Assembly (NCBI GenBank): GCA_028277515.1
Contig: JANQGC010000254.1
Location: forward strand, 1-30,335
DNA from: Anaerolineae bacterium
GTDB taxonomy: Bacteria; Chloroflexota; Anaerolineae; Promineifilales; Promineifilaceae
DNA: 30,335 nucleotides
Reading direction: 5' to 3'
The notes under the pieces are model-generated. The model was not told the origin of the DNA. It was given only the letters and a program-made list of their open reading frames with translations, and did not search any database. The position numbers and the translations under genes are program-made. Of this stretch, positions 1-30,335 are shown piece by piece (position 1 is the stretch's first letter; each line of letters starts with the position of its first letter).

Positions 1-245
1 TCCCACTCATGGCTGAGCAGTTCATCACCGTCCAGGAGCCGGTCATCCCCGGCTTCGGCCATCACCTGGAACTGCGCAGCCCAATCTTTCCGTATACTCC
101 GCGCCGGCTGAATGATAATCTGCTTATCCTCCAGGCGCAGTTCAATCTCTTCGCCCAGTTGCGCTTGCTCCAAAAGGGGTTTAGGAATGCGCACCCCTTT
201 AGAATTGCCGATCTTGATGATTCGCGTTTTTATTGTTGTAGCCAT
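1..245 (-). CDS. AbrB/MazE-family antitoxin, partial (3' end outside window)
   Basis: Read on the minus strand from the ATG at 245, the protein starts MATTIKTRIIKIGNSKGVRI and continues through PKPLLEQAQLGEEIELRL. This is the SpoVT/AbrB swapped-hairpin DNA-binding domain of MazE/PemI-type antitoxins (GNSxGVRIP core). An AAGGAA ribosome site lies about 11 bases upstream. The reading frame is open to the window edge (81 codons), so the C-terminal toxin-binding tail is cut off. In this family the antitoxin normally represses its own operon and neutralises an endoribonuclease; a MazF-type toxin gene would be expected just beyond base 1 but cannot be seen. The plus-strand open frame over the same bases is a shadow. 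Confidence 0.85.
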   Translation of the reverse strand, partial: MATTIKTRIIKIGNSKGVRIPKPLLEQAQLGEEIELRLEDKQIIIQPARSIRKDWAAQFQVMAEAGDDRLLDGDELLSHEW

Positions 246-308
246 GGTTTATCATCATTTCCTTGTTCGAGAACTGTAGATACATTGTAATTACTTTCTG
301 TGGTGGAG

Positions 309-674
309 TCAAGCCGATTGCAAGGCTGTGCGTAATGTGTCTGCTGTTTGCGGTCCGCTAAAGGTTTGTTGGACACGGCCGTTTTCATCCAGGACAGCAA
401 AGGTTGGATGCCCACGCAAACCAAATTGCTGCATCAATTGCGCATTTTCTGCTTCCCCGGCATCCAACCTATAGACCCTGGCCTGCCCGCTAAATTCCTG
501 TTCCAACCCATCCACGATGGGCATCATTTCCTGTCAGGGCGGTCAGTTGTCCGTGGTGAACATGACCAGCGCCGGGCCTTGTAGGCTGTAGTATGCATTG
601 TCGGCGGATGGGGCACAGGCGGCGAAAAACAACGGAATAAACAAGAGAAAGATGATGATATATTTCAGTTTCAT
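309..674 (-). CDS. Thioredoxin-like lipoprotein with UxxU active site (selenoprotein, two in-frame UGA)
   Basis: From the ATG at 674 (AAGGA ribosome site 8 bases upstream) one frame gives 121 residues if two TGA codons (543-545 and 534-536) are read as selenocysteine. Residues 1-20 are a lipoprotein signal ending in lipobox FAAC (Cys20). The thioredoxin fold follows: LVMFTTDN-U-PP-U-QEM, Sec44 and Sec47 exactly replacing the CxxC cysteines, then a canonical half with the cis-proline loop GHPTF and the strand AVLDENGRV. It lies 56 bases after the copper ATPase gene on the same strand and is probably co-transcribed. Exported lipid-anchored thioredoxins usually reduce or isomerise disulfides or keep metal-binding thiols reduced; linking this one to copper is inference. 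The final TGA (309-311) is taken as the stop because a TAA follows five codons later and homology ends. The alternative is a pseudogene, but both lesions falling exactly on the catalytic Cys positions argues against it. Confidence 0.85.
506..522 (-). promoter_or_regulatory. Candidate bacterial SECIS hairpin of the UxxU thioredoxin
   Basis: In the mRNA sense the segment is CCCAUC-GUG-GAUGGG, a perfect 6-bp stem (7 with a flanking G-U pair) closed by a GUG loop. The loop begins 18 bases after the second UGA and 27 bases after the first, both within the 16-37 base distance known for bacterial SECIS elements, and its first base is the expected G. One hairpin could therefore serve both UGA codons. 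Confidence 0.65.
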
Positions 675-703
675 TGGCATTGTCCTTACCAGTTGACTTT
701 ACC

Positions 704-736
704 AGGTGACAGTCACTTCTAAAGTGACTGTCACCT
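704..736. repeat. 15-bp inverted repeat (GGTGACAGTCACTT family), copy 1
   Basis: AGGTGACAGTCACTT, a CTA spacer, then its exact complement: a perfect 15-bp hairpin, and each arm contains its own small palindrome GTGACnGTCAC. It contains the stop codon of the copper ATPase and ends about 30 bases upstream of the UxxU thioredoxin start. The same element occurs at 6850-6880 upstream of the other selenoprotein gene. It may be a REP-like repeat, an operator or an mRNA processing/stability hairpin; sequence alone does not decide. Confidence 0.85.
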
Positions 737-2824
737 TGCTGAGAGATCCGTTCCCTTGAGAGTCATAGCGTTGATGGCCACAATGATCGTACTCAGAGAC
801 ATGAGAAATGCGCCCACGGCGGGGGGCATGATGAATCCAATGGGAGCCAGGATGCCCGCGGCGAGGGGGATCATGACAATGTTATAGCCGGCGCCCCACC
901 AGATATTCTGCTTCTGTTTGCGATAGCTGGCCTGGCTCAATTTCAGGATCTTGACCACATCGAGCGGGTTGCTCTTGACCAGGATCAATCCGGCCGACTG
1001 GACGGCGACGTCGGTTCCGCTGCCGATGGCGATGCCGATGTCGGCGCGGGTCAGGGCAGGGGCATCATTGACGCCGTCACCGACCATAGCCACGCGCTTG
1101 CCCTGTTTCTGCAGCTCTTGCACTTTTTGATCTTTATCTTCAGGCAGCACTTCGGCGAAGAACTGGTCAATGTCTAATTTCTCGGCCACGGCCTGGGCCA
1201 CCTGGCGGCTGTCGCCGGTGAGCATCGCCACTTCCACGTTCATCTCATGCAGCGCACGCACGGCCGTTTGGCTCTCCGGCCGAATGACATCAGCCAGGGC
1301 AAAAGCGGCAATCACACGATCGCTACGTACAAGATAGGTGACGCTCTGCCCTTTCTCGCCCGCTTCATGGGCGAATTGGGCCAGGGAAGGTTCCCTTTCT
1401 ATTTCCAGGTACTCTAAGAGCTGCGGGCCACCGACATACACGGCTTGACTGTCGTATCGGGCCTGCACGCCACGCCCTTTGAGAATTTCAAAATCGCTGA
1501 TCGGCGGCCGATCCAGGCTTTGCTCCTCGGCCGCCTGGCGAAGCGCACGGCCGATGGGATGTTCGGAATCCCCTTCGATAGCCGCGGTCAAGGCCAGGGC
1601 CTGTTCGGGATCAATGTCGCCGGCCACGGCCGAATCGACGACGCCGATTTCAGCCTTAGTCAACGTGCCGGTCTTGTCGAAAGTGATGATGTTGAGGTCC
1701 TTGGCCGTTTCCATGGCCTGCCTGTCGCGGATGAGGATGCCGTTGTTAGCGCCCAATGAAGTGGTATTGGCCACGACCAGGGGCACGGCCAGGCCGAGGG
1801 CGTGGGGGCAAGCAATGACCAGTACGGTGACCACGATGGAGATGACCTGCGCGGTCACGCCGCCATAATAGAATGACCAGATGAGACCGGCCACGGTTGC
1901 GGCCAGCAGGGCAGCGTAAAAGAGCCAGGATGCGGCACGGTCGGCCAGAAGCTGGGTTTGCGACTTGCTTTTCTGCGCTTCTTCGACCAGGCGCATGATG
2001 CCGGAGAGAGCGGTCTCTTCCCCCACAGCGGTCAGTTCGACGCGCAGGCTGCCGGCTCCGGCGTTGATCGAGCCGCCGATGACCGGATCATCGACTTGTT
2101 TCTTGACCGGGCGTGATTCGCCGGTGAGCAGCGATTCATCCATGTCGGTCTGCCCTTCAAGCACACGGCCGTCAGCAGGGGCGTTGGCGCCGGGGCGAAT
2201 GAGCACCTTGTCGCCGGTTTGTAATTCGTCGAGGGGTTTTTCGGCCGTGCTGCCGTCGGATAGGATGACTTCGGCCGTGTCGGGCATGAGCCGGGCCAGT
2301 GCATCCAGCGCCCCTGAAGCCTGGCGCACGCTGCGCATCTCCATCCAATGGCCGAGGAGCATGATGTCAATCAGGGTGACCAACTCCCAGAAGAAGTCGT
2401 CGCCGATTTCCCAGACCAGGGTGGCCATGCTGTATATATAGGCAACGCTAATCGCCAGAGAGATGAGGGTCATCATGCCGGGGCTGCGGCCGCGTAGCTC
2501 CCAGCGGGCCATACTGAGAAAGGGCAGGCCACCAATGATAAAAATAACGGAGGCCAAAATGGGCAGCACCCACCGGCTGCCGGGAAATGCGGGCGCGCTG
2601 AAGTTGAACCAGCCCTGGATAGCCGGGCTGTATATGAGGACGGGCAGGCTGAGAATAAGGCAGATCCAAAAGCGGTCCCGGAACATGATTTCATGGCCGG
2701 TGTGGTCTTGATGGCCGCCCTGATGGTCGCTGTGGTCTTGGCCGCTTTGATGATCCTGATGTTCTTGCCGGTCATGATCTTCATGGTCCAGATCATGTCC
2801 ATGATGGTCATTGTGAGTTGTCAT
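731..2824 (-). CDS. copB: P1B-type copper/silver-translocating ATPase, CopB subtype
   Basis: A 697-residue heavy-metal P-type ATPase that exports copper or silver across the cytoplasmic membrane. Residues 1-45 are a His/Asp-rich metal-binding tail. Transmembrane helices follow from about residue 52, then the actuator motif TGES (about 234-237), CPH in the sixth metal-site helix (339-341, the CopB signature rather than CPC), phosphorylation motif DKTGTLT (Asp383), the SEHP loop, and GDGVNDAP before the last helices. The start at 2824 is preferred because TGGAGAAACC lies just upstream; the open frame extends to 3010, but that extra part runs into repeat sequence and lacks a ribosome site. The UxxU thioredoxin lies directly downstream. 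The stop codon falls inside the palindrome at 704-736. Confidence 0.95.
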   Translation of the reverse strand: MTTHNDHHGHDLDHEDHDRQEHQDHQSGQDHSDHQGGHQDHTGHEIMFRDRFWICLILSLPVLIYSPAIQGWFNFSAPAFPGSRWVLPILASVIFIIGGLPFLSMARWELRGRSPGMMTLISLAISVAYIYSMATLVWEIGDDFFWELVTLIDIMLLGHWMEMRSVRQASGALDALARLMPDTAEVILSDGSTAEKPLDELQTGDKVLIRPGANAPADGRVLEGQTDMDESLLTGESRPVKKQVDDPVIGGSINAGAGSLRVELTAVGEETALSGIMRLVEEAQKSKSQTQLLADRAASWLFYAALLAATVAGLIWSFYYGGVTAQVISIVVTVLVIACPHALGLAVPLVVANTTSLGANNGILIRDRQAMETAKDLNIITFDKTGTLTKAEIGVVDSAVAGDIDPEQALALTAAIEGDSEHPIGRALRQAAEEQSLDRPPISDFEILKGRGVQARYDSQAVYVGGPQLLEYLEIEREPSLAQFAHEAGEKGQSVTYLVRSDRVIAAFALADVIRPESQTAVRALHEMNVEVAMLTGDSRQVAQAVAEKLDIDQFFAEVLPEDKDQKVQELQKQGKRVAMVGDGVNDAPALTRADIGIAIGSGTDVAVQSAGLILVKSNPLDVVKILKLSQASYRKQKQNIWWGAGYNIVMIPLAAGILAPIGFIMPPAVGAFLMSLSTIIVAINAMTLKGTDLSAR

Positions 2825-2961
2825 TGGTTTCTCCATTTTATGGATAGTTATTGTACGTCGCCCTGTCATGTGATTTGCCACTGCGAAAAGATAGTGTACT
2901 CGATTGGTGAAAGTGGAAAAAGTGCCATTTGGCGGGTGAAGCATGGTCGTTTGGCGGGTTC

Positions 2962-3017
2962 TGTAGAGCAACCTTTCCAGGTTGTTCAGCAGCCGCAAGC
3001 TAGAAAGCATGCGCTAC
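2962..3017. repeat. Interspersed repeat, TGTAGA(G/A)CAACCTTTCCAGG family, copy 1
   Basis: The segment runs from TGTAGAGCAACCTTTCCAGG through AGCCGCAAGCTAGAAAGC to GCGCTAC. A near-identical copy lies at 10418-10470. Internal complementarity (AACCT..AGGTT, and CTTTC..GAAAG) lets it fold as stacked hairpins. It lies upstream of the copper ATPase and forms the left part of a repeat cluster reaching 3096. Confidence 0.8.
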
Positions 3018-3020
3018 ATT

Positions 3021-3073
3021 GTAGAACAAACTGCCTAATTTTTTCTTTGCGCAAAAAAGGCTTTTTGCGTTAC
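3021..3073. repeat. Interspersed repeat, GTAGAACAAAYTGCCTAATTT family, copy 1
   Basis: About 53 bases from GTAGAACAAACTGCC to GGCTTTTTGCGTTAC. The reverse complement recurs at 4724-4775 with only a few differences, so the two copies form a long-range inverted repeat around the response regulator/kinase genes. The right half contains the small hairpin GCAAAAAAGGCTTTTTGC. Confidence 0.85.
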
Positions 3074-3077
3074 AGGC

Positions 3078-3096
3078 GCAAACAGGAATGTTTACG
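3078..3096. repeat. Short interspersed repeat GCAAACAGGRATGTTTACG, copy 1
   Basis: A 19-base module that recurs at 10395-10413 with one change, again next to the TGTAGA...AACCTTTCC module. It abuts the stop codon of the kinase fragment. Confidence 0.7.
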
Positions 3097-3525
3097 TTAC
3101 GGATGGGCCAGGGATATGGTAAGCAGGGTTCCTGCACCCGGCCGGGATTCAATTGTTAACTGCCCTCCTATTAACTCCGCTCTTTCTTGTATGCCTAGCA
3201 AGCCAAAATGTCCATTGCCGGCCATCTCCGCCGGGCTTCCGGGTACGGTAAAGCCACGGCCGTCATCACGGATAGAAAGCGTGATCCGGCCATTCTCAAA
3301 GGCCAGGTGCACGGCGGCGCAGGTGGCCTGGGCGTGGCGCATGACGTTGCTCAAACCTTCCTGCCCGATGCGATAAAAGGCGAGTTCGATCTCCTGCGGC
3401 AAGCGTCTTTCCCTGCCGGAAACGTGAAAGTCAATGGGGATTTGTAGCGCCTGTGCCATGTCGCGGGTGAGCATATTCAAAGCAGTAACCAGACCCAAAT
3501 CTTCCAAATAAATAGGGCGCAGCAC
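3097..3525 (-). CDS. NarL-type sensor kinase ATPase domain only (truncated or stand-alone)
   Basis: 142 residues from a GTG start, beginning LRPIYLEDLGLVTAL, which in NarX/LiaS-type kinases comes immediately after the phospho-accepting HisKA_3 helices. The whole HATPase domain is present: N-box GQEGLSNVMRHAQA (about 54-67), DDGRGF (about 87-92), and GHFGLLGIQERAELIGG (about 105-121). No histidine-box, sensor or membrane segment precedes it. The start codon lies two bases after the stop codon of the response regulator, so the pair is translationally coupled with the regulator first. It may be a remnant of a full kinase, or an anti-sigma-like or partner ATPase module acting with another protein. 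Extending the frame upstream into the regulator gene gives no kinase sequence. Confidence 0.8.
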   Translation of the reverse strand: MLRPIYLEDLGLVTALNMLTRDMAQALQIPIDFHVSGRERRLPQEIELAFYRIGQEGLSNVMRHAQATCAAVHLAFENGRITLSIRDDGRGFTVPGSPAEMAGNGHFGLLGIQERAELIGGQLTIESRPGAGTLLTISLAHP

Positions 3526-3527
3526 AG

Positions 3528-4193
3528 CTACTCCAATTCGGCTTCGATCAATCCCAGGGAGACGGCGCGCATCACGGCTTCCGTGCGGCTGCCGGCCTGC
3601 AGCTTGCTGTAAGTCTTGGCCAGGTGACCTTGCACGGTTCGGTCGCTGATGCCCAACTGCATACCGATGGCTTTGTTGGTGAATCCTTTGCCGGCCAGGG
3701 TCAGCACTTCTAATTCGCGGCCGGTGAGCGATTCATAGGCCATCGTGGTCCTGTTTGACGGCCGCTGCCCGGAGATATGGACCATTAACTTCTGGGCAAT
3801 GGCCGGATCAAGGGCGGATTTGCCTTCGTATACATCACGCACAGCCTGCACAATCTCTACAGGCGAGGCTGTTTTTAGCACGTAACCATTAGCCCCGGCC
3901 TGCAAAACAGCCAATACATAGGGATCGTAGTCATAAGCGGTTAAGACCAGGACCCCAATCTCCGGGTAATTGGCGCGAATCCAGCGCGTGACCTCAATTC
4001 CGCTGGCCTCCGGCATCTGGATGTCGAGCACGGCGACATCCGGCTTGTGCTGTGCGATCAGGGATTGTGCTACCTGGCCATCATCCGCTTCGGCGACGAC
4101 GGTGATGTCGGGAGCATGATCGAGAAATAGGCGGATTCCGGCGCGAACGACGGCATGATCATCGGCCAAAATAGTGTGAATGGGTTCACTCAT
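3528..4193 (-). CDS. NarL/FixJ-family response regulator
   Basis: 221 residues. Receiver domain at 1-120 with acidic pocket Asp11/Asp12, phospho-acceptor Asp57 (VLDIQMPEASG) and Lys107. A LuxR/GerE helix-turn-helix near the C-terminus (LTGRELEVLTLAGKGFTNKAIG, then GISDRTVQGHLAKTYSKL) binds DNA once the receiver is phosphorylated. The start MSEPIHT at 4193 is chosen because the receiver begins there; a TTG at 4235 would add 14 residues unlike the family. There is no good ribosome site, but the ATG overlaps the end of a small membrane ORF (stop at 4186), so translational coupling is likely. The kinase fragment follows at once. Its targets are not evident. Confidence 0.92.
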   Translation of the reverse strand: MSEPIHTILADDHAVVRAGIRLFLDHAPDITVVAEADDGQVAQSLIAQHKPDVAVLDIQMPEASGIEVTRWIRANYPEIGVLVLTAYDYDPYVLAVLQAGANGYVLKTASPVEIVQAVRDVYEGKSALDPAIAQKLMVHISGQRPSNRTTMAYESLTGRELEVLTLAGKGFTNKAIGMQLGISDRTVQGHLAKTYSKLQAGSRTEAVMRAVSLGLIEAELE

Positions 4194-4338
4194 AAGTAAA
4201 ACTGCGCTGGAGGTTGGGAAAGATAAACCATACAATGCCCAGCGAAAAGATAATCCCGCTTATGAGGCGCATCCAGGAGTTAAACGATCCCAGCCCATCT
4301 CCTTTATAAAAGTTAGCCGGAAAAACATGGTTGGTCAA
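4186..4338 (-). CDS. Possible 50-residue single-span membrane protein
   Basis: This frame starts with TTG at 4338, behind an AGGGGA ribosome site at 7-base spacing, and ends with a TGA overlapping the first codons of the response regulator. Residues about 22-41 (WMRLISGIIFSLGIVWFIFP) form a hydrophobic helix, followed by a short polar tail. I do not recognise the family. The overlap and the good ribosome site suggest a real leader gene that couples translation of the regulator. It could also be the remnant of the membrane portion missing from the kinase fragment. The coding call is tentative because the start codon is rare and the peptide short. Confidence 0.4.
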   Translation of the reverse strand: MTNHVFPANFYKGDGLGSFNSWMRLISGIIFSLGIVWFIFPNLQRSFTYE

Positions 4339-4444
4339 ATATCATTCCCCTATGAAAGGCTTAGAAATAATGCTTTTTCGGCCACCTTTTTATAGGATCG
4401 GGCGACATTCATCATATTGATGTAATTTGGAAGGAGAAGCTTTC

Positions 4445-4780
4445 TTGAAAAAAGCAGACGTATGGACAGGTCGATCCCTGGTTTCGACGCTATTGAAGGA
4501 CTTGGGAATGCTGCTGCTGCCGCTCATGGTAGGGCTAATCACCGGTTGCAGCGCGCCGACGGAGGAGGTCCCCGCGGTTGCGGCCACCAGCCCGCCTGAG
4601 GAAAACGCCCTGGAAGCGGTGACGCCGGCGGCCAGGCAGACGGATACGCCGGTCGTAGAAACGTCTGAGCCACCTGAGCTAACGGCCGTTCCGGTAACCG
4701 GCGTTGAAGAAGAGCTTGCGGCCGTAACGCAAAAAGCCTTTTTTGCGGCTGAACAAATTAGGCAATTTGTTCTACGTTGA
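4445..4780 (+). CDS. Small lipoprotein of unknown function, 3' end formed by a repeat
   Basis: 111 residues from TTG at 4445, chosen because AAGGAG lies 8 bases upstream; an in-frame TTG at 4427 lies before that site. The N-terminus is a signal peptide with a basic start, the hydrophobic run LLLPLMVGL and lipobox ITGC, so the protein should be lipid-anchored outside the membrane. The rest is low-complexity Pro/Thr/Ala/Glu-rich sequence with no domain. The last 18 or so residues (TQKAFFAAEQIRQFVLR) are encoded by the repeat at 4724-4775, which suggests the repeat inserted into or captured the 3' end and now supplies the stop codon. It is oriented toward the next lipoprotein gene. Confidence 0.6.
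   Translation: MKKADVWTGRSLVSTLLKDLGMLLLPLMVGLITGCSAPTEEVPAVAATSPPEENALEAVTPAARQTDTPVVETSEPPELTAVPVTGVEEELAAVTQKAFFAAEQIRQFVLR
4724..4775. repeat. Interspersed repeat, GTAGAACAAAYTGCCTAATTT family, copy 2 (inverted)
   Basis: Reverse complement of the element at 3021-3073 with few mismatches. It overlaps the coding end of the small lipoprotein. A further short GTTCTAC follows at about 4783-4789. Confidence 0.85.
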
Positions 4781-4893
4781 TTGTTCTACAGTACTGCAAA
4801 GCGGCAGCAATAAATCATGAGAAGGCCACTCTTACGGGAGCGATAGAGGTAAAATAGAGCAAAATAGCCGGCAGAATTAAAGGAGAGGAAACC

Positions 4894-6705
4894 ATGAAGA
4901 AGAAGTGGTTTGTTTATATATTAGCCACCATTTTACTCGGTTTGTCATTGAGCGCCTGTTCGACCCTGGAAGGTATTTTGCCGGGGGGTGACGCTGAACC
5001 GGCGGCCGACGACAGCGGGGCAGTGGTCCCCACGGCGACGAATGGTAACGGAGCGACAAACGCAGGGGGTGAACCTGTTTTGGGGGCAGCCACCGTGCAG
5101 GATATTGAGATCCTGATCCTGGAAAGTTTCCCGGTGCAGGTTAATGTGCAAATTAACGGCGTCTTTCCCGATGACTGCACGACGATCAATGATATAGTCA
5201 GCCAGCATGAGGGGCAGAATTTCAACGTTGCAGTGACCACGCTGCAAGAGCCTGGACCCGACTGTCAAAGCGGTGAGGTGCCTTTTGACACAGTTCATCC
5301 TCTGGATGTGGCCGGTCTTGCGGCCGGGACCTACACGGTAGATGTTAACGGCGTGCGCGGCGCTTTCACGCTTGATATTGATAATGTGCTCCAGGAAGAA
5401 CCGATGGCCGAAGAACCAACGGCCGAAATGACGGAAGAGCCGTCGACTGAGCCGGAAGCGGGGGGGTCTTTTTCGCTGACCGGCCGGGTGTGGCATGATG
5501 AGTGCGTTAACGCCGGGGACGGCACGGACAATGTGCCCGAAGGCTGTGCAGCGGCGGATGACGGCAGCCTGGTGGCCGACGGCCTGCTGCAAGGCGAACT
5601 GGGCATCGAGGGCGTCCTGGTAGATTTAGGCGCCGGGGCCTGTCCGGTGACGGAAGTGATCATCACCTCGGCTACGGACGTCGATGGCGTTTTTAGTTTT
5701 GGCAACCTGGAAGCGGCCGAATATTGCCTCTCGATTGATACGACGGGGCTGCAAAATGAGGCGATTCTCGCGCCTGGCCGGTGGAGCGCGCCGGCGGGCA
5801 GCGACGGCCAAGTATCCGTCCAGGTCGGTGATGACGCCCTGGCTGATGAGGTTTTATTTGGCTGGGACTTTGAGCTGCTGCCGATCAACCTGGCCGACTG
5901 TGAAAACAGTTTTGAGTTCGTTGATGATCTCACCATTCCTGATGATACCGTTCTTCCGCCAGGAGAATCATTCACGAAAGAATGGCAGGTGCGCAACAAC
6001 GGCACCTGTCCCTGGACGGAGGAATATGCGGTCGTCTTTATCGGCGGCGATCAGATGGAAGCACAGGAAGCGATTTCTCTGACGCAGTCCGTAGCCGTGG
6101 CCCAAACCCTGGATATCGCCGTGGATATGGTGGCCCCGGAGGAGCCGGGCACGTATCGTGGCAACTGGCAATTGGCCGATGATCAAGGGGAACTGTTCGG
6201 CATCGACGGCAATATTGATGATGCATTCTGGCTGCAGATTGTGGTCGAGGAAGGGGCAGAGCCGCCATCGACACCGGAGCCTAATTCGGGGGCGATCGGC
6301 GGCGTGGTCTGGGATGATTTCTGCATCAACAGCAATCCCGGCCGCGGCTGTGTGGAGTCGGTGACGGCCGGGGTCTTCGTGGCCGATGGCGCATTTGACG
6401 GGCTGGAGGTAGCGTTGCCGGAGATTACGATCGGCCTGGCCGAGGATGCCTGTCCGGGGGACGGTAGTTTGCCGGATGATGTGCTGGCGACGGCTGTGAC
6501 GGATGAGGATGGCACTTATCTCTTTGAAAACCTGTCTGAAGGAACGTACTGTATCTATATGGATGCCTTGAGTGAGGAAAATGTAGATTTGCTCATTCCC
6601 GGCAACTGGACCTGGCCGGCGCAAGGGGTCGGACGGTACAGCTTCGTCCTGGACCCGGGCGAACAGGCGTTGGATCTGGATTTTGGTTGGGATTATGTAG
6701 ACTAA
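4894..6705 (+). CDS. Large lipoprotein with NBR1/FW Ig-like domain and two SdrB-like domains
   Basis: 603 residues; ATG with a strong AAAGGAGAGG ribosome site. Residues 1-22 are a lipoprotein signal (LSLSAC). A beta-rich N-terminal domain (about 60-165) precedes a Glu/Thr-rich linker. SdrD-B/prealbumin-like domains lie at about 190-325 (LTGRVWHDECVNAG ... YCLSID) and 466-603 (IGGVVWDDFCINSN ... YCIYMD), clearly duplicates of each other. Between them, at about 335-455, is an NBR1-type FW Ig domain with its signature WQVRNNGTCPW and PGTYRGNWQL. Such modular lipoproteins are common on Chloroflexota cell surfaces; the function is probably adhesion or structure, and no catalytic residues are visible. 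Paired cysteines in the modules suggest disulfides, which might need the exported thioredoxin nearby; that link is inference. Confidence 0.9.
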   Translation: MKKKWFVYILATILLGLSLSACSTLEGILPGGDAEPAADDSGAVVPTATNGNGATNAGGEPVLGAATVQDIEILILESFPVQVNVQINGVFPDDCTTINDIVSQHEGQNFNVAVTTLQEPGPDCQSGEVPFDTVHPLDVAGLAAGTYTVDVNGVRGAFTLDIDNVLQEEPMAEEPTAEMTEEPSTEPEAGGSFSLTGRVWHDECVNAGDGTDNVPEGCAAADDGSLVADGLLQGELGIEGVLVDLGAGACPVTEVIITSATDVDGVFSFGNLEAAEYCLSIDTTGLQNEAILAPGRWSAPAGSDGQVSVQVGDDALADEVLFGWDFELLPINLADCENSFEFVDDLTIPDDTVLPPGESFTKEWQVRNNGTCPWTEEYAVVFIGGDQMEAQEAISLTQSVAVAQTLDIAVDMVAPEEPGTYRGNWQLADDQGELFGIDGNIDDAFWLQIVVEEGAEPPSTPEPNSGAIGGVVWDDFCINSNPGRGCVESVTAGVFVADGAFDGLEVALPEITIGLAEDACPGDGSLPDDVLATAVTDEDGTYLFENLSEGTYCIYMDALSEENVDLLIPGNWTWPAQGVGRYSFVLDPGEQALDLDFGWDYVD

Positions 6706-6849
6706 CTCTTTCTCCGCTTCGATGCTGCGCACCTTTTAATGAGACGGCCGTCATGGGTCGGATGTGATGAATGTCATGTCTTGAATCGTATAGGCCATTT
6801 GGCGCATGCGCCGGCTCAGGGAATTTGTTACTGTGTGGCCAGTGAAACA

Positions 6850-6880
6850 GGTGACAGTCACTTGATAAGTGACTGTTACC
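6850..6880. repeat. Inverted repeat (GGTGACAGTCACTT family), copy 2
   Basis: GGTGACAGTCACTT-GAT-AAGTGACTGTTACC, a 14-bp stem with one G-U pair, nearly identical to 704-736. It ends 20 bases before the start codon of the DUF411 selenoprotein. The leader between 6706 and 6849 contains no recognisable gene. Confidence 0.85.
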
Positions 6881-6900
6881 CTATGAAAAGGAAAAAGTCT

Positions 6901-7377
6901 ATGAAACGTTTGATTCTTTTATTGCCTGCCTTATTACTGCTGCTGGCGGCCTGTACGGCCGAAACAGGGCAGCAACCGGCGGCGACAGAAAGTGATGGAC
7001 CTGAAATCGTCGTATACCAGACGCCCACTTGAGGCTGCTGCGGCGATTGGATTGAATATATGCGTGGGCACGGCTACAGCGTTGATGTGCAAGACACGAA
7101 CAACCTGGCCAAGATCAAAGAAGACTTCAACGTTCCCGCACAGCTTCAATCCTGCCATACAGCCATCGTGGATGGCTATATTATTGAAGGACACGTTCCT
7201 GTAGAAGATGTGGAACGGTTATTGGAAGAACGGCCGGATATCGCCGGCTTAGGTGTGCCGGGCATGCCCCTCGGTTCGCCGGGGATGGAGGTTGATGGCG
7301 CGGCCGACCAGCCGTATGATGTGCTGGCATTTGACCGTGAAGGAAACACGGAAGTGTATGCCAGTTACCGGCCGTAG
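6901..7377 (+). CDS. DUF411 / CopG-like copper-binding lipoprotein with Sec in the CGCC motif (selenoprotein)
   Basis: 158 residues when the TGA at 7030-7032 is read as selenocysteine. The ATG at 6901 is preferred over 6883 because AAGGA lies 8 bases upstream. Signal peptide and lipobox LAAC (Cys18), then EIVVYQTPT-U-GCCGDWIEYM: the family motif PxCGCCxxW with its first Cys replaced by Sec44. The rest is a complete DUF411 domain: YSVDVQDTNNLAKIKEDFNVP, SCHTAIVDGYIIEGHVP, and GLGVPGMPLGSPGMEVDG. DUF411 includes CopG, a periplasmic copper-resistance protein that binds copper through these Cys, His and Met residues and is thought to be redox-active. A lipid-anchored Sec version beside a CopB ATPase fits extracytoplasmic copper detoxification. 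No Cys-encoding paralogue is visible in the window. Confidence 0.88.
7033..7074 (+). promoter_or_regulatory. Candidate SECIS hairpin of the DUF411 selenoprotein
   Basis: Directly after the UGA, GCUG (7034-7037) can pair with CGGC (7071-7074), UGC (7039-7041) with GCA (7068-7070, register approximate), and AUU (7046-7048) with AAU (7055-7057), around an apical loop GGAUUG. The loop starts 16 bases after the UGA and begins with G, as in the known bacterial SECIS rule. The upper stem is only three A-U pairs, so the fold is less convincing than that of the thioredoxin gene and needs a folding calculation. Confidence 0.4.
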
Positions 7378-7386
7378 GCTCTAACC

Positions 7387-7441
7387 GTAACCGCGAAATC
7401 CATTTCGCGCATAGAGGGCGAAAATTGGAATTTTCGGTTAC
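7387..7441. repeat. GTAACC...GGTTAC two-hairpin repeat, copy 1
   Basis: GTAACCGCGAAATCCATTTCGCG followed by GCGAAAATTGGAATTTTCGGTTAC, with the first string split here as GTAACCGCGAAAT / CCATTTCGCG. Each half forms a hairpin and the ends GTAACCG/CGGTTAC are themselves complementary. It lies between the convergent DUF411 gene and histidine kinase gene. Five more copies occur in this window. Confidence 0.85.
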
Positions 7442-7448
7442 GATAATA

Positions 7449-7512
7449 TGTAATAATAATTAATTGTTGAATACTTCGGCAAGGTCAGTACAAGTTTGTT
7501 GAATGGTTAACC
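7449..7512. repeat. AT-rich TTAATTGTTGAA / CTTCGGCAAGGTCAG repeat, copy 1
   Basis: Runs of TAATTAATTGTTGAA with an embedded CTTCGGCAAGGTCAGTACAA and GTTTGTTGAATGGTTAA. Related strings occur at 13552-13632, 17809-17880 and 27955-27994. It overlaps the last codons of the histidine kinase gene, so that protein's final residues are repeat-encoded. Confidence 0.65.
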
Positions 7513-8870
7513 TGAGATAAGGCAATGGTGAAGGTGCTGCCCTGGCCAGTGGTGGAGGCGGCGCTGAGGGTGCCGCCGTGGGCTTCAACGATGGATTTGG
7601 CGATGGCCAGGCCCAGGCCGGAAGCGCCGTTTTGCTGGCGGGAGCGGTCACTGCGGTAGAAGCGGTTGAAGATGTGCGGCAGATCCTCCGAGGCGATGCC
7701 CTGTCCACTATCCTGCACGCTGAGGAAGGTGTAGCCATCCTGAAATTTGGCTATTAATTGAACGTCTCCCCCCTCCGGCGTGTGACGAATGGCGTTGGCG
7801 ACCAGGTTGCCCAACACTTGAGCCATGCGGTCCGGGTCGATTGCAATGTTCGCTAAATCAGAAGCGGCTTGCACCCCGATTTGGATCTCTTTTTTCTGCG
7901 CTGCGACACGGTGCGCAGCGGCCATCTTGTTGAGCAGTTCCTCCGGATCGACTTCCTGCAAGGTCAGGTGTAGTTCGCCGGCATCGGCCAGGGAAAGCAG
8001 GCGCAGATCCTCGATCAGCCGGTTGAGATGCTGCGCTTCGTTGTACATCACACCGTACATTTCCGGTGAGCCTTGCAGCTTGCCTTCGCTGAGCGCCTCC
8101 GTGTAGCCGAGGATGACGCTTAAGGGGGTGCGCAGATCGTGAGCCACATCGGCCGTCATCTGGCGGCGAGCCTGGTTGGCGCGGGCCAGATCGCTGCTCA
8201 TGGTATTGAAGGATTGGGCCAGTTCACCCAACTCGTCATTGGTATGCACTTCGACCTGGGTGCCCAGTTCGCCGCCAGCCAGCCGTTTGGTGGCCCCGGT
8301 CAGCTCACGCACGGGGCGGGAAATGGTGCGGGCCAGGAAAACACCCACGATCACGGCGATGACTATCGCTCCTAATCCACCCAAGAGCAGGGCGCGGCGC
8401 ATGCGCTCCAAAAAGTCCAGTTCCGGACCGGGCAGGCTGCCGGCCTGGATAGGCGCCTCCTCGAAGAGCACATAGCCCACCGTTTGATTTTCAACCGTCA
8501 GGGGGACGGCCTTTTCCATATCGGCATCGGACAGTTCAACACCAAGTAATTCTTCGCTGGGGGCAATGACCAGGTTTCTGTCCTTATCGATCAGGGCGAA
8601 CAAGGCCGGCTGGGGGGGTCCCCCTTGACGGCCGCCGCCCCGGCGGCGGATGAAGGTTCCTGGGGGCGGCCATACCCCGGTCAGACTTTGAAAACTGCCT
8701 TCCAGTTCATAATAGTCGAGCAGGCGATCGACGATGTCCTGCTGGTAGCTGCGCAGGACAAAGCGGTCGAATTCACGCTCCGTCTGGCGGGCCAGGAAAA
8801 CGGTGACCAGGCCGGCGCCGATCAGAGCGACGATGAGAAAGGCCAGGGTAAGTTTAAGGGTCAGGCGCAT
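7485..8870 (-). CDS. Membrane sensor histidine kinase (BaeS/PhoR-like)
   Basis: 461 residues from the ATG at 8870; the open frame continues upstream but only as a shadow of the regulator gene. Transmembrane helix at 7-27, an extracytoplasmic sensor region of about 130 residues with a Gly/Arg/Pro-rich loop, transmembrane helix at about 160-180, HAMP domain (about 181-233), HisKA box [10 protein letters not shown] with phospho-accepting His244, and HATPase with N-box [16 protein letters not shown] and [16 protein letters not shown]. It lies four bases after the OmpR-type regulator and lacks its own ribosome site, so it is coupled to it. The last dozen residues ([10 protein letters not shown]) are encoded by the AT-rich repeat. 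The signal sensed is unknown; the adjacent secreted His-rich protein may be part of the same response. Confidence 0.95.
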
Positions 8871-8874
8871 GAGT

Positions 8875-9561
8875 TTAGAGATCGATGTTGAAACGATAGC
8901 CGACGCCGTAAACGGTTTCCACATAGTGGGGGTTGCGCGTGTTGGGTTCGATCTTGGAACGCAAATTGCGGATATGTACGTCGATGGTGCGCTCATAGCC
9001 TTCGTAGGCGTTACCCTGCAAGAGATCGAGCAAATCCAGACGGCTGAAGGCGCGGCCGGGTGCGGCCATGAGCGCGGCCAACAGGTCAAATTCAGAGGGG
9101 GTCAGATCGATGTATTCTCCATTTACCTTCACCAGGCGGCCGTTGCGGTCCAGGGTGATGTCGCCGGCGCGCAGCAGCTCGGCCTGCGGCGGCGTCTTAC
9201 CGGCGCGGCGCAGGACGGCGCGAACGCGCGCGGTCAGCTCGCGCATGCCGAAGGGTTTGGTGACGTAATCGTCGGCGCCCAGTTCCAAACCCAGAACTTT
9301 GTCGCTTTCTTCTACTTTGGCAGTGAGGATGATGATCGGGGTGTCCGCTTCCCGGCCATAGACGCGCATGAATTCATAACCGCCCATTTCGGGCATCATC
9401 AGGTCAAGCAAAATCAGATCCGGTTTTTCATCACGGGCCAGGAAGAGCGCCTGGCGGCCGTCGGCGGCCGTAATCACGCGGAATCCTTCCTGGGACAGGT
9501 AGCTTTTGACGAGGGTGCGTAAACTTTCAGTATCATCAACAACGAGAATTGTTTTGGCCAT
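8875..9561 (-). CDS. OmpR/PhoB-family response regulator
   Basis: 228 residues; ATG at 9561 with AGGAGA five bases upstream. Receiver domain with acidic pocket Asp9/Asp10, phospho-acceptor Asp53 ([13 protein letters not shown]), and Lys102 in DDYVTKPFG. The C-terminal winged helix (about 130-228) carries [17 protein letters not shown] and [20 protein letters not shown], the trans-activation loop and recognition helix of this family. It is co-transcribed with the kinase that follows. A direct repeat of about 11-12 bp abutting a -10-like box lies at 9628-9659 upstream, and the same arrangement precedes the secreted-protein gene, so the regulator probably controls itself and that gene. Confidence 0.96.
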
Positions 9562-9573
9562 AAGTTCTCCTAA

Positions 9574-9602
9574 ATTGGACCAATCTTGCAGATTGGTCCA
9601 AT
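9574..9602. repeat. ATTGGACCAATCT hairpin repeat, copy 1
   Basis: A perfect 13-bp stem (ATTGGACCAATCT / AGATTGGTCCAAT) with TGC loop, in the predicted 5' leader of the OmpR-type regulator. Relatives occur at 10516-10542 and 29942-29964. Confidence 0.8.
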
Positions 9603-9627
9603 CTAATTGTAACGCATGTATATGAAG

Positions 9628-9659
9628 AGAATAGGTAGGAATTGTTTAGAAAATGTTAA
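9628..9659 (-). promoter_or_regulatory. Predicted promoter with direct-repeat operator of the OmpR-type regulator
   Basis: In minus sense: TTAACATTTTC, TAAACAATTCCT, a 3-base gap, then TATTCT as the -10 box. Two head-to-tail repeats with about 11-bp period replacing a -35 box is the usual layout for activation by OmpR/PhoB regulators. The element at 10555-10586 has identical spacing. Confidence 0.55.
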
Positions 9660-9715
9660 GAGGGGGAAATATCACCTCAGAGGTCTTGAGTGAACTTAAA
9701 AATAAATGGGTAAAC

Positions 9716-9769
9716 GTAACCGAGGATTCATATCCTCGCCAGGGGCGCGAAATTGGATTTCACGGTTAC
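9716..9769. repeat. GTAACC...GGTTAC two-hairpin repeat, copy 2
   Basis: GTAACCGAGGATTCATATCC followed by TCG, then GCGCGAAATTGGATTTCACG and GTTAC. The halves are exchanged relative to copy 3 at 11458, so copies exist in both orientations. It lies just past the 3' end of the secreted His-tailed protein gene. Confidence 0.85.
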
Positions 9770-9799
9770 AAAATTTATGAAGCCCTCTGAGGGATGGTG

Positions 9800-10366
9800 C
9801 TAATGATGAAAACGGCCGTGTGGGCCACGACGATGGCCATCACGGTGGAAGAAACGAAAGCCATCGCCCAGATGTTCGCGCACCATTTCGGCCTGCTCCT
9901 CCGTGATCAGCATTTCATCAACCGCCTCTTGTATAGCTTCATCAAAAGCATCCTGCAAGCCTTCACGCAGTTCGGCGGGGGTGATCTCACCTTTCAGATC
10001 GCGCAATGTACCTTCATCAATAGCATCTTCAAGTTCTTCAACGCTGACACCCAGGGCCGAGGCCAGCATCTCCTGGCGGTCGAGCGCATCCTTAAGATAA
10101 ATCATGGCCAGCATCAGGTTACCCCGGTCGGTGCTAATGGCGCCATCCTCCACAGCTTCGGTGATGCGCGCGATTTCGGCCGCCTGCTGCGCATCTTCCA
10201 GTTCTTCGACGGTGATGCCCAGCGCATCGGCCAGGCGCTCTTTTTGCGCTTCACGTGGGGTCAAGGGATCGGCCGCTTCATCATCCTGGGCCAGGACAGC
10301 GCCTGCGCCAAAAGCGATGATGAGTAAAGCGACAATGCTGATCCATAATGTTTTATTGTTTTTCAT
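9800..10366 (-). CDS. Secreted protein with duplicated helical repeat and His-rich tail
   Basis: 188 residues from ATG at 10366, chosen for the GGAGG ribosome site seven bases upstream. Residues 1-25 are a signal peptide (LLIIAFGAGAVLAQ). The mature protein is acidic and helical with an internal duplication: LADALGITVEELEDAQQAAE and LASALGVSVEELEDAIDEGT, followed by TPAELREGLQDAFDEAIQEA. The tail FRFFHRDGHRRGPHGRFHH contains six histidines and may bind a metal. I do not recognise a named family, though LADALGxTxEEL repeats are frequent in secreted proteins of Chloroflexota and Actinobacteria. It appears to share its upstream operator with the adjacent two-component system, so a role in envelope or metal stress, loosely like CpxP/Spy, is possible but inferred. 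Confidence 0.85.
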   Translation of the reverse strand: MKNNKTLWISIVALLIIAFGAGAVLAQDDEAADPLTPREAQKERLADALGITVEELEDAQQAAEIARITEAVEDGAISTDRGNLMLAMIYLKDALDRQEMLASALGVSVEELEDAIDEGTLRDLKGEITPAELREGLQDAFDEAIQEAVDEMLITEEQAEMVREHLGDGFRFFHRDGHRRGPHGRFHH

Positions 10367-10394
10367 GATTTTTCCTCCATCTTCGCACACCATT

Positions 10395-10470
10395 GCAAAC
10401 AGGGATGTTTACGCACTTGTAGAACAACCTTTCCAGGTTGTTGAGCCGCAAGCTGGAAAGCTCACGCTAC
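10395..10470. repeat. Composite repeat: GCAAACAGG module plus TGTAGAACAACC module, copy 2
   Basis: GCAAACAGGGATGTTTACG (10395-10413) followed by the TGTAGAACAACCTTTCCAGG module ending in CACGCTAC (10418-10470). Both modules also occur in the cluster at 2962-3096 but in a different order, so they behave as independent mobile or recombining units. The cluster lies in the leader of the secreted-protein gene. Confidence 0.8.
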
Positions 10471-10515
10471 GGTTTCAATTGTAAATCTAATTGTCAAGTG
10501 TTTCTACTCTTTAGA

Positions 10516-10542
10516 ATGGTCCAATCTGACAGATTGGACCAT
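10516..10542. repeat. ATGGTCCAATCT hairpin repeat, copy 2
   Basis: A perfect 12-bp stem with GAC loop. It lies between the predicted promoter (10555-10586) and the start of the secreted-protein gene, the same relative place as copy 1 in the regulator's leader. Confidence 0.8.
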
Positions 10543-10554
10543 CCTGTTTGCTCC

Positions 10555-10586
10555 ATTATAAGCGAAAAATGTTCAGAAAATGTTAA
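10555..10586 (-). promoter_or_regulatory. Predicted promoter with direct-repeat operator of the secreted His-tailed protein
   Basis: In minus sense: TTAACATTTTC, TGAACATTTTTC, GCT, then a consensus -10 box TATAAT. Repeat sequence and spacing match 9628-9659 exactly in register. Transcription would begin near 10547, giving a leader of about 180 bases that contains two repeat elements. Confidence 0.65.
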
Positions 10587-10926
10587 AAAGAGCGAGAAAT
10601 CCGGGGTGATTCGGCCGTTTGTGAGGTAAAAACGACTAAATATCACTTCTTTTGTGGGAAATGACACCCCTAAAAATTGAAGGTGGGTGTTGTGAATCTT
10701 AGGTGAAATCGAGCGATCATATTGGAATGGCAACTGCATTGAAACGGATCGCCACATAACTCGTAATAGACAAGTAGGCCGATTTGTTAAATCGGCCGGC
10801 ATTCTTAAGGTTCGCATAAGGTAAAGACAAGTCATCATTAAAGATAACTCCCCGCTAATCCTCTATGATAAGAGCATCTTATTTCGCCGTGCATGGACGG
10901 CAATTATTAATGGAGATGGTCTTATA
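10587..10926. other. Gene-free stretch between divergent transcription units
   Basis: No credible coding frame. It contains a 9-bp hairpin GGCCGATTT-GTT-AAATCGGCC at 10777-10797 without a T-run, a loose ACACCC...GGGTGT inverted repeat near 10650-10680, and TATGAT at 10864-10869, which could be a -10 box for the following plus-strand gene but has no clear -35 partner. Confidence 0.5.
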
Positions 10927-11403
10927 ATGAAAAAAGTTTTTATACTCGTTGTTATTGCATTTATTGGCGCTTTTGCCGTGATGGCCGTGCCTGAAGCACA
11001 GGCTGCTCCGGAAGCAGCCGCTGCAAGCGGTCCATATGACGGTACTTTTAACGGAACCGTCTATGCCCCGGACGGTAGCAAAGCGGCGATGTCCTTGAAT
11101 TTGACACATGAGGGCAGAGATGTAGAAGGTACCGTATTTTTAGGAGATGGTTTGCACATTGATGCCGGTGTATGTGGATCGGTTGATGTCCCGGCCAGCA
11201 CGGTTTATGCCAACGGCCGTTCATCGGCAACCAATCCCCGGGCGCTGACGGCCACTTCTTCGTTTGACGTGAGTGGTATTGCTGTCACCGTTGACCTGGA
11301 AAGTTACGTGTCCGGCGACAATTTGGACGCCGAGGTAAAAATCGACCTGCCCTGGATTTGTGGCGGCGACCCGGTGTTGACCGGCCAATTACACAGAGCA
11401 TAA
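10927..11403 (+). CDS. Small secreted protein of unknown function
   Basis: 158 residues. Signal peptide MKKVFILVVIAFIGAFAVMA with cleavage probably after AQA at about residue 26. The mature part is predicted beta-rich: GPYDGTFNGTVYAPDGSKAA, then LNLTHEGRDVEGTVFLGDGL, ending DAEVKIDLPWICGGDPVLTG. This pattern of alternating strands with two cysteines (in VCGSV and ICGG) suggests a small lipocalin-like or beta-barrel fold with one disulfide. No named family recognised. GGAG is 11 bases before the ATG, a rather long spacing. It stands alone, separated from the downstream moxR operon by a nested repeat. Confidence 0.8.
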   Translation: MKKVFILVVIAFIGAFAVMAVPEAQAAPEAAAASGPYDGTFNGTVYAPDGSKAAMSLNLTHEGRDVEGTVFLGDGLHIDAGVCGSVDVPASTVYANGRSSATNPRALTATSSFDVSGIAVTVDLESYVSGDNLDAEVKIDLPWICGGDPVLTGQLHRA

Positions 11404-11435
11404 ATTATCAAAGAAAAGAGAGATTTAGTGAGATA

Positions 11436-11534
11436 TGCCAGACACTTAATGAATCTTGTAACCGCGAAATGGATTTCGCGCGCCCCCGGCGAGGATATGA
11501 ATCCTCGGTTACTTTCATCCAAAAGTGTCTGGCA
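11436..11534. repeat. Nested element: TGCCAGACACTT inverted repeats around a GTAACC...GGTTAC copy
   Basis: Outer arms TGCCAGACACTT (11436-11447) and AAGTGTCTGGCA (11523-11534) are perfect 12-base inverted repeats. Between them at 11458-11512 lies copy 3 of the GTAACC two-hairpin repeat (GTAACCGCGAAATGG ... TCCTCGGTTAC). One repeat seems to have inserted inside another. It ends just upstream of the moxR start, so it forms part of that operon's leader. Confidence 0.75.
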
Positions 11535-11548
11535 ACCAAAAGGAAATC

Positions 11549-12550
11549 ATGATGGATTCAAGCAATTTTAGTGTACGCGAACTGAATATGCAGGTAAGGC
11601 AGGAAGCGGTCTTCCTGCAAGATTTATTGTCCGAAATCAATAAAGTGATGGTCGGGCAAGAAGCGCTGGTGGAGCGCGTGCTGATCGGTTTGCTGGCCGA
11701 CGGCCATATTTTATTGGAAGGTGTACCCGGCCTGGCCAAAACATTGTTGATCAAAACCGTATCAGAAGCGATCCAGGCTGAATTTTCACGTATTCAGTTC
11801 ACGCCCGATCTGCTGCCGGCCGACCTGATTGGTACGCAGATTTACAACCCACGTACCGGAGAATTTACGGTGCATAAAGGTCCACTTTTCGCCAATTTAA
11901 TTTTGGCCGACGAGATTAACCGCGCCCCGGCCAAGGTGCAGAGCGCCTTGCTGGAAGCGATGCAGGAACGGCAGGTGACTATCGGTGAGGATACGTTCCC
12001 CATGGAAGATTTGTTCCTGGTTATGGCCACCCAGAACCCAATCGAGCAGGAAGGGACTTACCCGCTGCCCGAGGCGCAGGTCGACCGTTTCATGCTCAAG
12101 GTGAAGGTGGATTATCCCTCACGCGCCGAAGAGCGGCTGATCATCGACCGTATGACCGGCGCCACGCTACCCACGGTCAACGCGGTGATCGCGCCCGAAG
12201 ATATTTTGCGCGCGCGGCAGATGGTGCGTCAGATTTATGTGGACGACAAGATAAAGGAGTACGTATTGGACCTGGTCCTGACCACCCGTAACCCGGGAAC
12301 GAACGGCTTGAGTGACTTGAGTAATCTGATTGACTTTGGCGCTTCGCCGCGGGCTAGCATCAACTTGATCGCCTCCGCCCGCGCCCATGCCTTCTTGAAA
12401 GGGCGCGGCTTTGTTACACCGGAAGATATTAAGCAGATCGCGCCTGATGTTTTACGCCACCGTATTATCACCAGCTATGAAGCGGAAGCGGAAAATATCA
12501 CCAGCGACCATATTGTACAGCGGATTTTGAATCATACGCAGGTCCCATAA
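11549..12550 (+). CDS. moxR: MoxR-family AAA+ ATPase
   Basis: 333 residues from ATG at 11549, with AAAGG five bases upstream; an ATG at 11552 is equally possible, and the GTG at 11525 lies inside the repeat. Walker A is GVPGLAKT (about 58-65), Walker B LILADEINR (about 117-125), the lid and sensor-1 region is LVMATQNPIEQEGTYPLPEAQVDRFM, and the C-terminal lid domain includes VTPEDIKQIAPDVLRHRI. MoxR ATPases act as chaperones that activate or assemble partner complexes, typically VWA-domain proteins. Here it is the first gene of a moxR-DUF58-bat operon, which is the usual context. The operon is probably involved in envelope stress tolerance. Confidence 0.97.
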   Translation: MMDSSNFSVRELNMQVRQEAVFLQDLLSEINKVMVGQEALVERVLIGLLADGHILLEGVPGLAKTLLIKTVSEAIQAEFSRIQFTPDLLPADLIGTQIYNPRTGEFTVHKGPLFANLILADEINRAPAKVQSALLEAMQERQVTIGEDTFPMEDLFLVMATQNPIEQEGTYPLPEAQVDRFMLKVKVDYPSRAEERLIIDRMTGATLPTVNAVIAPEDILRARQMVRQIYVDDKIKEYVLDLVLTTRNPGTNGLSDLSNLIDFGASPRASINLIASARAHAFLKGRGFVTPEDIKQIAPDVLRHRIITSYEAEAENITSDHIVQRILNHTQVP

Positions 12551-12554
12551 AACT

Positions 12555-12608
12555 CTAACCGCGAAATCCTTTTCGCGCCGTGAGGCAAAAATTGGAATTT
12601 TCGGTTAC
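12555..12608. repeat. GTAACC...GGTTAC two-hairpin repeat, copy 4
   Basis: CTAACCGCGAAATCCTTTTCGCG, here split as CTAACCGCGAAAT / CCTTTTCGCG, then CAAAAATTGGAATTTTCGG and TTAC. It occupies the whole gap between moxR and the DUF58 gene, so it is transcribed as an intra-operon hairpin. Confidence 0.85.
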
Positions 12609-12621
12609 GAAGAGAAAAATT

Positions 12622-13509
12622 ATGCTTACTTCTGACTTAATGAAAAAAATCCGGCGGATTGAGATTCACACGCGGCGTTTGGTCAATGACAGTTTCGCCG
12701 GCGAGTACCATTCCATCTTCAAGGGCCGGGGCATGGAGTTTGATGAGGTGCGGCCGTACCAGATCGGCGATGAGATTCGCACGATTGATTGGAATGTGAC
12801 GGCGCGCACGGGTGAGCCTTATGTGAAACGGTATGTGGAAGAGCGGGAATTGACGGTCATGCTGGTCGTTGATGCTTCCGCCTCGGAGAATTTTGGTTCA
12901 GTGGACCGCTTTAAGCGCGAGCTGGCGGCCGAATTAACGGCCGTGCTCTCCTTCGCAGCCACGACCAACAACGACAAGGTCGGGCTGTTGATCTTCACCG
13001 ACCAGATCGAGCTGTTCATCCCGCCACGTAAAGGGCGCAAACATGTCCTGCGCCTGATTCGTGAGCTGCTGGCCTTTGAGCCGCAGAGCACGGGCACCAA
13101 TATCAAAATGGCCCTGGATAAAGTGAACCAGATCTTGAAGCGGCGCAGCATCATCTTCCTGGTGTCGGACTTCATGGCCGACCCGGAGCAGTATCGCCGG
13201 GCGCTTTCGGTGACCAACCGCCGCCATGATGTGATCGCCGTGGACTTAAATGATCCCCTGGACACGGAAATTGGAGATGTGGGCTTGATCGCCTTGGAAG
13301 ATCCGGAAACGGGAGCCATTGTTTGGGCAGACACCAGCAGCCGGCGCTGGCAAAACGCCTATCGCCGGCAGATGGACACTTTGGAAACAGACAAAACTCG
13401 CGTCTTTCGCCAGGCTAGCGTGGATCGTATTGATATCCACACGGATGAGGAATACACCACGCCGTTGACACGATTTTTTAAAGAAAGGGCGAAAAGAATC
13501 AGATCCTAA
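12622..13509 (+). CDS. DUF58 (VWA-like) protein
   Basis: 295 residues from ATG at 12622; the longer frame from GTG 12580 would run through the repeat. The DUF58 signature lies at about 25-75: YHSIFKGRGMEFDEVRPYQI, GDEIRTIDWNVTAR, PYVKRYVEERE. A VWA-like fold follows with a MIDAS-type DASAS at about 84-88. No transmembrane segment is visible, as is usual for the cytoplasmic DUF58 proteins paired with MoxR. It is probably a MoxR partner, with metal-dependent protein binding in the assembly of the Bat membrane complex. A near-family alternative is unlikely given the signature and context. Confidence 0.95.
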   Translation: MLTSDLMKKIRRIEIHTRRLVNDSFAGEYHSIFKGRGMEFDEVRPYQIGDEIRTIDWNVTARTGEPYVKRYVEERELTVMLVVDASASENFGSVDRFKRELAAELTAVLSFAATTNNDKVGLLIFTDQIELFIPPRKGRKHVLRLIRELLAFEPQSTGTNIKMALDKVNQILKRRSIIFLVSDFMADPEQYRRALSVTNRRHDVIAVDLNDPLDTEIGDVGLIALEDPETGAIVWADTSSRRWQNAYRRQMDTLETDKTRVFRQASVDRIDIHTDEEYTTPLTRFFKERAKRIRS

Positions 13510-13551
13510 AAATGGAGACCTGGTTATATAGCCGGGTTCAAGGAAGGAAGA

Positions 13552-13632
13552 AAATAATTAATTGATGAATAATTATTTGTTAATTGAGGAGAACAGCCCA
13601 TTAACAATTCACAGTTCAACAATTCACAATTT
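13552..13632. repeat. AT-rich TTAATTG / CAATTCACAGTTCAACAA repeat, copy 2
   Basis: Alternating AATTAATTGATGAATAATTA and CATTAACAATTCACAGTTCA words, related to 7449-7512, 17809-17880 and 27955-27994. It fills most of the gap between the DUF58 gene and the next operon gene. Confidence 0.55.
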
Positions 13633-13655
13633 TCTTAAGGTCTATAGGTCTTAAT

Positions 13656-14669
13656 ATGACTAAAAAACTATCAATACCGTTCATCCTCATCGTGGTCCTT
13701 TTAATTGCCGGTTCGGCCGCGGCGCAGGGTGAAGTCTCAGCAACAATGGTCGTTCCTGAAGGGCCTTTTACTGTGGGCGATCCATTGGAACTGGCGCTTA
13801 CGGTGACTCATCCGCCGGGCTACATCGTGATCAGCCCGGAACTGCCAGAGACATGGGGCAATTTTATTATCGTTGAGCAGTCGCCGCCGCTGACCATTGA
13901 AAACGAGGACGGTAGCGAGACGACAGCGATTACGATTGACGCCCGTTTGTTTGCGCCCGGTGAATACAGCACGCCACCGTTGACGGTGAACATCACCGAT
14001 GGGGCGGGGCAGTTGCGCGAACTGCCGGTTGCACCGGCAACGATCAACATCGCATCTGTGCTGGTTGAAGGGGACACGGACCTGCGCGATATCAAGCCGC
14101 AGGCGGAACTGCCCTTCTTAAACCTGCTGCCCTGGGCCGTTGGCGGGCTGCTCCTGGCCGTTGCTGCCGGGGGTGGCTACCTGTTCTATCGACGTCGTCA
14201 GGCCCAACTGGCCCTGGCCGCGGTGGATAACCGGCTACCGCATGAGATTGCCCTGGATGATCTGAACCGCATCGGGCAGCTTGGGCTACCGGAAGAACAG
14301 CGCTTCAAGGAACATTACACGCTGGTTTCGGACACGGTACGCATCTATATTGAGCGCGTCTATCATGTGCCCATGTTGGAGCGGACGACGGGCGAGATCC
14401 GCCTGGCCTTAGGACAGACAACGATGTCGCGAGCCAATAAGGCGCAATTGTTGACCTTTTTGGATGAAAGTGACCTGGTCAAGTTTTCCGAGCATACGCC
14501 GTTGGAAAGTGAAGCATATGAATTGATCAGCAAAGGACGCAGCATTGTGGAGAACAATAAACCGCTGGTGATTACGGAAGAGGATATAAACAACCCCGAC
14601 AAGCCGGAGCCGGACATCCATCAGTTTTCGGCGAATGGCCACAAGGAACCGATTGAGGTGAGAGCATGA
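13656..14669 (+). CDS. BatD-like / DUF4381-like single-span membrane protein of the Bat operon
   Basis: 337 residues. Signal peptide ending AAAQG, then an extracytoplasmic Ig-like beta domain (about 25-145) with PFTVGDPLELALTVTHPPGY, resembling the BatD N-terminal modules. One transmembrane helix at about 158-180 (LPWAVGGLLLAVAAGGGYLF) is followed by a basic stop-transfer RRRQ and a cytoplasmic helical region of about 150 residues (FKEHYTLVSDTVRIYIERVY). Its position between DUF58 and batA matches the DUF4381-type gene found in many moxR operons. The stop codon overlaps the ATG of batA (ATGA), indicating coupling. Role: membrane scaffold or assembly partner of the VWA proteins. Confidence 0.85.
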   Translation: MTKKLSIPFILIVVLLIAGSAAAQGEVSATMVVPEGPFTVGDPLELALTVTHPPGYIVISPELPETWGNFIIVEQSPPLTIENEDGSETTAITIDARLFAPGEYSTPPLTVNITDGAGQLRELPVAPATINIASVLVEGDTDLRDIKPQAELPFLNLLPWAVGGLLLAVAAGGGYLFYRRRQAQLALAAVDNRLPHEIALDDLNRIGQLGLPEEQRFKEHYTLVSDTVRIYIERVYHVPMLERTTGEIRLALGQTTMSRANKAQLLTFLDESDLVKFSEHTPLESEAYELISKGRSIVENNKPLVITEEDINNPDKPEPDIHQFSANGHKEPIEVRA

Positions 14670-15679
14670 CAAGTTTTCAATTTGCCGCACCCTGGATGCT
14701 GGTCCTGGCGCTGCTCGTACCCGCCGGGTTGGCCGCTTATCATCTGTTAAATAAGCGACGCAACCGGCCGGCGACGATGCACCATGCCGCCGCAGGATTG
14801 GTACGCGATATTCCGCGCTCCTGGCGCATCACCTGGCGACCGCTGACGGCCGTCCTGCGCCTGACCGCCATCACCTTGATAATCGTTGCCCTGGCCCGGC
14901 CACAATTTGTGCAGGGGCGGGAAACGATCACCGGCGAAGGGGTGGACATTGCTCTGGCCCTGGATATTTCAGGCAGCATGGCTTCTTTAGATTTTGAACC
15001 GCGCAACCGCTTGGAAGCGGCTAAAGCTGTAATCAATGATTTCGTGATGGAACGGCCGTATGACAAGATCGGCATGGTCATCTTCGCCAGCGAGGCGTTC
15101 AGCCAAAGCCCGCTGACCCTGGACCACAATATGGTCACCCGGTCGCTGGAGCAGGTGGAACTGGCGTCCGACCTGGGCATTGAAGATGGCACGGCCATCG
15201 GCCTGGGCATTGCTAACGCGGCCAATATGTTGACCAACAGCGACGCCGAGAGCAAGGTCGTGATCTTGCTCACGGATGGCGTCAATAATTCCGGACAGAT
15301 CGACCCGCTGACGGCGGCCGAAGCGGCCAAGGCGCTGGATATTAAGATTTATACCATCGGCGCCGGGCGACCGGGCGAGGTTCCCGTACCTGTGCCGTCG
15401 ATGCTCGGCGGCACGACGATTTCTTATATGGAAAGCGTACTGGACGAGCAAACCTTGCAGCAGGTGGCCGAAGTCACGGGCGGACAATATTTCCGCGCGG
15501 AAGACACGGCCGGTTTGCGCGCCATTTACGACGAGATCAACCGCCTGGAGAAATCTCAGGTCGAGGTCCAGGTGTTTAACCAGTATCGTGAACTGATGGC
15601 CTGGCTGCTGATTCCGGCCTTGCTGTTACTGCTGGTGGAAATTGTTTTACGGAATACGCTGTTTAGGAAGGTACCGTAA
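14666..15679 (+). CDS. batA: BatA-like VWA-domain membrane protein
   Basis: 337 residues. N-terminal BatA helix (FAAPWMLVLALLVPAGLAAY), a second helix (about 60-78, VLRLTAITLIIVALARPQF), then a VWA domain with complete MIDAS: DISGSM (about 99-104), a Thr in DGTAIGLG, and Asp in LLTDGVNNSG. A C-terminal helix (AWLLIPALLLLLVEIVL) re-anchors it. The VWA domain therefore faces one side of the membrane between anchor helices, as in the Bacteroides aerotolerance Bat proteins. MIDAS-bound divalent metal mediates protein contacts. It is followed by its paralogue batB after a 16-bp inverted repeat. Confidence 0.95.
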   Translation: MTSFQFAAPWMLVLALLVPAGLAAYHLLNKRRNRPATMHHAAAGLVRDIPRSWRITWRPLTAVLRLTAITLIIVALARPQFVQGRETITGEGVDIALALDISGSMASLDFEPRNRLEAAKAVINDFVMERPYDKIGMVIFASEAFSQSPLTLDHNMVTRSLEQVELASDLGIEDGTAIGLGIANAANMLTNSDAESKVVILLTDGVNNSGQIDPLTAAEAAKALDIKIYTIGAGRPGEVPVPVPSMLGGTTISYMESVLDEQTLQQVAEVTGGQYFRAEDTAGLRAIYDEINRLEKSQVEVQVFNQYRELMAWLLIPALLLLLVEIVLRNTLFRKVP

Positions 15680-15684
15680 ATAAC

Positions 15685-15747
15685 AAATTTGACAACTTTT
15701 CTCGACTGCAAATTGGGAAAGATGATGTCTAAAAAGTTGTCAAATTT
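15685..15747. repeat. 16-bp inverted repeat between batA and batB
   Basis: AAATTTGACAACTTTT (15685-15700) and AAAAGTTGTCAAATTT (15732-15747) are perfect inverted arms around a 31-base spacer, wholly inside the 83-base gene junction. It could modulate operon mRNA stability, or be the remnant of a small mobile element. Confidence 0.85.
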
Positions 15748-15762
15748 CGCATCGAGGAAGAA

Positions 15763-16809
15763 ATGCAATTCACACAACCACAATTCTTATTGATTGGATT
15801 AATACTGATACCGGCCGTTGGCCTTTTCTTATGGTGGGCCAAGCGACGGCAAAGGATCGCCCTGGATCGCCTGGGCAATAAATCGCTGATCGACCGCCTG
15901 AGCGCCAACATCAACTGGACGGGACGTCGCTGGCGGGTTGGCCTGTGGCTCCTGGCCCTGACGTTGGTCATGGTCGCCCTGTCTCGGCCGCAATGGGGTA
16001 GCGAAGTGCGCGAGATTGAGCAAGAAGGATTGCAGGTCATGGTCGCGCTGGATGTCTCGCAGAGCATGCTGGCCGAAGATATTGCGCCAACGCGCCTGGA
16101 TCGGGCCAAGCTGGAGATCGCCGACCTGACCGAACGGCTGGACGGTGACGAAATTGGGCTGGTGCTCTTTTCCGGGGCCAGCTTCATCCAGGTTCCACTG
16201 ACAACGGATTATTTGACGGCGCTTAACTATCTGGACAGCGCCCAACCGGGCGTGATCAGCCGGCCGGGTACGGTCATCGGCGACGCGATTCGCACGGCGA
16301 TGGCCGGTTTTGATGAGGAACTTAACAACCAGAAGGTGCTGGTCATCATGACCGACGGCGAGGACCATGAAACGGACCCGCTGGCGGTGGCCCAGGAGGC
16401 GGCCGATGCCGGTGTGCTTATCTACACGATTGGTTTCGGCACACCTGAAGGGGAACCCGTGCCGGAGACGAACCAGTTTGGTGAGGTCGTCGGCTATAAA
16501 CAGGACCAAAATGGCGAAGTGGTGCTCTCCCGCCTGGATGAGGGCACGCTGCAAGGGATCGCGCAGACGGCGGGGGGTAAATATTATCGGGCTACCCCGG
16601 ACGGCCGTGAGCTGGACGCGTTACTAGGCGAAATTGACACCTTGCAGCAGGCGCAGCTTTCCAGCCGCTTTGAGACCACTTATATCGAACGCTACCAGAT
16701 TTTCCTGGCCCTGGCCCTGGCCGCACTGATTATCTCCGAGTTGATTCCGGAACGTATCCGGGAACGGCGCCGGACGGTGGCCGGCACTGTTCGGGTGGTG
16801 GAAAGTTAG
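15763..16809 (+). CDS. batB: BatB-like VWA-domain membrane protein
   Basis: 348 residues; GAGGAAGAA precedes the ATG. Same plan as batA: N-terminal helix (FLLIGLILIPAVGLFLWW), second helix (WLLALTLVMVALSRPQWG), VWA domain with complete MIDAS DVSQSM, Thr in GTVIGDAIR and Asp in MTDGEDHETD, and a C-terminal helix (FLALALAALIISELIP) with a basic tail. The insert YLDSAQPGVISRPGTVIGDA is characteristic of BatB rather than BatA. BatA and BatB are thought to form a heteromeric VWA complex assembled by MoxR. Confidence 0.95.
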   Translation: MQFTQPQFLLIGLILIPAVGLFLWWAKRRQRIALDRLGNKSLIDRLSANINWTGRRWRVGLWLLALTLVMVALSRPQWGSEVREIEQEGLQVMVALDVSQSMLAEDIAPTRLDRAKLEIADLTERLDGDEIGLVLFSGASFIQVPLTTDYLTALNYLDSAQPGVISRPGTVIGDAIRTAMAGFDEELNNQKVLVIMTDGEDHETDPLAVAQEAADAGVLIYTIGFGTPEGEPVPETNQFGEVVGYKQDQNGEVVLSRLDEGTLQGIAQTAGGKYYRATPDGRELDALLGEIDTLQQAQLSSRFETTYIERYQIFLALALAALIISELIPERIRERRRTVAGTVRVVES

Positions 16810-16890
16810 AGAGAAGGGTTGCCGATTTTTAGATTAGTCCATCAAGTAATCAGTATTCAGTAAAATTGGTTTGCAGAGACGAGATTATCA

Positions 16891-17808
16891 ATGAGTAAAA
16901 TGAAGAAAACAACACCCATCATTCTCCTTGTGTTCCTGGCTTTATTGGCTACGGCGTGCAGCCCCAACAAGGCGGAGCAGTTGAACAAGGAAGGCAATGA
17001 AGCCTTCGCCCAAGAGGCATTCCAGGAGGCCTTGGTTGATTATCAAACAGCGCAGATTGAGGAGCCGGAACTGGCTGAACCTTATTATAATGCGGCCAAT
17101 TCGCTCTATCGCCAGGGACAATATGAGGCGGCCCTGGAGCAGTTAAATATCGCTTTGAGCTTCGCTGAGGAAGATTCACTGGCCACGGACGGCTTCTTTA
17201 ACCTGGGTAATGCTTCTTATAACATGCAGGACCTGGGATCGGCCGTTGCCGCTTACACTGAATCCCTCTTGCTCAATCCGGATGACCAGGATGCCAAGTA
17301 CAACCTGGAATTAGCATTGCAGCAGCAACAGCAAGAGCAAGAACAGCAGCAGGAGCAAGAGCAGGAACAACAAGAAAACCAGGAAGAGCAGCAAGATCAA
17401 TCTGGTGAAGGTGAACAGGAGCAGGAAGAACAATCCGGCGAAGGTGAAAACCAGGAAGAACAAGATCAATCTGGTGAAGGTGAACAGGAACAGGAAGAAC
17501 AGTCCCAAGAGGGTGAAGGCGAGGGCGAGCAAGAAGAACAAGACCAGGGACAGGAAGAATCTGACCAATCCCAGGATGGGCAGGACGGCGAGCAGCAAGA
17601 GCAAGAAGGGCAGCCGCAATCCGGCCAGCCAGGTGAAGAGCAGGAACAGGAAAGGCAGCCCAGCCAGGTTCCCGCCCCTGGTCAGACCATGACCGAGGAA
17701 CAGGCGCAGCAGCTCCTTTCGGCTATCGCCGGGGACAGCCAGACCTTGCAAGAAAGGTTAGGCCAGATTTTCGCTGTGCCCTGGGGTCCGCCGGCGCAGG
17801 ATTGGTAG
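16891..17808 (+). CDS. batC: BatC-like TPR lipoprotein with long Gln/Glu-rich tail
   Basis: 305 residues. Lipoprotein signal with LLATAC (Cys23), then tetratricopeptide repeats (about 28-140): AEQLNKEGNEAFAQEAFQEA, AEPYYNAANSLYRQGQYEAA, GFFNLGNASYNMQDLGSAVA. From about residue 147 to 265 the sequence is almost entirely Gln/Glu with Ser/Gly/Asp, including a 23-residue unit repeated twice. A short C-terminal conserved-looking piece (MTEEQAQQLLSAIAGDSQTL) resembles the end of BatC/BatB2-type proteins. TPR domains here probably scaffold the Bat complex on the outer membrane face. Start could also be ATG 16900; no strong ribosome site. Confidence 0.9.
   Translation: MSKMKKTTPIILLVFLALLATACSPNKAEQLNKEGNEAFAQEAFQEALVDYQTAQIEEPELAEPYYNAANSLYRQGQYEAALEQLNIALSFAEEDSLATDGFFNLGNASYNMQDLGSAVAAYTESLLLNPDDQDAKYNLELALQQQQQEQEQQQEQEQEQQENQEEQQDQSGEGEQEQEEQSGEGENQEEQDQSGEGEQEQEEQSQEGEGEGEQEEQDQGQEESDQSQDGQDGEQQEQEGQPQSGQPGEEQEQERQPSQVPAPGQTMTEEQAQQLLSAIAGDSQTLQERLGQIFAVPWGPPAQDW
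17398..17510 (+). repeat. Tandem coding repeat, 69-bp period, in the BatC-like gene
   Basis: The unit beginning CAATCTGGTGAAGGTGAACA starts at 17398 and again at 17467, encoding SGEGEQEQEEQ twice in a 23-residue period. Recent slippage or unequal exchange is likely; length should vary among strains. Confidence 0.8.
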
Positions 17809-17990
17809 TTAATAATTAATCCTTCGGGAAGCTCAGGACAAGTTTGTTGAACTGTTGAATTGGTGAATGGTTAATTATTTTCCGACTCCTAAGAAACAAA
17901 CCGTCACCGATTGTCATTCCGATGCGAAGCGAGGAATCTTTCGCTGACAGGGAACCAGATCCCTCATTTCATTAGGGATGACATTTACAG
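17809..17990. repeat. Two adjoining intergenic repeats (AT-rich copy 3 and GTCATTCCGATGCGAAGCGA element)
   Basis: 17809-17880 carries TAATTAATCCTTCGGGAAGC, CAAGTTTGTTGAACTG and GAATGGTTAATTA, matching the AT-rich family. From about 17912 to 17985, TGTCATTCCGATGCGAAGCG, GGAATCTTTCGCTGACAGGG and finally AGGGATGACA form a loose inverted repeat of the TGTCATTCC...GGAATGACA kind common in Chloroflexota genomes. No gene lies in the 260 bases between batC and batD. Confidence 0.65.
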
Positions 17991-18069
17991 ATTCTTTGCT
18001 CATAGAACAGAGCCTGCGATGTGGCAGTTCTCAGAATAATATGCAGAGAGAAGACGGAGTAGTTATCAG

Positions 18070-19932
18070 ATGAAGAAATCAAGATTATTAGTCATAGCTT
18101 TGGTCAGCCTGGTGCTGAGCGGCTTGCTGGTTTTACCCGCGGCGGCGCAGTCGCCAGTGACGGCGGGCGTGGACCGCACCCAACTCAGCACCGATGAGGC
18201 GCTGGTCCTGACGGTTGAAATCGACAACAGCGCCGGGCGCGCATCACAACCATCGCTGCCGCCCCTGGACGGATTCCAACTTTTAGGGACCAGCAGCAGC
18301 ACGTCGATTCGTATCGTCAACGGCAGTATGTCATCGACGGCTAATTACAACTACACGCTGCGGCCGACACAGACGGGACAGCTAACGATCAATCCAATCA
18401 CGGTCACGACCGGCGGACAGAGCTATACGACGCAGCCGATTACGGTTGAGGTCACGCAGGGCACAGGGCAGATTCAGCCGGCACCGAATCCGGCCAATCC
18501 CAATTTTCCCAATATACCCGGCTTCCCCAACTTGAATAACCTGTTCCAATCGCGGCCTGGCAGCCAGGGGTCAAATCCTGGTTCAGCACAGCCGCTGGAT
18601 CCGGCCGATGCACCGACGGAACTGGTGGGCCAGGATTTCTTCGTCGAGGCCGAGGTGGACAATCTAAACCCCTACCAGGGCCAGCAGGTGGTATACACTT
18701 TCCGCTTCTACCAGGCGGAGAGCTTGTTCGACCAGCCGGAATATGAGGGACCGTCATTCACCGGTTTCTGGAGCGAGGAGCAAAATGACGACCAGGTCGA
18801 TTATACAATTGAAGCGGAAGGACGAGCCTATCGCGTCACAGAACTGCGCGCAGTCTTGTTCCCCACCGGCGTGGGCGAGGTGACCATCGAGCCGGCCAGG
18901 CTGTCGATCCCCGGCGATTTCTTCACGCGGGGACAGATTTTGCAAACGCAGCCGATCACGCTAAATGTACGGCCGCTGCCGGACAATGCCCCGCCGACGT
19001 TCCAGGGCGCGGTGGGCCAGTTCAATATCGTGGCTCAGGCCGACAAGAGCGAGACGGAAGTCAATGATACGGTCACTTTGAATGTGGCCGTCACCGGGCA
19101 GGGCAATTTAGAAAATATGGCCGACCCGATATGGACCGAAGGGGATGAATGGCGCGCTTTTGACAGTGAAGCCACGGTCAGCACCCAGTTTAACAACGGC
19201 GTTTACAGCGGGACGCGCACGTATGAACGGCTGCTGGTTCCCACCCAACCGGGCGACTTGCTGCTGCCGGCGATTGAATTCAGCTTCTTTAATCCGCAGA
19301 CGGAAAGTTATGAAACGGTAAGCACGGAACCGGTTATCGTTCGCGTGACCGGTGATGTAGGCGCGGGTGTCATCCCGCCAGCGGCCGGGTCAGGCAGCCA
19401 GGCCACGGTGCCGGCGGGTGCGCTTCCCAATGTGCCTGAATTACGGCCGAATAAACCGGCCGCGGCTTTGAGTGCGGGCAGCAGTGTTCCTTTGGTAGAA
19501 AATGGCCTGTATTGGCTGCTGTGGCTGGTTCCCCTGGTGCTCTTTGTTGGCTATTGGGGCCTGGGACACTACCGCCAGCGGCGGCTGGACACAGTCGACA
19601 GCCGGCGTAGCGCCGGCGCGGCCAAACGGGCGCAGCAGGCGTTACAAGCCGCTGGCAAAGCCCCTGCGACAGGCTCAGGGTCCACCGCAGGCAGCATCCT
19701 GGTTTCCTATATGGAAGAAAAGATGAACCGCAACGTCATTGGGCTGTCACAGACACAGTTGGCCGATTTGCTGAGCCAACAGGGGGTCGATGAGCAATTG
19801 GCGGACCGCGTGCAAGATGCGCTGATGCAGGCTGAAATGAGCCGTTATGCGCCTGATGGCCTGCACACGGCCAACGACCAATTGTTGGGAGAAACGGAAG
19901 CGATTATCAAGGAATTAGATAGGGTATTATAA
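18070..19932 (+). CDS. batD: BatD family membrane protein
   Basis: 620 residues. Signal peptide MKKSRLLVIALVSLVLSGLL ending at AAAQS, then the long BatD extracytoplasmic region of repeated Ig-like beta modules: VTAGVDRTQLSTDEALVLTV, the strand TANYNYTLRPTQTGQLTINP, and FFVEAEVDNLNPYQGQQVVY. A Pro/Asn/Gln-rich linker lies at about 135-170. A transmembrane helix at about 478-498 (YWLLWLVPLVLFVGYWGLGHY) is followed by a cytoplasmic helical tail of about 120 residues. The tail linker includes KAPATGSGSTAGS, encoded by CTGCGACAGGCTCAGGG, a word resembling intergenic repeats nearby. BatD is thought to be the structural partner of BatA/BatB. Confidence 0.93.
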   Translation: MKKSRLLVIALVSLVLSGLLVLPAAAQSPVTAGVDRTQLSTDEALVLTVEIDNSAGRASQPSLPPLDGFQLLGTSSSTSIRIVNGSMSSTANYNYTLRPTQTGQLTINPITVTTGGQSYTTQPITVEVTQGTGQIQPAPNPANPNFPNIPGFPNLNNLFQSRPGSQGSNPGSAQPLDPADAPTELVGQDFFVEAEVDNLNPYQGQQVVYTFRFYQAESLFDQPEYEGPSFTGFWSEEQNDDQVDYTIEAEGRAYRVTELRAVLFPTGVGEVTIEPARLSIPGDFFTRGQILQTQPITLNVRPLPDNAPPTFQGAVGQFNIVAQADKSETEVNDTVTLNVAVTGQGNLENMADPIWTEGDEWRAFDSEATVSTQFNNGVYSGTRTYERLLVPTQPGDLLLPAIEFSFFNPQTESYETVSTEPVIVRVTGDVGAGVIPPAAGSGSQATVPAGALPNVPELRPNKPAAALSAGSSVPLVENGLYWLLWLVPLVLFVGYWGLGHYRQRRLDTVDSRRSAGAAKRAQQALQAAGKAPATGSGSTAGSILVSYMEEKMNRNVIGLSQTQLADLLSQQGVDEQLADRVQDALMQAEMSRYAPDGLHTANDQLLGETEAIIKELDRVL

Positions 19933-19953
19933 GCTGAGGGTCTGCGAGGGGAT

Positions 19954-19985
19954 GAGTGGCGAGTATATTATCATACTCGCCACTC
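19954..19985. repeat. 13-bp hairpin between batD and batE
   Basis: GAGTGGCGAGTAT - ATTATC - ATACTCGCCACTC, a perfect 13-bp stem, with a third CGCCACTC half copy at about 20001-20008. There is no T-run after it, so it is not a typical terminator. Confidence 0.85.
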
Positions 19986-20020
19986 GCAAACACGCTACTT
20001 CGCCACTCTAAAGGTTTATC

Positions 20021-20815
20021 ATGAAACGAAAACATTTATCTTTGCTATTGATTGGACTCATATTATTGATTGGCCTGGCTGCGGCCGTTCTGGCCCTGAA
20101 CTCGGGCGTGGAAGCGGACGCCGGGGCGGTGGAAGCGGCTAATCAACTTTATGTCGCCGGGCATTATGCTGAAGCGGCGCAGATTTATGAAGAGCAGATC
20201 GCCCGAGGTGTGCAGGATAGCGCCCTTTTTTATAACCTGGGTAATGCTTACTTCCAGCAGGGGGATATGAGTCGGGCGGCGCTTAACTTACAGCGGGCGG
20301 CGCAGTTGGATCCGCGCGATCCGGATATTCAGGCTAACCTGGAACTGGTGCGCGGGCAGACGACGGAATTGTTCGCTGAGGAAGCGCGTGCGCCGGGAAC
20401 GGTGGCGCTGCTGGCGAATGCCACGGGTTGGCTGACGCAGAATGAAACGGCCGTGCTTGTGCTGGCGCTGTGGTTTACTTTCGTATTTTTACTCCTGGCG
20501 CGGCGAACGGCCGAATCAGAGCGGGCGCACCGTGGGTTGCAAACAGCCGCCGCCGTGGTGATCGTTTTTCTGCTCATCTTTGGTATCTCCCTGGCCAGCC
20601 GCAGCTTCGTGGCCCAAACCCAACCTGCCGGTGTCGTTGTCTCACCCTCCGTGGCCATGAGCAGCAGTCCAGGAGAGCAGTTCGCCACGAATTTGACGGT
20701 GACCGGGGGCACGAGCGTGCAGATCGCCGAACGCCTGGGCGAATGGCTGCGCATCGCCGCACCGGAAGGCATGGAAGCAACCTGGGTGCCGCAGAGTGCG
20801 GTGGAACAGATATAA
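20021..20815 (+). CDS. batE: BatE-like TPR and SH3-domain membrane protein
   Basis: 264 residues. N-terminal signal/anchor (LLLIGLILLIGLAAAVLAL), TPR units (about 38-112: ANQLYVAGHYAEAAQIYEEQ, SALFYNLGNAYFQQGDMSRA, ALNLQRAAQLDPRDPDIQAN), then two membrane helices (about 146-162 and 172-193) and a C-terminal bacterial SH3-like domain (VTGGTSVQIAERLGEWLRIA ... WVPQSAVEQI). TPR-TM-TM-SH3 is the BatE plan. It closes the operon; an intrinsic terminator follows 70 bases downstream. Confidence 0.93.
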   Translation: MKRKHLSLLLIGLILLIGLAAAVLALNSGVEADAGAVEAANQLYVAGHYAEAAQIYEEQIARGVQDSALFYNLGNAYFQQGDMSRAALNLQRAAQLDPRDPDIQANLELVRGQTTELFAEEARAPGTVALLANATGWLTQNETAVLVLALWFTFVFLLLARRTAESERAHRGLQTAAAVVIVFLLIFGISLASRSFVAQTQPAGVVVSPSVAMSSSPGEQFATNLTVTGGTSVQIAERLGEWLRIAAPEGMEATWVPQSAVEQI

Positions 20816-20818
20816 ATA

Positions 20819-20875
20819 GGGAATCCGAGGATTCCCATCCCCACTGGACCCACGCGAAAGCGATTTCGCGGTTAC
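20819..20875. repeat. GTAACC...GGTTAC two-hairpin repeat, copy 5 (degenerate left end)
   Basis: GGGAATCCGAGGATTCCC forms the left hairpin, CGCGAAAGCGATTTCGCG the right one, ending GGTTAC. The left terminal GTAACC is lost. Confidence 0.7.
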
Positions 20876-20887
20876 GGCTCCATCTCC

Positions 20888-20927
20888 AACTGCCAGGCAC
20901 TTTTTGAACTGCCTGGCAGTTTTTTTA
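20888..20927 (+). terminator. Intrinsic terminator of the moxR-bat operon
   Basis: AACTGCCAGGCA / TGCCTGGCAGTT, a perfect 12-bp stem with a 10-base loop, followed by seven T. Placed just after the last bat gene. Confidence 0.9.
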
Positions 20928-21162
20928 ATTTACACCACGACCAACAGCCGTTTCGTAACGTTTAGCAGACGTTTGTCTGTTATCCTGATGCCACTTGTCC
21001 GATGGTGAGCTGCCTACCGGCTTGCCGTTCAATTTTTAAGGGAAAGTCACTGTTTGAATTTGGTGCTATGATCAAACATATGAACCGTCACAGACAGGTA
21101 CAGGTGGCAGGTAGCACTATTCTGCCACTTTTCACCACCTTGCTTGCAGGAGGAAAATGTTT

Positions 21163-22455
21163 ATGAATGATGCGCTTAGCGCTCCTAATTTGTCACGGCG
21201 CACCCTGGTGCTGTACAGGATGGCGCTTGTTGGCTGGGTGATTATCGCCCTGCTGCATGTTGGCCTCTTTTGGGTGGATTTTGCTGTCGATTATTCCGAA
21301 CTGCAGATTCCCTGTCCTGGTGAGCCGGGGGTCTTCGCGGACTGCAATTTCGGCGCCTTGACCGCTGTTGAGGAAGCTGTATGGACATCCTGGGGTCTAA
21401 CTATGCAGACCTATGCTGCCATTTCGCTCCTCGGCGCTCCGTTTACGTTTCTGGTGTACATGGGATTGGCTGGTCTGATCCTGTGGCGGCAGGGCCGAAG
21501 CTGGTTGGGCCTGACCGTTTCCCTGGCCCTGGTTATCATCCCCTTCGCCATGTTCGCCGCTTCCCGTGATTTTGGGGCCATCAGCCCGATCCTTTTCTGG
21601 CCTGGGTTGGCCACCTCAATTTTGGGGACGGGCATCATGCTCGTTTTTCTTTTCTTGATGCCCAACGGCCGTTTCTCTCCAAGCTGGGCCTATATTCCCC
21701 TCATTGGCTTGCTGCTAATGATCGTCATTCTTAATTTGCAAATCAACCAACTCATTTCCTTACCGGCCCCCCTGTTTTCTCTGGTAAATATCGCAGTTGT
21801 CACGCTCGTTCTGATTGGTGCAGGTACACAGGTTTATCGCTATGTGCGCGACTCAAATGATGTCGAACGACAGCAAACCAAGTGGATCATCTTTGCCGTC
21901 ATCATCCTGGTCACGGGCGTCATCAGTTGGGTGCTTGTATTCGGCCGTGCCCTGACAATACCTCCTGGCCAACTGCGGATCATGGCCAATCTTTTGGGCA
22001 CGATTTATTCTGACTTTTTTGCTATACCCCTTTTACCCGTAGCCATCACCATTGCCATTTTACGCTACCGGCTCTGGGGCATAGATGTCATTATTCGCCG
22101 GACGTTAGTTTACCTGCTGCTAACCGGGCTGCTGGCCCTCGTCTATTTTGGCCTGGTGATTCTTCTGCAGCGCCTGTTTGGTGCGTTTACCAGCCAACAA
22201 ACGCCAATCATCATTGTCATTTCTACCTTGACAATTGCCGCTCTGTTTACCCCTTTACGCCGGCGTGTACAGACCTTGATTGACCGCCGCTTTTACCGCC
22301 AAAAGTATGATGCGGAGCAGGTTTTGGCCCGTTTCACCCAAACGGCTCGCGACGAGGTCTCGTTGGAACTGCTGACGGCCGAATTGTCCCACCTGGTCCA
22401 GGAAACAATGCAAGCGGAAGAGGTAAGTTTGTGGCTAAAAGATAGTAAGCAATGA
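21163..22455 (+). CDS. Multi-spanning membrane sensor-like protein without output domain
   Basis: 430 residues from ATG at 21163 (AGGAGG nine bases upstream; the ATG at 21157 is only three bases from it). Eight or nine hydrophobic helices occupy residues 20-375 (WVIIALLHVGLFWVDFAV, TFLVYMGLAGLILWR, IPFAMFAASR and others). Then comes a basic segment PLRRRVQTLIDRRFYRQKYD and a helical stretch AEQVLARFTQTARDEVSLEL, SHLVQETMQAEEVSLWLKDS. This is the N-terminal half typical of Chloroflexota membrane histidine kinases and GAF-domain signalling proteins, stopping just after the S-helix-like linker. Either the output domain is lost or it works with a separate kinase. No neighbouring kinase is on this strand. 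Confidence 0.85.
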   Translation: MNDALSAPNLSRRTLVLYRMALVGWVIIALLHVGLFWVDFAVDYSELQIPCPGEPGVFADCNFGALTAVEEAVWTSWGLTMQTYAAISLLGAPFTFLVYMGLAGLILWRQGRSWLGLTVSLALVIIPFAMFAASRDFGAISPILFWPGLATSILGTGIMLVFLFLMPNGRFSPSWAYIPLIGLLLMIVILNLQINQLISLPAPLFSLVNIAVVTLVLIGAGTQVYRYVRDSNDVERQQTKWIIFAVIILVTGVISWVLVFGRALTIPPGQLRIMANLLGTIYSDFFAIPLLPVAITIAILRYRLWGIDVIIRRTLVYLLLTGLLALVYFGLVILLQRLFGAFTSQQTPIIIVISTLTIAALFTPLRRRVQTLIDRRFYRQKYDAEQVLARFTQTARDEVSLELLTAELSHLVQETMQAEEVSLWLKDSKQ

Positions 22456-22538
22456 TGGATACATCCAAACCAAAGGACTATTGCAGGATTGCAGGGGTGC
22501 AACTTTCAATCCCATCCCCAATCTGCTACACTTAACCT

Positions 22539-22769
22539 ATGGAAAAATTACATGAAAGGATTACCCATGATCCCCTAGTGATGGGTGGTAAACCCTGTAT
22601 TCGTGGCTTGCGTGTTACTGTTGGTACTATTGTCGGGTTGGTTGCTTCAGGATATAGACATGAAGAAATTCTGGCTATGTACCCTTATCTTGAAGCTGAA
22701 GATATCCCCTCCGCCCTCAGTTATGCGGCTTGGCGGCTTGAGGAAACAGAATTACCTTTAGCAGGCTAA
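22539..22769 (+). CDS. DUF433 antitoxin
   Basis: 76 residues, ERITHDPLVMGGKPCIRGLR followed by VTVGTIVGLVASGYRHEEIL and DIPSALSYAAWRLEE: a complete DUF433 domain with its GGKPxIRGxR core and winged-helix. These proteins act as antitoxins and autorepressors for DUF5615 PIN-like toxins. The TAA is immediately followed by the ATG of the toxin with no gap, so the pair is tightly coupled. The ribosome site is weak; TACACT 13 bases before the start region could be a -10 box. Confidence 0.93.
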   Translation: MEKLHERITHDPLVMGGKPCIRGLRVTVGTIVGLVASGYRHEEILAMYPYLEAEDIPSALSYAAWRLEETELPLAG

Positions 22770-23141
22770 ATGAAGTTTCTGCTTGATGTCAATTTATCAC
22801 CTAATTGGGTGCTTGAATTCAACAAGCGGGGGATTGAAGCAGTCCATTGGTCACAAGTGGGTGATATTCGTGCTTCGGACGCGGTAATTATGCAACATGC
22901 ACGAGAAAACGATTATATTGTCTTTACTCATGATTTGGATTTTGGAGCGATGTTGGCGGCAACCGGGGCATCTTCTCCAAGTGTTGTTCAAATTCGTGTC
23001 CAAGATGTCGCACCTCAATCATTAGGTCCGAGATTTTTTGGAAATTTTGACCAAATCAAACCACATTTGATTCAAGGCGCCCTTGTCATTATAGACGGCC
23101 GAAAAAATCGAGTTCGAATATTACCTCTATCTACTCAATAA
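22770..23141 (+). CDS. DUF5615 PIN-like toxin
   Basis: 123 residues: MKFLLDVNLSPNWVLEFNKR, then HWSQVGDIRASDAVIMQHAR and IVFTHDLDFGAMLA. The acidic residues Asp6 (LLDVNLSP), Asp31/Asp36 region and Asp56/Asp58 (THDLDFG) match the PIN-like nuclease centre of DUF5615 (Mut7-C/VapC-related) proteins. It is predicted to cleave RNA when not bound by the DUF433 partner encoded directly upstream. Intact in length for the family. Confidence 0.92.
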   Translation: MKFLLDVNLSPNWVLEFNKRGIEAVHWSQVGDIRASDAVIMQHARENDYIVFTHDLDFGAMLAATGASSPSVVQIRVQDVAPQSLGPRFFGNFDQIKPHLIQGALVIIDGRKNRVRILPLSTQ

Positions 23142-23221
23142 ATTGAGGATGATATTCCGAAGAGTTGGAAGAAAAATAACGGCCGTATCTCGCAAGTGTA
23201 TTCTGTCTCGCTGGACTAATT

Positions 23222-25552
23222 TCACGGATAGGTCAGTGTGCCGGCGCTGGTTAGATAAACCTGGTAGCCTTGACCGACCTGCATCGTATCAAATTCCGTA
23301 ATATTGAAATCAGGCCAATAGACCTGGCCCTGACCGTTTTTGACCAGGTAAACGCGCGACCCTAAACTGGCCAGCGCCTGGTCGATGGGCAGGGGGGAGC
23401 CAGGCAGATAGGCGATCATGCTCCAACCTTGCCCCAAACTGATGGGCGTCGAGGAAGGATCAACCGGGTCATCAGCAAATGAAAAAGTAGCCGGGTTGTT
23501 CATGAAGAGTAAGTAGCCATCTTTAACATCCCAATCACCGATGTCGTCAATGCCGTGCTCAGGCCAGTAAATTTGGCCGTCGCCATTCTTAAGGATGACC
23601 ACATCGTCCTCAATTCCTGATAGCACAGTGCCCAGGGAGGGATCCCCGACTTCTCTGTTGCTGGAAACCATATTCCAGCCGGCGCTAAGCGGGATGTTCA
23701 GACCGTTGTCTTCATCCAGAAGTTCAGCAAGCTGGCGTCTTCTCTGTTCAAATTGGTATCCGCGATCCGGCCAGGGATTGTCATGATCATCTTTCGTAAA
23801 GGGGGTTTCGTCAAAGGCCACGGGCACCACCTGGTTCACAATGTTGTTAACCTGGGTATCGAGTCCCTTTTGCTTGGCCAGCCAGAAATATTCAAAGTCC
23901 TGCACTCCGCGACGCCAATATTTCAGGCGAACGCTGACCAATGGCCCATCCATGCCGCGCGCTTCCCCTGAGTAAACGGGGTCATCGCTGGGGTACATGC
24001 TGTTGCCGACGGAGCAATTGTCATTGAAAAAGTCACAGTTGTTTTTGTAATTAGCAACCACACCGTATTGGAAGTAAAAATCGACGCCGTAACGTTCCAT
24101 GACCCAGGGTGTGACGCGGGCGTCAACGGCCGCGGTGTGAATGAAATGAACCCCGGCTCCATACATCGGATTGCCACCGTTGTAGATTCCGGCGAATTCT
24201 CCCCTGGCCCTGGCTTGATTGACCAAGTTCACTTTATAGGCCTCTTTATTAAGCGCCCAGACATCGCAATAACCGATGGCCCGGTCATCCAGGAAGGCGG
24301 TACACAACGTTTTAAGATTCCCGCCCGGTCCCGGATTGTTGTGCAGCCAGTCGGCATACTTTCGCAGTTGGGAATAGGCCCAGGCCGAATGCTGCGCCGG
24401 CTGATTGGGTTCATCAACCATGTGACGCGCATAAAAGATGTCAGTCAGGCCATTGTCCGCGTCATTAAAATAGTTGACCCACTCGTTTGAGGCAGCGCGC
24501 CACTGTGCTTCGGTTGAAGGTGAAAATCCGGATCCCGCACCATCATTGCCACCTCTGCTGGCCAGGCAGTTCGGATTAGAACAAAGATCGAAAATGCCGA
24601 CGGGATACATATTATGACCCGCGTTCTCACCAGGCCCGTAATATTTATTGGCGGCGTTATAATAATCCCCGTTGTAAAACCCTTTATAAAAGGTATCCAT
24701 AAAATCCACAACCATATTGTTGGCCAGGAGTGTTCGATGACGGTAGGCGGTATGGAAATATTTGGTCAATAACTCTCTGTATGGCGCTTTGTTAATACCG
24801 ACATCCACGTTTAAGCGGTTGGCGATCGGTCCGGGAGCAAAGCGGAAAAAATGTTTCAGATGTGTTTCGTCGGGCAGGGTAAAGTTATATATTTTTAGTT
24901 TGACTGGAATGGTCTGGTTATTGCCATCGACTCTAATGGTAATATTGCCGCTGTAGTCACCGGGCGGCGCGTTTTTGGGAATATAAATGTCAAACCAAAG
25001 CGCCTGGTTGCTGTTGGTGGGGACAGTGAGCGGCAAGCCACCTTTACCGGAGGGGGCCGTTATGGGAACCATAATTTCCGGCACTTCATCCAGGTAGTAA
25101 GGATCGGGATAGCGGGTAATATCCGTATCCACCCCTTTATTTTGAACGGGAATATAGTGGGCCGATAAAATTTCAATGTTTTTACCCCTGAAGTCATAAT
25201 AATCATTGGCGTTGCCCGTATTCTTGATGCAGAATCCGGAATTGTGACATAGCTGGGGTAGGGTGAGGGTCTGAATGGTGCTCGAACTGCCAATCGCTTC
25301 TACGATGAGTTGAAAGGCGACGACTTCATTTTTCCCACCGAAGATATGCACCTGGCCGTTTTGCCAGACAAGATTATGCTGGCTCTGGGAGAGAGGTGTG
25401 CCCTGATGATCTTTCTGCATATTTGAGCCGTGATCAGATGGGCGAATTTTCTCCGTGTCATCGACTGCCCAAATGTTGGCGGCGGAATGGGCGGATTGAG
25501 AGGAGAGCAAGATAACAGGGAACAAAACGATGAAAGAGATTAGATAGCGCAT
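23222..25552 (-). CDS. Secreted DUF4091-type glycoside-hydrolase-like protein with duplicated C-terminal module
   Basis: 776 residues. Signal peptide MRYLISFIVLFPVILLSSQS cleaved near AHSA. Residues about 30-225 form beta-sandwich domains (VAFQLIVEAIGSSSTIQTLT, LWFDIYIPKNAPPGDYSGNI), as in proteins annotated DUF4091. The central region (about 230-615) fits the DUF4091 barrel, with ARHMVDEPNQPA as the characteristic DEP motif near the presumed active site and VRLKYWRRGVQDFEYFWLA, a DUF4091 hallmark. The C-terminal 140 residues hold two related units: GWNMVSSN...ILKNGDGQIYWPEHG and GWSMIAYL...LVKNGQGQVYWPDFN. Substrate unknown, probably a polysaccharide. No ribosome site is clear before ATG 25552, and no carbohydrate genes are adjacent. 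Confidence 0.88.
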   Translation of the reverse strand: MRYLISFIVLFPVILLSSQSAHSAANIWAVDDTEKIRPSDHGSNMQKDHQGTPLSQSQHNLVWQNGQVHIFGGKNEVVAFQLIVEAIGSSSTIQTLTLPQLCHNSGFCIKNTGNANDYYDFRGKNIEILSAHYIPVQNKGVDTDITRYPDPYYLDEVPEIMVPITAPSGKGGLPLTVPTNSNQALWFDIYIPKNAPPGDYSGNITIRVDGNNQTIPVKLKIYNFTLPDETHLKHFFRFAPGPIANRLNVDVGINKAPYRELLTKYFHTAYRHRTLLANNMVVDFMDTFYKGFYNGDYYNAANKYYGPGENAGHNMYPVGIFDLCSNPNCLASRGGNDGAGSGFSPSTEAQWRAASNEWVNYFNDADNGLTDIFYARHMVDEPNQPAQHSAWAYSQLRKYADWLHNNPGPGGNLKTLCTAFLDDRAIGYCDVWALNKEAYKVNLVNQARARGEFAGIYNGGNPMYGAGVHFIHTAAVDARVTPWVMERYGVDFYFQYGVVANYKNNCDFFNDNCSVGNSMYPSDDPVYSGEARGMDGPLVSVRLKYWRRGVQDFEYFWLAKQKGLDTQVNNIVNQVVPVAFDETPFTKDDHDNPWPDRGYQFEQRRRQLAELLDEDNGLNIPLSAGWNMVSSNREVGDPSLGTVLSGIEDDVVILKNGDGQIYWPEHGIDDIGDWDVKDGYLLFMNNPATFSFADDPVDPSSTPISLGQGWSMIAYLPGSPLPIDQALASLGSRVYLVKNGQGQVYWPDFNITEFDTMQVGQGYQVYLTSAGTLTYP

Positions 25553-25765
25553 AGGAAGAGCCGGGGTCTACCCACCGTTTTAAACGGATGAGACCCGTGT
25601 TTTACTCCTTTGGTCAGGGATGAATCTCAGAAAGGTGAATAAATTTCCATTGCCAGTGTGACAAAGGATTGTTGATCCGTCAATTTTTTTAACACACGGG
25701 GGTTTTCTCTCTAGGAGTATGCTGAGCAAGGATTAATGAAGATGAGCTATATTATTTAATTAAGG

Positions 25766-26050
25766 TCAGCAATTCGGCCGGTTGCAACGCGGGTAGGGGA
25801 CCACCTTAATCTTGCCAGCCATTTTTTTTAGTAGGTACTGTTGATAATCTTCGACTGAAACCTCGGGCAAAAGCGAGCCGGAAAGCCGTTGAGTAATGGG
25901 CGCGTTTTTTAAGAAATCCGGCTCTGTTGTTAACCGGCGCAGGTATTCATTGATTAACCTGGTTAAGTTGGTATTATGATCGCCGGCATAGCGTTGGGCA
26001 CGATCTAGCAGATCGTGCTCAATATGGATGGTTAGCGTGGTTTTTGCCAT
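25766..26050 (-). CDS. DUF6364-type ribbon-helix-helix antitoxin, apparently without toxin
   Basis: 94 residues from ATG at 26050, chosen for AAGGGA six bases upstream; the frame extends to 26116 without support. MAKTTLTIHIEHDLLDRAQR then YAGDHNTNLTRLINEYLRRL is the strand-helix-helix of DUF6364/VapB-type antitoxins, followed by a toxin-binding tail. In this family a PIN-domain toxin gene normally follows; here the 213 bases downstream to the DUF4091 gene hold no coding frame. Orphan antitoxin, or partner encoded elsewhere. Confidence 0.85.
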   Translation of the reverse strand: MAKTTLTIHIEHDLLDRAQRYAGDHNTNLTRLINEYLRRLTTEPDFLKNAPITQRLSGSLLPEVSVEDYQQYLLKKMAGKIKVVPYPRCNRPNC

Positions 26051-26156
26051 ATTATCCCTTCTGGAAACCATTGTTGTATGGTTCGATAGCGTAAACAAAT
26101 CTTTTATTTTGCCCAATAAGCCGTTTAAACGAGATCACGGCCGAAAAACAAAAAAA

Positions 26157-27308
26157 TCAGCCCACTTTGCGCCATAGGCGAGAACCTCCCTCGCCGGACA
26201 GAGGCCAATAGGAGCCTGTTTCCGGATCGCGATTGAAGGCGCTGACGGCCGCCGCCGCATGCTCATGGTACAGACGCACAAATTGCTCCCTGTCGCTGCC
26301 CTCGCTGCCCAATTGGCAAAGGCCGCCCAGGTGGCGGTTAATGGTACGCTGTCGCTGAGAATGGACGACGGTGAACGTCTGCGGTGTGCGGTAACTGTTG
26401 GCTATGCGCACGGCGATATACTCAGCGCCTCGCTGGTGGCGGTTGATCTTGCCCAGGTAATCGGTGTGTTTGTAGGCGGGCAGATGATGGTGAATCCGCG
26501 CCCGTTGTAATAGATAATCGCTGTGACGGTAGAGGATCTGGATGTTATGGTTGGCGATGATGCCCATCCGTTTTTCATAGCTGCGCTGGCGGTATTTGGA
26601 GCAACCAGAAATTTCCTGTACTTTAGCACGGGTGATGGGCCGCATTTCCCCTTTTTTATTCCGAATCTGCCCGGCGTGTATGGCAGCGTAGAGCGCAGCG
26701 TTGACCTGCGCCTGCCGGCCGCGACCGGAACCGAGCAGCATGTCCGCCGCAAAGGTGACTTCGCGCCCGCGTAAACGGCCACAGCCCAAGCTCTCGACCA
26801 GCCTGGCCCGCGAAACGAGGCGAATGCGCAGTTCGCTGTTACCCTTGACCCGCTGCCAGAATAGGCCCTCACCGCGACGCAGCATGATCTTGAGCTGGCG
26901 CTTACCATAGATAAAGGAGGTGCTCTGCTTGCGCGTTAGGGCGGACTGCACGTCTTGGTTGCGCAGCCAGCCACGGCCGTCCTCGTCTAAAAGCTGCATG
27001 ATTTTGTACAGGCGGTAAGGACCATCGAGCGGGCCGCCATTGTAGCGGTTGTCACGCTCGAGGCAAAAGGCAGCCAGAGTGGGAGAGACGCGCGCTTTCT
27101 GTTCACTGAGTGTAGGTTGGGGTGTTTCTTCTTGTTGCTGGGTTGGGGTTGGAGCGGCCTGGTAGAGTTTGCTGAGCCAACTGCCGGCAGCGGGTGCGGC
27201 CGTCTCCCGTTTAGGAGGCCGGTAATCAACCCCGGCCAATTGGCGTCGTTTGTTTAGTTCCTTCTGCGCATTGAGCAGAAGCTGGGATGGGCCGCTGGAG
27301 GCGGACAC
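26157..27308 (-). CDS. Unrecognised basic protein, possible replication/DNA-binding protein
   Basis: 383 residues from GTG at 27308. The first 75 residues are a low-complexity, Pro/Gln/Glu-rich segment. The rest is strongly basic with SPTLAAFCLERDNRYNGGPL, YRLYKIMQLLDEDGRGWLRN, KQSTSFIYGKRQLKIMLRRG, and a probable helix-turn-helix PITRAKVQEISGCSKYRQRS (about 226-245). No family is recognised. Unusual expression context: the nearest ribosome site AAGGAGGA (27341-27348) lies 32 bases upstream of the GTG with an 18-base palindrome in between. An opposing promoter there seems to make an RNA complementary to this gene's leader, an arrangement known for plasmid rep genes. Replication-initiator-like function is inference only. 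Confidence 0.75.
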   Translation of the reverse strand: MSASSGPSQLLLNAQKELNKRRQLAGVDYRPPKRETAAPAAGSWLSKLYQAAPTPTQQQEETPQPTLSEQKARVSPTLAAFCLERDNRYNGGPLDGPYRLYKIMQLLDEDGRGWLRNQDVQSALTRKQSTSFIYGKRQLKIMLRRGEGLFWQRVKGNSELRIRLVSRARLVESLGCGRLRGREVTFAADMLLGSGRGRQAQVNAALYAAIHAGQIRNKKGEMRPITRAKVQEISGCSKYRQRSYEKRMGIIANHNIQILYRHSDYLLQRARIHHHLPAYKHTDYLGKINRHQRGAEYIAVRIANSYRTPQTFTVVHSQRQRTINRHLGGLCQLGSEGSDREQFVRLYHEHAAAAVSAFNRDPETGSYWPLSGEGGSRLWRKVG

Positions 27309-27315
27309 GATTGGA

Positions 27316-27344
27316 TTGACAGAGCGATCGCTCTGTGCTATCCT
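27316..27344 (+). promoter_or_regulatory. Sigma70-type promoter with 18-bp palindromic operator
   Basis: TTGACA (27316-27321), 17-base spacer, TATCCT (27339-27344), facing away from the minus-strand gene. The perfect palindrome ACAGAGCGATCGCTCTGT (27319-27336) covers the end of the -35 box and the spacer, an ideal repressor site. Predicted start is near 27351. Confidence 0.65.
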
Positions 27345-27350
27345 CCTTAT

Positions 27351-27502
27351 GAGCGTTGGTACCGCAATGGAGATACAAAATCCCCCTCCCCAATGAAGGG
27401 GCTTCGCGCTGAGGGTGCAGCAACACCCGAAACCAGCGAAGGATGCGGTTCAGACAATAAAGTCAAGCAATAAAAGCGAGTGTGTTAAGCACTGGCTTTT
27501 TT
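27351..27502 (+). ncRNA. Predicted structured RNA (~150 nt), antisense to the leader of the 26157-27308 gene
   Basis: No coding frame with a ribosome site. The sequence folds by eye into a three-way junction: closing stem ACCGCA (27361-27366) with TGCGGT (27444-27449); hairpin CCCC (27388-27391) with GGGG (27398-27401); and a longer arm CGCTG (27407-27411) with CAGCG (27434-27438), capped by GGGTG (27413-27417) with CACCC (27424-27428) around loop CAGCAA. It ends in a terminator hairpin at 27472-27502 and starts behind a good promoter. It runs opposite to the upstream leader of the minus-strand gene, so it could be a counter-transcribed regulator. No match to a riboswitch or RNA family that I know. 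The minus strand could also fold the same way as a leader structure. Confidence 0.5.
27472..27502 (+). terminator. Intrinsic terminator of the predicted RNA
   Basis: AAAAGCGAGTG - TGTTAAG - CACTGGCTTTT, an 11-bp stem with one G-G mismatch, then a run of six T. No plus-strand gene precedes it, which supports a non-coding transcript. Confidence 0.6.
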
Positions 27503-27542
27503 GCCTTCTGGGGCTGTTGATTCAATCGTTCAGTCCCCAGCA

Positions 27543-27582
27543 CCTGTCTGCCAACCGAGCAAGTGAAACGCTGGCAGACAGG
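27543..27582. repeat. 11-bp inverted repeat CCTGTCTGCCA / TGGCAGACAGG
   Basis: Perfect arms with an 18-base loop, without T-run. The gene-free stretch 27503-27702 otherwise shows nothing recognisable. Confidence 0.75.
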
Positions 27583-27702
27583 CGCCGATTACGGAATACG
27601 GCCGGTGGCAGAGGGGCATCACCACACGCGCCGTGAAAAAACAAATGTATTTGGTTGGCTGCAAAAAATGGGCAATAGGTCAGGGGTTTTCTGTAGCCCG
27701 TC

Positions 27703-27762
27703 GTAACCGCGATTTCCATATCGCGCGCTTGTGCCGGAACGCGAAATCTATTTCGCGGATAC
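27703..27762. repeat. GTAACC...GGTTAC two-hairpin repeat, copy 6, flanked by direct repeats
   Basis: GTAACCGCGATTTCCATATC then GCGCG, followed by ACGCGAAATCTATTTCGCGG and ATAC. AAAAAATGGGCAATAGG (27663-27679) and AAAAAATGGGCAACAGG (27770-27786) flank it as 17-base direct repeats with one mismatch, as a target duplication or recombination product might. Confidence 0.75.
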
Positions 27763-27786
27763 CCATTGTAAAAAATGGGCAACAGG

Positions 27787-28022
27787 CAAGAAGGCTTGAC
27801 GAGGAACCCTGCTTAATGGTAATCTACATAATATACGACAGATGGAGATAACCATCCCATCGCCCGGGCCATGTGATGACGGTTGGCGCTGAAATCACAT
27901 GGCTCCCTTTTTTGCAGGAAGAAAATTGGGAACTAGGAACTAAAAGCTTTCCCATTAACCATTCAACAATTCACCAATTAATTATTAATTTTTTCCATCA
28001 ACGCATACTCATTCTCCGTACT
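27787..28022. repeat. Gene-free stretch with AT-rich repeat copy 4
   Basis: No coding frame with support. CCATTAACCATTCAACAATT and CACCAATTAATTATTAATTT (27955-27994) are the reverse-complement form of the AT-rich family at 17809-17880. Confidence 0.55.
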
Positions 28023-29558
28023 CTACACTTTCAACAGTTGCAGCTGCCGCGGCGAGAGTTCAAATCCCTCGGGGTTCGTCCAGTGATCCAAATCAGAGCA
28101 AAGCTGCTCTAAATTGACCATGCGGATGCCGGCCGTTTCCCAACTTTTGCGGGCACGGCCGGCAGCCTTTTGGATTAAAGCCTCGGCTTGCGATTGTGCT
28201 TTGGCACTCCAGCCGGTGGCCGAAAAAACGATGTAATAAACAGTCCATCCTTCATGGTCGGGTAAAATAGTGGATGTCTTGCGCACCATGCTGCCGACTT
28301 CTTTGGGACCAATAGGATCATCGCGCCAGAAGCAATCGCCGATGATCAGACTCTTGGACTCGTGGTCGATGCCGACCACGTCGATCATAAAGTCGCTCTT
28401 CCATTCGCTGCCCACATGTTCAACGGGTAGGGGCAGCTCGTCGTTGTGCCCTGCTTCCAGCAGCCAGTGCCGGCAGAGTTCCTGCCAGGTGTTGTCTTCG
28501 ATGAATTGGGGCAGGGCGTCCTGGATAGCCTGGGCCACCTGCTGCTGCTGGCCTAAAGCCAACCGCGATTGGTAGGCGGCCAGGAAGCGATAATAAAAAC
28601 GGAGGTAAGGATCGGTGACGAAGTAGCGGCCGCTCCTTGAATTCTTGTAATTGACCTGGCGGATAGGCACCTCACGGACAACAAAACCGGCTTCGCGCAG
28701 CTTACTCAGATAAAAAGAAAGCTCATTGCTGGCCAGGCCGACCCGTTCGGAGATCTCACCCGAAGTTTGTAGGCCATCGGCGATGGCGCGCAGGACGGCC
28801 ACGTAATTGTGCGGCTCGGTGATGAAATCGTTGAGCAGGGTACGTGATTCATCGGTCATCCAGGATTGGTAGGAAAGAAGCTGGCGGCTGAGATTCTCCA
28901 TGACCGATATGGAGAGGTCCATGCGCTCCCAGTAGGCGGGCACGCCACCCCACATAGTATAAATCGCCACGCGGTCGGCGTCGCTGTAATTGGGGAAGAA
29001 CTGCCGCGTGGCGCTGAAGGGCATCGGTGGCAATTTGACCTGGGCGGTGTCACGGCCGTACAGTGGGGCGTCATAAGCCAGGATTTTCTTCTGCATCATG
29101 CCCATCTGTGAGCCGGAGAGAGCCAGCATCAAGTTGGAGTCGGCCAGCCAATGGTCCCAGGTTTTTTGTAAGATGCCGACAAAGCTGGAGTTGACCTCCA
29201 TTAAATAAGTGACCTCGTCGATAATCAAGGCCATGCGCTGTTCCTTGGCGTGCAAAGCGACCTGGCGCAGCGCCTGTTCCCAGGTTGCGAATGAGAAATC
29301 GGTAGGGGTGGGGGTGTCCGGATCAATGAAGTGGATGATCGCCTGGGAGAATGAGCGCAGTTGTTCGCGCGCCGAAGTGGCCTCGGCCATCCAGTATAAA
29401 CCATATGCCCCGTGACGCTTCAACCAGTGGGTGAGCAATCTTGTTTTGCCAACTCGACGTCTTCCGTATAGAATTAGAAGCGTGGCCCGTGGCACAGACC
29501 ATAGGCTGTCCAGCAGTTCCAGTTCTTCATGTCGGCCAATAAACGTTGATTTCGCCAC
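28023..29558 (-). CDS. ATPase_2/DUF234 (AAA+ ATPase with C-terminal nuclease-like domain)
   Basis: 511 residues from GTG at 29558 (GAGGA five bases upstream). N-terminal archaeal-type AAA ATPase: FIGRHEELELL, Walker A YGRRRVGKTRLL (about 31-42), Walker B ALIIDEVTYL (about 110-119), sensor region LALSGSQMGMM, and a winged helix ISERVGLASNELSFYLSKLR. The C-terminal DUF234 region has the restriction-endonuclease-like core FMIDVVGIDHESKSLIIGDC; the usual ECKW motif reads DCFW here, so the catalytic Lys is missing. Members are common as mobile or defence-associated single genes; the biological role is poorly defined. A promoter-like element lies about 330 bases upstream. Confidence 0.93.
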   Translation of the reverse strand: MAKSTFIGRHEELELLDSLWSVPRATLLILYGRRRVGKTRLLTHWLKRHGAYGLYWMAEATSAREQLRSFSQAIIHFIDPDTPTPTDFSFATWEQALRQVALHAKEQRMALIIDEVTYLMEVNSSFVGILQKTWDHWLADSNLMLALSGSQMGMMQKKILAYDAPLYGRDTAQVKLPPMPFSATRQFFPNYSDADRVAIYTMWGGVPAYWERMDLSISVMENLSRQLLSYQSWMTDESRTLLNDFITEPHNYVAVLRAIADGLQTSGEISERVGLASNELSFYLSKLREAGFVVREVPIRQVNYKNSRSGRYFVTDPYLRFYYRFLAAYQSRLALGQQQQVAQAIQDALPQFIEDNTWQELCRHWLLEAGHNDELPLPVEHVGSEWKSDFMIDVVGIDHESKSLIIGDCFWRDDPIGPKEVGSMVRKTSTILPDHEGWTVYYIVFSATGWSAKAQSQAEALIQKAAGRARKSWETAGIRMVNLEQLCSDLDHWTNPEGFELSPRQLQLLKV

Positions 29559-29682
29559 TTTAGTCCTCTTTATTCAAGCCCAACTAGGCTATCTGTAACT
29601 AGTCTAATGGATCTTAATTCAAAAGTCAAGCGGTTTCCGCCGATCTGAAGCATGATTAGGCGGAAACAGGGCGAGAATGATC

Positions 29683-29892
29683 CTATTTTGGCCGGGAAAC
29701 GGCCGATTTGGGATAAACTTGGGATATATGGTGGGGGATGTTGGCAAAATGAAGGCATTTGAACTGATTCGTATAGATCACATAAGCGAGTCTTACCTGC
29801 GCTAAGCAAGTAGGGCAATTAGAAATAAGCAAAAACCAGGATGTGGGATTTCTGCCTCCACAAAATTCCACGTTCCGGGATTTGCAGCCCAT
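29683..29892 (-). pseudogene. Possible degenerate zinc-ribbon fragment
   Basis: A 69-residue frame contains LISNCPTCLAQVRLAYVIYT then NQFKCLHF. CPTC and the following CLHF resemble the two knuckles of a zinc ribbon, with the last Cys replaced by Phe. There is no ribosome site, and the ATG overlaps the -10 box of a predicted promoter, so it is probably a fragment or chance frame. It lies in the long leader of the ATPase_2/DUF234 gene. Confidence 0.25.
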
Positions 29893-29920
29893 TGTAAACC
29901 AGAACTTATGTTCTTGTCAA
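29891..29920 (-). promoter_or_regulatory. Sigma70-type promoter with AGAAC...GTTCT operator
   Basis: In minus sense TTGACA (29915-29920), 18-base spacer, TACAAT (29891-29896). The spacer holds the inverted repeat AGAAC-ATAA-GTTCT (29901-29914), a likely repressor or activator site. It points toward the ATPase_2/DUF234 gene. Confidence 0.6.
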
Positions 29921-29941
29921 GGGTTTATTTTCAATCAAAAT

Positions 29942-29964
29942 GGTCCAATCTTCCAGATTGGACC
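29942..29964. repeat. GGTCCAATCT hairpin repeat, copy 3
   Basis: GGTCCAATCT-TCC-AGATTGGACC followed by GTTTTTG; the T-run could make it a plus-strand terminator, but no plus-strand gene precedes it. The rest of 29965-30132 contains no recognisable feature. Confidence 0.75.
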
Positions 29965-30132
29965 GTTTTTGTGTTTGCAATGACTATACGATTATTTTAA
30001 AGCAACCTACACAAGCCAGCGCCGCTAGGCACTTTTTTAAAGCTAAAATAAGGGTAATGGGGAGCAGGTCGTCTTGTCAAGGGGGAATTTTTATATTGCT
30101 GTGAATATGCCGCGAAGATGGGTGTTCGCCTC

Positions 30133-30161
30133 TTGAGCGGCTATTTTGGCTATGTTATACT
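30133..30161 (+). promoter_or_regulatory. Sigma70-type promoter of the terminal lipoprotein gene
   Basis: TTGAGC (30133-30138), exactly 17 bases, TATACT (30156-30161). Start of transcription is expected near 30168, about 54 bases before the ATG. Confidence 0.65.
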
Positions 30162-30221
30162 GACCGAACCCCTTGGACACCGCAGAGCAGATTGCAGCCG
30201 GGCGGCATACCTGGATGGCGC

Positions 30222-30335
30222 ATGGTCAACAAATTTCGCTTCGTATCTTTTTCCCTTTTCATATGGACGCTTCTACTCATTGGCTGTACGGCCGCCGGGC
30301 CTTTGCGCGAATTTGATTTCACGACGGCCGTCGCT
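30222..30335 (+). CDS. Lipoprotein, partial (5' end only)
   Basis: 38 codons from ATG at 30222 to the window edge: MVNKFRFVSFSLFIWTLLLI then GCTAAGPLREFDF. A basic start, hydrophobic core and lipobox LIGC (Cys22) define a lipoprotein signal peptide; what follows is too short to assign. A well-formed promoter lies upstream, supporting a real gene, although no ribosome site is evident. Confidence 0.7.
   Translation, partial: MVNKFRFVSFSLFIWTLLLIGCTAAGPLREFDFTTAVA

Follow-up and report, generated by a model that had tools for sequence, protein, structure and literature searches.

The window analysed here is a 30,335-nt stretch of an Anaerolineae contig, in which the frame of a DUF411 protein contains a TGA. 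The question raised by this locus is whether this codon ends a gene or encodes selenocysteine (Sec) in a copper-handling protein. The structures used for reference are those of CopG of Pseudomonas aeruginosa (DUF411, PF04214; PDB IDs 6wis and 6wje). An earlier note had placed the TGA at the first Cys of a metal motif, with a signal peptide and a lipobox before it and a DUF411 domain after it. Reading of the frame, alignment with homologues and with CopG (6wis), and Pfam all agree with this description. The window gene very probably encodes CopG, a periplasmic protein of copper resistance, in a selenoprotein version decoded by SelB and tRNA-Sec and harboring a copper cluster or a redox centre. 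Its features are the following:

6901..7377, forward strand: probable Sec-CopG gene (DUF411), 158 residues with UGA as Sec (reading frame, Pfam, homologue alignment)
6901..6954, forward strand: signal peptide ending in the lipobox LAAC (Cys18) (sequence)
7030..7032, forward strand: in-frame UGA, codon 44, at the first Cys of CxCC (sequence; alignment with Cys homologues)
7036..7041, forward strand: second and third Cys of the UxCC motif (C46, C47), invariant in alignment A3
7060..7377, forward strand: 105-aa remnant predicted by gene callers, starting after the UGA (database protein P0003)
7144..7287, forward strand: Pfam DUF411 domain, with the GMPxGSPGM segment at its end
7153..7158, forward strand: conserved distal Cys85-His86, invariant in alignments A1 and A3
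7264-7266 and 7285-7287, forward strand: Met122 and Met129 in GMPxGSPGM, invariant in alignment A3

The frame starts with an ATG downstream of an AGGA-like sequence, ends with TAG, and has the TGA at codon 44 as its sole in-frame stop. With the UGA read through, the protein begins with the signal and lipobox segment MKRLILLLPALLLLLAAC, followed by VYQTPT-U-GCCGDW, then LQSCHT, and then GMPLGSPGM. A lipobox-like motif is found in 24 of 26 Chloroflexota-type genes. Pfam assigns DUF411 to residues 82-129 with 94.9 bits (cut-off 27), and no NCBIfam model matches the protein. Since the Pfam model lies entirely 3' of the TGA, the CxCC motif was placed by the alignments with homologues and 6wis, not by Pfam. 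The protein displays the CopG fold, which is thioredoxin-like, with Grx and NrdH proteins as the next structural matches. Where CopG has three Cys in CxCC, the window protein has two Cys and a UGA-encoded position, which makes it a CopG variant and not a standard CopG. Met122 and Met129 presumably correspond to the Met pair of the CopG cluster, and the pattern M..G.PGM is kept in 89 of the 90 TGA genes having at least 85 residues past the TGA.

The same TGA recurs well beyond the window. Scanning with the pattern P-T-U-G-C-C-x-x-W returned at least 117 stretches from genome contigs and 9 from viral contigs. Of at least 128 matches, the window included, 95 proved to be DUF411 genes carrying TGA at this very codon (94 loci and the window). 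The other 33 were left uncounted: 23 unrelated, the 9 viral ones, which are not DUF411 according to a homology test, and one frameshifted second copy in locus L100. TGA is thus found at the codon equivalent to codon 44 in at least 94 other DUF411 genes, which excludes chance and supports the selenoprotein reading. Four short or cut genes (L016, L036, L053, L085) were taken in by eye, and six genes run off their locus (L036, L053, L054, L070, L096, L098). According to ten phylum labels taken from record titles, with some bins possibly mislabelled, the TGA genes among the matches listed come from Chloroflexota (24), Acidobacteriota (22), Pseudomonadota (16), Gemmatimonadota (11), Myxococcota (8), Rokuibacteriota (5), Campylobacterota (2), Tectimicrobiota, Methylomirabilota, and Actinomycetota (1 each), with three lacking a label. 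L071 (titled Halieaceae) and L092 (titled Acidimicrobiia) are likely misbinned, and the two Campylobacterota genes belong to isolates, Helicobacter brantae and H. cholecystus; L072 comes from the sponge isolate Parendozoicomonas callyspongiae. As L029/L085 and L055/L087 each lie in one genome, the matches listed represent 92 genomes. Two TGA-DUF411 copies per genome are observed for L100, L029/L085, and L055/L087, all titled Betaproteobacteria or Burkholderiales, and in two of these cases (L100, L085) one copy is broken. Sec-CopG appears to be a small secreted copper-handling protein of many environmental bacteria.

Two draws of genomes, the class of G007 (249 genomes) and the order of G305 (300 genomes; G305 is a record titled Betaproteobacteria), were searched with a profile reading through stops. 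They overlap with the contig scan in 9 of 15 and 3 of 6 TGA genomes, respectively. In the class of G007, DUF411 is found in 31 genomes, and the codon, readable in 29 of them (G222 and G267 left out), is TGA in 15 and Cys in 14. In the order of G305, 103 genomes possess DUF411, and an internal stop occurs in 7 genes from 6 genomes, always a single TGA and always at this codon. Neither draw contains TAA or TAG at this codon; the sole TAA inside a match is that of G013 (the L070 gene), upstream of it. A degenerate DUF411 fragment with another TGA lies at a contig end in G168. The class of G007 also contains a Cys DUF411 subgroup (L156-L163) with Tyr replacing the Trp after CxCC and a PWMEW-like C-terminal tail.

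Purifying selection downstream of the TGA is strong: dN/dS ranges from 0.06 to 0.28 in 18 pairs picked for closeness, some of them near saturation, and pooled pN and pS are 0.106 and 0.459 after the TGA, as compared to 0.199 and 0.532 in the 20 codons preceding the TGA. A tree of 181 rows, built on few columns with one in three database Cys proteins kept and with many unresolved forks, displays at least 18 Sec/Cys changes, at least 2 of them forced by well supported branches, for a shuffled mean of 57; 12 database proteins with Trp at the Sec site were scored as Sec by assumption. This tree fits the usual Sec/Cys interchange. These data also bear on a pseudogene or an assembly error, which the single in-frame stop might suggest. 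Random frame disruptions in relatives, which the earlier note regarded as decisive against its reading, are rare: only 5 of 96 copies (the 95 genes among the matches listed and the L100 second copy) are otherwise broken, after the TGA in L016, L085, and the L100 second copy, and before it in L070 and L103, with an in-frame stop 3 and 9 codons upstream. A pseudogene, which was rejected, or an assembly error is hardly conceivable in view of one stop recurring at one codon in at least 95 loci, never replaced there by TAA or TAG in the two draws, and of the selection acting downstream.

Because the Sec codon resembles a stop, annotation tends to shorten Sec-CopG genes. P0003 is the window's own 105-aa fragment, and P0021, P0041, and P0047, judged by protein sequence, are similar fragments, P0041 being named a DUF411 domain-containing protein of a Candidatus Promineifilaceae bacterium. 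Such fragments, together with the ATG found at codon +10 in the window, would also be expected if the UGA were a true or regulatory stop followed by translation restart, with the 105-aa fragment as the product. However, Met occupies codon +10 in just 18 of the 96 TGA genes, and in 34 of them the next downstream ATG comes as late as codon 78 or 80. Moreover, residues that closely follow the UGA but were left free by the scan pattern are conserved, as exemplified by Gly +14 in 91 of 96. Restart was rejected on the rarity of this Met and on the conservation of the post-UGA residues, and is highly improbable.

Reading the codon as Sec calls for the corresponding machinery, and the coexistence with sel genes, on which the earlier note made its reading depend, is largely borne out. 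SelB, examined in 90 of the 92 TGA genomes, exceeds the cut-off in 78 of them (36/40 and 42/50) versus 2 of 14 controls. tRNA-Sec exceeds its cut-off in 33 of 40 TGA genomes, 32 at 53 bits or more and G016 marginally at 47.3; as this search also passes 5 of 14 controls, it is not fully specific and is the weaker of the two. Among the controls, Thermus composti shows a tRNA-Sec match (E 1e-9) without SelB over the cut-off, by chance or as a relic. SelB or tRNA-Sec is found in 38 of the first 40 TGA genomes. The two exceptions are G017, where a contig end may hold part of SelB, and G034, in which a tRNA match of 44.8 bits and a weak SelB match lie ~2 kb apart. SelB falls below the cut-off in 12 of 90 genomes, with two SelB pieces in G324 and possible pieces in G296 and G017. 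Both Helicobacter genomes possess a sub-threshold tRNA match within ~1.5 kb of SelB.

The weight of this co-occurrence depends on the lineage. In the class of G007, SelB (203/249) and tRNA-Sec (188/249) are frequent, and SelB is so common that its presence in 13 of 15 TGA genomes, or that of either component in 14 of 15, is weak evidence; G196, a TGA genome of this class, has neither. In the order of G305, SelB is found in 83 of 300 genomes, and in 6/6 TGA versus 27/97 Cys-only DUF411 genomes (one-sided Fisher p = 7.7e-4, ignoring kinship). SelD is found in 15 of 16 Chloroflexota-type TGA genomes, with one TGA each; that of G015 is split over two contigs. These SelDs (L202-L215, L217) are TGA-encoded at the U-A-S-K site and followed by hairpins that differ between genomes; no SelD hairpin form common to the DUF411 genes of the same genomes is seen by eye.

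A SECIS-like hairpin occurs in about half of the genes outside Chloroflexota. The set comprises 96 TGA genes (67 outside Chloroflexota-type and 29 Chloroflexota-type) and 39 Cys genes, with these controls confined to two groups: 14 belong to the class of G007 and 25 to the order of G305. A 7-bp hairpin located 14-30 nt after the UGA has all seven pairs in 36 of the 67 non-Chloroflexota TGA genes, in 1 of the 29 Chloroflexota-type genes, and in none of the 39 Cys genes, two of which form the inner six pairs; these counts are inflated by relatedness. Of the 37 genes forming the inner six pairs, 15 have a GGU loop, 6 GUU, 5 GAU, 5 GGC, and the remainder others; Gly occupies the loop position (+8) in 26 of 67 non-Chloroflexota TGA genes versus 0 of 39 Cys genes. 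Standard pairs fill 0.85 of cells versus 0.812 with re-dealt partners (sd 0.006, maximum 0.83 of 500), and at most 0.58 in slid versions of the hairpin. GTA...TAC replaces GTG...CAC in five genes, a synonymous Val change with a His to Tyr change, and also in one Cys gene. A second covarying pair, the first base of codon +7 with the third base of codon +9, was not counted, as it covaries in Cys genes too. Relative to synonymous shuffles, fold energy in the non-Chloroflexota genes is low only directly 3' of the UGA, with z of -0.96, -0.84, and -0.97 at 0, 3, and 9 nt (SE 0.15-0.19) and +0.13 at 15 nt; the values for Cys genes from the order of G305 are -0.26, -0.39, -0.17, and -0.48 (SE about 0.2). 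General bacterial-SECIS criteria hardly separate the two kinds of genes: a hairpin of -7.5 kcal/mol or lower is found in 66% of the 96 TGA versus 54% of the 39 Cys genes, and 17 of 67 non-Chloroflexota TGA genes, versus 4 of 25 Cys genes (order of G305), have a best hairpin that outperforms 95% of the 40 shuffles made from it. Other lineages display other G-loop hairpins, such as GCUUUGGUCAAAGC in Helicobacter.

In the window gene itself, folding yields one candidate:

7033..7075, forward strand: weak SECIS candidate hairpin, -11.3 kcal/mol, apical loop from 17 nt after the UGA (folding)

This hairpin is not conserved, and 27.5% of 40 synonymous shuffles are at least as good. The 61-nt stretch from 5 nt before the UGA shows no sign of structure (fold z +0.69). 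For the 29 Chloroflexota-type genes, window included, no structure signal is seen directly after the UGA (z -0.05 to -0.33, SE about 0.2) or in the best hairpin versus synonymous shuffles (z -0.23, SE 0.16), and RNAalifold on 27 of them returns weak structure only (-1.88 kcal/mol). Windows from 45 nt after the UGA reach z -1.01 (SE 0.22), a dip not taken as a signal because z then fluctuates between +0.75 and -0.73 in the windows that follow. Codons -3 to -1 and +4 of these genes show a strong synonymous bias (CCY ACY UGA ... GGC; codon +4 is GGC in 25 of 26) without a stable conserved hairpin, and this bias is possibly an unusual decoding signal.

The lack of a clear SECIS in the window's lineage could also be accommodated by a suppressor or near-cognate tRNA reading the UGA as Cys, Trp, or another residue. 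Trp indeed stands at the Sec site in 12 of 112 parsed database matches (of 120 listed), as if the caller had used TGA=W. Against this, TGA serves as the gene's own terminator in 39 of the 95 TGA-DUF411 genes among the matches listed, and in 15 window genes checked, two end in TGA and an internal TGA occurs in the Sec-CopG gene only, versus 74 TGG. Trp recoding was rejected on this use as a terminator, on the tracking of SelB by TGA-DUF411 in the order of G305, and on the post-UGA hairpin of 36 of 67 genes outside Chloroflexota, without counterpart in Cys genes; decoding by such a tRNA is improbable overall.

Neighbours of the gene in the window include the following:

731..3010, reverse strand: copper-type P1B ATPase, neighbour (TIGR01511, 577.6 bits, cut-off 397)
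7485..9089, reverse strand: HAMP sensor histidine kinase, convergent neighbour of the Sec-CopG gene
8875..9561, reverse strand: OmpR-type response regulator, neighbour

Directly before the ATPase, 3097-4235 (reverse strand) encodes a NarL-family response regulator and then a 142-aa ORF whose sole match is to the terminal ATPase part of a sensor kinase. A protein with N_BRCA1_IG and SdrD_B-like domains (4894-6705, forward) lies immediately upstream of the Sec-CopG gene. Further on are a Bat-type (aerotolerance-like) cluster of MoxR ATPase, DUF58, VWA/BatA, BatD, and TPR genes (11525-20815, forward) and a DUF5615 PIN-like protein, perhaps one half of a toxin-antitoxin pair (22770-23141, forward). 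No tRNA or Rfam match lies within the 30-kb window. Across loci, a Pfam survey of 65 of 131 neighbour proteins, from 41 of 44 chosen loci, revealed no recurrent copper partner beside TGA-DUF411 genes: every family occurs in at most 2 of the 65 proteins, with one multicopper oxidase, one E1-E2 ATPase, and two di-haem peroxidases.

Functionally, SelB and tRNA-Sec would decode the UGA at 7030-7032 in the window's own organism, like its counterparts elsewhere, as Sec, yielding a U-G-C-C motif in a lipid-anchored thioredoxin-fold protein. CopG has been described as binding a tetranuclear copper cluster (review PMC7558416). By analogy, Sec44, Cys46, Cys47, and the C-terminal Met122 and Met129 may hold a multinuclear copper cluster or, alternatively, form a redox centre interconverting Cu(I)/Cu(II) and handing copper on. 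A direct role of Sec as a ligand of a Cu-S/Se cluster, whose copper affinity and redox potential it would tune in organisms of many phyla, is slightly favoured, and would imply a Sec-copper bond. It is also conceivable, if rather doubtful, that the protein is a selenoprotein in which Sec44 serves a thiol-disulfide, peroxide, or other soft-metal (e.g., mercury, silver, or arsenic) reaction and not a structural copper cluster. The thioredoxin-like fold close to Grx and NrdH and the lack of a recurrent copper neighbour are compatible with such a role, and most uncharacterised selenoproteins are deemed probably redox in the review PMC13188914. In favour of copper, the CopG site retains its two Met, the distal Cys, and the CxCC cysteines other than the first, and a copper-type ATPase lies near the window gene. 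If Sec does bind copper, Sec-CopG would represent a class of Cu-Se metalloproteins that has escaped notice owing to the annotation of its genes as truncated, and it illustrates how such genes can reach databases as 105-aa fragments. It would add a broadly distributed family to the bacterial selenoproteome, and provide natural Cys and Sec counterparts of one copper site, with structures solved for the Cys form, so that the effect of selenium on copper chemistry is directly testable.

The earlier note knew of no described case, and the sources covered concur. In the May 2026 catalogue PMC13188914, the table of 119 families and subfamilies has neither a DUF411 entry nor a UxCC motif, and the main text, searched by term, mentions no DUF411, PF04214, CopG, or UxCC; Sec-CopG is missing from these two parts. 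A literature search, with supplements and preprints outside it, returned no paper combining DUF411 and selenoprotein, and matches to selenoprotein, CopG, and selenocysteine are, by their titles, on human or animal cells. Sec-CopG is rated here both as a novel family of selenoproteins and as a novel CopG variant. Metal-site selenoproteins listed in PMC13188914 include the SO_0444 Cu/Zn efflux transporter (UxC), the CopZ family (GxUC/CU), an E1-E2 ATPase (UxxC), MerT-like proteins, MbdU, and SaoB/SaoC; they are predictions, and their metal-detoxification roles are said to need study. Sec-CopG resembles these in having Sec at a likely soft-metal ligand position, although the families differ. With thioredoxin-fold selenoproteins (Trx, Grx, SelW-like, DsbG-like, and UXX-star), it shares a thioredoxin-type fold, Sec in place of a Cys of the redox or metal motif, and Sec/Cys interchange. 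As compared to CopG (6wis, 6wje), the window protein is distinguished by the UGA-encoded first Cys of CxCC and by its lipobox.
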